64,000 nt of DNA from assembly GCF_023507705.1 (NCBI RefSeq), contig NZ_JALBGD010000009.1, positions 62,001-126,000 of the forward strand, given 5' to 3'. The position numbers and the translations under genes were made by a program. The stretch is from Stappia sp. WLB 29 (GTDB lineage: Bacteria > Pseudomonadota > Alphaproteobacteria > Rhizobiales > Stappiaceae). The notes beneath the pieces are model-generated. The model was not told the DNA's origin. It saw only the letters and a program-made list of their open reading frames with translations, and ran no database searches. Below are positions 1 through 64,000 of this stretch, one piece after another. Positions within the stretch are counted from its first letter, which is position 1, and each line of letters begins with the position of its first letter.

Positions 1-28
1 TACCCGCCGCGGGCCTGGATCAAATGAC

Positions 29-58
29 GCATCCCGCGCCGGCATTGGCGCGGGATGC
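29..58. terminator. 12-bp perfect hairpin after bamB-like gene
   Basis: GCATCCCGCGCC (29-40) and its exact complement (47-58) flank a 6-base loop just past the stop of the BamB-like gene. There is no clear U tract on either side, so it may be a weak or bidirectional terminator or only an mRNA-end stem. No gene can be supported between base 1 and the BamB-like stop codon. Confidence 0.5.
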
Positions 59-101
59 GGGAAACGCGGGAGCCGGCCGGGCGATGCGCGCCCGCGCCCC
101 G

Positions 102-1466
102 TCAGTTGAACGCGACGACGTCGCCCTTGGAGGTGATGGTCACCATCCGCCCCCCGGCGATGATCGGCGTCACATAGATGTCTTCCGATGTCTGCGACAC
201 GCCGAGCACGCGGCCGGAGGCGGCATCCACCCGCACCAATCGGCCGTCGCTGGAGACGGCGACGAGCACGCCATTGGCGAGCACCGGGCCGGCCCAGTTG
301 ATGCGGCTCTTCTTCTTGCCCTCGACATTCGGCAGCACGGTGCGCCACAGCGGCTTGCCGGTGGAGCGCTCCAGCGCGACCATGCGGTCCTCGATGTCGA
401 TCAGGAAGACGCTGCTGCCCGACACGATCGGCGTGTGCAGCGAGCCGACATCCTGCTCCCACACGCGCTCGCCGTTGCGCAGCCGCGAGGCGACGAGACG
501 GCCGGACACGCCGGAGGCGAAGACCATGTCGCCGTTGACGACGGGGCTGGCCGAAACATCGGTGAAGCCGGAGACCGCACGGGTGCGGTAGGAGCGGGTG
601 ACGCCCTCGACCCATTTCGGCTCGCCGTTCTTCATGTCGAGCGCCATCACCTCGCCGGAGGTGAAGGGAACGATGACGGTGCCGCCGGAAATCGCCGGGT
701 TGGCGAAGGCGAGCAATCCGCTGCTTTCGGCGATGCCGGCATAGGTCCAGCGCTCGGCGCCGTCGTCCTGCGCCGCCGCATGGACCTCGCCGGTCTGGGT
801 GACGGCGACGACCGTGCCGCCGGCCGCGGCCGGGGCCTGACGGGCCGGTGCGTTGATGCTCTTGGTCCACAGCACCGCGCCGGAGGACGCATCCAGCGCG
901 ACGAGCTGGCTGTAGCCGGTGGCGACGAAGACGCGGCCGCCATCGACAGCGACACCGCCGCCGGACGCGACACCGCTCTCGCCCTCGGGACGCAGCGAAC
1001 GGCGCCACAGGCGGCCGCCATTGGTCGACAGCGCGGTCACGTCGCCGTTCTGGTTGTAGACGAAGATGCGGCCATTGTCGGAAACGGGACGCGCGGCGAT
1101 GCGCACGGTGCCGGAGAACACCCCGCCGCCGCTGCCGCCGACAGAGGCGCGCCAGGCGCGGCCGCCGGAGATCGAGGCCGAGACATTGCCGGAATTGTTG
1201 CCGGCATCACCCCCGCCCTGCCGCCATACGACGGAGCTGGCCGAGCCGATGCTGGCGGCCTTGTTGCCGCCCTCGGCGACCGGAACGGTATTGTCGAACA
1301 GCGCTTCGCGCTCGCCCGGCAGCACCGTCTCCTTGGAGAAGGGATTGAGATCGGAAAGGGACGAGCAGCCGACCAGCGCCAGCGCCGCCAGCGACAGGGT
1401 CGCGGCGCGAAGGAGGGTGCGGGAGCCGCTGCGGTCGAGCGCGTGAGTGTTCGGGCGCATGGTCAT
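102..1466 (-). CDS. bamB: BamB-like outer-membrane assembly lipoprotein (PQQ-type beta-propeller)
   Basis: A 454-residue exported lipoprotein. The N-terminus has a basic region, a hydrophobic stretch and a lipobox L-V-G-C with the acylated Cys at residue 34. The rest carries repeated propeller blades of the PQQ/quinoprotein type, visible as recurring G-x-V-x-A-L-D/R-x-x-x-G-x-x-x-W patterns (for example V-A-L-D-A-S-S-G-A-V-L-W). BamB proteins scaffold BamA in beta-barrel insertion. The start overlaps the stop of the upstream TPR gene by one base (TGATG), so the two are translationally coupled, as expected for the YfgM-BamB pair. Family assignment is firm; the specific role is inferred from lipobox, fold and neighbour. 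Confidence 0.85.
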   Translation of the reverse strand: MTMRPNTHALDRSGSRTLLRAATLSLAALALVGCSSLSDLNPFSKETVLPGEREALFDNTVPVAEGGNKAASIGSASSVVWRQGGGDAGNNSGNVSASISGGRAWRASVGGSGGGVFSGTVRIAARPVSDNGRIFVYNQNGDVTALSTNGGRLWRRSLRPEGESGVASGGGVAVDGGRVFVATGYSQLVALDASSGAVLWTKSINAPARQAPAAAGGTVVAVTQTGEVHAAAQDDGAERWTYAGIAESSGLLAFANPAISGGTVIVPFTSGEVMALDMKNGEPKWVEGVTRSYRTRAVSGFTDVSASPVVNGDMVFASGVSGRLVASRLRNGERVWEQDVGSLHTPIVSGSSVFLIDIEDRMVALERSTGKPLWRTVLPNVEGKKKSRINWAGPVLANGVLVAVSSDGRLVRVDAASGRVLGVSQTSEDIYVTPIIAGGRMVTITSKGDVVAFN

Positions 1467-2137
1467 CAGGACCCCTCCCCGGCCGGCTTGCCTTCGGCGG
1501 CGTCGATCAGGTCCAGCAGGGTGCGGGCGCGCGAAGCGACATCGCCGGGAGCTCCCTCCTGGTCGAGGATGCCGCCGAGCCAGCGGCGTGCGGCGGCGGG
1601 GTCGTTCTGCTTCCAGGCGCCGAGCGCCAGCGCTTCGCGGGCGAGGAAGCGCCAGGCATTGTCGTCGCCCGACAGCGCCTCGAGACGCTGCGAGGCGCCT
1701 TGGTAATCCTCAAGGTCGAGCGCCAGGTAGCCGGCGCGCAGGCGCGCGATCTCGCGCAGCAGCGGCGCGGTGTCCGAGCTGTCGGCAACCGCGTCGAAGG
1801 CCGCGATGGCACCGGCCTTGTCGTCCGCCTGCGCCTTCAGCGCGGCAGCGCGCATGCCGGCCAGCTGCGGATAACCGCCGGGGCCGTCCGCCAGGTCCGC
1901 CAGCCGCGCCTCGGCCTCTGCAAAATTGCCCTGATCGGCAAGCCGGGCGGCGCTTACGTAGATATCGCCGGCCTCGCGGCCTGCGCTCTCCTGCCAGTAG
2001 AGCCAGCCCCGCCAGCCGGCCGTGCCGGCGACGATGAGGACAGCAACGGCGATCAGGTAGGTACCGAAACGGTTCCACAGGCGCTTGTAGCGCTCGTGCC
2101 TGATCTCCTCGTCGACCTCGCGAAAAATGTCGGACAT
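1466..2137 (-). CDS. YfgM-like membrane-anchored TPR protein
   Basis: A 223-residue protein with a short cytoplasmic head, one membrane helix at about residues 26-47, and an Ala-rich TPR-like periplasmic region. It resembles the TPR_21/YfgM family, which assists proteins leaving the Sec translocon and is commonly encoded next to bamB. The charged start (M-S-D-I-F-R-E-V-D-E-E) is typical of alphaproteobacterial members. It is the first gene of a two-gene unit, with one base of overlap to the BamB-like gene. The 195 bases upstream, to the NnrU gene end, hold no other gene I can support and probably carry the promoter. Confidence 0.8.
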   Translation of the reverse strand: MSDIFREVDEEIRHERYKRLWNRFGTYLIAVAVLIVAGTAGWRGWLYWQESAGREAGDIYVSAARLADQGNFAEAEARLADLADGPGGYPQLAGMRAAALKAQADDKAGAIAAFDAVADSSDTAPLLREIARLRAGYLALDLEDYQGASQRLEALSGDDNAWRFLAREALALGAWKQNDPAAARRWLGGILDQEGAPGDVASRARTLLDLIDAAEGKPAGEGS

Positions 2138-2332
2138 ACGCTGCGAATTCCCGATACTTGAGAAATGCCCCGCCCGGTCTGCCGGTGCGACGCGGCGCCA
2201 CCATATCCATTTGACCTTTCACTGGCAAACGGCAGTGTCCGCTCCGAAAAGCGGCAGGCACCGAAATGAATGCGCGCTCCTCCCCTTGCGCGTCTTCGTG
2301 GCGCAAGTGAGGCAGGCGCGCGCTGCGTCTCC

Positions 2333-2911
2333 TTACACGACCGGCACGCCGATCAGCAGTTCGTGCAGGTAGAAGACGAAGGCAAGATAGAGGCCAAGGC
2401 CGACAACGAGCGAGACGATGTCGCCCGCGGCCGACGGCGCGCCGGTCGCGATCCCGTCCAGCGTCGCGGGACGGCGCTTCAGCGAGATCCGGTCGGCGAC
2501 GGCCCAGGCGAGGAAGGCCGCGAACAGCAGCACCGAGGCCAGATCGCCGTTGGCCAGCAGATGCGCCAGGGCCCAGATCTTCACCGCCAGCACCATCGGG
2601 TGCTTCACCGCCTTCTTGATGCGCCCGGCCGGAGCGCCGGAGGCGACCAGCAGCACAAAGACCGGCAGCATCAGGAGCAGGGTGACATGGCGCATCCACA
2701 CCGGCGGATCGTAAAGGATCGGCGGGCCTTCCGCGCGCGCGGCGCCATAGCCGTAGACCAGCAGCGCCAGGCCGGCGAACGAGGCGAGCGTGAAAAGAGC
2801 ACGGTAACCGCCGGCGCCGAGCCGCGCCCGCAGGCTGTCGCGCAGGCCGGTCATCATCGGGACGGCATGGATGCCGATGAAAACAACGAGTCCCAGGACG
2901 AGCAGGGTCAT
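2333..2911 (-). CDS. NnrU family membrane protein
   Basis: A 192-residue polytopic membrane protein with about six hydrophobic segments. The opening pattern (H-A-V-P-M near residue 15, then G-L-R-D-S-L), the W-M-R-H-x-x-x-L-L-M-L-P segment and K-H-P-M-V-L-A-V-K-I-W-A-L-A-H-L-L-A-N-G are characteristic of NnrU. The family is named after a gene linked to nitrite/nitric oxide reduction in Rhodobacter, but its members also occur in non-denitrifiers and the biochemical role is unsettled. No denitrification genes lie nearby, so no pathway is inferred. It appears monocistronic. Confidence 0.85.
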   Translation of the reverse strand: MTLLVLGLVVFIGIHAVPMMTGLRDSLRARLGAGGYRALFTLASFAGLALLVYGYGAARAEGPPILYDPPVWMRHVTLLLMLPVFVLLVASGAPAGRIKKAVKHPMVLAVKIWALAHLLANGDLASVLLFAAFLAWAVADRISLKRRPATLDGIATGAPSAAGDIVSLVVGLGLYLAFVFYLHELLIGVPVV

Positions 2912-3168
2912 GGCGATGGTGTCTCCCTCTGTAAGCGGTCAGGGTTGACCTGCCGCAACGCCAGGGTCAAGCCGCGCGGGAGAAGAGGCCCGGCAGGCCC
3001 GCGGCGAGCCTGCAGCAGTGTTGCAGGAAAGCGACGGGCCGCCCCCGCAATCCCCTTGCCGCAGTCAATCCGCAAAAAACCCGATTATCGGCCTATTGCA
3101 GCCGCAACTCACTTGGAGAATCACTGCAAGAGAGGCCATAGTTCGCACGAGTTTGGAGGCGGGATGAG

Positions 3169-3444
3169 ATGACGATTCGCGACAGGCGGAGCAGCCCGCG
3201 CCACCGAACGCTGAAAAGCGGGCGCATCGTCGTGGACGGCGGGGCGAAAATTCACGAATGCCGCGTCCGCAACCTGTCCGATGACGGCGCCCTGCTGAAA
3301 CTGCCGAGCACCGCCGAAATCCCCGACCGCTTCGAGCTGCGCATCGTCAACGAGGACATCGCCGTCAACGCCATCGTGCGCTGGCGCACCGCCACGGAGC
3401 TCGGCATCCAGTTCGAGCGCGAGGACGGCGAGACGGCAGGCTGA
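3169..3444 (+). CDS. PilZ domain protein
   Basis: A 91-residue single-domain protein. It has the basic R-x-x-x-R-type motif at the N-terminus (R-D-R-R-S-S-P-R-H-R, residues 4-13), the second motif N-L-S-D-D-G-A (about residues 36-42), and a closing W-R-T-A-x-E-L-G-I-Q-F strand, the usual PilZ layout. Such proteins bind cyclic-di-GMP and transmit the signal to motility or polysaccharide machinery. It stands alone between oppositely oriented genes, so its target cannot be read from context. About 255 bases upstream are non-coding and presumably carry the promoter. Confidence 0.85.
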   Translation: MTIRDRRSSPRHRTLKSGRIVVDGGAKIHECRVRNLSDDGALLKLPSTAEIPDRFELRIVNEDIAVNAIVRWRTATELGIQFEREDGETAG

Positions 3445-3499
3445 GCCCCCGTCCCGCAAAGTTAATCCCGAGACACGTTCGTCCCCACACCTTTCCCCG

Positions 3500-4378
3500 T
3501 CAGGACCCGATCGAGGCCGGCGCCGGTTTCGGCGCCCGGCGCACGGCGACCTGCGCGGCCCATACCCCGGCAAGAACGAGAAGCACGCCGGCGATCTGCG
3601 CCGGGGAGAGCGCCTGGCCGAGCAGACCCCAGCCGAGCAGTACGGCAGTGGTGGGGCTGAGGAAGCCGAGCGAGGCGACCGCCGAGGGCTCCAGTCGCGA
3701 GATGCCGCGGAACCACAGCACATACGTCAGCGCGCTGGACAGGCTCATATATAGGAAGCCCGCCATGTTGCGCGCGCTCGGCGCGGGCGGCAGCGGTTCC
3801 AGCACGACTGCCATCGCCACCAGCAGCACCCCGCCGGCGAGGAGCTGCCAGGCGGCAAAGACCAGCGGCGAGACCGGCGGCTGCCAGCGGCGGGTCAGCA
3901 CCGTGCCGAAGGCCATCGAGACCGCACCGCCCAGCGCCGCGGCGATGCCGATCGCATCGAGCGCGGCCTCATTGCGCAGCACCAGCAGGGCCACCCCGCA
4001 CAGCCCGGCAAGGGCCGCGAGAACCGCGAGCGGACGAATGACAGTGCCGAGCAGCATGGCCGCGACGAAGATGACGATGAGCGGCTGCACCGCGCCGACC
4101 GTGGCGGCGATGCCGCCGGGCAGGCGGTAGGCGGAGATGAACAGCAGCACCATGAAGATGGCGAAGTTCAGCGCGCCGAGCACGAAGGACCGCCAGATCC
4201 ACTGCCCGCGCGGCAGCTGGCGCACGATCAGCAGCAGGAGCAGGCCGGCGGGCAGGACGCGGGCAGCGGCGACGAACACCGGGTGGCCGGGCGGCAGCAG
4301 CTCGGTCGTGACGATATAGGTGCTGCCCCAGACCACCGGCGCGAGCGCGGTGGCCAGAAGATCGGAAGCGCGGAACAT
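3500..4378 (-). CDS. EamA/DMT-family transporter
   Basis: A 292-residue inner-membrane protein with about ten hydrophobic helices in two EamA repeats. The first opens with A-P-V-V-W-G-S-T-Y-I-V-T and the second contains W-F-R-G-I-S-R-L-E-P-S-A-V-A-S-L-G-F-L-S-P, both hallmarks of drug/metabolite exporters. The start M-F-R-A-S-D-L-L was chosen because the first helix follows directly; the frame stays open far upstream but that part reads as an antisense shadow of the nitroreductase gene. The substrate is unknown. A strong GC hairpin (4411-4436) separates it from the nitroreductase gene on the same strand. Confidence 0.85.
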   Translation of the reverse strand: MFRASDLLATALAPVVWGSTYIVTTELLPPGHPVFVAAARVLPAGLLLLLIVRQLPRGQWIWRSFVLGALNFAIFMVLLFISAYRLPGGIAATVGAVQPLIVIFVAAMLLGTVIRPLAVLAALAGLCGVALLVLRNEAALDAIGIAAALGGAVSMAFGTVLTRRWQPPVSPLVFAAWQLLAGGVLLVAMAVVLEPLPPAPSARNMAGFLYMSLSSALTYVLWFRGISRLEPSAVASLGFLSPTTAVLLGWGLLGQALSPAQIAGVLLVLAGVWAAQVAVRRAPKPAPASIGS

Positions 4379-4410
4379 GACGGGCCTCGTTTGAGGAAGG
4401 GCGGGAACGG

Positions 4411-4436
4411 GCCGGGCGGCAGGCGCGCCGCCCGGC
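4411..4436. terminator. 10-bp GC hairpin between nitroreductase and EamA genes
   Basis: GCCGGGCGGC (4411-4420) and GCCGCCCGGC (4427-4436) form a perfect 10-bp stem with a 6-base loop. It lies just after the nitroreductase stop and before the EamA start on the same strand. It lacks a U tract, so it could be an intercistronic stem rather than a strict terminator. Confidence 0.5.
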
Positions 4437-4488
4437 GATCTTGGCGGGAGCGAGACGGGCAGACAAGCCCCCTCGCCCATCGAAACAT

Positions 4489-5109
4489 TCAGGCGTGCGA
4501 CAGCACCTCGCGGAGCGGACGGCGCGGCTTTTGCGGCCAGTTGCCGGGCGCGGCGCGGCCGACGGCCAGCAGCATCACCGGCACTTCGCTCTCGGCAAGA
4601 CCGAACTCTGCCGCAACGCGGGCCGGATCGAAGCCGACCATGGGCCCGCTGGCGAGCCCCCTGGCGGCGGCGGCGACCATCATGAAGGAGGCGGCGAGCG
4701 TCGCCGAACGCACGGCCTCGTCGCGCGCCGCCAGGGGATTGTCGCCATAGGCCGCGGCGACCGCATCGACCCAGCCTCCAACCATGTCGGCGGGCATGAA
4801 CCCGGCCTCGACGGAGGGACGCAGCCGCGCACCGAGGGTTGCCGCATCGGGATGGCTGCCGACGACGATGAAGGTGACGGCGGCCTCCGACACCTTGGCC
4901 TGGCCGTAGGCCGCCTCGCGCAGCCGCGCCTTGGCCTCCGGCGACGTCACGGCGACGAAGCGCCAGTTCTGCAGGTTGTAGGCGCTGGGAGCCCGGGTCG
5001 CGAGGTGGACGAGTTCCTCGACCTCGGCGGCGGCAAGGCGGGCTGCAGGATCGAAAAGATTGGCCGAGACGCGGCCTTCCAGAAGGGTGGCGATATCGGT
5101 GGCGGTCAT
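4489..5109 (-). CDS. Nitroreductase-family flavoprotein
   Basis: A 206-residue cytoplasmic FMN-dependent oxidoreductase. The N-terminal R-A-P-S-A-Y-N-L-Q-N-W-R-F segment (about residues 39-51) is the FMN-phosphate binding signature, and the C-terminal A-R-G-L-A-S-G-P-M-V-G-F-D region matches the second FMN contact (G-x-x-S-x-x-x-x-G). Family members reduce nitroaromatics, quinones or enoates with NAD(P)H; the substrate is not evident. It is divergent from a LysR gene with about 127 bases between them, a common arrangement in which LysR controls the flavoprotein gene. Confidence 0.85.
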   Translation of the reverse strand: MTATDIATLLEGRVSANLFDPAARLAAAEVEELVHLATRAPSAYNLQNWRFVAVTSPEAKARLREAAYGQAKVSEAAVTFIVVGSHPDAATLGARLRPSVEAGFMPADMVGGWVDAVAAAYGDNPLAARDEAVRSATLAASFMMVAAAARGLASGPMVGFDPARVAAEFGLAESEVPVMLLAVGRAAPGNWPQKPRRPLREVLSHA

Positions 5110-5236
5110 GATGCAGGTCTCTCCGTGGAACCAGTGCCGGGAGCCCGTGCTCCCTCTGCCCCGAGAGATATTCCCGTTCCATCTGCGCGATAATCCGGCT
5201 ATTCATCCGATCACTCGCAACTGAAAGTGAACAGTC

Positions 5237-6130
5237 ATGGAACAGCTCACCGCGCTTCGCATCTTCCGCCGGGTGGTCGACGAGGGCTCCTTTGCCGGCG
5301 CCGCGCGCGCCCTGTCGCTGTCGCCGGCGGCGATCAGCAAGAATATCGGCGAGCTGGAAGCCCATCTCGGCGTGCGCCTGCTCAACCGCACGACGCGGCG
5401 GATGAGCCTGACCGAGCCGGGCCGGCTCTACTTCGAGCAGGTGGCACGCATCCTCGACGACCTGACCGAGGCCGACGGGTCGATGCAACCGCTGCGGCAC
5501 CGGCCGAGCGGCCTGCTGCGGGTCGCGGCGCCGATCAGCCTGACGGTCACCCGTCTGTCGCGCACGATCACCGCCTTCATGCTGGCCTATCCGGACGTGG
5601 AGATCGACCTGCACCTGGACGACCGGCGGGTCGACCTGGTCAAGGACGGCTTCGACATCGCCATCCGCGGCACGGCGAAGCTGGAGGATTCCAGTCTCGT
5701 CGCCCGCCGGCTGACAAGCATGCGCCATGTGATCTGCGGCGCGCCGGGCTATCTCGACAGGGCCGGCCGGCCGCGCCGCCCGGAAGAACTCGTCTCGCAC
5801 CGGATCGTCCAGTTCTCGCTATCCGGCAATGCCACGGAATGGGCGCTGGAGCGCGAGGGCGAACGCGTGACCATGCCGATCGCAAGCCGCTACCGCGTAT
5901 CGACCAGCCTTGCCGTGCGCGAAGCTCTGCTCGACGGCTACGGCCTGTCGCTGATCCCTGCGTCTTATGTGCGCCAGGATATCGCCTCCGGCCGGCTGGA
6001 GACGGTGCTGGAGGGCTGGGCTCCGGCGAACACGCAGGTCTATGCGGTCTATCCCTCGCGCCGCTACCTGCTGCCGAAGGTCCGCGCGCTGATCGACTTT
6101 CTCGCGGAAGACCTGCAGAACGAGGCGTGA
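5237..6130 (+). CDS. LysR-family transcriptional regulator
   Basis: A 297-residue regulator. The winged HTH occupies residues 1-60 (L-R-I-F-R-R-V-V-D-E-G-S-F-A-G-A-A-R-A-L and S-P-A-A-I-S-K-N-I-G-E-L-E), and the periplasmic-binding-like effector domain follows from about residue 90. It is of the CrgA/DsdC-like subgroup with S-x-x-A-I-S-K-N-I. Divergent orientation to the nitroreductase suggests that gene as a target. The start follows a GTGAACAGTC leader with only a weak ribosome site. Confidence 0.88.
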   Translation: MEQLTALRIFRRVVDEGSFAGAARALSLSPAAISKNIGELEAHLGVRLLNRTTRRMSLTEPGRLYFEQVARILDDLTEADGSMQPLRHRPSGLLRVAAPISLTVTRLSRTITAFMLAYPDVEIDLHLDDRRVDLVKDGFDIAIRGTAKLEDSSLVARRLTSMRHVICGAPGYLDRAGRPRRPEELVSHRIVQFSLSGNATEWALEREGERVTMPIASRYRVSTSLAVREALLDGYGLSLIPASYVRQDIASGRLETVLEGWAPANTQVYAVYPSRRYLLPKVRALIDFLAEDLQNEA

Positions 6131-6136
6131 GGTCCC

Positions 6137-7363
6137 TCAGCGCGCCGCCTTCAGCGCCGCGAACCAGAAGCCGATGCACAGCGACAGCGCGCCGACGAAG
6201 ATCGCAGCCAGCACCGCGCCATAGCCGCCCGACGCCTGCCACAGCAGCGCGGCGGCGAGCGGGGCGACCGCCTGCATCAGGTTCATCGGCCCGGTGAGCG
6301 AGCCGCTGACCGCGCCATAGGCCTCCCGGCTGACCATCTCCGGCACGGCGAGCCCGCGCACGATGGTGATCATGCCGTTGGCGGCACCGTAGACGGCGGC
6401 GATGGCGCCGATCACCAGCACCGAGGGCGGGGCGAAGGCGAGCGCAGCAGCGGCGAGCGGAAAGACGATGACGACGGCCGAGCCGATGACCCGCACGGGC
6501 GCGGCCGGCGCCAGCATGCGGATGGCGATGCGCCCGGCCACCTGGGCCGGGCCGATCACCGCCATCACCGCGACGACGCCGGCCGCATCCAGCCCCCGCT
6601 CCAGCAGCAGCGGATAGAGATGATAGGTCAGCGAGGAAAACGCCGCCGCATAGGAGACCCAGGCCAGCATCAGGCCCCAATAGGCCGGCCGGCGCATGGC
6701 CGCGGCCACCGCACGGCGCCCCGACAGCGGCGCGCTGCCGTCCTCTCGCACCGGCACGGGCGCATCGCGCGCCGGATCGATCGCCAGAAAGTAGAGCAAG
6801 GCGCAGAGCAGTCCGTTGACGCCGGCCATCACCACCAGAGCGCCGCGCCAGCCCTGCGTCTCGATCAGCAGCTGGATGATCGGGATGAAGACGGTGCTGG
6901 CAAACCCGCCCCACAGGGTCAGCGCGGTGATGCCGCTGCGCGCCCGCAAGGCTCCGACCCGGCGGGCGATGACGGCGAAGGCCGGCTCGTAGAGCGTCGC
7001 AGCCTGCAACATGCCGAGCCCGGCCAGCACCACATAGAAGGCGGCGACATCCTCCACCTGCGACCAGGCGAGAAGCAGCAGGCCGGCCAGCACGGAGGCG
7101 CCGGCCATGATGTAGCGCCCACGCCCGCGGTCGATCGCCGCCCCTACCGGATAGGCGGCAAGACTGGCGAGCACCACGCCGAGCGTCGCCGCGCCGTAGA
7201 GCACCGGCTTGGACCAGCCGAGATCGCCGCGCATCGCCTCGGCGATCAGCGGGAAGCCGTAGAACAGCGTGCCCCAGGAACAGATCTGGGCGATGCCGAG
7301 CGCGGTGATGAACCAGCCGGTCCCGGCCGGCGACGCATCCACGCCAAGGGGGCGCTGCGACAT
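6137..7363 (-). CDS. MFS transporter at the end of the ars operon
   Basis: A 408-residue protein with about twelve membrane helices. It opens with G-W-F-I-T-A-L-G-I-A-Q-I-C-S-W-G and carries the loop 2-3 basic motif near D-R-G-R-G-R-Y, both typical of the major facilitator superfamily. The start at M-S-Q-R-P-L-G was chosen because the first helix follows; the upstream open frame overlaps the aquaporin gene. It lies 92 bases downstream of the aquaglyceroporin on the same strand, so it may belong to the arsenic operon, but no sequence feature proves arsenical transport. It does not sit next to a gapdh gene, which argues against ArsJ. Confidence 0.8.
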   Translation of the reverse strand: MSQRPLGVDASPAGTGWFITALGIAQICSWGTLFYGFPLIAEAMRGDLGWSKPVLYGAATLGVVLASLAAYPVGAAIDRGRGRYIMAGASVLAGLLLLAWSQVEDVAAFYVVLAGLGMLQAATLYEPAFAVIARRVGALRARSGITALTLWGGFASTVFIPIIQLLIETQGWRGALVVMAGVNGLLCALLYFLAIDPARDAPVPVREDGSAPLSGRRAVAAAMRRPAYWGLMLAWVSYAAAFSSLTYHLYPLLLERGLDAAGVVAVMAVIGPAQVAGRIAIRMLAPAAPVRVIGSAVVIVFPLAAAALAFAPPSVLVIGAIAAVYGAANGMITIVRGLAVPEMVSREAYGAVSGSLTGPMNLMQAVAPLAAALLWQASGGYGAVLAAIFVGALSLCIGFWFAALKAAR

Positions 7364-7455
7364 CTGAAATGACCTTTCGCGGACGGCCGGACCGGAAGAA
7401 CACCGGGCGGCGGGCAGGCAGGTGACCGGGAGGGCGCAGCACCGTCGGCAGCTAG

Positions 7456-8142
7456 TCAGGCCACGCGGGCGGTACCGGCAGTCTCCCGTTCCACAAGAAG
7501 CCACCGCAGCAGCGCGAAGGCAAGTGCCGCGCCGAGACATTCGGCGGCAATGAAGGCAGGAAGATCCGCGGGGCGGATGCCGGCGAACGTGTCGGTGACG
7601 GCACGCGCCAGCGCGACGGCCGGGTTGGCGAAGGAGGTGGAGGCGGTGAACCAATAGGCGGCGGTAATATAAAGGCCGACGAGCCAGGGCACGGCATCGG
7701 CCCGGAAACGCAGGCCGGCAAGAATCGCAAGCAGCAGCCCGAAGGTCGCGACACTCTCGGCCAGCCACTGGGCAGGGCCGGTGCGGATGGTGGCCGAGAC
7801 CTGAAAGAGAGGCAGCTCGAACATCGCGTGGGCGACGAGCGTCCCGATAAGCCCGCCCAGCATCTGGGCGAGCACATACGCCGCCGCCTCTCCAGCCGCA
7901 AGCTCCCGCCGCAACGCGAAAACCATCGTCACCGCCGGATTGAAATGCGCGCCGGACAAAGGCCCGAGACAGGTGATCAGCACCACCAGGATCGCGCCGG
8001 TCGGCAGCGTGTTGGCAAGCAGCGCAAGGGCAGCATCGCCCGTCAGCCGATCAGCCATGATGCCCGAGCCGACGACCGTGGCGACAAGCACACCGGTGCC
8101 GAGCGCCTCCGCCACAAGCCGGCGCTGGAGGTCGAAGCCCAT
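7456..8142 (-). CDS. aqpS: MIP-family aquaglyceroporin, AqpS-like
   Basis: A 228-residue channel with six membrane helices and both conserved pore loops: G-A-H-F-N-P-A (NPA at 68-70) and S-F-A-N-P-A-V-A-L-A-R (NPA at 173-175, with the selectivity Arg at 180). In Sinorhizobium meliloti the AqpS channel lets the arsenite made by ArsC flow out of the cell, replacing an active ArsB/Acr3 pump. The same logic fits here: the gene starts three bases after arsC ends, behind arsR. It could also pass glycerol or other small solutes. Confidence 0.85.
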   Translation of the reverse strand: MGFDLQRRLVAEALGTGVLVATVVGSGIMADRLTGDAALALLANTLPTGAILVVLITCLGPLSGAHFNPAVTMVFALRRELAAGEAAAYVLAQMLGGLIGTLVAHAMFELPLFQVSATIRTGPAQWLAESVATFGLLLAILAGLRFRADAVPWLVGLYITAAYWFTASTSFANPAVALARAVTDTFAGIRPADLPAFIAAECLGAALAFALLRWLLVERETAGTARVA

Positions 8143-8145
8143 GGC

Positions 8146-8655
8146 TCAGCCGGCCCGGGGCAGATCGCGGCCGATCTCGCCGAGGCGCGACTGCAGCGTC
8201 ATGCGGTCGAGCGAGGCGAGCGGAAGGGCGGTGAAGATGGAGATGCGCGTGGCCAGCATCCGGTAGGCGTCGGCGAAGGCAAATGCCACCTCGCTTGCCG
8301 TCCCCTCGACGGCGGCCGGGTCCGGCACGCCCCAATGGGCGGTCATCGGCTGGCCGGGCCACACGGGGCAGGCCTCGCCGGCGGCGTTGTCGCAGACGGT
8401 GAAGACGAAATCCATCACCGGAGCGTCGGGACCTGCGAACTCCTCCCAGCTCTTGGAACGGGCAAAGCCGGTGTCGTGGTTGAGCTTGGTGAGCAGGGCC
8501 AGCGCCTGCGGATGCACCTCGCCCTTGGGCTGCGAGCCGGCGGAGAAGGCCTTGAATCGCCCCTGCCCGTCACGGCTGAGAATCGCCTCGGCCAGGATCG
8601 AACGGGCGGAATTGCCGGTGCACAGGAACAGCACATTGTAGACGCGATCGGTCAT
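8146..8655 (-). CDS. arsC: Arsenate reductase, LMW-phosphatase (thioredoxin) type
   Basis: A 169-residue cytoplasmic enzyme reducing arsenate to arsenite. The anion-binding loop C-T-G-N-S-A-R-S (nucleophile Cys12) opens the protein. Cys88 (T-V-C-D-N) and Cys96 (E-A-C-P-V-W-P-G) provide the relay cysteines of the thioredoxin-coupled class, and H-W-G-V-P-D-P (about 107-113) carries the Asp of the phosphatase fold. The gene lies 29 bases after arsR and 3 bases before the aquaglyceroporin, so it is the middle of an operon. Confidence 0.92.
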   Translation of the reverse strand: MTDRVYNVLFLCTGNSARSILAEAILSRDGQGRFKAFSAGSQPKGEVHPQALALLTKLNHDTGFARSKSWEEFAGPDAPVMDFVFTVCDNAAGEACPVWPGQPMTAHWGVPDPAAVEGTASEVAFAFADAYRMLATRISIFTALPLASLDRMTLQSRLGEIGRDLPRAG

Positions 8656-8684
8656 TTACCCCTCCATTTCCCGCTGGCGGGAGA

Positions 8685-9017
8685 TCAGCAATTGCAGGTT
8701 ACAGCCTCGATCACCGGGCGGCAGAGCTCCGGCGCACCGTTGCAGCAGTCTTCCATCAGAAAGGCGAGAAGATCGCGAAAGCCGGTCATGTCGGCGATGT
8801 AGCGCACGCTGCGCCCATCCCGCTCGGCGCGGATGAGACCGGCCTGAGTCAGCGTCTTGAGATGTGCGGAGACCGTGTTCTGGACCGCGCCGAGGCGCGT
8901 CGAGATCTCGCCGGCGGCAACGCCCTGCGGTCCGGCCTTCACCAGCAGGCGGAAGATGTCCAGCCGGGTGTCCTGGCCGAGCGCCGCCAGCGCCATGAGC
9001 GCGGATGACTTATCCAT
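8685..9017 (-). CDS. arsR: ArsR-family arsenic-responsive repressor with C-terminal Cys site
   Basis: A 110-residue winged-HTH repressor. The recognition region is V-Q-N-T-V-S-A-H-L-K-T-L (about 45-56). It lacks the classical E-L-C-V-C-D-L metal site in the DNA-reading helix. Instead, cysteines cluster at the C-terminus: C91-C92, C99, C108 and C110. This resembles the Acidithiobacillus-type ArsR, in which a CC plus a third Cys near the end bind As(III). The start is preceded by AAGGAG about six bases away. It heads the ars operon and is expected to autoregulate it. Confidence 0.9.
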   Translation of the reverse strand: MDKSSALMALAALGQDTRLDIFRLLVKAGPQGVAAGEISTRLGAVQNTVSAHLKTLTQAGLIRAERDGRSVRYIADMTGFRDLLAFLMEDCCNGAPELCRPVIEAVTCNC

Positions 9018-9031
9018 TTATCTCTCCTTCT

Positions 9032-9044
9032 GGATATATGGATA
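9032..9044. promoter_or_regulatory. Possible ars promoter/operator
   Basis: GGATA-TAT-GGATA, a direct repeat in an AT-rich patch about 15-30 bases upstream of arsR. ArsR-type repressors bind AT-rich sites overlapping their own promoter. Only position and composition support this. Confidence 0.3.
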
Positions 9045-9107
9045 CATCGAGATGCCGTCGCTCGCAACCGCCTTGACGCGCGCCTCCACATTCGCCAGTC
9101 TTGAAAC

Positions 9108-9120
9108 GTTATTACATAAC
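9108..9120. promoter_or_regulatory. Short dyad upstream of the small Cys protein
   Basis: GTTAT-TAC-ATAAC, a perfect 5+3+5 palindrome within an otherwise GC-rich region, 18 bases before the next plus-strand start and just after a TTGAAA that could be a -35 box. It may be a regulator site for the plus-strand pair or the arsR side. No regulator is assigned. Confidence 0.3.
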
Positions 9121-9137
9121 AAATCAGGATCCCGACC

Positions 9138-9482
9138 ATGCGCCTCTTCGTCAATCCGTTCGCACCGCGCGGCCGGCGCCCGTCCCCCGCCGACCCGGCC
9201 GGAAGCGATACGAAGGGCGACCGGCACGCCCTGCGCGAGCGGGTCAAGCAGGCGGTGCGCAAGGTGCTGGCGCCGGGCGAGGACGCGGTGATCTCGGTCA
9301 GCGAGCTTGCCTGCGGCGAGGACGGTTGCCCCGATGCGGAGACGGTGATCGGCATCCACGAGGCGGGCGCGCCCGCACGCCGGCTGCGCCTGCACATGCC
9401 GCTGGCCGCCGTGGGCCTTGCGGATATCGCGGCAGCCGCCGAGGATGCCCGCCGCACTGCAGACAAGGACCTTTCCGCATGA
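9138..9482 (+). CDS. Small conserved protein with C-G-E-D-G-C-P motif, function unknown
   Basis: A 114-residue protein I cannot assign to a function. The N-terminal 30 residues are basic and Pro-rich. A helix of about residues 30-44 is followed by a compact region I-S-V-S-E-L-A-C-G-E-D-G-C-P-D-A-E-T-V-I (about 52-71), with Cys59 and Cys64 in a C-x4-C arrangement that could bind a metal or form a disulfide. No signal peptide or membrane helix is visible. Its stop overlaps the start of the methyltransferase gene (ATGA), so the two are coupled. It diverges from arsR with 120 bases between. Confidence 0.6.
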   Translation: MRLFVNPFAPRGRRPSPADPAGSDTKGDRHALRERVKQAVRKVLAPGEDAVISVSELACGEDGCPDAETVIGIHEAGAPARRLRLHMPLAAVGLADIAAAAEDARRTADKDLSA

Positions 9483-10234
9483 GCCCGAACCCCGTCGACC
9501 TGATGACCGAGCGCCTGCTGGACGAAGCGGGCATCGCCCCCGGCTGGACGGTGGTCGATATCGGTTGCGGCCCCGGCGCCGTAACGCGGATGATCGCCCG
9601 CCGCGTCGGCCCTGGGGGTCGGGTGCTCGCCGTCGACCGCGATCCCGCCATGCTGGACATGACCCGGCGCATGGCGGCGGACGAAGGTCTCGCCAATGTG
9701 AGCGTCATCGAGGGCGACTTCGACGCGGAGCTTCCCGGCCACGGCACGCTGGACGCCGTCGTCGGCCGCAGGGTGCTGATGTACCAGCAGGACCCGGTCG
9801 CGGCGCTCGCCGCGATCAGCCGAGCGCTCAAACCCGGTGGGGTCGTCGCCTTTCACGAGCACGACGCCTCGAAGCTGGTGCCCGGCCGCCATCCCCTGCC
9901 CCTGCATGACGAAGTGCGCGACTGGCTGGCGCAGATGCTGCGCCGGGAGGGCGCGCGGCTCGACATGGGGCTGACGCTGCACGAGGTGATGAGCGCGGCG
10001 GGCCTTGCCGTCGAGAGCGTGCGGGCGGAGGCGAACCTGCTGACGCCGGACAGCAGCTATCCCGTCGGCATGATCGTGCGCGCGGTGATGCCCCGACTGG
10101 AGCGCTTCGGCATCACCGACATGGCCCGCGCCGATCCGGACACGCTGGACGCGCGGCTGCGCCAGGAGCGGCAGGCGAGCGGCGCCACCTGCCTGTGGGA
10201 GCTCGTGTTCCGCGCTGTCGCGCGGAAGCTGTAG
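9479..10234 (+). CDS. Class I SAM-dependent methyltransferase
   Basis: A 251-residue enzyme with the Rossmann SAM site: motif I V-V-D-I-G-C-G-P-G-A-V-T (about 22-33), acidic motif A-V-D-R-D (about 51-55), then E-G-D-F-D. The ubiE/methyltransf_11 type is likely. The substrate is unknown; the proximity to ars genes might suggest ArsM, but the conserved Cys residues of arsenite methyltransferases are not visible, so that was not adopted. The ATG at 9479 overlaps the stop of the small Cys protein; upstream codons in the same frame are a shadow of that gene. Confidence 0.85.
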   Translation: MSPNPVDLMTERLLDEAGIAPGWTVVDIGCGPGAVTRMIARRVGPGGRVLAVDRDPAMLDMTRRMAADEGLANVSVIEGDFDAELPGHGTLDAVVGRRVLMYQQDPVAALAAISRALKPGGVVAFHEHDASKLVPGRHPLPLHDEVRDWLAQMLRREGARLDMGLTLHEVMSAAGLAVESVRAEANLLTPDSSYPVGMIVRAVMPRLERFGITDMARADPDTLDARLRQERQASGATCLWELVFRAVARKL

Positions 10235-10266
10235 GGTGCCGCCGCCCCGTTCGATTGACCGAAAGC

Positions 10267-10288
10267 ATCGTTCTATATAATGAACGAT
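10267..10288. promoter_or_regulatory. Palindromic operator upstream of the racemase gene
   Basis: ATCGTTC (10267-10273) and GAACGAT (10282-10288) flank an AT-only 8-base centre TATATAAT that could itself act as a -10 box. The layout resembles IclR-type sites (GTTC...GAAC), but no IclR gene is nearby; the closest regulator is the XRE-cupin gene at 11019-11639. Confidence 0.5.
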
Positions 10289-10316
10289 TGTGCGAAACGA
10301 TGGATGGAGCGCGGAA

Positions 10317-11012
10317 ATGGTACGGCATGTCGGCATCATCGCCTGTTCGGCGGAAGGGGCGGCGGAGTGCTACCGCATCCTTTGCGCGGAAGCCGAGCCC
10401 GTGCTCGGAGCCCATGGAAACCCGCAGGTCAGCCTGCACATGCAGCCTCTCATCGACTACGTCCGTCATCTGGAGGCGGGGCGCGCCGATCTTGTCGGCG
10501 AACTGATGCTGGACAGCGCCAGGCGGCTGCAAGCCTGCGGCGCGGAGCTGCTGATCTGCCCGGACAACACCATCCACCAGGGCCTGCCGCATGTGGCGGA
10601 CCGCATGCCCCTGCCTTTTCTCCATATCGCCGAGGTGGTGGCTGAGGAGGCCGCACGGCGCGGGTTTCGCCGGCTGGCGCTGACCGGCACGGTCTGGCTG
10701 ACCGAGAGCGACGTCTATCCGCAGGCGCTCGGCAGGCAGGGCATCGAGACCGTGCTGCCGACAAGGGCAGAGCGGGCCGAGATCGGCCGCATCATCATGG
10801 ACGAGTTGGTGCGCGGGAAGCTGGAGCCCTCGGCGGAAGCTTATTTCCAGCAGGTCATCGGCCGCATGGCGCGCGAGGACGGATGCGATGCCGTGGTGCT
10901 CGGCTGCACGGAAATCCCGCTCCTGATGAACGACGGCAACTCGCCGCTGCCGACGCTCGATTCGACGCGGCTGCTGGCGCTCGCCGCTCTGCGCCATGCG
11001 GTGGCGGCATAA
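10317..11012 (+). CDS. Aspartate/glutamate racemase family protein
   Basis: A 231-residue cofactor-independent racemase/isomerase-fold protein. Both catalytic cysteines are present: C81 in L-L-I-C-P-D-N-T-I-H and C197 in V-L-G-C-T-E-I-P-L-L. The family includes aspartate racemases and related amino-acid or hydantoin racemases; the exact substrate is not determined. The ATG at 10317 has GGAG seven bases upstream; a GTG 27 bases earlier is a less likely start. It is convergent with the XRE-cupin regulator, with six bases between. Confidence 0.85.
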   Translation: MVRHVGIIACSAEGAAECYRILCAEAEPVLGAHGNPQVSLHMQPLIDYVRHLEAGRADLVGELMLDSARRLQACGAELLICPDNTIHQGLPHVADRMPLPFLHIAEVVAEEAARRGFRRLALTGTVWLTESDVYPQALGRQGIETVLPTRAERAEIGRIIMDELVRGKLEPSAEAYFQQVIGRMAREDGCDAVVLGCTEIPLLMNDGNSPLPTLDSTRLLALAALRHAVAA

Positions 11013-11018
11013 GCGCTG

Positions 11019-11639
11019 TCAGCCGTGCTCGATGATCAGCACGGCACGGGTATCCGGCTCCAAGGCCTCGAAGGTGTGGGGCGCATCCGCCGGATAGGCG
11101 GCATAGTCGCCGGCGGCAAGCTCGACCTCCCGTCCTTCCGGCCCCAGACGCGCGCGGCCGCGCATCACCACCACATGCTCGCGCGTGCCCGGCCCATGTG
11201 CCGGAGAGAGATGGCCCGCAGAGAGATGCGGCGCGCCGGGCGTCGCCTCGATCAGGTAGAGGTCGCGGCGGCTGCCGGGACCTGCCGCGGACAGCAGCCG
11301 GGCGAGATAGTCGGCGTGGTCGGAACGGGTCGGCGGCCCCTCCCCGGCGCGGATCACGTCGACCTCGCCGCGCGGGGCCTCCAGCAGTGCGGCAACGCTG
11401 ACGCCCAGCGCATCGGCGAGCCTCCACAGGGTCTCGATGGCGGGATTGCCGCTCCCCGATTCCAGCTGCGACAGGGTCGACTTGGCAAGGCCGGCGGCGC
11501 GCGCCAGTTCGCTCGCCGACAGGCCGGCGCGCAGGCGCTCGCGCCGCACCGCAGCCCCGACGAGCGCGCCGATGCCGGTTGCCCCCTTGATGCCCTCGCT
11601 GCCGTCCACCTGCCCGCCTTTCCCGCATTGCCCGGCCAC
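11019..11639 (-). CDS. XRE-family regulator with C-terminal cupin domain
   Basis: A 206-residue regulator. The HTH_3 domain spans about residues 28-85 (L-R-A-G-L-S-A-S-E-L-A-R-A-A-G-L-A-K-S-T-L-S-Q-L-E-S-G) and a cupin_2 domain lies in the C-terminal half (R-E-H-V-V-V-M-R-G, then A-A-G-D-Y-A-A-Y-P). Such proteins usually sense a small metabolite through the cupin and control amino-acid or polyamine genes. It is convergent with the racemase gene; a regulatory link is possible but unproven. Confidence 0.88.
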   Translation of the reverse strand: MAGQCGKGGQVDGSEGIKGATGIGALVGAAVRRERLRAGLSASELARAAGLAKSTLSQLESGSGNPAIETLWRLADALGVSVAALLEAPRGEVDVIRAGEGPPTRSDHADYLARLLSAAGPGSRRDLYLIEATPGAPHLSAGHLSPAHGPGTREHVVVMRGRARLGPEGREVELAAGDYAAYPADAPHTFEALEPDTRAVLIIEHG

Positions 11640-11765
11640 CGCGCACCGGACCGGATGCGGCCACTATAGGAGCGCCCTCTCCGACGAACCATCCCGATCC
11701 GCATTTTCCCGGCCGCGACGATTTCCCCTCGTGACAGACGTGCCCGGGGTCGCTAGAGAGCGGCA

Positions 11766-12164
11766 ATGCACAGCATGAGGGAACTCCTGAAGGACCAGTT
11801 GCTGACGTGGTCGATGGCCGCGACGATCGTCCTTGCCATGCTGCTGCAGGGCATCGTCGCCGCCAATGCGCGGACGGCGATGGCCGCCGACGGCACCAGC
11901 CCGGCCTATGTGCTGTGCTCGCCCAAGGCAATCGCCGATCCGGGCGAAGACCATCCGCTCAAGGACCTGGCCCGCGACTGCTGCTCGACGCTGTGCAAGC
12001 TCGCTTGTGCCGGCGGCACGCTGACCGCACCTGTCGCAATCGTCCTGCCCGCTCCCGAGGCGGCCGAGACCGCCGCCTGGGTGCCGGCTCCCGCCCCGAC
12101 CGCCACTGAGCGCGCGGAAGGACCGCCGCCACCGGCCCGTGCGCCGCCGCACATCTCCATCTGA
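11766..12164 (+). CDS. DUF2946-like exported Cys protein
   Basis: A 132-residue protein with an N-terminal hydrophobic segment (about 17-34) likely acting as a signal peptide or anchor. A short region carries a single Cys51, then D-C-C-S-T-L-C-K-L-A-C (C72, C73, C77, C81), followed by a Pro/Ala-rich tail. The layout fits DUF2946, whose members are often found beside copper chaperones and heme-copper oxidase genes. The Cys cluster may bind copper or another soft metal. The next gene, 76 bases downstream, is a periplasmic copper chaperone, which supports a copper-handling context. Confidence 0.7.
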   Translation: MHSMRELLKDQLLTWSMAATIVLAMLLQGIVAANARTAMAADGTSPAYVLCSPKAIADPGEDHPLKDLARDCCSTLCKLACAGGTLTAPVAIVLPAPEAAETAAWVPAPAPTATERAEGPPPPARAPPHISI

Positions 12165-12240
12165 CGCAAACCAACACCAAAGGACCGGCCATGCCCGATG
12201 GCCGCCGGTCAGCATAATTGCGACTTATGGAGCCTATCCC

Positions 12241-12762
12241 ATGCGTACCCTTCAGTTCGTCTTCGCGCTCTCCCTGACGCTTGCCGCCATCGTCGGTGCC
12301 CAGGCCCACAGCTACCGGATCGGCGAGATTCAGATCGGTCATCCCTGGACCCGCGCGACGCCGCCCGCCGCCAAGGTGGCCGGCGCCTTCATGAGCTTCA
12401 CCAACGAGGGCGGCACGGCCGACCGGCTGCTCGGCGGCTCCTCGCCGATTGCCGAGAAAGTCGAGATCCACACGATGGAAATGACCGGCGGCATCATGAA
12501 GATGCGCCCGCTCGGCGACGGCCTCGAAGTCCCGGCCGGCGCCAAGGTGGAGCTCGCGCCCGGCGGCATCCACGTCATGCTGATCGGCCTGAAGCAGCCG
12601 ATCGTCGAAGGCGACCGCGTGCCGCTGACCCTCACCTTCGAAAAGGGCGGCGACATCGAGGTCGAACTGGCGGCCGACAAGATGGGCGCCGGCGGCAACG
12701 CGCACGACCATGCCAGCCATGGTCACGGCGAGACGAAGAAGCAGGGCCACAGCACCCGTTGA
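12241..12762 (+). CDS. Periplasmic copper chaperone PCu(A)C
   Basis: A 173-residue secreted protein: signal peptide of residues 1-22 (ending A-Q-A), then the PCuAC cupredoxin-like domain. The copper ligands fit the family pattern: H77-x-M79, M86/M88, and H111-x-M113 (G-G-I-H-V-M-L). A C-terminal tail rich in His (A-H-D-H-A-S-H-G-H-G) could be an extra copper reservoir. These proteins deliver Cu(I) to the CuA or CuB sites of cytochrome oxidase. The ATG was chosen because the signal peptide starts there. Confidence 0.9.
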   Translation: MRTLQFVFALSLTLAAIVGAQAHSYRIGEIQIGHPWTRATPPAAKVAGAFMSFTNEGGTADRLLGGSSPIAEKVEIHTMEMTGGIMKMRPLGDGLEVPAGAKVELAPGGIHVMLIGLKQPIVEGDRVPLTLTFEKGGDIEVELAADKMGAGGNAHDHASHGHGETKKQGHSTR

Positions 12763-12819
12763 GCAGGGCAGTTCCGGCCCGGCGGTGCGCACCTCGCCGC
12801 GCGCTGAGGCAAATCGAAA

Positions 12820-12851
12820 CGGCTCGCGGCGGCGACAGCTGCCGCGAGCCG
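12820..12851. terminator. 11-bp hairpin between convergent genes
   Basis: CGGCTCGCGGC (12820-12830) pairs exactly with GCCGCGAGCCG (12841-12851) around a 10-base loop, in the gap between the convergent copper chaperone and membrane-protein genes. Likely a bidirectional terminator; no long U tract. Confidence 0.6.
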
Positions 12852-12864
12852 AACGGACAGCGGC

Positions 12865-13851
12865 TCAGGCCGTATCGGCACCGGCTTCGCGTGCGGCCCG
12901 GGCCTGCGCCGGTTCGGCGAAGAGGATCCAGTCCGGGATCAGCGAGAGGAGCCGCGCCAGCAGCGCCGTCGCGACCACCGCGAAGAGCAGCCGCCCGAAG
13001 AAGACGCTGGCGAAATCCGCGCCCACCGCGACGACGATCAGCGTGTCCTCGATCAGGCTGTGGGCAAAGCCCATGAAGGCGCTGGCGAGAAACACCTGGC
13101 GCGGGTCGACCCGCGATTCCCGCGCCTCGCGGATCAGCAGGCCGCCGCCGTAGGAAATGCCGAGCAGCAGGCCGACGGAGGCGAACGGCACGGCCGGCGG
13201 GGCGATGCCGGCCAGGCGGAACAGCGGCACCAGCGCGCGGATCAGCCGGTCCATGATGCCGGTGACCTTGAGGATATCCATCAGCCAGCACAGGCCGAAC
13301 AGGATCACGAGCATCATCAGCAGCGTCCTGCCGAGGCCGATGGCGAAGCCCGTCCAGGTCGAGGTCTCCTCCATCGGCATCCACACCGGCGACAGCGGCG
13401 TGGAGAGCCAGCCGGTAGCCTCGTAAAGCTGGTGGAGAAACGCGGCGCAGGCGAGGCCTCCGACGATGCGCAGCACCGTGGTGATCCAGAAGCCTGGCCC
13501 GGCGCGCTGGATGATGCGCTGCTCGATGGGCAGCGCATGGGCGAAGAGCAGCAGCGTCGAGAAGACGGTCATGTCGGCGACGGTGAGCTCCGACACCGGC
13601 ACCAACGCAAAGACGATGACGATGGCGCCCCACAGGCCGATCAGCAGGCCGGTGAGCCAGGCGAGCGCGATCTCCGGCGGCAGGCCGTAGAGCTGCATCA
13701 CCGGCTCGAAATAGGGCGACATGGCGCGGATGGCGCCGAGACGCGCCAGGATCTCCACGATCACCATCACCGGCACGATGATGCGCACCAGTTCCCAATA
13801 GAGTCCAAAGGCTTCGCGGGTCCGCCGGATCAGCTGCGCACGCACAGACAT
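12865..13851 (-). CDS. Nucleoside-recognition (Gate) domain membrane protein
   Basis: A 328-residue protein with about eight hydrophobic helices. It shows the Gate/nucleoside-recognition fold twice (for example [18 protein letters not shown] and [15 protein letters not shown]), like YjiH or spore-maturation-type proteins. Members are putative transporters with no settled substrate. The start M-S-V-R-A-Q was chosen because GGAG lies eight bases upstream; a longer frame exists. It diverges from an Lrp gene across an intergenic region with an Lrp-like palindrome. Confidence 0.8.
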
Positions 13852-13927
13852 TCGAGTCACTCCAACATTTTCGTGCGCTACCGATACCGCAGCCGCGCGG
13901 CATTTTCGGTCAAACTTTGCAAGTTCG

Positions 13928-13942
13928 TGCAATTTTATTGCA
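13928..13942. promoter_or_regulatory. Lrp-type palindrome between divergent genes
   Basis: TGCAAT-TTT-ATTGCA, a perfect 6+3+6 palindrome in the intergenic region between the Gate-domain membrane protein (-) and the Lrp/AsnC gene (+). It matches the general form of alphaproteobacterial Lrp/AsnC sites (TTGCAAT...ATTGCAA). Confidence 0.6.
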
Positions 13943-13967
13943 TAGTAGTGCGAACCCCGGAGGCGCC

Positions 13968-14426
13968 ATGGACCGCATCGACAGGAAGCTGCTGAACCTG
14001 CTGCAGGCGGACGCTGCGCGCACCAATGCCGACCTTGCCGAGGAGGTCGGCCTGTCGCCGTCGAGCTGCCTGCGCCGCATCCGCCGGCTGAAGGCGACCG
14101 GCGTCATCGACCGCACGGTCGCCATCCTCAACCCGGCGCGCGCCGGCAAGGGCCTGAAGGCCGTCGTGACGGTGGAGCTGGAGCGCCACGGCGAGCAGCA
14201 GACCCGCCGCTTCCTGGCGCTGGTGGAGAACGAACCGGCGGTGGTGCAGGCCTACAGCGTCAGCGGCGAGACCGATGTGGTCCTGATGCTGCGGCTGTCG
14301 GGCATGGAGGAATTCGACGGGTTGTGCGAACGTCTGTTCCGCAACGAGACCAACGTGGCGCGCTTCTACACGATGTTCGTGATCCGCACCGGCAAGGAAA
14401 CCACAGCGATCCGGCTGGCGCCGTGA
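13968..14426 (+). CDS. Lrp/AsnC-family transcriptional regulator
   Basis: A 152-residue feast/famine regulator: N-terminal AsnC HTH ([13 protein letters not shown], then [13 protein letters not shown]) and a C-terminal RAM ligand-binding domain with [12 protein letters not shown]. The ATG at 13968 has GGAGG five bases upstream. It probably senses an amino acid and controls the divergent membrane gene and itself through the palindrome 26 bases upstream. Confidence 0.9.
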
Positions 14427-14454
14427 GGCAGGCAAGACGGGAGGACGCAGCCTG

Positions 14455-15045
14455 ATGGAAACACTGGTCGCCAATCCCGGCGCCTTCGTGCATGTGCGGG
14501 TGTTCATCGGCATCATCACCGGCCTGTGCGTGGCGCGGCTGCTGAACGGGCTCGCCAACATGGTGCAGAACCCGCGCCGCGAACATCTCTACAGCGTCCA
14601 TATCGGCTGGGCGCTGTTCCTGCTGCTGGCGGTGATGCATTTCTGGTGGTTCGAGATCGGCCTGGCGCGGATCGAGCGCTGGACCTTCGGCCTCTACTTC
14701 CTGGTGGTGGCCTATGCCTCGTGCTTCTTCTTCACCTGCGCCATCCTGTTTCCGGACAAGGTCGGCGAGAATTCGAGCTACCGGGACTATTTCCACACCC
14801 GCCAGAAGTGGTTTTACGGGCTGCTGGCGACGCTGTTCTGCCTCGACATGCTCGATACGGCAATGAAGGGCGCCGAGCATTTCCGCTCGTTCGGGCCCTT
14901 CTACCCGCTGCGGCAGACGGGGCTCGCCGCCCTGTCGGTCGCGGCGATGTGGGCGCGTTCGCCGCGCTTCCACATCGCCTTCATGGTGCTGGCGCTGGCC
15001 GCGGAGGTCTTCTGGATCCTCGACCAGTTCGCCGTGCTGGACTGA
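14455..15045 (+). CDS. Hypothetical integral membrane protein
   Basis: A 196-residue protein with about five hydrophobic helices rich in Phe and Trp (for example M-H-F-W-W-F-E-I-G-L and A-S-C-F-F-F-T-C-A-I-L-F-P). No family is recognised. It lies 28 bases after the Lrp gene on the same strand, so the two may be cotranscribed. Its C-terminus is convergent with the DUF3830 gene. The continuous helix pattern and host-like codon use support a real gene. Confidence 0.7.
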   Translation: METLVANPGAFVHVRVFIGIITGLCVARLLNGLANMVQNPRREHLYSVHIGWALFLLLAVMHFWWFEIGLARIERWTFGLYFLVVAYASCFFFTCAILFPDKVGENSSYRDYFHTRQKWFYGLLATLFCLDMLDTAMKGAEHFRSFGPFYPLRQTGLAALSVAAMWARSPRFHIAFMVLALAAEVFWILDQFAVLD

Positions 15046-15055
15046 GCCTGAAGGG

Positions 15056-15466
15056 TCAGGCCGCCTCGAAGCGGATGTCCTGCGCGCCTTCCCACAGGAC
15101 CTTGCGGCCGAGCTCGGGCAGCTTGTCGAGGTTCGAGGTCAGCGTGACGAAGTGGTTGCCGGCGAGCTGGCCCATCTTCGAGGAGAAGTCGACGCCGCCA
15201 TAGGCGAGCAGGATCTCCGTCTCGCTGATGCCGCCGGGATAGAGCAGGATGTGGCCCGGCGCCGGGTGGCTGGTGTGGTTCTCGTAGCCAACGCCGAAGG
15301 ACAGGTCGCCGAGCGGGATCCACACGCCCTCGCCCGACCAGCGCACATGCACGATCTGCCCGGCAAAGGGCATGCGCGCCAGGAACGCCTTGCAGGTCTC
15401 CGGCGCCTTCTCGGTCTCCAGCACCGCATCGAAAGTGAAGGGGCCGGCGGTGATCTTGATCTTCAT
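15056..15466 (-). CDS. DUF3830 (cyclophilin-like fold) protein
   Basis: A 136-residue cytoplasmic protein matching DUF3830: it opens K-I-K-I-T-A-G-P-F-T-F-D-A-V-L-E-T-E-K-A-P, and contains H-V-R-W-S-G-E-G-V-W-I-P-L-G and H-P-A-P-G-H-I-L-L-Y-P-G. Structures of the family show a cyclophilin-like barrel without an agreed enzymatic role. It is the last gene of the six-gene minus-strand operon, 21 bases after the dihydropyrimidinase-family gene, so a role in binding or processing a cyclic amide-type substrate is plausible but inferred. Confidence 0.8.
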   Translation of the reverse strand: MKIKITAGPFTFDAVLETEKAPETCKAFLARMPFAGQIVHVRWSGEGVWIPLGDLSFGVGYENHTSHPAPGHILLYPGGISETEILLAYGGVDFSSKMGQLAGNHFVTLTSNLDKLPELGRKVLWEGAQDIRFEAA

Positions 15467-15487
15467 GTCGTTTCCTCCTTTGGGATT

Positions 15488-16897
15488 TCAGAGCGGTGCG
15501 GCACTGCGGGTGCGGGCCGACCGGTAGGTGCCGTCGCCCTTGGCGCCGACGAGCGTGTTGTCGCGGACCATCACCCGGCCGCCGAGGATGACGGTGGTCG
15601 GCCAACCGGTGATCTCCAGCCCCTCGTAGGGCGAGTAGTCGGCCCCGTCATGCAGGTCCGCATGGCGGATGGTCCGCTTTTCCGTGGGGTCCCAGATCGC
15701 AAGGTCGGCATGCGAGCCGATGGCGATGGTGCCCTTTTCCGGATAGAGGCCGTAGGTGCGGGCATGCGCGGTGGCGGCCAGCGAGACGAAGCGCGGCAGG
15801 TCGATCCGCCCCTTCATCACCCCTTCGGAGAAGAGGATCGGCAGGCGCGTCTCGACGCCGGGAATGCCGTTGGGAATATGCCGGAAGCTGGTGAGGCCCT
15901 TCGGATTGCGCTTGCCGCGTTCGTCGTCGTAGCGGAACGGGCAGTGGTCGGAGGAGAACAGGTCGAAGACGCCCGTCTCGATGCCGCGCCAGCACTCGGC
16001 CTGGGCCGCCTTGTCGCGCGGCGGCGGCGAGCAGACGAACTTCGCCCCCTCCCAATCCATGCCGTCGAGATCCTCGGCCGTGAGCACCAGGTATTGCGGG
16101 CAGGTCTCGCCGACCACCTTGAGCCCGCGCGCACGGGCCCGCGCGATCTCCTCCATCGCCTCGCCGTTGGAGACATGGACGATGACGATGGGCACATCGG
16201 CGATCTCGGCGAGCGATAGCGCCCGGTGCGTCGCCTCGCGCTCCACCGCCACGGGACGGGTGGAGGCATGGGCGCGCGGGGCGACGTCGCCGGCCGCCTC
16301 GTGCCTGGCGATGAGAAAGCGGATCGCGTCCTCGTTCTCGCAATGGACCATGACGGTGGCGCCCGTCGAGCGGGCAACGTCCAGCGTCTTGAGGATCTCC
16401 GCATCGCTGAGCCGCAGGTCCTCGTAGGTCATGAAGACCTTGAACGAGGAATACCCGTCGGCGGCGAGCGCCGGGAGTTCCTGGCCGAGCAGCGAATCCG
16501 TCGGGTCGGAGACGATCAGGTGGAAGCTGACGTCGGTGTAGCAGTTGCCCTCGGCCAGCTTGTGATAGGCGGTCAGCGCCTCGCGCATCGGCCGCCCCTT
16601 CTCCTGCAGGCAGAAGGGCATGATGGTGGTGTTGCCGCCGAACAGGGCCGAGAGCGTGCCGCTCTCGAAATCGTCGGCCATGACGATGCCCTCGCCCGAG
16701 GGCTGCGAGACGTGGACATGGCTGTCGATGCCGCCGGGCAGCACATATTTGCCGCTCGCGTCGATCACCTCGCACTCGCCCGTCAGCGCCTCGCCGATCT
16801 GGGCAATGCGCCCGTTGCGGATGCCGATATCGGCACGGAACACGTCCGAGGCGGTGGCGATGGTGCCGCCGCGCACGATCAGGTCGAAACGGTCCAT
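15488..16897 (-). CDS. Dihydropyrimidinase/D-hydantoinase family amidohydrolase
   Basis: A 469-residue metal-dependent amidohydrolase that opens cyclic ureides or imides. The binuclear centre is complete: H60 and H62 (D-S-H-V-H), the carboxylated K153 (S-S-F-K-V-F), H185 (M-V-H-C-E), H241 (V-H-V-S) and D317 (S-S-D-H-C-P-F). The length is typical. The natural substrate could be a dihydropyrimidine, a hydantoin or another cyclic amide. It lies 10 bases after the ABC ATPase gene and 21 before DUF3830, in an operon otherwise devoted to uptake and oxidation of an amino-acid-like compound. Confidence 0.88.
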   Translation of the reverse strand: MDRFDLIVRGGTIATASDVFRADIGIRNGRIAQIGEALTGECEVIDASGKYVLPGGIDSHVHVSQPSGEGIVMADDFESGTLSALFGGNTTIMPFCLQEKGRPMREALTAYHKLAEGNCYTDVSFHLIVSDPTDSLLGQELPALAADGYSSFKVFMTYEDLRLSDAEILKTLDVARSTGATVMVHCENEDAIRFLIARHEAAGDVAPRAHASTRPVAVEREATHRALSLAEIADVPIVIVHVSNGEAMEEIARARARGLKVVGETCPQYLVLTAEDLDGMDWEGAKFVCSPPPRDKAAQAECWRGIETGVFDLFSSDHCPFRYDDERGKRNPKGLTSFRHIPNGIPGVETRLPILFSEGVMKGRIDLPRFVSLAATAHARTYGLYPEKGTIAIGSHADLAIWDPTEKRTIRHADLHDGADYSPYEGLEITGWPTTVILGGRVMVRDNTLVGAKGDGTYRSARTRSAAPL

Positions 16898-16907
16898 GGT
16901 CGGCCCC

Positions 16908-17642
16908 TCAGTGATGAAGGATCTTGCCGAGGAAGGCCTCGGTGCGCGGGTTGTGGCGGGCGGTGAAGAACTCCTCGGTCGGCCGGTCCTCGACGATCTC
17001 GCCCTGGTCGATGAAGATCATGCGGGTGGCGACGCGGCGGGCAAAGCCCATCTCGTGGGTGACCACCATCATCGTCATGCCCTCGCGCGCCAGGGAGGTC
17101 ATCACGTCCAGCACCTCGGAGATCATCTCCGGGTCGAGCGCCGAGGTCGGCTCGTCGAACAGCATCGCCTTGGGGTTCATGGCGAGCGCCCTGGCGATCG
17201 CCACGCGCTGCTGCTGGCCGCCGGAGAGCTGGCCCGGATACTTGTGCGCGTGTCCGGTCATGCCGACGCGCTCCAGGAGTTCCATCGTCCTGGTGCGGGC
17301 GACCTGCTGGTTGCGGTTCAGCACGATGCGCTGCGCCAGCATGATGTTGTTCTCGATGGTGAGATGCGGGAACAGCTCGAAATTCTGGAACACCATGCCG
17401 ACCAGCGAGCGCAGCTCGGGAAGGTTGGTCTGCGGGTCGTTGACCTCGACCCCGTCGATCCGGATCGAGCCTTCCTGGATCGGCTCCAGCGCATTGACGC
17501 ACTTGATGAGGGTGGACTTGCCCGAACCGGACGGGCCGCAGACGACGACGACCTCGCCCTTGGCGACGCTGGTCGAGCAGTTCTTCAGGACGGGGAACTT
17601 GCCGTAGTATTTCGTCACTCCGGTGATCTCGATCATGGTCAC
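16908..17642 (-). CDS. Polar amino-acid-type ABC transporter ATPase
   Basis: A 244-residue GlnQ/HisP-type ATPase. Walker A is G-P-S-G-S-G-K-S-T (about 37-45), the signature L-S-G-G-Q-Q-Q-R follows, and Walker B is [13 protein letters not shown]; the switch His is in V-V-T-H-E-M-G-F-A. It partners the permease at 21478-22170 and the binding protein at 25115-25990. The start overlaps the stop of the fused flavoenzyme by four bases (ATGA). No second permease gene is in the operon, so the permease probably acts as a homodimer. Confidence 0.93.
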
Positions 17643-20548
17643 CCTCCTTGGAACCGGGAAATGGAAAAGGCCGAAAGGTCGCGGCCGGGATCGCGGCCGC
17701 GCACCAGCGCCGCCGTCAGCTGCCCGACCAGGGGGCCGAGCGTGTAGCCGTTGGACGTCACGGCGTTGAAGAAGCCGGGCATCGCCGGGTGCTGCCCGAG
17801 GATCGGCGCACCGTCGATGTTGATGTTCATCGCCGCCCAGCTGCGGATCACATGCAGCTTGCGCAGGCCCGGCACCACGTGCTGGGCGACCCAGAGATTG
17901 CCTTCAAGGCTGGAGAACAGCGGGCGCGGATGGCTGTGCACGGGGTCGAGGCCCGCCGTCCAGCCGCCGCCGATCAGGAAGTTGCCGTTGGCCGCCTGCT
18001 TCAAGGTCAGGTGCCGGTCGGCATGGGCGACGAGATGGGAAACGGCGGGCGCGGCGGCTTCGGTCACCACCATCTGCAGCGGCGCGCCGAAGACGGGAAC
18101 GTCGAGCCCGAGCATGGCACCGATCCGCGCGGCGAAGGCGCCGGCGGCATTGACGAGACGCCCGGCGCGCAAGGGTCCGCGCGAGGTGTCCACGACGAAG
18201 CCCGCCCCCTCGCGCCGGATCGCCAGAACCTCGGTGCGGTCGAACACGCGGGCGCCGGCCGCGACAGCGGCCTCCAGCACATGGCGGGTGGCGACCAGCG
18301 GGTTGATCTTGCCCTCCTGCGGGCAATAGGCCGCGCCGATCATCGCCGGCGACAGGCCCGGCTCGAGCCGGGCGAGATCCTCGCGGCCGATCACCTGGCA
18401 GTCGATGCCGTGGCTGCGCTCGACGCGGGTCTTTTCGTCCAGGAAGCGCAGATGCGCCTCGGTCTCCGCGACCATCAGCCCGCCGGTGATCTTCATCTCG
18501 AAGTCGCGGCCGAGCCGCACCTCGAGCTCCCGCCACAGGTCGATGGCATCGCGCTGCAGCGGCAGGGTGCGGGCAGCGGCTCCGCCGTCGCCCTCCGCCT
18601 TGGCGCCATGGTCGAAGGACAGAAGCTGGGCGTGCAGGCTGCCGGCATTGCCGCCCGAGGCGAGCCCGCCGGGGAAGCCGCGCTCGACCACCGCCACCTC
18701 CTCCCCCGCCTCGGCGAGGAAGAGCGCGGTCGCAAGGCCCGCAATACCGGCGCCGATGACGAGCGTCGCGACCTCGCGGATCGGCAGCGGCTCCGGATTG
18801 TCCAGCGGCGGGCGCTCGGGCAGCAAGGCCCGCTTGTGGCCGCCCCATTCGGGCTTCTCGACGGCAAGCGCTGCCAGCGGCACCGGGCGCAGCGGCATTT
18901 GCGGAGCGAGCAAGCCGCTCGTCTCGTCGGCCGGACGCCCCGCAAGCGCAGTCAGCGTGCGCCCGCAATAGCGGCCCTGGCAGCGGCCCATTCCGGCGCG
19001 TGTCAGGCGCTTCAAGGTGGCGATGTCCGGCGGACCGCCGGCAGCCGTCTCGCGCAGCACACCGAGCGCGACGCTCTCGCAGCGGCAGGACAGCGTGCCG
19101 ACCGCATCGGCCTGCGCGTCCTCCGCCGGGCGGAACAGCTGCCACAGCGCCTGCTGGAAGCGGCGGGCACGATTGAGCCGGCGCTGCGCGCCCGGATCGG
19201 GCTCCGCGGCAAACCCGAGCTTGCGCGCGATGGCAAGGCCGGCCAGACGCCCGGCGGCCATGGCGACATGAGCCCCGCCGAAGCGCGCGGCCTCGCCGAC
19301 GATATGGACGTGCGGGTCGGAGCTTTCGCCGGCCTCGTCGCACCGGGCGACCAGCGTGCCGTCGCCGGCAACCACATGGGCAAGGCCGAGCAGGCGCGAC
19401 AGCTCGTTGGACGGGGCGAAGTCGCCGCCGACCAGCACGGTATCGACCTCGAGAACCTCCTCGCCGGACGGACCTTCGAGGCGCACGGCCTGCGCAGAGG
19501 TCTCGCCCAGCACCTCGACGGCGCGGGTCTGCCAGCGGATGGAAACGCCGGCGCGCTGCAGGGCGGCGATCTCGCCCATGCCCTTCAGCGCCAGCGCCGG
19601 ATCGGCCTGCAGGATGGTGATGGCATCGCGCGGGCTCGACCAGGGCGCGCGGGCCCGGTCGGCCAGGCACACGACCTTGCCGCCATGGCGCAGGATCTCG
19701 CCGGCGACCTGGATATTGAGCGGGCCGTTGCCGGTGATGGCGAAGCGGCGTCCGGGAAGGCTCGCATAGCTGCGCAGGAGGGTCTGCGCCGCGCCCGTCG
19801 TCATGACGCCCGGCAGCGTCCAGCCGGGGAGCGCGGCCGGCCGCTCGAACGCACCGGTGGCGATGACCAGCACGCGCGGGTGCAGATAGAAGGCGCCGTC
19901 CGGGCCGAGGCAGCCGAGGACGGGGGCGCCGTCCGGCTGGCGCTCGGCGCCCCAGACGGTGACGCCGGAGAGGAGTTCCACGCCGCAGGCGCGCGCCTCG
20001 GCGACGAGGCCGGCACCGTCCTGCGCCTGCCGGTCGCGGGCGAGCGCATGGCGCGCCTCCCGCGTGACGGGCTGCTTGTAGAACTGGCCGCCGGCAGCGG
20101 GCCGCTCGTCGACAAGGGTGACCTTGGCGCCGGCACGGGCGGCGGCAATGGCGGCGGAAAGTCCGCCCGGCCCCGCGCCGACGACCAGCACGTCGACGGC
20201 ACGAGTGGGCAGTTCCGCCGGCACGGGTGCAAGATCGGCGAGCGCCGGCGAGAGAATGTCGGGCCGCGGAGCCTGCCGCTCGACCCGCATGCCGTCCTGC
20301 ACCTTGGTCATGCAGGCGCGCTGGCTGGTGCGCCCGTCTATGGTGACCAGACAGTCGTGGCACACGCCCATGCCGCAGAAGAGCCCGCGCGGACGGCCCG
20401 CCGCATCGCGCGAGAAGGACGCCCGCCCGCCGGCCGCAAGGGCTGCGGCGACGGACGTGCCCGGATCGACACGGTGCACCTCGCCATCCAGATGGACGGT
20501 CACGAGGTCTGGGGCCGGCCTGGCGTCGTGCGGGGCCGCAGCGGACAT
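17639..20548 (-). CDS. Fused 2Fe-2S/FAD/BFD/DAO multidomain amine or imino-acid dehydrogenase
   Basis: A 969-residue chain joining modules usually encoded as separate subunits of opine oxidase, hydroxyproline dehydrogenase or HcnABC-type enzymes. Residues 15-95 are a 2Fe-2S domain with C58, C63, C66 and C79. Residues about 118-450 form an FAD/NAD(P)-type disulfide-reductase-like domain (V-V-G-A-G-P-G-G-L at 122-130). Residues about 488-535 are a BFD-like Fe-S domain (C488, C490, C523, C528). From residue 594 a DAO-type FAD domain begins with V-I-G-A-G-I-A-G-L. It probably oxidises a secondary amine or D-amino acid and passes electrons through the Fe-S centres. The four-base overlap with the ATPase gene and 16-base gap after the DapA gene show operon membership. 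HCN production is not implied. Confidence 0.88.
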
Positions 20549-20564
20549 GGGCGTCTGCCTCCGG

Positions 20565-21455
20565 TCAGGTCTCGAAGCGCAGGCCGAACCGCTCGACCAG
20601 CGCCTTCATCTGCGCATCCTGTGCGGGCGGTAGCGGCAGGCGCGGCGGCAGTGGTGCGCCGGTCGCAAAGCCCATATGCGAGAGCAGCGACTTGGTGCCC
20701 GCGACATAGGCCTGGCCGCCGACCGCCTGGATGATCGGCAACCACTCCAGATAGAGCGCGCGGGCCGCATCGTAATCCTTGTCGTCGGCAGCAAGCGTGA
20801 AGATGCGCGACATCGGCCCCGGCGCGACGTTGGAGGCGACCGCCACCCAGCCCTGCGCGCCCATCACGAAGGATTCGAACCCCAGGATGCCGCCGAACGG
20901 CACCATGCGGTCGCCGGCAAGGCGGACGATGTCGCGAATGCGCGTCACCTCGAGGGTGGATTCCTTGACGTAGTCGCAGCCGTCGATCTCGGCGATGCGG
21001 GCCAGCAGCTCCGGCTTCATGTCGACATTCGACGTCGCCGGGTTGTTGTAGACCATGATCGGGATCGAGATCGCCGCCGCGATGGTGCGGTAGTGCTCGA
21101 CCAGCTCGTCGTCGGTGGGGGTGGAGTAGAACGGCGGGATGATCATCACGCCGTCCGCGCCCATCTCCTGCGCCTTGCGGGCGAGCCGGACGCATTCGCG
21201 TGTGTCCTCCGCGCCGGTGCCGATCAGCACCGGCACCCGGCCGGCGGCGGTGTCGATCACCGTGCGCGCCACCGCATCCTTGTCCTCCTCGGACAGCGAC
21301 AGGAACTCGCCGGTGGAGCCGAGCGGGATGAGGCCGTGCACGCCCTCGCGGATCTGCCAGTCGGTGAAGGCCGCGAGGGCTGAAAGGTCGGGCGTTCCGT
21401 TGCCGTCGACCGGCGTGATCATCACGGTGAAGACGCCGCGAAATTTCGTGGACAT
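20565..21455 (-). CDS. DapA-family (dihydrodipicolinate synthase-like) aldolase/dehydratase
   Basis: A 296-residue (beta/alpha)8 Schiff-base enzyme. The phosphate/carboxylate loop G-S-T-G-E is at 46-50, the catalytic Tyr in V-Y-N-N-P at 136, and the Schiff-base Lys in C-D-Y-V-K-E-S at 164. The family covers DapA, N-acetylneuraminate lyase, KDG aldolase and hydroxyproline-pathway dehydratases. A housekeeping DapA is unlikely given its place in a catabolic operon between the permease and the fused dehydrogenase; it more likely processes the keto or imino product. Confidence 0.87.
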   Translation of the reverse strand: MSTKFRGVFTVMITPVDGNGTPDLSALAAFTDWQIREGVHGLIPLGSTGEFLSLSEEDKDAVARTVIDTAAGRVPVLIGTGAEDTRECVRLARKAQEMGADGVMIIPPFYSTPTDDELVEHYRTIAAAISIPIMVYNNPATSNVDMKPELLARIAEIDGCDYVKESTLEVTRIRDIVRLAGDRMVPFGGILGFESFVMGAQGWVAVASNVAPGPMSRIFTLAADDKDYDAARALYLEWLPIIQAVGGQAYVAGTKSLLSHMGFATGAPLPPRLPLPPAQDAQMKALVERFGLRFET

Positions 21456-21477
21456 ATGAAGGTACCCTTATGGAGAT

Positions 21478-22170
21478 TCAGCGCTTTTCCGTGAGACCCA
21501 CGGCGGCGGTCGACTGGCCGAACCGGCGTTCGATGCGTCGCTGGACGAAGTCCCAGAGCGTCGTGAGGATGAGGTAGTAGAGGGCCGCGACCGCGAAGAG
21601 CTCCAGCACCATGAACTTCTCCTGGATGAGCACCTGCGTGCGGCGCAGCAGCTCTTCCATGGAGATGACCGAGGTGACGGAAGTGGTCTTCAGCAGGCCG
21701 TTCACCGAGTTGCCGAGCGGCGGGATGATCACCTTGAAGGCCTGCGGCATGATGATGTAGCGCATGATCTGGCGCTCGGTCATGCCGAGCGCCCGGGCGG
21801 CCCGCGACTGGCCTTCCGGCACCGCCTCGATGCCCGCACGGATGATCTCGGCGAGATAGGCCGCCTCGTTGAGCGCAAGGCCGATCAAGGCCGCCTCCAC
21901 CACCGAGAAGCGGATGCCGAGCTGCGGCAGCGCCGTGTAGATGACGATGAGCTGCACCAGGAGCGGCGTGCCGCGGAACAACCAGATGTAGAACCAGGCG
22001 ACGGCGCGCAGCACCTGCAGCTTCGACCGCCGCATCAGGGCGATGAGGAAGCCGAGCAACAGGCCGCACAAAAGCGAGACGCAGGTCAGCCAGATCGTCG
22101 TGAACACGCCTTCGAGAATATAGGCGTTGGTGAGATAGCTGAAGAAACCTGACCAGTTCCAGACTGACAT
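21478..22170 (-). CDS. Polar amino-acid-type ABC transporter permease
   Basis: A 230-residue permease of the HisM/GlnP class. It has about five helices and the EAA loop (A-A-R-A-L-G-M-T-E-R-Q-I-M-R-Y-I-I-M-P-Q-A). Also seen is the family signature L-F-R-G-T-P-L-L-V-Q-L near residue 68. The ATG at 22170 was chosen since the first helix follows; the upstream frame lacks membrane character. It is the first gene of the six-gene operon, downstream of the GTATAC element at 22375-22394. Confidence 0.92.
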   Translation of the reverse strand: MSVWNWSGFFSYLTNAYILEGVFTTIWLTCVSLLCGLLLGFLIALMRRSKLQVLRAVAWFYIWLFRGTPLLVQLIVIYTALPQLGIRFSVVEAALIGLALNEAAYLAEIIRAGIEAVPEGQSRAARALGMTERQIMRYIIMPQAFKVIIPPLGNSVNGLLKTTSVTSVISMEELLRRTQVLIQEKFMVLELFAVAALYYLILTTLWDFVQRRIERRFGQSTAAVGLTEKR

Positions 22171-22514
22171 GGCGGGCCTTTCTATCGGGTGCGGCAGGAG
22201 GCGGGCGGCACCGCCTCCCCGAGGGGAGCAGGCCGGGGACCGGCTGCAGGCTTTCGGGGATGGAACGGGTCGAACGACATGCAAGCGCCAGCGACAGGAT
22301 CGCGCCCTTCCAAGGGGGAAGAGACAGCGGGGTGAGATGGGGCCACGGGTTGGTTTGCTTTTCCCGCATTCATTTGGTATACCGATTTAATACACAGCAA
22401 CAGGACATGCGCAAGTCCCTTTGTCGGACCTGTGCACGCCTCTCCCGCAAGGCCTCCCCAGGCCGTTTCCGAAAGGCACAGATGGCGCCCGTCTCGTCCC
22501 GCCCGGCGGCGATC
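22171..22514. other. 344-bp intergenic control region
   Basis: No gene is supported here. The AT-rich part at about 22355-22400 carries the TGGTATACCG...TAATACA element and is the likely promoter of the permease operon on the minus strand. The GntR gene ends at 22515, so the promoter serves only the operon. Confidence 0.6.
22375..22394. promoter_or_regulatory. GntR-type operator of the catabolic operon
   Basis: TGGTATACCG-ATT-TAATACA, containing the perfect 8-base palindrome GGTATACC. Seventeen of 20 positions, including everything but a three-base spacer, are identical to the element at 25048-25067. The core resembles operators of FadR/FCD-type GntR proteins, two of which are encoded immediately next door. 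It lies about 205 bases upstream of the permease start. Confidence 0.65.
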
Positions 22515-23159
22515 TCAGTAAGTGGAAAGAACCCGCTGGCGCACCTTTTCCAAGTGCTGCGCCATGCTCTGGCGCGCGGCCTCGGCATCGCGCGCGGCAA
22601 GCGCTGCGAGGATCTCGCGGTGGTCCTCGAGGCCCGGCTTGCGCTGTGCCAGCCGCCGCTGCCGCTCGAAGATCGTCGTGTAGCGGCGCATCTGGACGAT
22701 GGTCTCGGCCATGAACGGATTGCCGCTCGCCTCGCCCAGCCCCTGGTGCAGCGCATCGTCGAAGCGCCAGATCACCGCCGGATCGGGATCGGGATCGTCC
22801 TCGATGGATTGCAGCATGGCGGCGAGCTCGGCGAGCTTGCCCTCAGTGATCTCGGGACAGGCGAGCGCGGCCGCCGTCGGCTCGACCAAGAGGCGCATGG
22901 TCAGGCTGTTGAGATAGTCCTTCAGGGTGATAACGCGCACGGTGAGCATGCTCTTGCCGTTGCGCACCAAAAGCCCCTGCCCTTCCAACCGGCCGAGCGC
23001 GTCGCGCATCGGCGAGCGCGACACGCCGAGGCGGGCGGCAAGACGCCGCTCCTGAATGACGACTCCTCCGGCAAGCTGTGCCGACAAGATCTCCTCCAGC
23101 AAGGCGCGATAGGTCTCGTCCGCGAGACTCGTCTCCGTGCCGGTTTCCTGTTCGGCCAT
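22515..23159 (-). CDS. GntR-family regulator with FCD domain
   Basis: A 214-residue regulator: GntR winged HTH at about 10-75 (Q-E-R-R-L-A-A-R-L-G-V-S-R-S-P-M-R-D-A-L-G-R-L-E) and an FCD effector domain with the metal-ligand type residues D-D-A-L-H-Q and E-D-H-R-E-I. The start M-A-E-Q-E-T was chosen as the first ATG close to the HTH. It is divergent from a second GntR gene, 122 bases away, and sits just upstream of the permease operon on the same strand. Confidence 0.88.
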   Translation of the reverse strand: MAEQETGTETSLADETYRALLEEILSAQLAGGVVIQERRLAARLGVSRSPMRDALGRLEGQGLLVRNGKSMLTVRVITLKDYLNSLTMRLLVEPTAAALACPEITEGKLAELAAMLQSIEDDPDPDPAVIWRFDDALHQGLGEASGNPFMAETIVQMRRYTTIFERQRRLAQRKPGLEDHREILAALAARDAEAARQSMAQHLEKVRQRVLSTY

Positions 23160-23281
23160 CTGCCGTCTCCACTTCACCATTTGACGATCAGGACTGCTAT
23201 GCCGCATGCCTTTTGCCAAGGGCAAGCATTTCGCATGAGGTCGGACCCGCGCAATACCACGCCTTCGGAGGGGCAAGCCAA

Positions 23282-23959
23282 GTGAGCGTTACGGAGGAAA
23301 ACGGCGGCGCCGCGTCCGCCCGCGGAAGCCACAGCCTCGCGGCGCTGGCCTACAACGCCGTGTCGGACATGATTCGCCACCGCAAGCTCGGTGGGGGCCA
23401 TGTCATCGTCGAGGCGAGGCTCGCCGAGACGCTGGGCGTCTCTCGTACGCCCTTGCGCGAAGCCCTGCAGCGGCTGGAAGGCGAAGGCCTCGTCCACAAG
23501 GGCGACGGGCGCAACTACGTGGTGCGGCACGTCGATATCGGCGAGTACATCCAGAGCCTGAAGCTGCGCCTGCTGATCGAGCCGGAGGCGGCGGTGCAGG
23601 CGATGGGGAGCATTCCCAGCCGCAAGCTGATAGAGGTTCGCCGCGAGATCGACGACCTGATGGGCACGACCAGCTATCACACCGATGCGCACTGGTTCTC
23701 CGACGACCACCTGCACGGGCTGATCATCGACCATTGCGGCAACGACGTGATGGCCCAGGTGCTGCGCAACCTGCGCGCAACAACGAGGCTGTTCGAGATC
23801 GGCCGGCTGAAGGATCGCCTGACACCGGATTCGACCGAGCACCTGATGATCATCGACGCCTTGCAGCGGCAGGATGCCGACGCCGTGCGCCGGACGGTGG
23901 CGAGCCACATCGTCAGCCTGATCGACTTCGCCCGCAAGCACCTCAACATGACGGACTGA
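23282..23959 (+). CDS. GntR-family regulator with FCD domain (GTG start)
   Basis: A 225-residue regulator: HTH at about 18-80 (E-A-R-L-A-E-T-L-G-V-S-R-T-P-L-R-E-A-L-Q-R-L-E-G-E-G-L) and an FCD domain with D-D-H-L-H and S-T-E-H-L-M. The GTG at 23282 was chosen because GGAGGGG ends eight bases before it; no in-frame ATG is closer than the HTH. It diverges from the neighbouring GntR gene and is convergent with the phosphotriesterase-family gene. The two regulators are only distantly alike, so they may sense different metabolites. Confidence 0.86.
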   Translation: MSVTEENGGAASARGSHSLAALAYNAVSDMIRHRKLGGGHVIVEARLAETLGVSRTPLREALQRLEGEGLVHKGDGRNYVVRHVDIGEYIQSLKLRLLIEPEAAVQAMGSIPSRKLIEVRREIDDLMGTTSYHTDAHWFSDDHLHGLIIDHCGNDVMAQVLRNLRATTRLFEIGRLKDRLTPDSTEHLMIIDALQRQDADAVRRTVASHIVSLIDFARKHLNMTD

Positions 23960-23966
23960 GGCGCGC

Positions 23967-24995
23967 TCAGACGAGCGTCAGCAACCGCGCCGGCGTCCGC
24001 TTCAGCAGGAGGTCGATCTCGGATTGCGCGAAACCCCGGTCGCGCATCAGGGGGATGACGTTGCGCAGCATGTGCGCATAGCCATGGCCGCCATGGCACT
24101 GCAGGCGCGAGCGGGTGCAGATGTCGTGCGACAGGACGACATTGCCGCCGAGCCCTTCCTCGAACAGCCGCCGCACCGCATGGATGCGCATGTAGTCGGT
24201 CGGAAGGTCGGCGACCGCCATCCAGTATTGCGACTGCTCGATACCGAAGAAATCGTACTCGACGACGCAGCCGCGCCGCGCCAGCGCGACCACCTGTTCG
24301 ACGCTGTCATAGGTGCGGTCCATGTGGTCGATGATGACGCGGGAAAGGTCCGCGCCCGCGGCCTGAAGGACGTCGAGGATCTCGTGCGGGGCGTCGGGAT
24401 GGCGGCCGGGATGCACCGTGATTGCCGCGCCGGTGCGCTGCTGGGCGATGGCCCCGGCGGCAAGCGAGCGCCGCTCGAATGGGGTCAGCGGCCAGGAACA
24501 ACCGATCTCGCCGATGATGCCGCAGCGGATATCGGTGCCCCAGGCGCCTTCCTCGACCTGCGCCGTGACGATATCGGCCAGCGCCTCGAGCGGCAGCGCC
24601 AGCACCGCCTCGTCCTGATAGCCTTCGGTATAGAAGCCGGCGCCGAGCACAACATGAACGCCGGTCTCGGCCGAGATCGCGGCGAGCCCCTTCGGGTCCG
24701 GGCAAAGCCCGCCGGTGGTCATCTCGACGATGGTGCCGCCGCCCGCCTGCGCGAAGCGGCGGGTCTCGGATGTCGCGATGGCAAGGTCCTGGAGGCGGTG
24801 GTTGCCGTGATAGTCGTTCGGCCGGTAGGTGACGTCGAAGACGTTCTCCAGCGTGATCTCCACCTCGGGCAGGCCGCAGCCGCGCCGCGCCGGTAGGGTC
24901 AGGTCGCACAACAGGTGCTCGTGCATCAACGCGTAGCCGAGCGCCTCCGGCGCGACCGGGCCGCACACCGTCTGAACCGTCCCCGCCCGCACCAT
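23967..24995 (-). CDS. Phosphotriesterase-family metal hydrolase
   Basis: A 342-residue TIM-barrel hydrolase. The binuclear site is complete: H25 and H27 (M-H-E-H), a bridging acidic residue E163 (G-E-I-G-C-S-W) in place of the carboxylated Lys of classical phosphotriesterases, H195 (T-V-H-P-G-R-H), H224 (D-H-M-D-R) and D291 (S-H-D-I-C). The Glu bridge places it with the Php/lactonase-like branch, which hydrolyses lactones or carboxylic esters. It is divergent from the binding-protein gene across the second GTATAC element and therefore probably co-regulated. Confidence 0.85.
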   Translation of the reverse strand: MVRAGTVQTVCGPVAPEALGYALMHEHLLCDLTLPARRGCGLPEVEITLENVFDVTYRPNDYHGNHRLQDLAIATSETRRFAQAGGGTIVEMTTGGLCPDPKGLAAISAETGVHVVLGAGFYTEGYQDEAVLALPLEALADIVTAQVEEGAWGTDIRCGIIGEIGCSWPLTPFERRSLAAGAIAQQRTGAAITVHPGRHPDAPHEILDVLQAAGADLSRVIIDHMDRTYDSVEQVVALARRGCVVEYDFFGIEQSQYWMAVADLPTDYMRIHAVRRLFEEGLGGNVVLSHDICTRSRLQCHGGHGYAHMLRNVIPLMRDRGFAQSEIDLLLKRTPARLLTLV

Positions 24996-25047
24996 GCAGA
25001 CCTCCCTGATTGTGGTTGATTTTGACTGCTTGCAGACCGCATATAAA

Positions 25048-25067
25048 TGGTATACCGTCCTAATACA
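25048..25067. promoter_or_regulatory. Second copy of the GTATAC operator
   Basis: TGGTATACCG-TCC-TAATACA, matching the element at 22375-22394 in 17 of 20 positions. It lies 53 bases upstream of the phosphotriesterase-family gene (-) and 48 bases upstream of the binding-protein gene (+), so a single site could control both. Confidence 0.65.
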
Positions 25068-25114
25068 ATATAAAAACAGGCCTCATCAAACCAACCAGAG
25101 CGGAAGATAACCTC

Positions 25115-25990
25115 ATGAAAAACAACGGATTCGATCGCATCCTCGGCGCAGGTCTCTCTCGCCGCAGCGTGCTCCTGGGTGCCGCGGCCACCGGCGCCGG
25201 TCTCGCCCTCGGCGGCCGGGCGGCCTTTGCGCAGCCGGCGCTCGCCCCGCCGCACATCATCAAGCCGGGCACGCTCGTGATGAGCACCAACCCGACCCTG
25301 CCCCCGCTCCAGTTCGTCGACGACAAGGGCGAAGTGCAGGGCATGCGCATCGAACTCGGCAAGGAGATCGCCTCCAAGCTCGGCCTGACGCCGGAATACA
25401 TCAAGGTCGAGTTCGCGGCGATGGTGCCGGGGCTTGCCGCCGGCCGCTGGGACATGATCAACACCGGCATCTTCTGGACCGAAGAGCGTTCCAAGCTGAT
25501 GTACATGGTGCCCTACGAGCGCGCCGCCGTGAGTTTCCTGGTTCCCAAGGGCAACCCGAAGAACATCACCAAGTGGGAAGAGCTGGCCGGCCTGTCCGTC
25601 GGCGTCGAGCTCGGCGGCATCGAGGAGCGCCGCACCCGCGAAGTCGACGACATGCTCAAGAATGCCGGTCTCGAAGGCATCACCGTGCGCGTGTTCAACA
25701 ACTTCTCGGAAGCCTTCCAGGCCCTGCGCGCCGGCCAGGTCGACGCTGCGACCTCGATCGATGCGACCGCGAAGTTCCTCGAAGACCGCGACGACTTCAC
25801 CCGCGCCATCGCCGGCCTGTTCCCGCAGACCGCAACGTTCGCCTTCGCCGACAAGACGCTGGCAGAGGCGGTCGTGGGCGTCCTCAACGACCTGCGCGCC
25901 AGCGGTTTCTACGACGAGCTGTTCACACGCTACGGCGTGCTGACCATCGAGGAAGAGAAGTTCGCGATCAGCGGCCCCGGACCGGCCTGA
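25115..25990 (+). CDS. Tat-exported amino-acid-type ABC substrate-binding protein
   Basis: A 291-residue periplasmic binding protein of the SBP_bac_3 family. The N-terminus has a twin-arginine motif S-R-R-S-V-L-L-G (residues 15-22), a hydrophobic stretch and a likely cleavage after A-F-A (about 39). The mature part shows N-P-T-L-P-P-L-Q-F-V-D and M-I-N-T-G-I-F-W-T-E-E-R, typical of polar amino-acid binders. No other transporter gene is near, so it most likely serves the permease and ATPase of the opposite operon. Confidence 0.9.
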   Translation: MKNNGFDRILGAGLSRRSVLLGAAATGAGLALGGRAAFAQPALAPPHIIKPGTLVMSTNPTLPPLQFVDDKGEVQGMRIELGKEIASKLGLTPEYIKVEFAAMVPGLAAGRWDMINTGIFWTEERSKLMYMVPYERAAVSFLVPKGNPKNITKWEELAGLSVGVELGGIEERRTREVDDMLKNAGLEGITVRVFNNFSEAFQALRAGQVDAATSIDATAKFLEDRDDFTRAIAGLFPQTATFAFADKTLAEAVVGVLNDLRASGFYDELFTRYGVLTIEEEKFAISGPGPA

Positions 25991-26129
25991 GGTCAGGTCT
26001 GACGGCCGGGCTCGACTGCCCGGCCCTGCTCTCCCGGCCCTGCCAGGCGCCCCGGCGCCCGGCAGGGCCTGCGGCGGACGGCGCCCCATCGCCGCCGCCG
26101 CACTCATGCCTTCTCATTTGGATATCGCC

Positions 26130-26945
26130 ATGAGCACCCGCCCCCGGGACAGGCTCGGGGTCATCGGCTTCGGGCCCATCGGCAGACGCCTTGCCGCCCG
26201 CTTCCGCGATGCGGCCGAGGGACCGCAGCTTGCCGCGCTTCTGGTGCGCGAGCGCCAGGCGAGCGATGCGAGCGCCCTTGCCCCCAACGCCGCGATCTGC
26301 ACCGACATCGACAGCTTCCTGAAAGCCCGGCCGACCGTCGCGGTGGAATGCGCCTCCGCCGCAACGCTGGTCGAGGCAGCCCCTGCCCTGCTCGCCTCCG
26401 GCTGCGATATCCTGCCGCTGTCGCTCGGCGCCTTTGCCGACCGCGATGCGGAAATCCGGCTGAAGCAGGCCGCTGCCAAGGGCCCGGGGCGCATCGAGGT
26501 GCCGGCCGGAGCGCTGGGCTCCATCGGCTTCCTGACTGCCGCCCGCGAAAACGGCCTTGCCCGTGTCGGGATGCGCATCGGCTATCCGCAGGAGCGTTGG
26601 CAGGCGATGGGCGCGGACCGCTTCATCCGCCTTGAGGGCTTGCGCGAGCCGGCAGTCTTCCTGGAGGCGAGCGCCCGCGAGATCGCCGCGCAGTTTCCCG
26701 GACATCTCAATGTCACCATCGGCGTCGCGCTGGCCGGTCTCGGCCTCGACGAGACTCGGGTGACGCTGGTCGCAGATCCGACGGTCACCCAGGCCTGGTT
26801 CGAGGTGGAGGCCCACTCCGCCTCCGGCCCCGTGCATCTTCGCGTCGACGGGCGGGACGCGCCCGTCCATCACGATCCGCTCGACTACACGACGTTCAGC
26901 GTCATGCGCCTCTTGCAGCGCCGCGCGGCGGCCATTGCCACGTGA
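26130..26945 (+). CDS. Aspartate dehydrogenase-like NAD(P) oxidoreductase
   Basis: A 271-residue protein. The N-terminal Rossmann fold shows V-I-G-F-G-P-I-G-R-R-L (about 11-21); the C-terminal DUF108 domain has E-V-P-A-G-A-L-G-S-I and F-P-G-H-L-N-V-T-I-G-V-A-L-A-G-L. These are the signatures of the NadX/aspartate dehydrogenase family, which interconverts L-aspartate and iminoaspartate/oxaloacetate. The start at 26130 (M-S-T-R-P-R) is preferred over 26106. Its stop overlaps the start of the M20-like gene by four bases, so both follow the binding-protein gene as a unit. Confidence 0.82.
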   Translation: MSTRPRDRLGVIGFGPIGRRLAARFRDAAEGPQLAALLVRERQASDASALAPNAAICTDIDSFLKARPTVAVECASAATLVEAAPALLASGCDILPLSLGAFADRDAEIRLKQAAAKGPGRIEVPAGALGSIGFLTAARENGLARVGMRIGYPQERWQAMGADRFIRLEGLREPAVFLEASAREIAAQFPGHLNVTIGVALAGLGLDETRVTLVADPTVTQAWFEVEAHSASGPVHLRVDGRDAPVHHDPLDYTTFSVMRLLQRRAAAIAT

Positions 26946-28294
26946 CCGCCGACAGAAAGACCGACAGGGAGACCACCGTGACATCGATCCTGCAGGACAT
27001 CGCCGGCGCTTCGGCGCGCGAGCACGCACGCATCCTCGACGGGCTGCGGACCTATGTCCGCGCCGGCAAGGACGGCGAGGCGGCGGTCCAGACCCTGTTC
27101 GCCGAAACCGCCGAGGCGCTCGGCTGCACCGTCGAGGCCAGCTCCTACAATCCGGCGGATGTGCGCATGATCGAGGAGTTCGCCGGCGAGACGGCCATCG
27201 ATCCGCAGGCGCGCACCAGCATCATCGCACGCTGCAAGGGGACGGGAAACGGCCGCAGCCTGATCCTCTTCGCCCATCCCGACGGCGAGCCCGTCACCGG
27301 CACCGACCGCTGGCGGCACGACCCGTTCGCCGGCGAGGTCGACAACGGCCGGCTTTACGGCTGGGGCGTTGCCGACGATCTCTCCGGCGTCGTCGCCGGA
27401 TTGCAGGCGCTGGAGCTGCTCGCCTTGCTCGGCCTTCGACCGGCCGGCGACGTGCTAATCGCCAGCACACCGAGCAAGCGTCATGCCCGCGGCGTCTCGC
27501 GGCTGATGCAGGAGGGGATGACGGCGGATGCCGCGCTCTACCTGCATCCGGCCGAGTCCGGCGCCGGGCTGCGCGAGATCAAGGCGCTGGCCTCAGGCCA
27601 GGTCGAGTTCCGGGTGATCGTCGAGGGCTGCCCGCCGCCGACGACCGAACCGCTGCAGACCGCCTTCGGGCACCTCGGCGTCAACGCCATCGACAAGGCC
27701 TTCGTCATCTGGGAGGCCTTGAGGCGGCTCGATGCCCGGCGCGGCGAGGCGGTGCACCATCCTGCGCTGCACGGCGAAGTCGGCCGCTCGACCAACATCA
27801 TGATGTCCTACATCTCGGCCGGCGACCCGAAGCGGCTCGCCCGCCTTGCGACACGCTGCACGCTCGGCGCAGCGCTCGCCTTCCCGCCGCCGGAAAAGCT
27901 CTCCGACGTCTGCGCGCAGATCGAGGCGGCGGTGGCGGAGGCTGCCGCGAGCGATCCCTGGCTGGCGGAAAACCCGCCGCGCATCGTCTGGGACAGCGGC
28001 ACGACAGGCGCCGAGGTACCGGGCGACCATCCGCTGCTGCTCGCGGCCCATGAGGCGATCCGCGGGGTCTGCGGCCTGGAGGCGCATGTGAACCCGATGC
28101 ATACGGGCAGCGACATCCGCAACCCGATGATCCAGAAGGGCATCCCGACCATCGGCATCGGCCCGCTCTGCGGCGATCTCAGCCAGAACGACGGCACCGA
28201 CGAATGGGTCGATGCCGACGACCATGTACGCTTCGTCGGTGCCGTCGCCGGCATCATCGCGCAGTGGTGCGGGGTCGCGAAGGCCGAAGGATAG
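26942..28294 (+). CDS. M20-family peptidase/amidohydrolase-like protein with altered active site
   Basis: A 450-residue protein with the M20 fold. The first metal motif H112-P-D114 is present, as is an Asp in G-V-A-D-D-L-S-G (145/146). Where catalytic members carry the Glu-Glu pair (S/D-x-E-E-x-G), this protein has T-P-S-K-R-H-A-R-G (176-184). The segment that normally holds the last His reads N-D-G-T-D-E-W-V-D-A. M-H-T-G-S-D (386-391) matches the dimer-domain His region. It may be a non-hydrolytic or reshaped family member. The gene is translationally coupled to the aspartate dehydrogenase-like gene. Confidence 0.75.
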   Translation: MTADRKTDRETTVTSILQDIAGASAREHARILDGLRTYVRAGKDGEAAVQTLFAETAEALGCTVEASSYNPADVRMIEEFAGETAIDPQARTSIIARCKGTGNGRSLILFAHPDGEPVTGTDRWRHDPFAGEVDNGRLYGWGVADDLSGVVAGLQALELLALLGLRPAGDVLIASTPSKRHARGVSRLMQEGMTADAALYLHPAESGAGLREIKALASGQVEFRVIVEGCPPPTTEPLQTAFGHLGVNAIDKAFVIWEALRRLDARRGEAVHHPALHGEVGRSTNIMMSYISAGDPKRLARLATRCTLGAALAFPPPEKLSDVCAQIEAAVAEAAASDPWLAENPPRIVWDSGTTGAEVPGDHPLLLAAHEAIRGVCGLEAHVNPMHTGSDIRNPMIQKGIPTIGIGPLCGDLSQNDGTDEWVDADDHVRFVGAVAGIIAQWCGVAKAEG

Positions 28295-28311
28295 CTGCGG
28301 CGGCCACGGCC

Positions 28312-30042
28312 TCAGGAAGCCTCCCTCTCCTCGCTCCCGATCTGCGGGATGAGCGTACGCTCCTCCTCGCGGGCGCCGCAGAGCAGCTCGACGGCGCGGT
28401 CGGCAGCGTCCTGGAACGGCTCCAGCACCATGTCCGCTCCGGCCGCGACCATCGCCTCGGTGTCGCTGGCGTGATGCGAGGAGACGGCGATGCGTCCGCC
28501 GAAGCCGGCGCTGCGGGCCAGTTGCAGCAGGGTCGTGCGCGGATCCTCCTGGCTGAGCCCGGTCACATGGCTCGGCACGGTCGACACCAGCCACTCGGCA
28601 TGCGCCATCGGCAGTTCGGAGATGAACTCCGGATCGGTGGCATCGCCGAACTCGGTCTCCAGGCCGAGTTCGCGCCATCGCCGCACCGCCAGCGGATTGA
28701 AGTCGACGCCGAGCACGCGGATGCCCCGGCGCTTCAGCCGCATGCCGATCGCCGTGCCGAAGCGGCCCAGGCCGAAGACGATCACCTTGTGGCCGGTATC
28801 CTCATGCGCCGCCGCCTCGCTCGGCTCGCGCGGTGTGCCCCTGCGCTCGAACACGCCGAGCAGCGGCTCGCACAGGGCATAGAGCTGGTGGGAATAGGTG
28901 ATCATGTAGGTCGAGGCCGCGATGGTGACGAGGCCGACCATCGTGACGAGGCCGAGCGCATCTTCCCGCACATGCCCGAGCGAGACGCCCATGGCGATGA
29001 AGATCAGCGAGAATTCGCTGATCTGAGCCACGGTCAAGCCGGCCAGGAACCCGGTGCGCTTGCGGTAGCCCATCGCCCCCATGATCGCCAGTACGATCAA
29101 GGGATTGCCGATCAGCACGAAGAGCGAAAAGATGATGGCGCCGGTCACATGCGCGCCCAGCAGCGACAGGTCGAGCGTCGCGCCGAGCGCGATGAAGAAG
29201 AACAGCAGCAGGAAGTCGCGCAGCGGCGCCAGCCGCGCCGCGATGGTCTCGCGATAGGGCGTGGAGGCGAGCGAGACGCCAGCCAGCAACCCGCCGACCT
29301 CCTTGCCGAGCCCCACGGCGTCGCCGATGGCGGCGAACATCGCCGCCTGGGCGATGGCGAAGATCACCAGCAGCTCCGGCGCCCGCGCCAGCCGCTCGGT
29401 CAGCGGCGTGGCGACGAAGCGGACGAAGAGGACCACCAGCGCAACCATGGCGATGCCGGAGACCAGCACCGTCAGCACCGAGCCGCCGCCATGGCCTCCC
29501 GCCCCCTCAGTGGCCGCGCCGATGCCGATGGCCGACAGCACGATCATCGCCAGCACCACGACCAGATCCTGGACGATGAGGAAGCCGAGGGCGATCTGCC
29601 CATGCAGCGAATCGATCTCGCGCTTGTCGGACAGCAGCTTCACGATGATGATCGTCGAGGAGAAGGTCAGGGCCACAGCCACATAGAGGCTCGTCGTGTG
29701 ACCGAGCCCGAGCGCAAGGCCGATCAGATAGCCGAAGAACGAGGTGAAGGCGACCTGACCGAGCCCGGTCAACAGCGACACCGCGCCGAGCGAACGGATC
29801 AGCTTCACGTCCAGCTTGATGCCGACGAGAAACAGCAGGACGGCAATGCCGAGCTCCGCGAGCAACGCGATCTGCTCATCGGCATGAACGAGATCCAGCG
29901 CCGAGGGACCAGCGATCAGGCCGACCGCGATGAAGCTGACGATCAACGGTTGCCGGAGCAGGATGCCGACCAGTCCGACGGCCGCAGCCATCACGAGCAA
30001 GACGGCAACCTCTGCAAACGGAGACTGGATCAGCATATCCAT
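28312..30042 (-). CDS. CPA2-family cation:proton antiporter with TrkA-N domain
   Basis: A 576-residue KefB/YbaL-type protein. About twelve membrane helices occupy residues 1-390, including the F-L-I-V-Q-D-L motif with the Q-D pair seen in K+-selective members. A cytoplasmic TrkA-N/RCK nucleotide-binding domain follows (V-I-V-F-G-L-G-R-F-G at about 421-430, acidic D at V-D-F-N). It probably exports K+ or Na+ in exchange for protons under NAD(H)-linked control. The start is fused to the stop of the HTH gene upstream (TGATG). Confidence 0.88.
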   Translation of the reverse strand: MDMLIQSPFAEVAVLLVMAAAVGLVGILLRQPLIVSFIAVGLIAGPSALDLVHADEQIALLAELGIAVLLFLVGIKLDVKLIRSLGAVSLLTGLGQVAFTSFFGYLIGLALGLGHTTSLYVAVALTFSSTIIIVKLLSDKREIDSLHGQIALGFLIVQDLVVVLAMIVLSAIGIGAATEGAGGHGGGSVLTVLVSGIAMVALVVLFVRFVATPLTERLARAPELLVIFAIAQAAMFAAIGDAVGLGKEVGGLLAGVSLASTPYRETIAARLAPLRDFLLLFFFIALGATLDLSLLGAHVTGAIIFSLFVLIGNPLIVLAIMGAMGYRKRTGFLAGLTVAQISEFSLIFIAMGVSLGHVREDALGLVTMVGLVTIAASTYMITYSHQLYALCEPLLGVFERRGTPREPSEAAAHEDTGHKVIVFGLGRFGTAIGMRLKRRGIRVLGVDFNPLAVRRWRELGLETEFGDATDPEFISELPMAHAEWLVSTVPSHVTGLSQEDPRTTLLQLARSAGFGGRIAVSSHHASDTEAMVAAGADMVLEPFQDAADRAVELLCGAREEERTLIPQIGSEEREAS

Positions 30043-30263
30043 CAGGCACTCCTGTCCTCGGGCGCCGCCGCATCCGGCCGTGCCCGTGTCGCATGGTTGT
30101 TCAGGAAGGCATCGAAATCACTGTCGGCAATCCGCCACCCCTTGCCGATATCGATCGCCCGCAATTCGCCGCTTCGGATCCACAGCCGCACCGTCGCCTC
30201 GCTGATCTTCAGGCGCTCGGCGACCTCCCTGACTGTCTGATACTGATCCCGGGTCATGCACAT
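30042..30263 (-). CDS. Excisionase-type small HTH protein
   Basis: A 73-residue DNA-binding protein of the HTH_17/excisionase class: V-R-E-V-A-E-R-L-K-I-S-E-A-T-V-R-L-W-I-R-S-G-E-L forms the winged HTH (about 11-34), then I-G-K-G-W-R-I. No phage integrase is near, so it is probably a local regulator. Its stop overlaps the antiporter start by one base, so the two are made from one mRNA. A dyad (30267-30291) lies immediately upstream and suggests autoregulation. Confidence 0.82.
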   Translation of the reverse strand: MCMTRDQYQTVREVAERLKISEATVRLWIRSGELRAIDIGKGWRIADSDFDAFLNNHATRARPDAAAPEDRSA

Positions 30264-30266
30264 GCC

Positions 30267-30291
30267 ATTTTGGGAGTGTTTGTTCCAAAAT
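30267..30291. promoter_or_regulatory. ATTTTGG-N11-CCAAAAT dyad upstream of the HTH-antiporter pair
   Basis: Perfect 7-base arms ATTTTGG (30267-30273) and CCAAAAT (30285-30291) with an 11-base spacer, four bases beyond the HTH gene start. The arms lie two helical turns apart, as expected for a homodimeric DNA-binding protein. Likely the operator of the small HTH gene. Confidence 0.55.
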
Positions 30292-30313
30292 AGCGAAATA
30301 TGATCCTTCTTGC

Positions 30314-30327
30314 CTGACCCAGATCAA
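30314..30327. promoter_or_regulatory. FNR/FixK-like box upstream of universal stress gene
   Basis: CTGACCCAGATCAA resembles the consensus TTGAT-N4-ATCAA: the right half is exact and the left half differs at two positions. It lies 58 bases before the universal stress gene, at a distance fitting a class II activator site with a TAGGCT-like -10 at 30355-30360. Confidence 0.45.
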
Positions 30328-30384
30328 GGAAAGCGTCCTTTTTTCATGTCTGTGTAGGCTAGGGAACGGCGGAGAAAACGCACA

Positions 30385-31260
30385 ATGAAGACAATCATGG
30401 TGGCCACCGATTTTTCCGAACGGTCCGACCGGGCCCTGCGGCGCGCCACTTTGCTGGCACGGCAGACGGGGGCGCGGCTGTCGCTGGTTCACGTGGTCGA
30501 CGACGATCAGTCGATGCGGATCGTCGAGGCCGAACGCGAGGTGGCGCTCCGCCTGCTTGCCGAGCAGTCTGCTACGCTGCGCCGGATCGACGGGGTGGCT
30601 TGCGAGACCCGCGTGGTTCTCGCCTCGCCGTTTGCCGGCATCGCGCAGGCGAGCGAAGATGAGATGCCGGATCTTCTCGTGCTCGGCCCGCATCGCCGTC
30701 AGGTGCTGCGCGACGCTTTCGTCGGCACAACGGCCGAACGCGCCATCCGCTTCGTCGCCTGCCCGGTGCTGATGGCCAACGCGCCTCCGGTCGGTCCCTA
30801 TCGCAACGTCCTGCTGGCCACCGACCTGTCCGACGCCTCGCGCGCGGCGATCGAGACCTTCCAGGCGCTCGCCTTGCACGGACATGCGCGGCTGTCCGCC
30901 CTCCATGTCTTCGACGCCCCGGCGATCGGGCTTGCCATGGGCCATTCGCTGAACAAGGAGGACAAGGAGCACTATCTGGAAACCGAGCGGAGCGAGGCGA
31001 CCGGCAAGCTTGCGGCCTTTTTCGACGATCTCGACATCGCACCGGCCGAGTATCTGTTGCGCCACGACGCATCGGGCACGGCGGACGAGATCCTGGCCGC
31101 GGCGCGGCAGGACGAGGCCGGACTGGTCGTCGTCGGCACGCGCGGGCGCGGCGGCCTTGCGAAATTTATTCTCGGAAGCGTCGCGGAGGAGGTCCTTCGC
31201 AACGCCACAATGGACGTGTTGGCGATTCCGCCGGGTCCGATCGGGCAGGACGACGATTGA
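30385..31260 (+). CDS. Tandem universal stress protein
   Basis: A 291-residue cytoplasmic protein with two UspA domains (about 1-137 and 147-287). The second carries the ATP-binding pattern G-T-R-G-R-G-G-L-A-K-F-I-L-G-S, matching G-x2-G-x9-G-(S/T). The first has L-G-P-H-R-R-Q-V-L-R-D, a degenerate site. Two-domain Usps respond to oxygen limitation and stationary-phase stress. An FNR-like box upstream supports low-oxygen induction. Confidence 0.9.
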   Translation: MKTIMVATDFSERSDRALRRATLLARQTGARLSLVHVVDDDQSMRIVEAEREVALRLLAEQSATLRRIDGVACETRVVLASPFAGIAQASEDEMPDLLVLGPHRRQVLRDAFVGTTAERAIRFVACPVLMANAPPVGPYRNVLLATDLSDASRAAIETFQALALHGHARLSALHVFDAPAIGLAMGHSLNKEDKEHYLETERSEATGKLAAFFDDLDIAPAEYLLRHDASGTADEILAAARQDEAGLVVVGTRGRGGLAKFILGSVAEEVLRNATMDVLAIPPGPIGQDDD

Positions 31261-31283
31261 CGCAGAGAACAGGCCCGAACAGG

Positions 31284-31314
31284 CTGCGGCGGCAGAATCG
31301 ATCCGCCGCCGCAG
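31284..31314. terminator. 10-bp hairpin between convergent genes
   Basis: CTGCGGCGGC (31284-31293) pairs with GCCGCCGCAG (31305-31314) around an 11-base loop between the convergent universal stress and RidA genes. Probably a shared bidirectional terminator. Confidence 0.55.
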
Positions 31315-31320
31315 GGAGCG

Positions 31321-31662
31321 TCAATCGCAGGCGGCGGTGACGATGATCTCGACCTTGAGGTCGGGCCGCGCGAGCTTGGCCTCGCCGCAGGCGCGGGCGG
31401 GCGCGCAGCCGGCCGGCACCCAGGCATCCCAGACCGAGTTCATCTCGGCGAAGTCGTTCATGTCCGCCAGCCAGACGATGGCCTGCAGCATCTTCTCGCG
31501 CGAGGAGCCGGCACGGTCCAGCAGCGCCTCGACCCGGGCAAGGCACTCGCGGGTCTGGTCCGCGACGGTTTCGCCCTCGCCGACCTGGCCGCACAGATAG
31601 GCAACGCCGTTGTGCTTGACGATCTTGCTCATGCGCGTCGCCACATCGATGCGTTCGATCAT
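31321..31662 (-). CDS. RidA/YjgF-family enamine/imine deaminase
   Basis: A 113-residue RidA-fold protein with [17 protein letters not shown] (about 22-38) and a closing K-V-E-I-I-V-T-A-A. Family members hydrolyse reactive enamine/imine intermediates left by amino-acid oxidases or PLP enzymes. The C-terminal region [11 protein letters not shown] lacks the usual R in the exact N-x-P-x-R context but keeps A-R-A-C. The ATG at 31662 overlaps the stop of the truncated flavoenzyme (GAATGA), showing that the two once formed an operon. Confidence 0.85.
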
Positions 31663-31985
31663 TCCACAGTCTCCTTGCTTTGCGAGGCGGCCAGTGCCGC
31701 CAGTTCGCCCAATGTCACCGGCTTCAACGGCGGCCGGATGCGGTAATAGCCGGTCTCGTCCTGGCTGCGCCCGTTGGCGGTGGCCAGCAGCTCCGTCACG
31801 GTCAACCCGCAATAGCGCCCCTGGCACGGCCCCATGCCGACCCGGCCGAAGGCCTTGGTCTGGTTGGGACCAAGGCAGCCGATGGAGGCATAGCGCCGGA
31901 TGTCGCCCGCCGTCACCTCCTCGCAGCGACAGACCAGCGTGTCATCCCCCGGAAGCAGCGCGCCGGCAAAAGGCGGATAGGCCAG
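31659..31985 (-). pseudogene. C-terminal remnant of an OoxA/HcnB-type FAD oxidoreductase (BFD-like domain)
   Basis: The last 108 codons of a flavoenzyme subunit. The BFD-like Fe-S domain is intact in sequence: [16 protein letters not shown], then [12 protein letters not shown]. This matches the corresponding part of the fused flavoenzyme (C488-C528 region). No in-frame ATG, FAD-binding fold or ribosome site lies upstream; the frame runs into unrelated sequence by about 32040. It is coupled to ridA by an ATGA overlap. A short stand-alone Fe-S protein with a non-ATG start cannot be excluded. Confidence 0.65.
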
Positions 31986-32152
31986 ATCCCGCTCGCCGAA
32001 CGCGAGATGATCACCCCTGCGGATCTCGATGGCCGGTCGCTCTCCATGCTGGTGCAGGAGTTTGCCGCAGAACTGGCCGATCAGCTGGCCGAGCTTGCCG
32101 CAAGGCGCGACTGGTAGGCCGGAGGTTTCCAGGTCTACTGGCGCCGGCAAGG

Positions 32153-32752
32153 TCACTGGGCGCTGGACCGATCGATCACCGCGGAGCGACGCAGCAGCTG
32201 CTTCATCCTCTTGCGCTCGTGCCAGGACCGCAACTGTCGCGCCTCCAGCGAGGTGGACCTGAGGCAGCCATCGGTCAGCAGAAACTCCCGCTCCGCCGCC
32301 ACCAGACGGTCGCCCCCGGAATAGATCCCGATCGCCGTCAGCGTGAAGCGAACATTGCCGGTCTGCTCGCAATCGGCGCGCAGCAGAAGGTCCCGGAACG
32401 AGCCCAGCATGATCATCTCGCCGCTTCCCAGCGGCCCCTGCATGGCGCCGCTGCGCACATCGGTACGCCTTGCATCCATCTGCAGGTCGCTCAGCGAGCG
32501 CACGTTCGCCCCGCCTTCTCCCTGGATCGAGATTGCCACGGCCTCCACATAGATCGGCTCGCGGCTGAGATTGGCGAGAATGCACTCCGCCGCCAGTTGA
32601 GGGCCGCCGGCGATCGAGATGAGGATGCTGGCGCGCTGGGTGTTGCGGAATCCGAGATAGAGAAGCTGAAAATAGAGCAGCCAGACCACCAGCGTCAGAC
32701 AGCTGGCGACAGCGCTGACGGCGCCATGGTTTTCGCTGATCCAGGACCACAT
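32153..32752 (-). CDS. Hypothetical single-span membrane protein
   Basis: A 199-residue protein. Residues 13-35 form one hydrophobic helix (A-V-A-S-C-L-T-L-V-V-W-L-L-Y-F-Q-L-L-Y); the remainder is soluble with a basic C-terminal tail. The start M-W-S-W-I-S was chosen because the helix follows and a purine-rich site lies upstream. No family is recognised. It lies between the truncated flavoenzyme and a divergent membrane gene. Confidence 0.65.
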   Translation of the reverse strand: MWSWISENHGAVSAVASCLTLVVWLLYFQLLYLGFRNTQRASILISIAGGPQLAAECILANLSREPIYVEAVAISIQGEGGANVRSLSDLQMDARRTDVRSGAMQGPLGSGEMIMLGSFRDLLLRADCEQTGNVRFTLTAIGIYSGGDRLVAAEREFLLTDGCLRSTSLEARQLRSWHERKRMKQLLRRSAVIDRSSAQ

Positions 32753-32939
32753 CGGTTCCGCCTTCCGCCCGCTTTGAGTGTGTCCTCTAACGCCCTCCCA
32801 TCGGCTTTGATCCTTCGGCGGCGCGGCATCGCAAGCAGGCGGATCAAAATCGGGTGGCCGGGAGTTGGGGAAGGCCCCCGGCAATGCGGGGGTAAGCGTC
32901 GGGCGCTTCGCCCGCGCCGAGTGACCTGAGGAGAGACGA

Positions 32940-33449
32940 ATGGCCTATCTGAGAACGGCGCTTTTTTCCGGGACGGGAGCGGCGCTCGCCGCGGTCACCG
33001 CCATCACCCTGCTGTCGCGCATCGAGGGAAAGGGCGCGGCCCGGCCTCTCAACGCGACGAGCCATGTCCTTTGGGGGCCGAAGGATGCAGCGCGCGATGA
33101 GATCGATCTTGCACATACCGGTTCAGGCCTCGGCATAAACGTCGGCTCTGCATTCTTCTGGGGTGCAATCTTCGCGCTGGCTGCCCCGCGCCCGGCCAAT
33201 ACACCGCCGCGCAGCCTTGTCGCCCGCGCTTTCGGAACCACATTGCTGGCGGCGCTGGTCGATTATGCCGTGGTCCCCAAACGCCTGCGGCCGGGCTGGG
33301 AACTCGTGCTGCAGGCGAGGTCGGTGGCGGCGGCGATGGTCGCGATGGGGACGGGCCTTGCCGCTGGCGCGCTGATCGCGCGCGAAATGGACGGGCCGCA
33401 GAAACTCGTCTCGACGCTTGCCACCGGTCCCGGCGCCCCGCCGGACTGA
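32940..33449 (+). CDS. Hypothetical membrane protein
   Basis: A 169-residue protein with three to four hydrophobic segments (residues 5-26, 64-82, 92-110 and 127-147), with W-G-P-K-D and D-Y-A-V-V-P-K-R-L-R-P-G-W-E between. The overall look recalls DUF1440/YagU-type membrane proteins but I cannot assign it. A GAGGAGAG ribosome site lies just before the start. It is convergent with the small tail-anchored protein. Confidence 0.7.
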   Translation: MAYLRTALFSGTGAALAAVTAITLLSRIEGKGAARPLNATSHVLWGPKDAARDEIDLAHTGSGLGINVGSAFFWGAIFALAAPRPANTPPRSLVARAFGTTLLAALVDYAVVPKRLRPGWELVLQARSVAAAMVAMGTGLAAGALIAREMDGPQKLVSTLATGPGAPPD

Positions 33450-33477
33450 GAGCGGCCAAGGCCTGCGCGCCCGCCGG

Positions 33478-33825
33478 TCACCAGATGACGGCGGCAACGA
33501 TCAGGAGCGCGACCACCGCGGCCGCGATCATCGCGACGGTAACCATCCGTGTGGGAGACCTCTGCGGTTGCCTGTCGAAGGGGCGCATGGCGGAGGCACG
33601 GGACGAGGCGTAGGCATACGGCGGCGTCGTGTCCTCGCTTGCAGCTTCTGCCGTCCGGCGGGCCTCGCCGGTCGGCGGGGGCGGCTGCGTGCCGGCGGCT
33701 TCGGCGTCGGTCTCCATGGGCGCCGCCGCCGGATCGAAGCCCGGCACCTTGTCGCCGGTCCGCCCCTTCTGGATGTCCCCGCGCACATTGGCGGCCGTCT
33801 GGTGATCGTCGAGTTCCCGGCCCAT
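33478..33825 (-). CDS. Hypothetical tail-anchored protein
   Basis: A 115-residue protein: a hydrophilic, Pro/Thr/Ala-rich region of about 90 residues followed by a C-terminal membrane helix (M-V-T-V-A-M-I-A-A-A-V-V-A-L-L-I-V-A). The start M-G-R-E-L-D-D-H-Q was chosen because AGGAG lies eight bases before it. No function can be assigned. It is divergent from the YciF-like gene. Confidence 0.65.
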   Translation of the reverse strand: MGRELDDHQTAANVRGDIQKGRTGDKVPGFDPAAAPMETDAEAAGTQPPPPTGEARRTAEAASEDTTPPYAYASSRASAMRPFDRQPQRSPTRMVTVAMIAAAVVALLIVAAVIW

Positions 33826-33977
33826 GGCTGTCTGCTCCTGTTCGCGGGGCGCACCTCGCGCCGCCCATCCAACGATCAAACCCGAGGCACGGGCGATTGT
33901 TCCTCTCGCCTCAGCCGCCAAGCCTTGGAACAATGCAGCGTCCGGTCGATTGGACGGTCCTCGAAAAGGAGATCGAC

Positions 33978-34487
33978 ATGACCGACATGAACGAAACGCT
34001 GAACCAGTGGCTGCGCGACGCCCATGCGATGGAAGAACAGGCCGAGCAGATGCTCAAGACCCAGGCCTCGCGCATCGAAAGCTATCCGGAACTCGCCTCC
34101 CGCATCCGGCAACACTTGGAGGAAACCCGCTCCCAGCGCGAGCGGTTGGAGAGCTGCATCGAGCGGCGCGGCGCATCCAGTTCCTCGATGAAGGACATGG
34201 CCGCGAGGATGTCTGCGATGATGCAGGGTATGGGAGCGATGATGTCGGGCGACGAGGTTATGAAGGGCCTGCTGACCAGCTATGCCTTCGAGCACTTCGA
34301 GGTCGCCTCTTACCGCATTCTCATCTCCGCGGCCGAGGCGGTCGGCGACGCGGAGACGGCGCGCGTCTGCGAGGCGATCTGCCGCGAGGAGGAAGCCATG
34401 GCATCCTGGCTTGCCGATCACATTCCCGGCGTGACCCAGACATATCTGTCGCGAGAAAGCGCCGACCTGGACGAGGCGAAGCGCTGA
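33978..34487 (+). CDS. YciF/YciE-like ferritin-fold protein (DUF892)
   Basis: A 169-residue all-helical protein of the DUF892 family: N-terminal W-L-R-D-A-H-A-M-E-E-Q-A-E-Q-M-L, then H-L-E-E-T-R-S-Q (putative metal ligands) and E-H-F-E-V-A-S-Y and R-E-E-E-A-M-A. Members are stress-induced ferritin-like proteins of uncertain enzymatic activity. The ATG at 33978 has GGAG six bases upstream; upstream codons lack coding character. Confidence 0.85.
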   Translation: MTDMNETLNQWLRDAHAMEEQAEQMLKTQASRIESYPELASRIRQHLEETRSQRERLESCIERRGASSSSMKDMAARMSAMMQGMGAMMSGDEVMKGLLTSYAFEHFEVASYRILISAAEAVGDAETARVCEAICREEEAMASWLADHIPGVTQTYLSRESADLDEAKR

Positions 34488-34532
34488 TCGGCCGCTTGCG
34501 GGCACCGAGGCCGCCGGACCTTACGAATAATC

Positions 34533-34566
34533 TCCCCCGGCACGTGGGGCCATCACGGCCGGGGGA
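34533..34566. terminator. 9-bp hairpin between convergent genes
   Basis: TCCCCCGGC (34533-34541) and GCCGGGGGA (34558-34566) around a 16-base loop, between the convergent YciF-like and tctA genes. Plausible shared terminator; no U tract. Confidence 0.45.
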
Positions 34567-34606
34567 AGCCATGGCCAGGGGGAGCCACGGCCGGGAAAGC
34601 GGGCTG

Positions 34607-36130
34607 TCAGGCCCCCTCCCCCTTTTGGGCAGCGGCGGCAAGACGTGCCGGACGGATCCGCAGGAACCACACGAACGCCGCCGTCATCAAAAGCAGGATC
34701 ACGCTCGCCGGACTGCGCAGGAAGATCGTCGGATCGCCTTCCGAGACGATCAGCGACCGGCGCAGGAACTCCTCGAAATACGGCCCGAGGATCACGCCCA
34801 TCAGCGCCGGCACGACCGGATAGCCGAAGCGGCGCAGGAAATAGGCGAGCACGCCGATGGCCAACGCCATCCACATCTGGAAGATCGAGAAGGACGAAGC
34901 GTAGACCCCGACCAGCGAGATCAGGCCGATGAAGGCATAGAGGAAGCCGCGATTGATCTGCGACAGGCGCAGATAGACCGGACCGAACGCCAGCACCGAC
35001 AGGAACACGAAGATCGAGGCGACGAAGAGCGCAGCGAACATCGGCGCGATCAGCGGGAAGTTCGCTCCCAGCAGGGCCGGCCCCGGCACAAGGCCGTGGA
35101 TCAGCAGCACGCCGAAGATGATCGCGGTGACCGCATCGCCCGGAATGCCCATGGTCAGCAGCGGAATGACCGCGCCGCCGCACATGGCATTGTTGGCGCT
35201 TTCGGAGGCCGCCAGCCCCTCGTAGGAGCCCTTGCCGTATTGCTCGGGATGCTTCGATCCGCGCTTGGCGTCCGCATAGGCGATGAACGAGGCCATCGAC
35301 GCACCGCCCCCCGGCAGCATGCCGATCACCACGCCGATGACCGAACTCTTCACCGAGTTCAAGACGCCGATCTGGCGCAGGTGCTCGCGGCGGGGAATAA
35401 AATCGCGGCGGCGCGGCCGCGCAGCTTGTGCTGCAGACACGCCCTGCACCAGCTTCGCCGGAATGCCGGACTGGGCAATCATCTCGCAGATGGCGAAGAG
35501 GCCGATCACAGCAGGCAGCAATCCGACACCCTCGATCAGGTGGTAACTGCCGAAATCGAAGCGGCCGACCGGCGCCATCGGGTCCATGCCGACGGTCGAG
35601 ATCATCAGGCCGATGGCCATGGCCACCGCCGATTTCAGCAGCGACCCTTGCGAGACGATGGCCACCGTGACGACGGCCAGCAGCACCAGCGAAAACTTGT
35701 CCGGCGTACGGAACAACAGCGCAAGGCTGCTGACCGGCTGCGCCAGCGAGATCAGCACCACGGTGCCGATCAGACCGCCGATGGCGGAGGACAGCGCGCT
35801 GACGCCCAGCGCCTGAACGCCCTCGCCGCGCCTCATCAGCGCATTGCCCTCGATCGTGGTGATCGCGCCCGACGGGGCGCCGGGAATGTTCAGCGTGATG
35901 CCGGTGATCGAGCCGGCATAGATGCCGGCCATGTAGATGCCCGCCACCATGACCAGCGCGTCGGCCACCTTCATCCCGAAGGTGAAGGGCAGCAAGAGGG
36001 CGATGGCCAGCGTCGCGGTGAGGCCGGGAATGGCACCGAAGACGATGCCGAGGAGAAAACCGCCGATGAGATAGAGAAAGGTTACGGGGTCGGTGAGCGC
36101 CAGGAACCCGTCGGCAAGCTGTCCAAACAT
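34607..36130 (-). CDS. tctA: Tripartite tricarboxylate transporter large permease TctA
   Basis: A 507-residue membrane protein with about twelve helices. The signature segments G-A-I-P-G-L-T-A-T-L-A-I-A-L-L-L-P-F-T-F and A-G-I-Y-M-A-G-I-Y-A-G-S are present, followed by the second repeat M-L-P-G-G-G-A-S-M. TctA is the large subunit of a secondary transporter for citrate-like and other carboxylates. It is preceded by tctB (one base between) and by tctC. A ThDP enzyme gene lies upstream. Confidence 0.93.
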   Translation of the reverse strand: MFGQLADGFLALTDPVTFLYLIGGFLLGIVFGAIPGLTATLAIALLLPFTFGMKVADALVMVAGIYMAGIYAGSITGITLNIPGAPSGAITTIEGNALMRRGEGVQALGVSALSSAIGGLIGTVVLISLAQPVSSLALLFRTPDKFSLVLLAVVTVAIVSQGSLLKSAVAMAIGLMISTVGMDPMAPVGRFDFGSYHLIEGVGLLPAVIGLFAICEMIAQSGIPAKLVQGVSAAQAARPRRRDFIPRREHLRQIGVLNSVKSSVIGVVIGMLPGGGASMASFIAYADAKRGSKHPEQYGKGSYEGLAASESANNAMCGGAVIPLLTMGIPGDAVTAIIFGVLLIHGLVPGPALLGANFPLIAPMFAALFVASIFVFLSVLAFGPVYLRLSQINRGFLYAFIGLISLVGVYASSFSIFQMWMALAIGVLAYFLRRFGYPVVPALMGVILGPYFEEFLRRSLIVSEGDPTIFLRSPASVILLLMTAAFVWFLRIRPARLAAAAQKGEGA

Positions 36131-36131
36131 C

Positions 36132-36626
36132 TCACAACTCCCACATCGGCAGGTAGAGGCCGAACAGCTTCACGAAGAACAGCCAGCCGAACGCCGTGAT
36201 TGCGGCGGAGGTCACCACGGCGAACAGGACCGAACGGCCCCAGCTGCCGCTTTGTTCGTAGTTGAAGAACAGGGCGATCGCGAAGGTGTAGAGCGCGGCG
36301 GCGACGATGTAGCCGGCATAGAAGAAGACGATCACGAACAGGCTGATGAGGGCGATGGCCGCCAGCGGGCCGACGATGCCGAGCCGCGGGATCGCGCTGA
36401 GGGCGCGCTCCGTATCGGGCACCGGTTCGGGGCTGCGGAATTCGTCGACCAGGATCTTCAGGACGCCCAGATAGACGAAGCCGCACAGCAGCACCGGCAT
36501 GAAGGCCGGGCCCGGTTCGCCCGTCGCAAAGGGAAGCGGCATGGCCAGTAGCTGGCTGGCATAGACCGTGTTCATTCCGAGCAGGACAAATGCAAACAGC
36601 ACCTGCCCCGTGATACGTCGCGTCAT
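36132..36626 (-). CDS. tctB: Tripartite tricarboxylate transporter small permease TctB
   Basis: A 164-residue membrane protein with four helices, the usual TctB size. It includes P-L-P-F-A-T-G-E-P-G-P-A-F-M-P, a typical early family motif. The ATG at 36626 was chosen because AGGAGG precedes it at good spacing; a second ATG two codons earlier is too close to the ribosome site. It ends one base before tctA. Confidence 0.88.
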   Translation of the reverse strand: MTRRITGQVLFAFVLLGMNTVYASQLLAMPLPFATGEPGPAFMPVLLCGFVYLGVLKILVDEFRSPEPVPDTERALSAIPRLGIVGPLAAIALISLFVIVFFYAGYIVAAALYTFAIALFFNYEQSGSWGRSVLFAVVTSAAITAFGWLFFVKLFGLYLPMWEL

Positions 36627-36684
36627 TGGCATACCCTCCTGCGCCGGCACGGCGCAGTCCCCAAGGCCGATCAGGAACGCAAAT

Positions 36685-36710
36685 CGGGCGGGGCGGCTCG
36701 GCCCCGCCCG
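36685..36710. terminator. 10-bp hairpin between tctC and tctB
   Basis: CGGGCGGGGC (36685-36694) and GCCCCGCCCG (36701-36710) with a 6-base loop lie directly after the tctC stop. In binding-protein operons such stems often limit read-through or protect the upstream mRNA, giving more binding protein than permease. Confidence 0.5.
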
Positions 36711-36718
36711 TACGGGCC

Positions 36719-37705
36719 TTACTTCTGCAGCAGGCCGTCGGCGATCAGCTGGTCGATCAGCGCGAACGCCTTCTTCTGCGACTGCTCGACATAGGCAGCG
36801 GTCTCTTCCGCGTTCATCCACACGGCGCCCATGCCGGTCTCCTTGGCGGTTGCCTGGAACTCCGGCATCTCGAAGACGGCGGCAAAGCCTTCCTCGAGGG
36901 TCTTGCGCATCGCCGGGTCCACCTCGGCCTGGGTGCCGACCAGGCGGAAGCCGCCCCAGACGACGTCGTAGCCGGCTTCCTTGAAGGTCGGAACGTCGGG
37001 GAAGTTCGGGTCGCGCTTGTCGGCCATCACGCCGAGCACGCGGGCCTGGCCGCTGTCGATGGCCGCATAGGCGGCGGAGATGCTGATGGACGCAGCCTCG
37101 GTCTCGCCGGAGAGCAACGCCTCGCGCTGCGCGGCCGAGCCGCCCGGATACGGGATGTGCTGCACCTCGATGCCGGCCTGGCTGGCGAAGTCGAGCGCCG
37201 GCAGGTGCCAGACGCCGCCGGTGCCGACGTTCGAGATCTTCAGCGTGCCCGGCGCGGCCTTGGCGGCCTCGACGAATTCCTCAAGCGTCTGCCAGGGCGA
37301 ATCCGCCCGCACCACAATAGCCGTCGGGTGCACGGTGACCGAGCCGAGATAGGCGAGCTGAGCCGTGTCGAAGCCCGGCACCAAGTCGTAATACGGCACG
37401 GTGATCACGCTGTCCCAAGTCAGCGAGCCGATGGTGTAGCCGTCCGGGCGCGACTTCATCAGGCGCAGCGTGCCGACGCCGCTCTGCGCACCGGTGATGT
37501 TCTGCGTGTTGATGCCGACGCCGAGCGACTTCTCGGCAAAGCTCATGAAGGTCCGCATGACGGTGTCGGTGCCACCGCCGGCGCTCCACGGCATGATGTG
37601 AATGATGTCCTTGCTGGGATAGTCCTGGGCGCTTGCCGCCGGCACGAACGGCAGAGACAGCGCCGCGGCCACGATCAGGGCCTTGGACAGGTTCGCGAAT
37701 TTCAT
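36719..37705 (-). CDS. tctC: Tripartite tricarboxylate transporter binding protein TctC
   Basis: A 328-residue periplasmic receptor: Sec signal peptide of about 26 residues (ending A-S-A-Q), then the TctC/Bug fold with D-I-I-H-I-M-P-W-S-A-G-G-G-T-D-T and P-T-F-K-E-A-G-Y-D. Bug proteins bind small carboxylates or amides. It heads tctCBA and follows the ThDP enzyme by 79 bases on the same strand, so it may capture that enzyme's substrate or its precursor. Confidence 0.92.
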   Translation of the reverse strand: MKFANLSKALIVAAALSLPFVPAASAQDYPSKDIIHIMPWSAGGGTDTVMRTFMSFAEKSLGVGINTQNITGAQSGVGTLRLMKSRPDGYTIGSLTWDSVITVPYYDLVPGFDTAQLAYLGSVTVHPTAIVVRADSPWQTLEEFVEAAKAAPGTLKISNVGTGGVWHLPALDFASQAGIEVQHIPYPGGSAAQREALLSGETEAASISISAAYAAIDSGQARVLGVMADKRDPNFPDVPTFKEAGYDVVWGGFRLVGTQAEVDPAMRKTLEEGFAAVFEMPEFQATAKETGMGAVWMNAEETAAYVEQSQKKAFALIDQLIADGLLQK

Positions 37706-37784
37706 GAGCTCATTCCCTCTGGTTTGCTGATGTTGATTGAAAGCCCGGTGAAAAGGTGGATGACAGGCCCTGCCCGCCTGCGGA

Positions 37785-39506
37785 TCAGGCGAAATACGGC
37801 AGCTTCCGCTCCTTGGCCGTGCGGACCCAGGCCGGCACGAAGGGGACGATCTTGTCCTGCGAGGGCACCATCATCTCGATGAAGTTGGCGCCCGGATTGG
37901 CGATCGCCTCGCTGAGCACCGCCTCGATCTGGTCTTCGCTGGTGATGCGCGCCGTCTTGAAGCCGAAGCCTTCCGCCACCTTGATGTAGTCGACGGCACC
38001 GAAGTCGGTGGTCCAGGGCGCGTCGACATTGTCGAGCAGGATCGCCTCGCCGCGGATCCAGCCGTAGGTGTCGTTGCGGGTCAGGATGACGGTGATGTTC
38101 TTGCCGCTGCGGCGGATGGTCTCGAAGTCGCCGAGCACGAAGGCCAGCGATCCGTCGCCGGTGAAGGAGATCACCGGCCCGTCGGAGGCGAAGGCCGCGC
38201 CGATGCCGGCGGGCACGGAATAGCCGAGCGAGCCCATCGAGTAGTTGGTGATGTAGCGGCGCCCCGCCTCGCGCACCGACATCAGCGCCGACGGATAGAT
38301 GGCGCTCACCCCCGGTTCGGCGGTGACGATGGCATCGGCCGGCAGGATGCGGTCCAGCACCTGTGTCAGTTTGACCGGGGAGACGGTGCCTTCCGGCATC
38401 GGCATGTTGGAGTTGAACACCGCGTCGAGCGCCGTGCGCTTCATCTCCGTGAGATCGATTGTCTCGCGCTTGATGCCCGGATGCTCGGCGCGGATCAACT
38501 CGACCATGTAGTCGAGCGTGGCGCGCGCATCGCCCACCATGCCGACCTTGAGCGGGAAGTTGTTGCCCACATGCGCCTCGGCAATGTCGAGATGCAGGAA
38601 GGTCTTGGTCTTCGGATCGCCGTAGAGCTTCCAGTGGTCGGTGCTGCTGGAATCGGTGTTCGAGCCGATGAAGAAAACCGTGTCGGCCTCGCGGACATAG
38701 GAGTTGGAATACTCCATGCCGCCGCGCGCACCGATCACCCGCAGCGACAGCGGATGGGTCTCCGGAATCACGCCCTTGGCGGGCGTGGTGGTTCCGACGG
38801 GGATCTGCAGCAACTCGGCCAGGTCGAGCACGGCCTGCGTCGCCCTGGAGATGAGAGCGCCCTGTCCGCAGACGATGACCGGCTTCTTTGCGGCCAGCAG
38901 CACATCGATTGCGGCACGGATCCGGCTGTGATCGGCGACCGGACGGTGGGCGGGGAAGAACTGGTATTCCGGCTCGGCATAAAGGTCGACGATCTCCGCC
39001 TCCTCGTGGAAGACGTTGATCGGCACGCGGATATGCACCGGCGCCGGGCGGCCCGAAGTGGCGACGCGGAAAGCGCGGCGCAGCAGGAAGGGGATCTCCG
39101 CCACTTTGGTGAGGACGAAGGATTCCTTGCAGATGCTGGCATAGAGCGCCGTCTGGTCGACGCCGGTCAGGCCGTGCTTCTTGTCCTGGTTGATGGGGAT
39201 GTCCGAACTGAAATAGATCACCGGCACCGAGCTGAGATAGGCTTCGGTGATGCCCGGCGTGCAATGCGTCACGCCCGGGCTCGGCGCCTCGAGCACGCAA
39301 GGCCGGCCGGTGATCTTGGCATAGGCCTCGGCGGCGAAGGAGGCGGTCCGCTCGTCGCGAGTGAGCACATATTCGATGTTCGAGTGCTCCTGCCATTCCT
39401 TGTACCAGCCGATGGTCGTTTCCCCCGGCAGGCCGAACACATGCCGGACGCCATGCAGCTCCAGCATCTTCAGGATGACCTGAGCGCCATTCATCGTCTG
39501 TGTCAC
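37785..39506 (-). CDS. Thiamine diphosphate-dependent enzyme, acetolactate-synthase-like
   Basis: A 573-residue ThDP enzyme: N-terminal PYR domain with the activating Glu in R-D-E-R-T-A-S-F-A-A-E-A, a central domain, and a C-terminal PP domain with the cofactor motif G-D-G-S-L-A-F...N-D-T-Y-G-W. The reaction is uncertain: it could be a decarboxylase or ligase of a 2-oxo acid. The GTG at 39506 was preferred because AGAGG lies five bases upstream; ATG at 39494 is possible. It is the first gene before tctCBA and is divergent from a GntR gene, with a CTGTATACAG site between. Confidence 0.85.
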   Translation of the reverse strand: MTQTMNGAQVILKMLELHGVRHVFGLPGETTIGWYKEWQEHSNIEYVLTRDERTASFAAEAYAKITGRPCVLEAPSPGVTHCTPGITEAYLSSVPVIYFSSDIPINQDKKHGLTGVDQTALYASICKESFVLTKVAEIPFLLRRAFRVATSGRPAPVHIRVPINVFHEEAEIVDLYAEPEYQFFPAHRPVADHSRIRAAIDVLLAAKKPVIVCGQGALISRATQAVLDLAELLQIPVGTTTPAKGVIPETHPLSLRVIGARGGMEYSNSYVREADTVFFIGSNTDSSSTDHWKLYGDPKTKTFLHLDIAEAHVGNNFPLKVGMVGDARATLDYMVELIRAEHPGIKRETIDLTEMKRTALDAVFNSNMPMPEGTVSPVKLTQVLDRILPADAIVTAEPGVSAIYPSALMSVREAGRRYITNYSMGSLGYSVPAGIGAAFASDGPVISFTGDGSLAFVLGDFETIRRSGKNITVILTRNDTYGWIRGEAILLDNVDAPWTTDFGAVDYIKVAEGFGFKTARITSEDQIEAVLSEAIANPGANFIEMMVPSQDKIVPFVPAWVRTAKERKLPYFA

Positions 39507-39547
39507 GAAAGCCTCTCTCGTCGCCGCGCGCAATCTTGCATTCCATT

Positions 39548-39569
39548 CTGTATACAGGACGATACACAG
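39548..39569. promoter_or_regulatory. GTATAC-type operator between ThDP enzyme and GntR genes
   Basis: CTGTATACAG (39548-39557), a perfect 10-base palindrome, followed by GATACACAG. The GTATAC core plus a downstream ATACA half resembles the elements at 22375 and 25048, with a spacer one base shorter. It lies in the divergent promoter region and probably binds the adjacent GntR protein. Confidence 0.6.
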
Positions 39570-39637
39570 AACAAAACACAATTCAATTGTTTTTTCAGGA
39601 CCGATGGCTAGAGTGCTTCGCAGGGACGGCGCGGGAA

Positions 39638-40339
39638 ATGGAACCCATTGAAAAAATGACAAGAACCGAAGGCAGCGTGGAGCGGACCTACCGCGAGCTC
39701 AAGGAAATGGCGGCGAATTACCGGTTCAAGCCGGATTCCCGCCTGAACGAGAGCGAGTTGGCCAAGAAGCTCGACACCAGCCGCACGCCCCTGCGCGAGG
39801 CGCTCAACCGCCTGGTCGCGGAAGGCTTCCTGACGTTCCGCAGCGGCCAGGGTTTCTTCTGCCGTTCGCTCACCCCTGCCGAGATCATGGACCTTTACGA
39901 GGCCCGCGCCGCCATCGAGTGCGAAGCGGCCAAGCTCGCGGCCCTGCGCGCCAAGCCCGAGGACGTGGCCGCGCTCGAGACGTTCCTCAACGAGTCGCGC
40001 GTCGACTACCAGCCGGGCACCTCGCCCGTCGACCTCGTGCGGCTGGACGAGGAGTTCCACACGCGGCTGACCGCGCTCTCCGGCAATGCCGAGATGGTGC
40101 GGATGCTGGAGAACATGAACGGCCGCATCCACTACGTTCGCCTGATCGACCTCAAGACCCTGTGCGAGCGCGACGGGCCGGACAGCGTGACCACGGATCC
40201 GCACCAGCGGATCCTGGAGGCCGTGAAGCGCGGCGATGCGGACGCCGCACGGGCCGAAATGGCCGCCCATATCGAGCGGCGCCTGGAATCGATCACCGAG
40301 AACGTGCGCAACGCCTTCGCACAGCTCTACGCGCCCTGA
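39638..40339 (+). CDS. GntR-family regulator with FCD domain
   Basis: A 233-residue regulator: HTH at about 14-75 (N-E-S-E-L-A-K-K-L-D-T-S-R-T-P-L-R-E-A-L-N-R-L) and FCD domain with D-E-E-F-H and D-P-H-Q-R-I-L. The start at 39638 precedes an alternative ATG at 39656. It is divergent from the ThDP enzyme-tctCBA operon and is its likely repressor. Confidence 0.88.
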   Translation: MEPIEKMTRTEGSVERTYRELKEMAANYRFKPDSRLNESELAKKLDTSRTPLREALNRLVAEGFLTFRSGQGFFCRSLTPAEIMDLYEARAAIECEAAKLAALRAKPEDVAALETFLNESRVDYQPGTSPVDLVRLDEEFHTRLTALSGNAEMVRMLENMNGRIHYVRLIDLKTLCERDGPDSVTTDPHQRILEAVKRGDADAARAEMAAHIERRLESITENVRNAFAQLYAP

Positions 40340-40380
40340 GAGGCTGCCCCGAGACTGCCTGAGAGGCTACGCCAGAATGG

Positions 40381-40788
40381 TCAGGGCTCGGTGAACCCGT
40401 CGATGCTCAATTGCAGGTCCGCCCGGGAAACGCCCGCATCGTCGAACAGGAAGGCCCCACGGCGGGTCGCATGGCCGGGCACATAGTCGAACCGGATCGT
40501 CTTGCGGATGCGCTGCCCCGCCGCGCCCATGGTTACGACCTGGGCGACGACCCCCGCCGCCGTCCGGTCGCCGTCGTTCCGCACGATCACCTCGACAACC
40601 GTGCTGCCGTTGTTCATCCGTTCGAACCGGTCGATCGACACCCCGAGAACAGGCGGCGCTGCACCGCCAAACAGCGCCTCATAGGCCAGGAAAGCGATGA
40701 TGCAGGCAACCAGCGCGAGAGAAACGGAGCCCACGACCCATTCGACCGCCGGTCTGCCCCCTGCCTCGCTGCGATTGCCCTCAGCCAT
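40381..40788 (-). CDS. TIGR02588-family protein
   Basis: A 135-residue protein with one N-terminal membrane helix (about 15-40) and a beta-rich exported part: V-E-V-I-V-R-N-D-G-D-R-T-A-A-G-V and F-D-Y-V-P-G-H-A-T-R-R-G-A-F-L-F. This matches TIGR02588, always found next to TIGR02587 membrane proteins. The function of the pair is unknown. Twelve bases separate it from its partner. Confidence 0.8.
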   Translation of the reverse strand: MAEGNRSEAGGRPAVEWVVGSVSLALVACIIAFLAYEALFGGAAPPVLGVSIDRFERMNNGSTVVEVIVRNDGDRTAAGVVAQVVTMGAAGQRIRKTIRFDYVPGHATRRGAFLFDDAGVSRADLQLSIDGFTEP

Positions 40789-40800
40789 TGCCGACCCTCC

Positions 40801-41643
40801 TCACAACACCAGCCGCGCCGCGGCCGCCCCCAGGGCCGAGGGAAACGCCAGCACCACCGCCGTCATCACGATGCTGCCCGCTTCCTGTCCGTCGAAACGG
40901 GCGAACACCCACAGCAGAAACAGGCTCATGGCCAGCGCGATGACGTAGCCGGGCAGGGTCAGGCGCAGGAACGGGCTCCACCACGGCTCCTCCGGCGAGG
41001 TCGGCGACCCGCCGGCAAAGCCGACCGCAAAGACGAAGGCGTGCATCAGGCCGATCGACAGGGCGAGCAGGCCGAGCCCATGCCATGCACTCATCTGGTA
41101 GGAGATCAGCATCATTTCCTCGGTCGGCGCGACGTTGAGGCCGAGGAACAGGGCACCGATCCCCATCAGGAAAAGTTCGCCGCCATAGGACTCGCGAGCC
41201 TCCCTGGGGGACTCGCCCTCCTCGCCGGTGCTGCCAGCAAACTGGCTGCGTGCCAGAAGCGCCCCGATCGAGGCCGGAACCATCTGGATGGCGATCTTGC
41301 CGGCAAGCGCGTCGGCAGGCTCGCCCGACCGGACCACCCCGAACAGGGCCAGGACCACCAGACAGACCACCACCGATATGCCGAGCGCGAGAGCGGCGTC
41401 GAGACAATCGTCGCGCCAGTTGCGCGTGCTCTCGATGCCGATCCAGCGCGACAGCAGCACCAGCATCGGCAAGGTCACCAGCACCAGCACGAGCAGCCGC
41501 ACCGGGTCGAGATAGAGACCGAGATCCCACATCTCCATCGTCATCAGCATCGGCAGCGAAAAGATCAGCGCACCGCCGCCCGCCCGTCCGACATCCCGGG
41601 CGAGTTGGGCGATCCCGTAGTCATCCCTGCGACGAACCTGCAC
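40801..41643 (-). CDS. TIGR02587-family integral membrane protein
   Basis: A 280-residue protein with about seven hydrophobic helices. It contains G-G-A-L-I-F-S-L-P-M-L-M-T-M-E-M-W-D-L-G (about 26-44) and A-P-T-E-E-M-M-L-I-S-Y-Q-M-S-A-W-H, typical of the TIGR02587/DUF2391 family. It is the first gene of the pair with TIGR02588. Confidence 0.82.
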   Translation of the reverse strand: MQVRRRDDYGIAQLARDVGRAGGGALIFSLPMLMTMEMWDLGLYLDPVRLLVLVLVTLPMLVLLSRWIGIESTRNWRDDCLDAALALGISVVVCLVVLALFGVVRSGEPADALAGKIAIQMVPASIGALLARSQFAGSTGEEGESPREARESYGGELFLMGIGALFLGLNVAPTEEMMLISYQMSAWHGLGLLALSIGLMHAFVFAVGFAGGSPTSPEEPWWSPFLRLTLPGYVIALAMSLFLLWVFARFDGQEAGSIVMTAVVLAFPSALGAAAARLVL

Positions 41644-41841
41644 CGGCGCTCCGCTTCTGCCACCCGAACCGGCGCAAGCGCCGCCATCACGGAACTCTAA
41701 CCCGCAGGGATGCTTCCGGTTCCCGCACGGCTGCAGAGTCGCGCGACGCTGTCCCTGACGGCACTGCTCGTAGCACGAGGGAACCGGCGTCAGCAGCGCC
41801 GGCGGTTCAGTTCATCGCCGCCTGCGATGCGCAACGCAGGC

Positions 41842-41940
41842 AAGGCCGCCGGCGGCTTTGCCAATATCCCGGCCAAGGCCAACCGCAAGCGCAGCTTTCC
41901 CTTCAGCGCCTTCCTTTACCGCTATCGCAATCTGGTCGAA
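41842..41940 (+). pseudogene. IS5-family transposase fragment
   Basis: One frame encodes G-G-F-A-N-I-P-A-K-A-N-R-K, then F-S-A-F-L-Y-R-Y-R-N-L-V-E. It matches the region A-N-I-P-P-K-x-N-R-K ... L-Y-R-x-R-N-L-V-E near the end of IS5-family (IS427-group-like) transposases. The similarity stops abruptly after N-L-V-E, where the family continues R-F-F-N-K. Only a short scar remains. Confidence 0.65.
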
Positions 41941-41941
41941 C

Positions 41942-41968
41942 TGAACCGCCCCGGATTTGTCGGAGACT
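41942..41968. mobile_element. Putative IS3-family terminal inverted repeat
   Basis: TGAACCGCCCCGGATTTGTC plus GGAGACT resembles the ends of IS3-family (IS51-type) elements common in proteobacteria. It begins exactly where the transposase fragment breaks off. No second end or transposase frame is seen, so this is one truncated end that landed in an older element. Confidence 0.5.
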
Positions 41969-42058
41969 CCAACTCCTGAGAAGGTGGGGCCGTGCTCGAC
42001 GGCCTGTTCAAAAACCAATGTTTGGGGTTGGTCTTCCTCAGTGCCACATTACTTTCTG

Positions 42059-42093
42059 ATTGGAGCCGCACGGCCATACCGTGCGGCTCCAAT
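42059..42093. terminator. 15-bp perfect hairpin after pirin
   Basis: ATTGGAGCCGCACGG (42059-42073) pairs exactly with its complement (42079-42093) around a CCATA loop, directly at the pirin stop codon. Strong stem, no U tract on the pirin strand. Confidence 0.65.
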
Positions 42094-42953
42094 CATGCGT
42101 GGGCGACCGGCCGCATCATGCCGGCATGCGGAAATTTTCCGTGGCGGTAGGCGTCGTAGTAGCCAGCCAATTCCTCACGCGAGCCGGCGATAAACGGCCC
42201 CTGTGCGACCACCGAAATGTTCTGCGGTTGCCCCGCGTACATCAATAGACGAGCGCCGCGGTCGCCCGCCCGCAATGAGAGTGAACTGGCGCCATCGCCC
42301 AAGGGTCCTGTCCAGCCTATCGCGCCCTTGGTTAGAACCTCGGCGGTGACGCCGCCCTCCACCTCGCCGTCGATCCCCACGACAAATCCGTTGTAGGAGG
42401 CCGGCAGTTGGGGCGCGAAAGCGGCGCCGGGCTCCAACCGGATGTCGATGAGCGTGACCGGGACGGCGTTCATCGTCGGTGCCACCGCTTCCCCTAACTG
42501 GCCGCTATAGACCTTCGCCATGACGCCGGGCTCGGCATGAACCGGCATCGCAGAGCCGCGCAGGATCTGCACCCGAGGGGGCATATTGCGCTGCGCCTCC
42601 GGCAGGATCAGCCAAAGCTGGAGCAGGCGCATTCCGGTGGAGACCATCGCGTTTTCGGAATGGACGATGCCGCTGCCGGCGGTCATCCACTCGACATCGC
42701 CTTCCTCCAGCCGCCCGCCGGTATCCTCCATCGTACCGTTGAGCATGAACGTGACGGTTTCCAGGCCAGCATGAGGGTGTGCCTCTCCAAATCTTCCCTC
42801 CAGCGTAATGTTGTCGTCGGCCATCAGGAAGAACGGATCGGTCGCGGCCAGTTCGCCCGGCGCAATTACCAAAGCGGCCTTGTGCCTCTCGCCGTCGAAG
42901 CCCGGCCCCAGCGCCGGTATTTTGGTGATGCGATCCAACGATCTTTCAAACAT
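42093..42953 (-). CDS. Pirin family protein
   Basis: A 286-residue bicupin. The metal site in the first cupin is seen as A-H-P-H-A-G-L-E-T-V-T and G-I-V-H-S-E-N, supplying the three His and one Glu ligands. The start M-F-E-R-S-L was preferred because a purine-rich AAGGA lies nine bases upstream. Pirins bind Fe and some act as quercetin dioxygenases or as redox-sensitive regulators. The gene lies in the apparently acquired segment next to insertion-sequence scars. Confidence 0.88.
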   Translation of the reverse strand: MFERSLDRITKIPALGPGFDGERHKAALVIAPGELAATDPFFLMADDNITLEGRFGEAHPHAGLETVTFMLNGTMEDTGGRLEEGDVEWMTAGSGIVHSENAMVSTGMRLLQLWLILPEAQRNMPPRVQILRGSAMPVHAEPGVMAKVYSGQLGEAVAPTMNAVPVTLIDIRLEPGAAFAPQLPASYNGFVVGIDGEVEGGVTAEVLTKGAIGWTGPLGDGASSLSLRAGDRGARLLMYAGQPQNISVVAQGPFIAGSREELAGYYDAYRHGKFPHAGMMRPVAHA

Positions 42954-43136
42954 TGCCCAAGTCCTTCTCATGGCGCGGCGCCGTCTTCCTCATGGAATGA
43001 AATCGCGCCAGCAGGGTTACATTTCATCTCGGAAACGTCCGGTCTGGATCAAGATGCGCGGTCAAGAACCCAGCGTTGCCCATCAAGGAACCCAAAGGTT
43101 CGTGCCGGTTTCGGGCCGACCGTCTACATTTGCTCC

Positions 43137-44840
43137 ATGCCAGATTCATTCGATAGCCGGCATGAGCGCCGCCCCATGAACCCGATGCGCGGCGTCCTAG
43201 ACGAAGAAATCCATGAGTTTCCCGAGCACGAGCGCGCGCCCGTCGCCGGTTCGCCCGCAACGCCGAATCATGGCCCGGCGATTCGACTTGCCTATGCGCT
43301 TGTCGCACTGCTGGTCGGGACGACCGCGGGCATGGGCAGCGCCCTGGTGAACGTCAACACGCCGCAGCTGCAGCAGCTCTTCGGTCTGAGCGCCAATCAG
43401 GTGGCATGGCTGTCGACCAGCTATGTGATGACTGCTGTCTCGGCCAACCTGCTGCTGATCAAGGTTCGGCAGCAATACGGCCTGCGCCGCTTCACGCTGA
43501 TCTTCCTGGGCCTCTATGCCGCGCTGGCGCTGGTGCACCTTCTCGTCTTGGACCTTGGGACGACATTGCTGCTGCGCGCGATCAGCGGGTTCGTTGCGGT
43601 GGCGCTGATACCGCTTTGCCTCTTCCACATGATGCAGGCTTTTCCAGCGGAATGGCGTCTGCGAGGGCTGGTACTCGGCATCGGGGTGACGCAATGCGCG
43701 ACGCCGCTGGCACGTGTCCTGTCGCCCTCCTTGCTTGCCAGCGAGGGATGGCGTTCGCTGTTCATGCTTGAGGCGGGACTCGCCCTGCTGTCGATGGCGG
43801 CGGTCGGCTTGCTCCGCCTGCCGCCAGCAGTGCGAGTGAGCGTCTTCAAGCCGCTGGACTTGCTGATCTTCGTTCTAATGGGCGGTGGGCTGGCGCTGAT
43901 CGCTGCTGTGCTGGGGCTCGGCCGATGGGAGGGATGGTTTCAGGCGCCGTGGATCCTCGTGTCGCTTTTTGTCGCCATACCCGCGCTGGTGGCGGCAGCT
44001 ACCATCGAGACATACCGTAAAACGCCGCTGCTGAACCTGCGTTGGCTCGGGCGTGGCGATGTTCCGCGTTTTGCCGCGGCCATCTTCATGGTGCGCATCG
44101 TCTTGGCCGAACAAGACCTTGCGATCGCAACCGTGAAGTCGCTCGGAGCCACGAACCATCAACTGTGGACGCTGTCTCTGGCCATGTTCAGCGGGGCCGT
44201 CGCCGGCGTCCTGGCGAGCGCAGTCTCGGTGAATGCAGAGAAGCTGGCCCGGCCGATGATGCTGGCCATCGGGATCGTCGCTATCGCGGCCCTGATCGAC
44301 AGCGCTGCGACAGGTCCGCATCATCTGCAGCGCTTCTACCTGTCGCAGGCGGCAATCGCGTTCGCCGGAACGTTCTTCCTAGGGCCGGCGCTGCTGCTCG
44401 GCATCGCCAGCGCACTTCAGCATGGCAACCGAGAGCTTATCAGCTTCATCGTCCTGTTTGGTGTCGTCAACGCACTTGGCGCGCTGGCCGGCCCAGCGCT
44501 GCTGGGGAGTCATGCCGACTGGACCGTGGCGACGACGGGAGAGACGCAGGGAGCACAAATGGGCACGTTGCGTCTGGCGGCAGGTATCGCCGCATTCACA
44601 ACGATCTACCTCGCGCTCCTCCTCGCGATCCGGATACGACGGCGGCTAAAGGAATTGCGGGCTCTGGACTTAGCGGGGCCGGCTCTTCAGCGGGGGGAAA
44701 CTTACGCGTCCGCAACGCAATCGATCGATAGTGGCTGGCGCCCGCCTCGTCCCGGAAATGCTCCCGCTGCGGTGTTTGTGACTATTGCGATCGTCGGCGT
44801 TGCACTGCTGGTCGCAGCCTGGGGATTGCCCGTGTTGTGA
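43137..44840 (+). CDS. MFS transporter, EmrB/DHA2-like
   Basis: A 567-residue protein with about fourteen helices after a charged N-terminal arm of some 45 residues. G-T-T-A-G-M-G-S-A-L-V-N-V-N-T-P-Q-L and N-Q-V-A-W-L-S-T-S-Y are typical of the DHA2 class. A C-terminal helix pair extends beyond residue 540. The start at 43137 is uncertain; ATG at 43176 is also possible. The substrate is unknown. It is convergent with the LysR gene and divergent from pirin. Confidence 0.8.
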   Translation: MPDSFDSRHERRPMNPMRGVLDEEIHEFPEHERAPVAGSPATPNHGPAIRLAYALVALLVGTTAGMGSALVNVNTPQLQQLFGLSANQVAWLSTSYVMTAVSANLLLIKVRQQYGLRRFTLIFLGLYAALALVHLLVLDLGTTLLLRAISGFVAVALIPLCLFHMMQAFPAEWRLRGLVLGIGVTQCATPLARVLSPSLLASEGWRSLFMLEAGLALLSMAAVGLLRLPPAVRVSVFKPLDLLIFVLMGGGLALIAAVLGLGRWEGWFQAPWILVSLFVAIPALVAAATIETYRKTPLLNLRWLGRGDVPRFAAAIFMVRIVLAEQDLAIATVKSLGATNHQLWTLSLAMFSGAVAGVLASAVSVNAEKLARPMMLAIGIVAIAALIDSAATGPHHLQRFYLSQAAIAFAGTFFLGPALLLGIASALQHGNRELISFIVLFGVVNALGALAGPALLGSHADWTVATTGETQGAQMGTLRLAAGIAAFTTIYLALLLAIRIRRRLKELRALDLAGPALQRGETYASATQSIDSGWRPPRPGNAPAAVFVTIAIVGVALLVAAWGLPVL

Positions 44841-44853
44841 GTCGACGAGCTAC

Positions 44854-45759
44854 TCAAACTTCCCGGTCGATCCTCTCGTAGAGGAAGTTCACCAGCGCGC
44901 GTACTCTTGCAATATCAGATCGTGCGGGCGGCATGAATATCTGCAGATCGGCCCCCTCGTGCGGGAAGACAGGCAGGATGGCTTCCAGTTCACCACGCAG
45001 CAGCGCTCCTTCGACCATAAACCTGGGAACAAGGGTCACGCCCAGCCCCGCACGCGCAGCGGCCAGGAGCATATGTCCGTTGTCAGCGCAGAACTCCGAG
45101 TCCATGCGCACGTGCTCCCAGCCATCCGTACCTTGGAAACGCCAGTTTCCGGCGTCCTGGACGTGGAGCAAGGCTTTGTGAGCGTTCATATCGGAGGGTC
45201 TGGTGGGGCGACCTCGCGCATCTAGATAAGCCGGGCTGGCGACGACAACCCAGCGAACTTTGGCAAGTTTGCGGGTGATGAGCGTCAGGTCCGAGTCGGT
45301 TCCCGGCTTGATCGCGAGATCATAAGCCTCGACGTTCATGTCCACCCGACGGTCCTCGAAGTATATGTCTAGCTGAACGCGCGGATGAAGCAGTGCGAAC
45401 TCAGCAAGCAGGGACGCGAGTACATGCTCGCCAAAGGCGGTCTGAACCTGGATGCGGAGCAGCCCGGAAATCTCGCTCGTCAGTTTGTTGACGACTTCCC
45501 GCGCTGATTCCAGTTCCGCCAAGCCACGTCCAGCGCGCGCATGATACTCACGGCCAACATCGGTCAACGACGTGCCCCTCGGTGTGCGGATCAGCAATTG
45601 CGTGCCGAGCACTCTCTCCAGGCGGCTGATACGACGGCTTACCATGGACTTGGCGATGCCAAGACGCGCGGCCGCATTCGCAATGCTGCCGGTTTCGACC
45701 ACGCGAACGAACGAGACCACATCTAAAAGATCAACGGGGTCGGGTTCCGGCATCAGCAA
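44854..45759 (-). CDS. LysR-family transcriptional regulator
   Basis: A 301-residue regulator with HTH at about 10-65 (F-V-R-V-V-E-T-G-S-I-A-N-A-A-A-R-L-G-I-A-K-S-M-V-S-R-R-I-S-R-L-E) and an effector domain. It diverges from the alcohol dehydrogenase gene with 161 bases between, and so probably controls the dehydrogenase set. Confidence 0.88.
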   Translation of the reverse strand: MLMPEPDPVDLLDVVSFVRVVETGSIANAAARLGIAKSMVSRRISRLERVLGTQLLIRTPRGTSLTDVGREYHARAGRGLAELESAREVVNKLTSEISGLLRIQVQTAFGEHVLASLLAEFALLHPRVQLDIYFEDRRVDMNVEAYDLAIKPGTDSDLTLITRKLAKVRWVVVASPAYLDARGRPTRPSDMNAHKALLHVQDAGNWRFQGTDGWEHVRMDSEFCADNGHMLLAAARAGLGVTLVPRFMVEGALLRGELEAILPVFPHEGADLQIFMPPARSDIARVRALVNFLYERIDREV

Positions 45760-45920
45760 CTCCTGGTTCCTGTCACGATGGCTACTGCAACACTATCGAA
45801 CCGCTACTCTCAGCAAAAGGGTTGCGGACCCAAGGCTGCGCGCCCGGATATCATCTGACGGAGGCTGCCAATGACGAGCTCACACACCGCTGATGATCCT
45901 CATATCGGGCAGGAGCACGC

Positions 45921-47039
45921 ATGACCCAGCAAGCACGCGCAGCGGTGATCGAACGAAAGGACGGGCCGTTCATCATACAAGACGTCACGCTTGAAGCGCC
46001 CCGCCCGGACGAGGTGCTCGTGCGAATGGTTGCGACGGGGATCTGTGCCACCGACGCCCACGTTCGCCGGCAGCTAATGCCGGCGCCGCTCCCGGCGATC
46101 CTCGGCCACGAGGGGACGGGCATCGTGGAACGGGTTGGATCGACAGTCACCCACGTCAAGCCCGGAGACCACGTCGTGCTGTCCTACCACTCCTGCGGAG
46201 AGTGCAAGCCCTGCCTATCCTCCCACGCCGCATATTGCGACAGGGTCTGGGAGGCCAACTTCGCGGGCGCGAGGCTGGACGGCTCCAGAGGCGTCAGGTG
46301 GCAAGGCGCTGACGATCTGCATGGCCACTTCTTTGGCCAGTCCTCGTTCGCCACCTATGCGCTTGCTCATCAGCGCAACACCGTCAAGGTGCCGAGCGAC
46401 GTTCCCCTGGAAATACTCGGGCCGCTCGGCTGCGGCATGCAGACCGGCGCAGGCGCGATCCTGAAGGCGATGAAGGTTCCGGTCGGTGCCACCGTTGCCG
46501 TTTTCGGCGTCGGCGCGGTCGGCCTTGCCGCGATCATGGCCGCCAGGGTCGCGGATGCTGCGACCGTCATCGCCATCGACGTGAACGTCGAGCGGCTGGA
46601 ACTCGCGAAAGAGCTGGGTGCAACGCATGTCATAAACGCCGCAGGCGGAACGGACGTCTGCACCGAGATACGACAAATCGAACAGCGGGGCGTTGAGTTC
46701 ATCCTCGACACCAGCGGTCGCGCGGAGAACCTCGACGCCGGGATCGGTGCGCTGGCCCCGCTCGGGAACTTCGGGTTTGTCGCGTTCAATGATCACTCGG
46801 GCGCGATCGTGGATGCGGCGCGTCTAACGGTCGGGCAGACGCTCCAGGGCATCATCCAGGGCGACGCGGTGTCGGCGCTGATGATTCCAGAGCTGATCGG
46901 TCTCTATCGCAGCGGCCGCTTCCCGTTTGACCGGCTCATCACCTTCTACAACTTCGCGGACATCAACCAGGCTTTCGACGACGTCGCCGCAGGTCGAGTC
47001 ATCAAAGCAGTCCTCCGCTTCGAGCCTTCGGCTGTCTGA
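45921..47039 (+). CDS. Zinc-dependent alcohol dehydrogenase (aryl-alcohol type)
   Basis: A 372-residue MDR enzyme. Catalytic zinc ligands: C42 (G-I-C-A-T-D-A-H) and H63-E64 (G-H-E-G), with a further Cys in L-G-C-G-M-Q-T-G. Structural zinc: C92, C95, C98 and C106 (C-G-E-C-K-P-C...C). NAD site: F-G-V-G-A-V-G-L. This resembles aryl-alcohol dehydrogenases. It is the first of three plus-strand genes with an MBL hydrolase and an aldehyde dehydrogenase. Confidence 0.9.
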   Translation: MTQQARAAVIERKDGPFIIQDVTLEAPRPDEVLVRMVATGICATDAHVRRQLMPAPLPAILGHEGTGIVERVGSTVTHVKPGDHVVLSYHSCGECKPCLSSHAAYCDRVWEANFAGARLDGSRGVRWQGADDLHGHFFGQSSFATYALAHQRNTVKVPSDVPLEILGPLGCGMQTGAGAILKAMKVPVGATVAVFGVGAVGLAAIMAARVADAATVIAIDVNVERLELAKELGATHVINAAGGTDVCTEIRQIEQRGVEFILDTSGRAENLDAGIGALAPLGNFGFVAFNDHSGAIVDAARLTVGQTLQGIIQGDAVSALMIPELIGLYRSGRFPFDRLITFYNFADINQAFDDVAAGRVIKAVLRFEPSAV

Positions 47040-47080
47040 ACGGCCGAACTTCACGATCAGCACAAGGAAGGAAGCAAACC

Positions 47081-48160
47081 ATGTGCAACAACCACCAGAA
47101 GCCCATCACGGCGTCCGACACGCCGGCCTTTTTCGGCATCGACCGATACGGCTTTCCAGAGGCAGGCGAGCATCCGCTCGATCCCCCCGAATATTACCCG
47201 CCCTACTTCTGGAGCGAACGCTTCCAAAAGCTCGGTTACCATGTCGAGGAGCTCCGCGACGGCTTCTACTGGGTAACCAGCGGCGGCTATGATGCGGCCT
47301 TCGTCGTAACGGACGAAGGCGTGATCGCGATCGATGCACCGCCCACGCTGGGTGAGAACATGCTGGCAGCAATCGAGGATGTCACGGACAAGCCGGTGAC
47401 CCACGTAATCTACAGCCACTGGCACACCGACCATATAGGTGCCGCCTCGGTCTACGGGCCGAATGTGGAGATCGTCGCGCACGAGATCACCAAGGAACTG
47501 CTGGAGCGCTTCCCGGATCCAGGCCGACCGCTGCCCACGATCACCTTTGCCAAAGAGTATGCGCTGACGGTCGGCGGCGTGACCCTGAAGCTCTCCTATA
47601 AGGGCGAGAATCACTGCCCCGGCAACATCTTCATCTACTCCCCGGCGCAGAAGGTGCTGACCTGCATCGACATCATCAGCCCTGGCAGCGCCACCTTCAT
47701 GCACTGCGACGCCTCCCAGAACATCACTGCCTGGTACGAGGCTCAGCACCAGATCATGGAGTACGACTTCGACTTCCTCGTCGCCGGTCATCACATGAAG
47801 TACGGTACGCCAGAGCTGGTCAAAGAGGCGATTGAGTATTTCGCTGACATTCTCGAAGGTGCACAGGCGGCCATCGATATCTACTCGCGATCCGACAGGC
47901 TGGTCGACATCCTGCTGAAACCGGGTCTCGACCGCTTCTGGGTCGGGTCGGAGAACTGGATCAACTCAATGGTCAATTACACGACCAAGCACGTGCTCGA
48001 GAAGAAGACCAGCAATGGCAAGCTCTGGTCCGAGCGTCTGGCCGGCGTGACCAGCATGACCAAATATCACGCCTATACCGTCATGGAGTCGATCCGACTG
48101 GAGAGGCCGCGCCCCAATTACCGGCTGCGCGGCGAGAACCCGCCGCCGTTCCTCGCCTAG
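47081..48160 (+). CDS. MBL-fold metallohydrolase
   Basis: A 359-residue protein with the metallo-beta-lactamase fold: H-W-H-T-D-H (about 113-118), a further His in H-E-I-T, C-P-G-N in place of the usual G-H-x-x-G-x region, and G-H-H-M. The long N-terminal arm (Y-Y-P-P-Y-F-W-S-E-R-F) and long C-terminal helical part distinguish it from lactamases. It may hydrolyse an ester or thioester made during oxidation of the alcohol. It lies 41 bases after the alcohol dehydrogenase. Confidence 0.8.
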   Translation: MCNNHQKPITASDTPAFFGIDRYGFPEAGEHPLDPPEYYPPYFWSERFQKLGYHVEELRDGFYWVTSGGYDAAFVVTDEGVIAIDAPPTLGENMLAAIEDVTDKPVTHVIYSHWHTDHIGAASVYGPNVEIVAHEITKELLERFPDPGRPLPTITFAKEYALTVGGVTLKLSYKGENHCPGNIFIYSPAQKVLTCIDIISPGSATFMHCDASQNITAWYEAQHQIMEYDFDFLVAGHHMKYGTPELVKEAIEYFADILEGAQAAIDIYSRSDRLVDILLKPGLDRFWVGSENWINSMVNYTTKHVLEKKTSNGKLWSERLAGVTSMTKYHAYTVMESIRLERPRPNYRLRGENPPPFLA

Positions 48161-48289
48161 CCCCAAGCCCGCTCCTCCGGCCACGATGCGGCGGGAGGAA
48201 CAACGAGCCGTGGCTCCGTAGCAGCGCCGCTTAAATTTGGGGCGATGCCGGAACCCGTCATGCCATGCAGGTTCCGGAAGGATGATCCG

Positions 48290-49744
48290 ATGACGACTTA
48301 CTTTGCCCAGAACTGGATCGACGGCGCGTTCGTTTCGTCGACGAAGCACAGCGCTTCCATCAATCCGGCCACCTGCGATGTCATCGGAAAATATGTAGAC
48401 GATGGCGGACCGGCTGCTGCTGCGGCGATCGACGCAGCAGCCCGCGCCTTTCGCGGCTCGGAATGGGCGCACGATGCTGAACTCCGCGCGAGAGTTCTCG
48501 ACCAGATGGCGGCGGCGATCGAAGGGAACTCCGAAAGATTGATCAATATCCTCGCGCTCGAGAATGGAAAGGTCAGGAGCGAAGCCGCACTCGAAGTCTC
48601 CGCAGCCCCGAACAAGCTGCGCTACTGGGCGGCGATGACGCGCACGGAGGCAGGTCGCGCCACGCGGCCGCGACCCGGTAGCCTTTCGATTATCCTGCGC
48701 CAACCGATGGGCGTGGCGGGCGTCATCGTGCCCTGGAACTCACCGGTCATCCTGGCGGTGAGGTCGTTCGCACCTGCGCTGGCGGCGGGATGCACCGTCG
48801 TGGTCAAGATGCCCGGGCAGGTCGCGCAGACCGCAGCTGTGCTGGCGGAGATACTCGCCGAGAGCACAGATCTGCCGCAGGGCGTCATGAACCTCTTCGT
48901 CGAAACCGGATCAGACGGCGCCGCGCTCCTCGTTGAGAGTGCCGAGGTGCCGACGATCAGCTTCACAGGAAGCACGCGGACCGGCGCTGCCATCGGCGCG
49001 GTCGGCGCAGCCCGGATAAAGCGGTTCGGCCTTGAGCTTGGGGGCAAGGCGCCGATGATCGTATTCGACGATGCCGACATCGCCCCGATGTTGCCTGTGC
49101 TCGAAAAGGCGCTAACTGTGTTCGCCGGTCAATTCTGCATGACGGGTTCCCGACTGCTCGTTCAGGACGCGGTGTACGCTACCGTTCGGGATCAGCTCGC
49201 CGAGCGACTGCGTGCCGTGCGTGTCGGCCCAGCCTCCGATCCAGCGAGTGACATGGGCCCGCTCATCGACAAGGCGAACGTCGAGCGGGTCGACAAGGTC
49301 GTCCAGAACGCGATCAACGCCGGGGCCAACCCGGTCGTCCGCGGGGGCCCGATCACTGATGGTCCGCTAGCCAAGGGAGCGTTCTTCCGCCCCGCCTTGC
49401 TCGAGGTCACCAAGAACAGCCTTGCTATCGTGCAGGAGGAGACCTTCGGTCCGGTTCTCACCATCCAGCGCTTCGGCGACGAAGACGAAGCCATCGGCCT
49501 CGCCAACGACAGCGACTACGGCTTGTCCGCCAGCGTCTGGACGCGCGACCTCGACCGCGCCCTGCGGGTAGCCCAGGCCCTGGAGGCGGGCAGCGTCTTC
49601 GTGAACGACTGGGCGAAGGTGTATGACAGCACCGAGGAGGGCGGGTTCAAGCTGTCCGGACTGGGTAGGCTGAACGGCCACGCCGCGCTCGACGACTTCA
49701 TTGAATACAAGCACATCGCGCTGAAACCGGGACTAAACATCTAG
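48290..49744 (+). CDS. NAD(P)-dependent aldehyde dehydrogenase
   Basis: A 484-residue enzyme with the full catalytic set: N150 (V-P-W-N-S-P), E249 (G-L-E-L-G-G-K), and nucleophile C283 (A-G-Q-F-C-M-T-G-S-R). The ATG at 48290 has AAGGA upstream. It would oxidise the aldehyde made by the alcohol dehydrogenase. One hundred and thirty bases separate it from the MBL gene. Confidence 0.92.
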   Translation: MTTYFAQNWIDGAFVSSTKHSASINPATCDVIGKYVDDGGPAAAAAIDAAARAFRGSEWAHDAELRARVLDQMAAAIEGNSERLINILALENGKVRSEAALEVSAAPNKLRYWAAMTRTEAGRATRPRPGSLSIILRQPMGVAGVIVPWNSPVILAVRSFAPALAAGCTVVVKMPGQVAQTAAVLAEILAESTDLPQGVMNLFVETGSDGAALLVESAEVPTISFTGSTRTGAAIGAVGAARIKRFGLELGGKAPMIVFDDADIAPMLPVLEKALTVFAGQFCMTGSRLLVQDAVYATVRDQLAERLRAVRVGPASDPASDMGPLIDKANVERVDKVVQNAINAGANPVVRGGPITDGPLAKGAFFRPALLEVTKNSLAIVQEETFGPVLTIQRFGDEDEAIGLANDSDYGLSASVWTRDLDRALRVAQALEAGSVFVNDWAKVYDSTEEGGFKLSGLGRLNGHAALDDFIEYKHIALKPGLNI

Positions 49745-49932
49745 CTGGCGGTTTTATTGCGCAAATTGGCTGAGGCTTTTCCAACAGTTTTGTTTTGGAC
49801 GCTCGTTTAAATCCGCGACCGCAACTGAGGTCAGCAAGTTCGCCGCGATCGTGTGTGCATATTATCCGGTATCTATCGAGACGTTTGAGCCACCAGTGCC
49901 ACGACGCGGTATCGTAAGAAACTATGCTCTCG

Positions 49933-51498
49933 TCACTCCCACTCGATTGTTCCGGGGGGCTTGGAGGTGATGTCGTAGGTCACCCGGTTGATGCCCTCGA
50001 CCTCGTTGATAATCCGCGTCGCGGTTTCGCCGAGGAACTCGTGGGTAAAGGGGTAATAGTCCGCCGTCATACCGTCGACCGATGTCACCGCGCGCAGCGC
50101 GCAGGCATAGTCGTAGGTCCGCCCGTCGCCCATCACGCCGACCGTGCGCACCGGCAGGATCGCCACGAAGGCCTGCCAGATCTCGTCATAGAGGCCATGG
50201 CGGCGGATTTGGTCGATATAGACCGCATCCGCCTTGCGCAGGATGTCGAGCTTCGCCCGCGTGATCTCGCCGGGGCAGCGGATCGCAAGGCCGGGTCCGG
50301 GGAACGGATGGCGGCCGATGAAGCTGTCGGGAAGACCGAGCTCGCGTCCGAGCGCCCTCACCTCGTCCTTGAACAGCTCGCGCAGGGGCTCGACCAGCTT
50401 CAGCCCCATCTTCTCCGGCAGACCGCCGACATTGTGGTGGCTCTTGATCGTCACCGAGGGACCGCCCGAGAAGGAGACGCTCTCGATCACATCCGGATAA
50501 AGCGTGCCCTGCGCCAGGAATTCGGCGCCGTCGATGCTGTTCGCATGCTTCTGGAACACGTCGATGAAGAGCTTGCCGATGGTCTTGCGCTTCACTTCCG
50601 GATCGCTGACGCCCTCCAGCGCCGACAGGAACAGCTCCTGCTCGTCGGCATGGATCAGGCGGATGTTGTAGTGGTCGCGGAACATGGCCACGACCTCCTC
50701 CGCCTCGCCGAGGCGCAGCAGGCCGTGATCGACGAAGACGCAGGTGAGCTGATCGCCGATCGCCTCGTGGATCAGCACCGCCGCAACCGAACTGTCGACG
50801 CCGCCGGACAGACCGCAGATCACCTTCTTGTCGCCCACCTGCTCGCGGATCTTGCGGATCGCCTCCTCGCGATAGGCGCCCATCGTCCAGTCGCCGGTGA
50901 AGCCGGCCAGCTTGACGAAGTTCTCGTAGAGCCGCTTGCCGTTCGGCGTGTGGTGCACTTCCGGGTGGAACTGCACGGCGAAGAACCGGCGCTGCGGATC
51001 TGCGGTGATGGCGAAGGGCGCATTGGGCGAGGTGCCGAACACCTGGAAGCCCGGAGCCAGCCGGCTGACATGATCGCCATGGCTCATCCAGACCTGCTCG
51101 CGCCCGCCGTCGAACCAGCCATCGAGGAAGGGCAGCCGCTGCTCAGTCGGCGTCACATAGGCCCGGCCGAACTCCGCCGTGCCGCCACCGCCGGAGATCT
51201 TACCGCCTTCGACCTGGCCGCCGAGATCCTGCATCATCACCTGCTGTCCGTAGCAGATGCCGAGGATCGGCACGCCGAGTTCGTAGACGGAGGCCGGCGG
51301 GCGGGGCGATCCCTGGCGGGTTACCGAGTCCGGGCCGCCGGAGAAGATCACCGCCTTCGGCCGGAACTCGGCCAGAAAGTCGTCGGTGACGTTCTGAAAG
51401 GGATGGATCTCGCAATAGACGTTCAGCTCGCGCAAACGCCGCGCGATGAGCTGGGTTACCTGCGAGCCGAAATCGATGATGAGGAGCTGGTCGGTCAT
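49933..51498 (-). CDS. guaA: GMP synthase (glutamine-hydrolysing)
   Basis: A 521-residue enzyme making GMP from XMP. The class I amidotransferase domain has the nucleophile C82 (G-I-C-Y-G-Q-Q) and His/Glu in Q-F-H-P-E-V. The synthetase domain has the PP-loop L-S-G-G-V-D-S-S. The C-terminus ends P-P-G-T-I-E-W-E, as usual. Its 3' end faces the apparently acquired segment, a known preferred integration point for genomic islands. guaB lies 3.6 kb away. Confidence 0.97.
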
Positions 51499-51743
51499 GG
51501 GCAGCTAATAGCCAAAGCGTGGCGGGTTTTGAACAGGAATCTTGCGCCGTCAGCCCTGCATTTACCGCAATGCCGCAATCTTGCCGGACGGATGCGGATA
51601 ACTGCAGGAACGGGCGCAGGAACTTTGACCATCTGGACGAAGCACCCTACGCTCCCGCAATGATCTGCTTTGCAGACCGCGCGGCCGAATCGCCGCTGTC
51701 GGACCGCAACGGCACTAGCGCGGCTCAGGAGCCCACCCAATCC

Positions 51744-52952
51744 ATGGCCTCATTCCTTTCGCCGCCCGAAGCCTCCGATGCTCTCATCGCGGCCGCCGCA
51801 CGCGAATCCGCCGGCGACTTCAACGGCGCCCTCGACATCTACCGTGCGCTGATGACCCGCGATCCGGAGGACTTCGAAGCCCGCTACCGCGCCGGCACCG
51901 CGATGATGCGCAAGGGCGACCTCGAGGAAGCGGTGACCTTGCTGCGCCAGGTGGTGTTCACCCGCCCCGAACACGGCCCCGCCCGCGCCAATCTGGGCAA
52001 TGCTCTGCTGCTGCTGGGACGCTACGACCAGGCCCGCGAGGCATTCCTGGCGGTGCTCGACTTCGACCGCGACAACCGCAACGCCCTCTATGGCCTGTCG
52101 ACCATACTGATCCGCTCGGGCCGCCATGCCCAGGCCGCTCCCCATGCCCGCCGCCTGCTCAAGGCGATGCCCGAAAGCGCCGCCGCCTTGACGCTGGATG
52201 CCGATGCCCAGGCGCCGCTCGGCAATGTGGCCGCCGCCATCGCCCAGTATCGCCATGCCCTGCGCCTCGACGAAACTTATGTTCCGGCCCTGAAAGGGCT
52301 GGCCCGCATCCTGTTCCGCCAGGCTCGCCACGAGGAAGCGCTGGACGCGGCCACCCATGCGGTGGCGCGCGGGGCCGCCGATGCCGAGATCATGGCCCTG
52401 CTCGGATCGATTCACCTGGCCGGCGAGCGCTGGAGCGAAGCGATCGAGGCCTTTGCCGACGCGCAGGAGCTTGAGCCCGACAATCCGGAGCACCCGATCC
52501 AGCTCAGCCATGCCTGCCGCAAGGCGGGCGACCTTGCCGGCGCCCTGTCCAACGCCCGTGCCGCATGGGAGCTGGATGCGGACAACCGGGCTGCCGGAAA
52601 TGCCCTCGGCACTGCGCTCGCGGCCGCCGGTGCCGGCCTGCAGGCCCGAAGCGTGCTGATGGCCGCCGGCCAGCGCGACCGCGTGCCCCAGGGGGTCTGG
52701 CGCGATCTCGACGTGCTGGTGCCGCAGCTCGAAAAGCAGGCGGTGGAGCGGGCACAGGAAGCGGCAGAGCGGGCCGAGCGACTGCTCGCCGAACGCCAGC
52801 AACCGACCGATCAAGCCCCTGCGGCGGAAGAGCTGTTCACCGAACCCGCATCGAACGAGATAGAGCAGACAGGACACGCCGAAGGCGAGACCGGCGAAGA
52901 GGGCGAGACACGGCGCGATCCGGAGAACCTGCCGCTCTTTCCCGGAATGTGA
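51744..52952 (+). CDS. TPR-repeat protein
   Basis: A 402-residue protein with about eight TPR units (for example A-R-A-N-L-G-N-A-L-L-L-L-G-R-Y-D-Q-A-R-E) from residue 20 to 300, and a charged coiled-coil-like tail rich in Glu and Ala (A-V-E-R-A-Q-E-A-A-E-R-A-E-R). No catalytic domain is seen. Start uncertain: 51660 is an alternative. It probably serves as a scaffold. Confidence 0.75.
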   Translation: MASFLSPPEASDALIAAAARESAGDFNGALDIYRALMTRDPEDFEARYRAGTAMMRKGDLEEAVTLLRQVVFTRPEHGPARANLGNALLLLGRYDQAREAFLAVLDFDRDNRNALYGLSTILIRSGRHAQAAPHARRLLKAMPESAAALTLDADAQAPLGNVAAAIAQYRHALRLDETYVPALKGLARILFRQARHEEALDAATHAVARGAADAEIMALLGSIHLAGERWSEAIEAFADAQELEPDNPEHPIQLSHACRKAGDLAGALSNARAAWELDADNRAAGNALGTALAAAGAGLQARSVLMAAGQRDRVPQGVWRDLDVLVPQLEKQAVERAQEAAERAERLLAERQQPTDQAPAAEELFTEPASNEIEQTGHAEGETGEEGETRRDPENLPLFPGM

Positions 52953-53006
52953 CGGCCAACGCCGGCCGGCCCGGCATCTGACATGCGAACTCATTCCGCC
53001 TGAAAC

Positions 53007-53031
53007 GAAAAAGGCTGCCCGCAAGCAGCCT
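53007..53031 (-). terminator. Rho-independent terminator of the RsmB-family gene
   Basis: On the minus strand AGGCTGC, a 6-base loop and GCAGCCT form a stem immediately followed by TTTTTC. It lies about 34 bases after the RsmB-family stop. The best-looking intrinsic terminator of the window. Confidence 0.8.
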
Positions 53032-53064
53032 CTCGCATCGGATATCGCTGTCGCCTCCGGCGGC

Positions 53065-54363
53065 TCAGGTTTCTTCGCGGCGCCGCAGCAGGGCGATGAA
53101 GAAGCCGTCCGTCGCGGTGCGCGCAGGGCTCAGCGTCGCAAAGCCCGGCTCCTCGAAGCGCGGTCGCGGCGCAGCCTCGCCGAACAGCTCCGTCCAGCGC
53201 GGCTCCAGCGACACGACCTCGAAGTCGGGGGCCTCTGCCAGGAATGCGCGCACCTGCTCGCCGTTCTCGCAAGGCAGCAGCGAGCATGTCGCGTAGAGGA
53301 GGTGGCCACCGGGGCGCACATGCCGGCTCGCGGCGGACAGCACCTCGCGCTGCTCGCGCACGCGCGCGGCCAGGGCATTGGGCGTGATGCGCCATTTGGA
53401 GTCGGGCCGCCTGCGCCACACGCCCGTGCCCGAGCACGGAACGTCGACGAAAACCAGATCCATCCGCCCTTCGAGATCGGCGAGCGACGTCGCTTCCGGG
53501 TCGCGAACCTGGATGTTGCGGGCGCCTGCGCGCTGCAGCCGCTCGAAAATCGGCGCCAGACGCAGCTTGCTGGCATCGTGGGCATAGATCTGACCGCGAT
53601 TGCCCATGGCGCCGGCCAGCGCCAGCGTCTTGCCGCCGCCGCCGGCGCAATAGTCCAGAACCTGCGTCGGCTCGACGGACGCGGCGACGAGCGCCGCCAC
53701 TTGGCTCGCCTCGTCCTGCAGCTCGAACCAGCCCTTTCGGAATCCCTCTTCCGCCTGAACGTGCGGCGCACGCTCCTTGCCGAGCGGCGGCTCGATCCTC
53801 AGTCCCACCGGCGAGATCGCCGTCTCGTGCAGGGCGAGATGAGAGAGCTTGCGCAGCATACGCTCGCGGTCGCCCTTCAGCAGGTTGACGCGCAGGTCGA
53901 TAGGCGCACGGGCGGCAAGCGCCCTGCCCTCCTCGACCGCGGCATCGCCGAACGCCTCATGGAACTGCGACCACAGCCACTCTGGAATGTCGGCCGCCAC
54001 ATGCGGCGCCAAGTCCGAAGGCAGCTCGGCGACAAGGCGTGCCGCCTCGGCCTCGGTCACCGGTTCCGGGGCGAAGCGGTCGCCGTCGAGAACCGCAAGA
54101 AGGCCGTCGACGCCGAAGCCCCAGATCCGCGCATAAGTGGCAAGAACCAGTGCACGCGGGCTCTCGTCCTGCATGATCGCGGCCAGCGACAGCCGCCGCC
54201 GCAGCGCATCGAAGACGAGATTGGCGATGACCAGCCGGTCGCCCGACCCGGCAAAACGGTGCTGCCGTCCCCAGTCGCGCAGCGCATCCTGCACCGGCCG
54301 GCGCGCCTGCTCGACGTCGCCGAGAATCTCGATTGCCGCCGCCAGGCGGCCTCCGTCCTTCAT
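53065..54363 (-). CDS. RsmB/NOP2-family rRNA cytosine-C5 methyltransferase
   Basis: A 432-residue enzyme with an N-terminal NusB-like helical domain and a C-terminal SAM domain. Motif I is L-D-Y-C-A-G-G-G-G-K-T; the two conserved Cys are in V-D-V-P-C-S-G-T-G and Y-A-T-C-S-L-L-P-C-E-N. It modifies rRNA C5 positions. A small uncertain frame upstream overlaps its start. Confidence 0.9.
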   Translation of the reverse strand: MKDGGRLAAAIEILGDVEQARRPVQDALRDWGRQHRFAGSGDRLVIANLVFDALRRRLSLAAIMQDESPRALVLATYARIWGFGVDGLLAVLDGDRFAPEPVTEAEAARLVAELPSDLAPHVAADIPEWLWSQFHEAFGDAAVEEGRALAARAPIDLRVNLLKGDRERMLRKLSHLALHETAISPVGLRIEPPLGKERAPHVQAEEGFRKGWFELQDEASQVAALVAASVEPTQVLDYCAGGGGKTLALAGAMGNRGQIYAHDASKLRLAPIFERLQRAGARNIQVRDPEATSLADLEGRMDLVFVDVPCSGTGVWRRRPDSKWRITPNALAARVREQREVLSAASRHVRPGGHLLYATCSLLPCENGEQVRAFLAEAPDFEVVSLEPRWTELFGEAAPRPRFEEPGFATLSPARTATDGFFIALLRRREET

Positions 54364-54593
54364 CTTCCGTGCCCTCGAAATTCATCCATGCGCACCGGCC
54401 TGTCGCGGAACTGGCCGCGCCGCGCAGCCGCTGCCTGAGGCGCGACGCGCAACATCCTGCCGGCAAGCCCGTCACCGCCCTGCCGGCCGGCACTGCGCCC
54501 TTTCGGCTGCTTTAACCGATCCGTCACCGATTGCCAATCTCCGGCCACCCTTCCGGTTTTGTTGCCGTCTGTCGATTTTTCGGCCATCTTCAT
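54360..54593 (-). CDS. Possible small basic protein coupled to the RsmB-family gene (doubtful)
   Basis: A 77-codon frame whose stop overlaps the methyltransferase start (ATGA). The product is basic and low-complexity, starting M-K-M-A-E-K-S-T. No family is recognised. The exact overlap and position downstream of an AT-rich promoter-like stretch are its only support. Confidence 0.3.
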   Translation of the reverse strand: MKMAEKSTDGNKTGRVAGDWQSVTDRLKQPKGRSAGRQGGDGLAGRMLRVAPQAAAARRGQFRDRPVRMDEFRGHGR

Positions 54594-54738
54594 CCAGGGA
54601 TTGTATTATAAGCCAACCTTAAGTAGGAATGAATAGTTATTATTTACATATTACAACTTTATCTCAACCAATACGTGCCGACGAGTAGAATAGAAATAAC
54701 GCTTCCATAACGTCCGCAGGCGCCAAATCTTTCCGACC
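54594..54738. promoter_or_regulatory. AT-rich divergent promoter region
   Basis: About 54600-54720 is strikingly AT-rich for this genome (for example TATTATTTACATATTACAAC). It separates the RsmB-family gene (-) from a small plus-strand gene and probably carries promoters for both. No clear operator was found. Confidence 0.5.
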
Positions 54739-54751
54739 GGAGGAGGATGCC

Positions 54752-54988
54752 ATGCGCCAAGACATCAACCAGCCATCAGCAAGTCCGACAACGGATCCCG
54801 AAAAGGAAATCCGCGCCTGGAAGGCGTATTTCACGTATGCGGCTCAGGACATGGCCGGGGAATCCCCAGAGCTTCTCGTCGCCTGCGCGCACCGCCTTCT
54901 GGAGATGTCGCGGGCGCCACGTGCGCCCCGCCGCGGAGGCCGGCGACCCGCCTCGCCCACCGTAGCTGCGGAAGCTTCCGCGAGCTGA
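54752..54988 (+). CDS. Small hypothetical protein with strong ribosome site
   Basis: A 78-residue soluble protein: a helical segment A-W-K-A-Y-F-T-Y-A-A-Q-D-M and C-A-H-R-L-L-E-M, then a basic Pro/Arg/Ala-rich tail. GGAGGAGG lies six bases before the ATG, the best ribosome site in the area, and a perfect palindromic terminator follows. No family is recognised. The flanking signals argue that it is expressed. Confidence 0.6.
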   Translation: MRQDINQPSASPTTDPEKEIRAWKAYFTYAAQDMAGESPELLVACAHRLLEMSRAPRAPRRGGRRPASPTVAAEASAS

Positions 54989-55024
54989 TCGCCCGGATTC
55001 GAGGCAAGAGACGTCGGAAACGAT

Positions 55025-55052
55025 AACGGGCGGGAGATATCTCCCGCCCGTT
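55025..55052. terminator. 28-bp perfect palindrome between small gene and guaB
   Basis: AACGGGCGGGAGAT and its exact complement abut without spacer, followed on the plus strand by TTGCTTTTG. It lies between the convergent small gene and guaB and should terminate both. Confidence 0.75.
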
Positions 55053-55083
55053 GCTTTTGTCATTGGCGTTGCCCGCGCCGCGC

Positions 55084-56601
<1,518 letters not shown>

Positions 56602-56774
56602 TCAGGAAAAACGAAACTCGTCCGGTCGGGAGGCGTCCGGAAGAGAAATCGCAGATGGGAGAAGTTGGCGCGGGTCATTAACACGCGTGCGACGGGAAGG
56701 GAAGCGCGATCGCGGAAGGACCGGCCCCTCCACGATCTTTTCTTCAAGGTTCCGATACGACGACTGCCGTCCGC

Positions 56775-57473
56775 TCAGTCCTGCCGACCGCGAAAACCCT
56801 TCGCAAGCACATAGAGTTCCGGGCTTTCCTTGCGGCTCGCCGGCGGCTTGATGTGATGCACCGTCTGATAGTCGCGCTTGAGCTCGGCCAGCTGGTCGTT
56901 CTCCGCCCCGCCGCGAAACACCTTCGACAGGAAGGCCCCGCCCGGCGCCAGATTCTCGCGGGCAAAGAGAGCGGCGACCTCGAACAGGTGCGTCGTGCGC
57001 AAGTGGTCGGTCTGACGGTGGCCGGTGGTCGGCGACGCCATGTCGGACATCACGAGGTCCGGCGCGTGGCCGCCCAGCGCCTGCAACAGGGCCTCGGGCG
57101 CATCGTCGTCCAGAAAATCCTTCAGCAGCAGCACCACGCCGGGCAGGGGCTCGACCTCCAGATAGTCGATGCCGACGATCAGCGGATCCGCGTCGGTCGA
57201 ACCGGTCTTGGCCGCCGCCACCTGGCACCATCCGCCGGGCGCGGCACCCAGATCGACGATCCTCTGGCCCGGCTTCAGCAGCTTGTGCTTCTCATCGATC
57301 TCCAGCAGCTTGTAGGCCGCACGCGACCGGTAACCGTCGATCTTCGACCGGCGGACGTAAGGGTCGTTGAGCTGTCGCTGCAGCCAGCGGGTGGAGGAGT
57401 TGGAGCGCTTGCGCGCGGTCTTCACCCGCTCGAACATGCCGCGGTCGCCGCGTCCGCGGCCCGAAGTGGTCAT
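56775..57473 (-). CDS. rlmE: 23S rRNA (uridine-2552) 2'-O-methyltransferase
   Basis: A 232-residue FtsJ/RrmJ-type enzyme. SAM motif [12 protein letters not shown]; the catalytic K-D-K-E set is visible in R-A-A-Y-K-L, S-D-M-A-S and F-L-S-K-V-F plus the C-terminal Glu in S-P-E-L-Y. A basic N-terminal extension of about 20 residues precedes. It lies nine bases after the ppx/gppA gene on the same strand, as in many alphaproteobacteria. Confidence 0.93.
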
Positions 57474-57482
57474 TGCCTTGTC

Positions 57483-59150
57483 CTATCTCGTGCGCCCGCG
57501 CGGGCGCTGTCGGTGCGGCGGCTTGCGGCGCCAGACATTGTCGGCAGCCATCAGCTCCATCAGGATGCCCTCGCGCAAGCCCCGGTCGGCGACACGCAGC
57601 CGCTGGCAGGGCCAGCGCCGCCGGATCGCCTCCAGGATTGCACAGCCGGCCAGCACCAGATCGGCCCGGTCGGCGCCGATGCAGGGGTTGTCGACGCGCT
57701 CCTCATAGGGCATCGCGCGTAGCCGCTCAATCATCGCGGTGACGTCTTCATTGTCCATCCACGCCCCGTCGACCCGACGCCGGTCGTAGCGCTTCAGGCC
57801 GAAATGCACGCCGGCCAGCGTCGTGACGGTGCCGGACGTGCCGAGCATGTGTACCTTGCCGTCGCAGATGGCGGCACTCAACTCGCGGCCGAGCGTGAAG
57901 GCCTCCAGATGTGCGCGCGCATCGTTGACCATCGTCTCGAAGGTGTCGGCCGTGACATGGCGTCCGCCGTGGCGTTCTGCAAGATTGACCACGCCGACAG
58001 GCAGCGAGATCCAGGCCCGGATGAAGCGGGTGAGCGCCACACCGCGCGCGCCGCAGCGGTTGCGCAGGTCCAGCCAGACGATTTCCGACGAGCCGCCGCC
58101 GATGTCGAAGAGCACGACACCGTTGGCATCCGGACACACCAGCGAGGCACAACCCGCGACCGCCAGCCGCGCCTCGGTTTCCCGCGACGCGATCTCCAGC
58201 GCAAGCCCGGTCTCCTGGCGCACCCGTTCGATGAATTGCGGGCCGTTTTCGGCCGCGCGGCAAGCCTCGGTGGCGATCAGGCGGAAGCGTTCGACGCCCC
58301 GGTCCTGCAGCTTGTCGCGACAGCAGGCCAGCGCTTCGAGCGCCCGATCCATCGCCGGCTCGCTCAGGCGGTTGGTGTGGCCGAGCCCCTCGCCCAGCCG
58401 GACGATCCGCGAATAGGCGTCGACCACGCGAAAGCCGCGCTGCTCGGGCCGCGCCACCAGCAGGCGGCAATTGTTGGTTCCAAGATCGAGCGCCGCATAC
58501 AGGCGCCCCTGCGCCTCGTCGGAAACGGCCGGCGCCTCGCGGGATGCAGGACGCGGTTGGCCGGAGGCGCAACGAGGACCATGGTTCCTGGCAGCCGCGT
58601 CCCGATGCTCGGGCCTGGCAGGGTCTACCTCCCGCGAATGGGGGGCGGTAGCGTCTGGCGCTGCGCCGATCTCTCGGTCGGCAGCGGGCGGCACCGACAA
58701 CGCTTCCGCGCCGGCCGGAAGCGGCCGTGCCCGGAGTGCCTCGTCGGCCCCTCGGCCTACCGCGTGGTGCGGTCCGTTCGCAGCCGATCCTGTTTCGGCA
58801 ACCGAATGGCTGTCGGCACGGGCAGCGCCTGCGCGGCGCTCGGCCCGGTTCGGGCGGTGCCGCTTGCGGCCGCGCTTGCGGCTGCCTGCGGACGCAGTCT
58901 TGCTATCCGCGCCGCCCCTTGAGGGCGCGTCGGCTGCATTCGCTTTCGCATCCCGGTCTCCGACGGCGCGTCCCGCGCCCTGGCCGGAGACCCCGGCCTG
59001 AATGCTCCCGGCATTCTGTGGCCTGCGTCTCTTCCGGGATCTCTTGCGCTTGGCGGGCCCTGAGCCGGCGCCTGTCGCGTCGTCCTGTCCCGGTGTCGAG
59101 CCGGGATGCAGCCGGTCGTCGCCCGGCCTCATCTGTCCCGATTCGCTCAC
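57483..59150 (-). CDS. Ppx/GppA phosphatase family protein with long basic N-terminal extension
   Basis: A 555-residue protein. The catalytic ASKHA domain starts at about residue 215 (Y-A-A-L-D-L-G-T-N-N-C-R-L-L) and continues with F-D-I-G-G-G-S-S-E-I. Residues 1-214 are low-complexity, rich in Ala, Arg, Gly and Pro, with basic clusters at 34-43 and 91-106. The usual family length matches only the C-terminal part, so the extension may be disordered and RNA- or polyphosphate-binding. No internal ATG offers a shorter start; a GTG near residue 209 could. rlmE follows. Confidence 0.85.
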   Translation of the reverse strand: MSESGQMRPGDDRLHPGSTPGQDDATGAGSGPAKRKRSRKRRRPQNAGSIQAGVSGQGAGRAVGDRDAKANAADAPSRGGADSKTASAGSRKRGRKRHRPNRAERRAGAARADSHSVAETGSAANGPHHAVGRGADEALRARPLPAGAEALSVPPAADREIGAAPDATAPHSREVDPARPEHRDAAARNHGPRCASGQPRPASREAPAVSDEAQGRLYAALDLGTNNCRLLVARPEQRGFRVVDAYSRIVRLGEGLGHTNRLSEPAMDRALEALACCRDKLQDRGVERFRLIATEACRAAENGPQFIERVRQETGLALEIASRETEARLAVAGCASLVCPDANGVVLFDIGGGSSEIVWLDLRNRCGARGVALTRFIRAWISLPVGVVNLAERHGGRHVTADTFETMVNDARAHLEAFTLGRELSAAICDGKVHMLGTSGTVTTLAGVHFGLKRYDRRRVDGAWMDNEDVTAMIERLRAMPYEERVDNPCIGADRADLVLAGCAILEAIRRRWPCQRLRVADRGLREGILMELMAADNVWRRKPPHRQRPRGRTR

Positions 59151-59585
59151 AGTCTGTCCTTGCCGGCGCCCTATGGCGCCTCTGCTTTCCCTACGGCAGC
59201 CTGCTCGTGGCCGCCGCCCGGAACCGCATTCTCGTTAGGTAGAGTTTACCACCATATGCGCAGCTCGCAACGTGCCAGCCCCCGCGAAGTGTCGGAAGAG
59301 GCTGCCGAACGCCGTCCGCGCAGTTCCTCATGATATGGGAGGCGGCGCGCGGATATGCACAGGCAGAAGGGATCAATTTTTCCGTGAGCCGGCATCCATG
59401 CTTGACAGCGCAGGTCCGCATTCATAAAAAGCCGCCCATGGATGCGTCGCCGCTTCGCGGTGGGCGTCGGTTGGGTTTTGCCAAAAGCTCTTCCGGCGGG
59501 ATCGCAAGGCACCAACGGCCGAGAGGTTGTGCGGCCCGAAGATCCCTAGTTTCCGGCAATCTCCGGACACGGCATCCAACGACGT
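59151..59585. other. 435-bp region upstream of tRNA-Gln without a supported gene
   Basis: Contains the promoters of the ppx-rlmE unit (-) and of the tRNA (+). Short open frames exist on both strands but lack ribosome sites and family resemblance. Confidence 0.5.
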
Positions 59586-59659
59586 TGGGGAATAGGTTAA
59601 CGGTAGACCCGCGGACTCTGACTCCGTTAGTCCTGGTTCGAATCCAGGTTCCCCAGCCA
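59586..59659 (+). tRNA. tRNA-Gln (anticodon CUG)
   Basis: A 74-base cloverleaf with encoded CCA. Acceptor TGGGGAA/TTCCCCA (59586-59592 and 59649-59655) with discriminator G; D stem GGT/ACC; anticodon stem GCGGA/TCCGT around loop CTCTGAC, giving anticodon CTG; T stem CCTGG/CCAGG around TTCGAAT. The U1-A72 end and discriminator G are typical of glutamine tRNAs. Confidence 0.95.
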
Positions 59660-59830
59660 ACTCTCTTCCTGTACACCCACACACTTTTCGCTCCGAACAA
59701 TGCCCGCCAGCACCCGCAGCGGCATATGAGTGCGTCCGCGCGTTGATGCTTGAGAGAATACCCCTACCCGGCTAGGCTGCAGGTGGGTCTGTTGCTCTAC
59801 GTGACATTGTCCGCTCCGGAGGATCTGCCG

Positions 59831-61102
59831 GTGGAACGCGAAGTCCTGGGCATCCTCGCCGGCGCCATGCTGGCATTTGCGGCAACGCCCGCTTCGGCGG
59901 ACTATCTGCAGCCACGCAGCAGTGCCGACTGCAATCTCTACAGCGCCGCCTATCCATTTCAAGCCAGACTGCGTGCAATCGATGCCCGCGCCAGCCAGTG
60001 CGAGCAATCGCGTAGCCAACTGGATTGGGTGACCGCATGCGACCACCACGGTCCGCGTGCTTGCCTGCCGATCTACCGGCAGACCTGCACGCTCAAGGAC
60101 CAGATGGCACGCATCGAGGCGCAATGCCGCCAGACCTTCGAGAACTGGAAGATCAGGGAGGCAGCAGAAGCGCGCCGCCGCCAGGCCGAAGAACGGGCGC
60201 GCGAGGCAAGCCGCCGGTTCCTGGAACAGGCCCGGCAAGGAGCCGGACACGAGCAGAAACCCTTTGTGGTGCTGCGCGACGGGCAAGCCTTGCCGTTAGA
60301 GGTTTCCGACCGGCTGCGCCGCGCCCGCGGATTGCCCGGCCCGGGCGGCGCCGTGCAGCTTTCGCGCGCCTTCGTGGAGCACGGCACGGCGCGGATGCAG
60401 GACATCCAGGCCGCCGCACTCGCCTATCTGGAAGGCGCCACCTCCAGCTTCCAGATCTACAGCCCGTCGTCCAAGAACGGCTACAGCGCCGCCAATCCGC
60501 GCCGCTCCGCCTCGCAGCTGGACCGCGCGATCCACAGCCGCAATATCCAGCTCCAGCGGATCGAGGTCCTGCGGGACCTGCAAGCGACCGGCGACACTCC
60601 CTCCATGGACAGCGCCTACTCAGTCCTGATGACGCAGATCGTCGAAGCGCGCGCCGATGGCAGCCTCTCCGCCGACAGCGCCGATGCCGTCACCCGCTGG
60701 ATCGCCAGCGAAGTGGAGCGGGCGGAAGCGGATTGGGGAACTGCGGAGCGCGCAAGGGTCGCGAACGCCCTGTTGGAGCTGATGCCGCGCCAGCGCTCTC
60801 TCGCAAACGCTGCTTTCCAGGTGCTGGACGAGCGCCGTCAGAACGAGGCACGCAGGAGGGCCGCGCGTCAACGTGGCAACGGCGCAGACGGGACGCGTTC
60901 CGGCATACTCTCGGGCGCTGGCAGTGGCGGACACCCCGGCGGCACCCGCTACGAATACTGCCAGGCCAATCCGCATCTCAGCTGGACCAATTGCTTGCAG
61001 GGGCGAGATACGCCAGCGACGAGAAGCAGGCCGAGCAGGCAGAATTCCGACAGCAACGGCAGCAGAAACAACTGCGGCCGTCGGACATGTGGCGTCTTTT
61101 GA
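59831..61102 (+). CDS. Exported Cys-containing protein of unknown function
   Basis: A 423-residue protein starting at GTG, chosen because GGAGGA lies seven bases upstream and a signal peptide (to A-S-A, about residue 23) begins there. The mature part has Cys pairs near the N-terminus (C-N-L-Y, A-S-Q-C-E-Q, T-A-C-D-H, R-A-C-L-P, Q-T-C-T, A-Q-C-R), then a charged coiled coil (about 95-140) and a C-terminal Y-E-Y-C-Q-A-N-P-H-L-S-W-T-N-C. No family is recognised. It lies 171 bases after tRNA-Gln and 21 before the ankyrin-like gene. Confidence 0.75.
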   Translation: MEREVLGILAGAMLAFAATPASADYLQPRSSADCNLYSAAYPFQARLRAIDARASQCEQSRSQLDWVTACDHHGPRACLPIYRQTCTLKDQMARIEAQCRQTFENWKIREAAEARRRQAEERAREASRRFLEQARQGAGHEQKPFVVLRDGQALPLEVSDRLRRARGLPGPGGAVQLSRAFVEHGTARMQDIQAAALAYLEGATSSFQIYSPSSKNGYSAANPRRSASQLDRAIHSRNIQLQRIEVLRDLQATGDTPSMDSAYSVLMTQIVEARADGSLSADSADAVTRWIASEVERAEADWGTAERARVANALLELMPRQRSLANAAFQVLDERRQNEARRRAARQRGNGADGTRSGILSGAGSGGHPGGTRYEYCQANPHLSWTNCLQGRDTPATRSRPSRQNSDSNGSRNNCGRRTCGVF

Positions 61103-61123
61103 GGTCAAGGACGAGGGATCGCC

Positions 61124-62848
61124 ATGCGAAGGATGACCAGCGCCCTGCGGACAGTTTCCCTGTTCGTGTTGTTGATGACCTGCCCGCAGGTCGGACCCGG
61201 CGCCCTCGCCGCCCAGGACGGCATCTCCAGAACCGATGCGGCGGTGATGGCCGCAGCCCGTGCCGACGACCTCGACACGTTGAAAGAGCTCTCCGAGACA
61301 GGGCTGGACCTTGCCTCGGTGCAGCATGACGGAACCAATCTCGTGACGATCGCCGCCATGCGCGGCTCACCGGACACACTCGCGTTCCTCGCCGCACAGG
61401 GCGTCGATCTGAACCTGAAGGACACCGAAGGCTACACGCCGGTCATGCGGGCCCTGCAGCAGGCACGCGTGGACAACGCGCTGAAGCTCCAGGAACTCGG
61501 TGCCTCCCTCGAGGGCGTGACCGAGGACGGCTATTCGGTCAGGGTTCTCGCCGAAGTGGCCGGGCTGGAGAATTTCGGCCCCGAGCCTCCCCCACCCTCC
61601 TTACTGCTGTCTCCGGGTGCCGCCGATACGATCCTGCTCAAGGCAGCGGAATTCGGCGATCTCGACACTGTCCGCTTTGCTCTCGATCACGGCGCCAACG
61701 TCTCCGCAAGGGCCGCCAACGGATGGACGCCGCTGATGATCGCCGCCCTCGGCGGTCACGCGGACATCGTCCGTCATCTGGTGACGGCCGGGGCGGCAGG
61801 CGACGGGGACGGCCCGCTGCCCACCGTGGACGGCAAGATCGATGCCGTGGTCGCAGCTTTGGTCGGCGGCGCCAAGCGCGAAGAGAGCAGAGTCGACGAA
61901 CTCGTATGCGCCATCTCCGACACCAGGAACCTTGCCCGCGGCATGCCGCGATATCGCATGGTGGCGAGCAGGCTCGGCTACAGCGGTGCCTTCCTCGACA
62001 AGCATTTCCCGTCCGACGACCTGCCGCCGCTGGAAATCGACCTGCCCTATCCGCCGACGGGCGAGCCGGCCTCATGGCGCACCTTGCAGTCGGCGCTGCG
62101 CGACAAGGGGTTGTACCAGGGCGCCATCGACGGGGTTCCCGGCGACCAGACGTTGATTGCGCTGCACTACTACTTCCAGCCGCTGTTCGAGCGGCTTGTC
62201 CAGCGCTCGGCGACGGCGGCGGCCCGCGCGCTGGCTGCCAGGGCGAATGACAGCGCCTCTCCTTACGGTGAGGTCGGAACAGGCAACTCGGGCGAGCCGC
62301 TTTACGGCCAGAAATTCGGCTCCGCACTGAAATCGAGATATTTCGCCGAAGGGATAGACAGCTCCGGCAGCGCCACAGGCGACAAAGTCGTCGTCACTTA
62401 CGAGGGCGAGATCGATGGCCAGCAGCGGCGGATCCGTTTGCTGTTAGAGTCGGACAGTTCCGGATTTTACCAGTATTTCTATACCTATATTGCCGGTGGC
62501 TTCTTCTCGGCCCATATCCGGGCCAACTCGCTCACGCTAAATTTCTACGGCGAGCAGCCGAGAACCCGGCATGAGGTCAGCCTGAATCTGTCCGCCGGGT
62601 CGTGGATCGAGGTTCGCCCCCTTGCCGGAGCCAGTCTCAGCCCGTCTCGGCCTCTCCCCTGCCTGCCGCAGGATCCTGAGCCGATCAGTCTCGATTCTAC
62701 CTCCAGCACCGTCATTCTCGACGCATCGAACGATGCCCAGACAGAACCCCGCTCCCGGTTCCCTCGCATCGACGAGGAGCCGCCTGCGACCCAGGAGCCG
62801 GCCGGGAGCTCGCCCATCCAGGATGCCAGCGAGGCGTGGGAACGCTGA
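61124..62848 (+). CDS. Exported ankyrin-repeat protein with peptidoglycan-binding-like motif
   Basis: A 574-residue protein with a signal peptide (cleavage after A-L-A-A, about residue 30). Ankyrin-like repeats occur in two blocks: about 37-130 and 167-225 (N-G-W-T-P-L-M-I-A-A-L-G-G-H-A-D-I-V). Near residue 325, L-Q-S-A-L-R-D-K-G-L-Y-Q-G-A-I-D-G-V-P-G-D resembles PG_binding_1 units. A beta-rich region and Pro/Ser-rich tail follow. Secreted ankyrin proteins often bind other proteins in the envelope. It is cotranscribed with the preceding exported protein. Confidence 0.75.
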   Translation: MRRMTSALRTVSLFVLLMTCPQVGPGALAAQDGISRTDAAVMAAARADDLDTLKELSETGLDLASVQHDGTNLVTIAAMRGSPDTLAFLAAQGVDLNLKDTEGYTPVMRALQQARVDNALKLQELGASLEGVTEDGYSVRVLAEVAGLENFGPEPPPPSLLLSPGAADTILLKAAEFGDLDTVRFALDHGANVSARAANGWTPLMIAALGGHADIVRHLVTAGAAGDGDGPLPTVDGKIDAVVAALVGGAKREESRVDELVCAISDTRNLARGMPRYRMVASRLGYSGAFLDKHFPSDDLPPLEIDLPYPPTGEPASWRTLQSALRDKGLYQGAIDGVPGDQTLIALHYYFQPLFERLVQRSATAAARALAARANDSASPYGEVGTGNSGEPLYGQKFGSALKSRYFAEGIDSSGSATGDKVVVTYEGEIDGQQRRIRLLLESDSSGFYQYFYTYIAGGFFSAHIRANSLTLNFYGEQPRTRHEVSLNLSAGSWIEVRPLAGASLSPSRPLPCLPQDPEPISLDSTSSTVILDASNDAQTEPRSRFPRIDEEPPATQEPAGSSPIQDASEAWER

Positions 62849-62967
62849 CCGCAGTTGGTGACGCGTTCGAGCAGCGGCGCGTCTCTTTCTGGACCTCTCT
62901 TCTCGCGCACCCTGTCTTCGAGTTCGCAAAACGACCGGGCCATGGACGCCCGAAGTACCTGGACTGC

Positions 62968-62982
62968 GTTTGTCCGACAAAC
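62968..62982. promoter_or_regulatory. GntR-type operator 1 (GTTTGTC-C-GACAAAC)
   Basis: A perfect 15-base palindrome with a single central base. It shares the core TTTGTC-S-GACAAA with the second site 120 bases downstream and fits FadR-class GntR sites (TTGTCnGACAA). Confidence 0.65.
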
Positions 62983-63086
62983 CGGCAAAACACAAGATCA
63001 GTGCCGATCAGTCTCCTCTCGTCGGAAATCCGGAGGCGAAAGAGGCAGGAAATATCCGCTTGACGGTCAAAACCTGCTTATGCCAA

Positions 63087-63103
63087 CCTTTGTCGGACAA
63101 AGG
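63087..63103. promoter_or_regulatory. GntR-type operator 2 (CCTTTGTC-G-GACAAAGG)
   Basis: A perfect 17-base palindrome, 65 bases before the GntR start. Same core as operator 1. The 120-base centre-to-centre spacing could allow looping between bound dimers. Confidence 0.65.
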
Positions 63104-63167
63104 GACGAACTGATAAGGCGTGCCGCCAAGATGCGTGCCGCAGCCGTCCGGGAGGAGACGTTCAGCA

Positions 63168-63947
63168 ATGTCGGTGGCGGAGCCGGGTCGCTTCGAAAAG
63201 ATCAAGGTGCCGTCCGCCTACCAGATGGTCGCGGAGGCGATCGAGCGCGAGATCATGGCCGGGCGGCTGCGCCCGGGCGACGAGATCGGCACCGAGGCGG
63301 AACTGGTCCGCCAGTTCGGCGTCAACCGCTCGACGGTGCGCGAGGGCATCCGCCTGCTGGAGCAGGCAGGGCTCGTCCAGCGCGAGGCCGGTCGCAAGCT
63401 CTATGTCTGCCTTCCCCACTACCGCAAGCTGTCGGACCGCATGAGCCGCGCCCTGGTGCTGCATCAGGTGACCTTCCGCGAACTGTTCGAGGCGGCCGTG
63501 ATTCTCGAACTCGGGGTGATCGAGAGCGCCGTCGACGAGGCGACGGAAGAGGACCTTGCCGCCCTGGAGGCCAACCAGGCGATGGCCGAGGCGGCGCTGG
63601 ACGATCCGGTCCGCCTTGCCGGTCTCGACACGGAGTTTCACGCGCTGCTGGCCAAGGCCTCGCGCAATCGGGTGCTGGAACTGGCGCGCGAGCCGGCCGC
63701 ACTACTGTTCTTTCCCACCTCGGAGCTGATCTGCCGCCGGGTGCCGCAAGGCGCCGGCCGCATGGTCGCTGCCCACCGGCGGCTGATCGATGCCGTCGCC
63801 GCGCGCGACAAGGAGGAAGCGCGCTTGTGGATGCGGCGGCATGTGGTCGACTGGAAGCGCGGTTTCGAGCGCGCCGGCCGCGATATCGACGAGCCGGTGG
63901 AGAGCATCTTCGAGCGTCTGTCGGGGGTGAGGCAATACGCGTCGTGA
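63168..63947 (+). CDS. GntR-family regulator with FCD domain
   Basis: A 259-residue regulator: HTH at about 12-75 (E-A-E-L-V-R-Q-F-G-V-N-R-S-T-V-R-E-G-I-R-L-L-E-Q-A-G-L) and FCD domain with L-D-T-E-F-H-A-L-L and A-A-H-R-R-L-I. The ATG at 63168 has GGAGGAG upstream; longer frames lack a ribosome site. Two operators upstream suggest autoregulation. Its targets lie outside the window or are not identified. Confidence 0.88.
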   Translation: MSVAEPGRFEKIKVPSAYQMVAEAIEREIMAGRLRPGDEIGTEAELVRQFGVNRSTVREGIRLLEQAGLVQREAGRKLYVCLPHYRKLSDRMSRALVLHQVTFRELFEAAVILELGVIESAVDEATEEDLAALEANQAMAEAALDDPVRLAGLDTEFHALLAKASRNRVLELAREPAALLFFPTSELICRRVPQGAGRMVAAHRRLIDAVAARDKEEARLWMRRHVVDWKRGFERAGRDIDEPVESIFERLSGVRQYAS

Positions 63948-64000
63948 TCTGAGGTTTTCCGGCCCTGGAGGGGGCCGCCGGCCGAGACCGGAAAGACAAA

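Follow-up and report, generated by a model that had tools for sequence, protein, structure and literature searches.

Which compound is taken up and broken down by a gene island that joins an amino acid-type importer to a flavoenzyme, a Schiff-base lyase and several proteins related to hydrolases? We addressed this question for positions 15056-28294 of a 64-kb stretch of DNA (hereafter the window) by domain searches, comparison with other genomes and inspection of active-site residues.

Gene content and layout of the island

Scans with Pfam and NCBIfam models identified 12 genes at 15056-28294, in agreement with the gene set and arrangement given by the first-pass annotation. The genes for DUF3830, hydantoinase, ABC ATPase, fused dehydrogenase, DapA-like protein and permease form a minus-strand operon (15056-22170), while those for SBP3, the AspDH-like protein and the M20 protein lie on the plus strand (25115-28294). 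Two GntR-family regulators and a PTE-family gene are placed between the two operons. The features are as follows:

15056-15466, minus strand: DUF3830 protein (PF12903), accessory module
15488-16897, minus strand: dihydropyrimidinase/D-hydantoinase (TIGR02033, NF009941), accessory module
16908-17642, minus strand: ABC importer ATPase of polar amino acid type (PF00005), GlnQ-/EhuA-like, under those equivalog cut-offs
17639-20548, minus strand: single-chain flavo-iron-sulfur dehydrogenase (Fer2_4, Pyr_redox_2, BFD, DAO), core
20565-21455, minus strand: DapA-family Schiff-base lyase (PF00701), core
21478-22170, minus strand: ABC permease of His/Glu/Gln/Arg/opine type (TIGR01726, 101 bits, cut-off 42)
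22375-22394, no strand: operator-like element preceding the minus-strand operon, exact repeat of 25048-25067
22515-23159, minus strand: GntR-family regulator 1 (GntR-family models, best TIGR03338, all under cut-off)
23282-23959, plus strand: GntR/FCD regulator 2 (GntR and FCD domains)
23967-24995, minus strand: PTER-like amidohydrolase (PF02126), putative N-acyl/N-carbamoyl amino acid hydrolase
25048-25067, no strand: operator-like element between the divergent PTER and SBP genes, exact repeat of 22375-22394
25115-25990, plus strand: periplasmic binding protein, family 3 (SBP3; PF00497)
26106-26945, plus strand: aspartate-dehydrogenase-like imine/amino acid oxidoreductase (Asp_DH_C, NAD_binding_3), accessory
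26942-28294, plus strand: altered M20-family protein without the canonical catalytic Glu pair (PF01546)

A 20-bp element, TGGTATACCG-N3-TAATACA, occurs at 22375-22394 and 25048-25067 with no mismatch between the copies, so the element previously noted as common to the control regions of both operons proved to be exact. In 100 shuffles of the window it never appeared with three or fewer mismatches. Across the 4.75-Mb genome the exact element was present at the two operon promoters only, and the sole further match carried three mismatches. The same layout was observed upstream of the binding protein in nine other loci, and the exact operator core was absent in 87 of 98 loci. The copy at 25048 sits between the divergent PTE and SBP genes, which probably makes the PTE gene part of the regulon as well, and the island as a whole would be under GntR control.

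A fused dehydrogenase and a DapA-like lyase form the constant core

The dehydrogenase is a single ORF of 969 aa that carries all of its domains, Fer2_4, Pyr_redox_2, BFD and DAO. Both GxGxxG FAD sites and C-X4-C-X2-C-X11-12-C were kept in 59 of 59 distinct alignment rows and R-X-W in 58 of 59, and all of them in the window protein. The motif definitions for opine dehydrogenase (OpnDH) and D-hydroxyproline dehydrogenase (D-HypDH) were taken from PMC4575208, which gives a second Fe-S spacing of 15-20. The corresponding C-X-C-X15-20-C-X4-C pattern was not found in these rows, the second spacing being 32 (56/59) or 33 (3/59). The sequence points to a gamma-alpha-beta fusion of the opine/D-hydroxyproline dehydrogenase type, which by analogy with its relatives should contain FAD, FMN and two 2Fe-2S centres.

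The DapA-like protein scored 193.8 bits with the DapA equivalog TIGR00674, under the cut-off of 206.15. The Thr, Tyr and Lys motifs GSTGE, YNNP and KES, which we take to be the active-site motifs of DapA-superfamily Schiff-base lyases, were kept in at least 95% of 63 rows. Its gene lies beside that of the dehydrogenase in all 63 loci counted (36/36, 23/23 and 4/4), a count in which at least two genomes were entered twice (judged by length, the pairs L002/L129 and L039/L140 are identical contigs). The constant core is this dehydrogenase-lyase pair, usually accompanied by an SBP3-type importer.

In the binding protein, Arg77 was present in 51 of 51 rows together with an invariant Asp that is shifted by one residue from its usual place, the carboxylate-Arg and ammonium-Asp sites being read against a LAO reference sequence. 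The site was dropped as proof of an N-blocked ligand, because the invariant Asp lies one residue beyond the position of Asp161; with Arg77 and this Asp both kept, the ligand could have a free alpha-amino group. Ectoine uptake was also considered and rejected: the EhuA, EhuB, EhuC and EhuD models all matched under their cut-offs.

An opine/hydroxyproline-type pathway could be built on the same core, with the dehydrogenase acting on opines or D-hydroxyproline, the DapA-like protein acting as pyrroline-carboxylate deaminase and the hydrolases merely accepting N-acylated forms. The hydroxyproline pathway pairs D-HypDH with a deaminase, which the constant dehydrogenase-DapA pair resembles, and the domain content and the FAD, first Fe-S and RxW motifs are as in OpnDH/D-HypDH. 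However, an epimerase and a ketoglutarate-semialdehyde dehydrogenase were not assigned among the cluster genes, the chain is fused and differs in its second Fe-S spacing, and the PTER-like and M20 proteins are left unexplained. We therefore consider such a pathway unlikely.

Front-end modules are exchanged around the core

The dehydrogenase, DapA, PTER, M20 and importer genes were found conserved together in other genomes, contrary to the outcome that the first-pass annotation had named as its refutation. Among 23 loci selected by the dehydrogenase, the PTE-family protein and the altered M20 protein were each seen in 19, DUF3830 in 6 and hydantoinase in 2. The first-pass annotation is thus upheld in part: its conserved catabolic-transport system and shared operator stand, whereas DUF3830 and dihydropyrimidinase, which it had put at the heart of the system, behave as an exchangeable module. 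In many Rhizobiaceae the front end consists of hydantoinase and DUF3830. Over the 59 rows of the dehydrogenase tree, the PTER-like and/or M20 proteins formed the front end in 29, hydantoinase in 19, both in 5 and neither in 6, one of the last (L026) lying on a short contig. The distribution of hydantoinase on this tree needs 10 changes, at least 7 of them on well supported branches. This comparison shifts the interpretation towards a fixed oxidation-cleavage core with exchangeable front-end enzymes. Other conserved neighbours of the dehydrogenase gene, namely a Gfo/Idh oxidoreductase (4 loci), an amidohydrolase (2) and a peptide-type ABC permease (6), gave no common clue.

The window itself carries both alternative front ends, which might reflect two independent operons, one Rhizobium-type and one PTER/M20-type, adjacent by chance in this genus. 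Each type is found alone elsewhere, and next to the PTER, AspDH and M20 genes of locus L013 there is a second gene for a binding protein. On the other hand, one importer is split in the window, with the SBP in one operon and the permease and ATPase in the other, and the element shared by both promoters has no other exact copy in the genome; chance adjacency is accordingly very unlikely. We regard the window as a composite, with both front ends under one operator.

The hydantoinase matched TIGR02033 with 522 bits (cut-off 393) and NF009941 with 712 bits (cut-off 647), and its best PDB match was the D-hydantoinase 1nfg. DUF3830 matched PF12903 with 115.7 bits (gathering cut-off 26) and was found in another setting, with amidohydrolases and a gene of the Asp/Glu racemase family close by. 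The hydantoinase matches and this other setting would suit a hydantoin/dihydropyrimidine utilisation (hyu/pyd) operon of the ordinary kind, in which a D-amino-acid dehydrogenase processes the product. Against it, Pfam/NCBIfam scans of the cluster genes at 15056-28294 revealed no nitrilase-type or canonical M20 N-carbamoyl-amino acid hydrolase and no hydantoin racemase, hydantoinase was not found in 21 of the 23 dehydrogenase-selected stretches, and close relatives have lost it while retaining the other genes, 2 of the 7 loci inspected bearing scars of the deletion. A hyu/pyd operon is hence quite unlikely. DUF3830 as the missing carbamoylase was set aside, as it persists in clusters that lost the hydantoinase, and searches of most dehydrogenase-selected loci did not find it. 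Structure modelling suggests that DUF3830 is a cyclophilin-like domain, nearest to Pictet-Spenglerase domains. The AspDH-like protein contains Asp_DH_C and NAD_binding_3 domains, scored best with NF009828 (170.6 bits, under the cut-off of 177), and its gene was near 8 of the 23 dehydrogenase-selected loci.

The PTER-like protein and the altered M20 protein

The PTE gene had been described as lactonase-like, which was wrong: the phospho-furanose lactonase model reached 39.9 bits (cut-off 630) and the OPH model 58.1 (cut-off 500), and the protein resembles the phosphotriesterase-related protein PTER, an N-acyl-amino-acid hydrolase (best PDB match 9efa, E 1e-78). Aligned to 9efa, whose positions fit mouse PTER numbering with a constant offset of 7, the six metal ligands and the substrate arginines Arg204 and Arg233 were kept in at least 95% of 32 rows. 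Mouse PTER hydrolyses N-acetyltaurine and N-acetyl-beta-alanine according to PMC11374699 and PMC13311154. Together with the aligned ligands and arginines, this would favour a pathway in which the PTER homologue leads the breakdown of one of these compounds or of a comparable N-acyl beta-amino acid. Yet His300, a predicted substrate contact in mouse PTER, is Cys in the island family, so that specificity may differ, and no taurine gene was assigned among the cluster genes. DAO-type dehydrogenases and DapA proteins, moreover, suit alpha- rather than beta-amino acids, and we judge this route highly improbable.

The M20 protein was rightly called altered, and the alteration is conserved, its motifs occurring in 31 of 31 rows. 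His112, Asp114 and Asp146 align with 3pfo, but P177-S178-K179 stands at the canonical catalytic Glu run, H202 replaces the metal Glu and the last His is not kept; the catalytic Glu-Glu and full metal-ligand set, which we take to define an M20 di-zinc hydrolase, are thus incomplete. At E<=1e-50 the altered protein was found in 21 of 397 genomes, with the dehydrogenase within 8.6 kb in all 21; none of the 397 showed it without a nearby dehydrogenase. Conversely, 21 of 23 dehydrogenase genomes contained it.

Proposed function

The comparisons show which genes are present and conserved together, that modules are exchanged, which active-site residues are kept or altered, and that the operator sequence is shared; from these we infer the reactions and the sequence in which they run, how the genes are regulated and what kind of substrate is used. 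Our reading, to which we give an even chance of being correct, is that the island is controlled by GntR, has a modular front end and breaks down an amino-acid derivative that is carboxylated, N-blocked or cyclic, and the substrate class guessed earlier (cyclic amide, imino acid or opine-like compound) is plausible. The SBP3 ABC importer would take up the compound, and a front-end module would then free the amine: the hydantoinase by opening a cyclic ureide or amide, the PTER-like enzyme by removing an N-acyl or N-carbamoyl group. The altered M20 protein might, as a guess, act on the substrate of the PTER-like enzyme or on an intermediate. The single-chain dehydrogenase would oxidise the resulting amino or secondary-amino acid to an imine or keto acid, which the DapA-like enzyme could cleave or deaminate via its Lys Schiff base to central metabolites. 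DUF3830 and the AspDH-like protein may handle imine intermediates, the role of DUF3830 being a guess. Several points count against the island proposal: the six of 59 dehydrogenase rows with neither front end, the Cys at PTER position 300, the Fe-S spacing of 32-33, the Arg and Asp kept in the binding protein, the many loci that lack the exact operator core, and the lack of an assigned carbamoylase in the cluster.

No matching pathway was found in the literature searched, in line with the first-pass annotation. We tentatively propose, at somewhat less than even confidence, an undescribed pathway in which a fixed opine-dehydrogenase-type/DapA unit is fed by interchangeable N-unmasking modules, including an M20 subfamily whose catalytic centre has been rebuilt and a Pictet-Spenglerase-like DUF3830 acting on imine or cyclic amine intermediates. 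If this is true, D-hydantoinases and bacterial PTER homologues would gain a class of natural substrates, and several enzymes that lack a natural role today could find one in the island. With hydantoinase, PTER homologue, DUF3830 and re-made M20 tied to one dehydrogenase-lyase pair, their functions could be tested jointly with few purified proteins.

Comparison with known systems

OdhABC opine dehydrogenase, D-hydroxyproline dehydrogenase and HCN synthase consist of the same three parts (a 2Fe-2S gamma part, an FAD alpha part with a second Fe-S centre and a DAO-type FAD beta part), and the window dehydrogenase shares with them GxGxxG twice, C-X4-C-X2-C-X12-C and R-X-W. Unlike these enzymes, it has the longer second Fe-S spacing and a constant DapA partner; OpnDH/D-HypDH are built of three separate subunits (alpha4-beta4-gamma4), whereas the island enzyme is one chain. 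The hydantoinase is a full-length match to D-hydantoinase/dihydropyrimidinase over curated cut-offs but, in contrast to that family, is an exchangeable module in a cluster without an assigned carbamoylase or racemase. DUF3830 is predicted to share the fold of the Pictet-Spenglerases KslB and McbB, whose chains have 273-314 residues; at 136 aa it is a single short domain, and a sequence profile search gave no match to either. The PTER-like protein retains the metal ligands, Arg204, Arg233 and Tyr263 of mouse PTER and departs from it at His300. A structure model of the M20 protein, built from 7 sequences (pLDDT 79), suggests the overall fold of ArgE/DapE deacylases and 5-nitroanthranilate aminohydrolase, from which the island protein is set apart by Pro-Ser-Lys in place of the Glu run, His202 in place of the metal Glu and loss of the last His.

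Layout and distribution of the island

All genes listed by the first-pass annotation were present at their positions. The minus-strand operon runs permease, DapA-like gene, fused dehydrogenase, ATPase, hydantoinase and DUF3830, and the plus-strand operon binding protein, AspDH-like gene and M20, with the importer genes divided between them. The region separating both operons holds two GntR-family regulators and a phosphotriesterase (PTE)-family gene. Five of the genes have these coordinates:

17639-20548, minus: fused single-chain flavo-iron-sulfur dehydrogenase
20565-21455, minus: DapA-like gene
23967-24995, minus: PTE-family (PTER-like) gene
25115-25990, plus: binding protein (SBP3)
26942-28294, plus: altered M20

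The host genome measures 4.75 Mb, and the cluster's dehydrogenase is carried by 5 of 14 congeneric genomes, counting the window's own. The cluster therefore forms an accessory island in an alphaproteobacterial genome. Among the best 80 of 444 DUF3830 relatives, the closest named locus comes from Stappia indica, at 99% identity. An Lrp/AsnC regulator (13917-14426) and a CPA2-type cation antiporter (28312-30042) flank the island. The antiporter gene is full length in two of the 14 genus genomes besides the window's own, one of which (G782) has no dehydrogenase, which makes the right flank variable. Minus-strand genes at 34607-39662 encode a tripartite tricarboxylate transporter (TctA, TctB, TctC) together with a thiamine-pyrophosphate enzyme.

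Conservation of the dehydrogenase and DapA-like genes

Among 80 other loci selected by DUF3830 (the best 80 of 444 relatives), the dehydrogenase (>40% identity over more than half its length) was found in 36 and the DapA-like gene in 37, with DapA nearby in all 36 dehydrogenase-bearing loci. On plasmids, DUF3830 lies at most about 5.3 kb from the dehydrogenase in 12 of 15 records whose dehydrogenase match extends over 77% or more of the query, and within that distance it was not found in the three Variovorax records; DapA and hydantoinase were both present in the four loci examined from these records (L082, L083, L084 and L088).

Choosing loci by the dehydrogenase instead of DUF3830 takes away the selection bias. 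The dehydrogenase was detected at E ≤ 1e-150 in 23 of 397 genomes drawn from the same order and in 3 of 385 drawn from the class. From these draws and the genus 24 loci were taken, 23 of them over the threshold, with L126 left out for its weaker dehydrogenase (39%) and weak DapA (32%). DapA was present in all 23, PTER in 19, M20 in 19 (the M20 gene of L133, just beyond the examined stretch, is uncounted), the binding protein in 17, AspDH in 8, DUF3830 in 6 and hydantoinase in 2. DUF3830 and dihydropyrimidinase, which headed the gene list of the first-pass annotation, are accessory partners. The earlier observation was sound and its interpretation half correct: the system is real and conserved, but its heart is a different one. 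Since the two selections overlap in at least two genomes (L002/L129, L039/L140), the 63 dehydrogenase-DapA loci amount to at most 61 independent records. The constancy of this pairing argues that one of the two enzymes makes the substrate of the other. The system is undescribed in the literature searched, which leaves out most subscription-journal papers; nothing relevant on the gene combination and no paper on DUF3830, PF12903, 3KOP or IPR024532 was found there.

Haloarchaeal plasmids account for 12 (H45-H56) of the 37 plasmid records matching DUF3830, and in L086 a hydantoinase/oxoprolinase pair lies close to it. Paracoccus pantotrophus (L087, 8495-9414) has two DUF3830 genes in tandem, in the neighbourhood of a Zn-dependent hydrolase and a gene annotated allE. 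On the Rhodobacterales plasmids L089, L090 and L091 the cluster is of another kind, in which the dehydrogenase halves are split and accompanied by DapA-like genes, with gcvPA/gcvPB and an NAD kinase added in L089 and L090. Rhizobium L022 possibly shows an alternative arrangement: its hydantoinase (50%) and distant DapA occur with a dehydrogenase split into pieces and an importer of a different kind.

Exchange of the proposed entry enzymes

On a tree of 59 dehydrogenases, built by a quick method without bootstrap, the hydantoinase label requires 10 changes, of which, taken as a group, at least 7 fall on well supported branches; the PTER/M20 label requires 7. Hydantoinase remnants, comprising both ends or one end, persist in Rhizobium L015 (9607-9965) and L017 (9750-9965) from different internal or 5' deletions, with the rest of the cluster retained; none was seen in five other hydantoinase-less loci. 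The congeneric genome G784 (L127) also lacks the gene. On these grounds the hydantoinase is an optional entry enzyme. The window contains both entries, hydantoinase and PTER/M20.

Shared promoter element

The 20-bp element reported earlier in the operon control regions was recovered as TGGTATACCG-N3-TAATACA, with 0 mismatches, at 22375 and at 25048, the latter in the gap from which the PTE-family and binding-protein genes diverge. It occurred 0 times in 100 shuffles, and a whole-genome search found no other copy at fewer than 3 mismatches. The exact core TGGTATACC is present in 11 of 98 loci compared. In nine of them (Rhizobium, Agrobacterium, Xanthobacteraceae, a Rhizobiales, Thalassospira and Aureimonas) it lies upstream of the binding protein in the common layout TGGTATACCA-N3-GAATGC, and in the Stappia locus L002 and in L051 it is placed elsewhere. 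The remaining 87 loci, including several hydantoinase-type clusters such as L011, are without it, and among the 98 it was not found in other PTER/M20 clusters.

The altered M20 protein

Searched alone, M20 was detected at E ≤ 1e-50 in 21 of the same 397 genomes of the order, all within the 23 dehydrogenase genomes and at most 8.6 kb from the dehydrogenase (hypergeometric 6e-33, inflated by related genomes; by genus, 8 and 9 of 141). Aligned to 3pfo at the catalytic-centre sites, the protein keeps His112, Asp114 and Asp146, carries Pro177-Ser178-Lys179 at the glutamate run and His202 at a further glutamate, and has lost the final histidine. An altered M20 had been noted before; all seven named residues are identical in 31 of 31 rows, window included, and a predicted model (7 sequences) shows the M20 fold. 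On this evidence the gene is not a decayed one; the altered M20 forms a conserved subfamily whose centre has been re-made. 5-Nitroanthranilate aminohydrolase ranked second among structures for the model, which suggests that non-peptidase chemistry is possible.

Substrate and comparison with known enzymes

Two kinds of front end, for cyclic amides/ureides or for N-acyl groups, together with the amino-acid-type importer and the dehydrogenase-lyase core speak for a substrate that is a blocked or cyclic amino-acid derivative. In the binding protein the carboxylate Arg is found in 51 of 51 rows, and the ammonium Asp is invariant but displaced by one residue, so that the amine of the ligand may be blocked or free. 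The DapA-like protein scores under the DHDPS equivalog cut-off, and its Schiff-base motifs are conserved in 95% or more of 63 rows. Once oxidised, the derivative would be open to cleavage by a class I aldolase or to deamination by a DapA relative. Among compounds that would fit are a gamma-hydroxylated amino acid and a hydroxyproline-like compound.

The best PDB match of the PTE-family protein is 9efa, annotated as phosphotriesterase-related protein (E 1e-78). The window protein is most naturally read as a putative N-acyl or N-carbamoyl amino acid hydrolase. According to PMC11374699 and PMC13311154, mouse PTER hydrolyses N-acetyltaurine, and N-acetyl-beta-alanine faster, with metal residues His26, His28, Glu169, His201, His230 and Asp298 and predicted substrate contacts Arg204, Arg233 and His300, Tyr263 being named as well. 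The window protein shares HEH, GEIG, HPGR, HMDRT and the Tyr, whereas Cys, conserved across its family, stands at the His300 position.

At 31659-32750 (minus) lies an ORF with a C-terminal match to the sarcosine oxidase A3/BFD Fe-S domain; this part is also similar to the Fe-S portion of the cluster dehydrogenase (47% over 86 residues). A FAD domain was not detected in the ORF by Pfam, and stops interrupt the same frame upstream; by its sequence the ORF looks like what is left of an OoxA/HcnB-like gene.

The window's 969-aa dehydrogenase unites in one chain the gamma, alpha and beta parts that PMC4575208 describes for opine/D-hydroxyproline dehydrogenases. It has both GxGxxG sites, the first Fe-S motif and R-X-W, which across 59 distinct rows are kept in 59, 59 and 58, respectively. 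The second Fe-S motif has a spacing of 32-33 in all 59 rows, compared with 15-20 in the published enzymes (PMC4575208).
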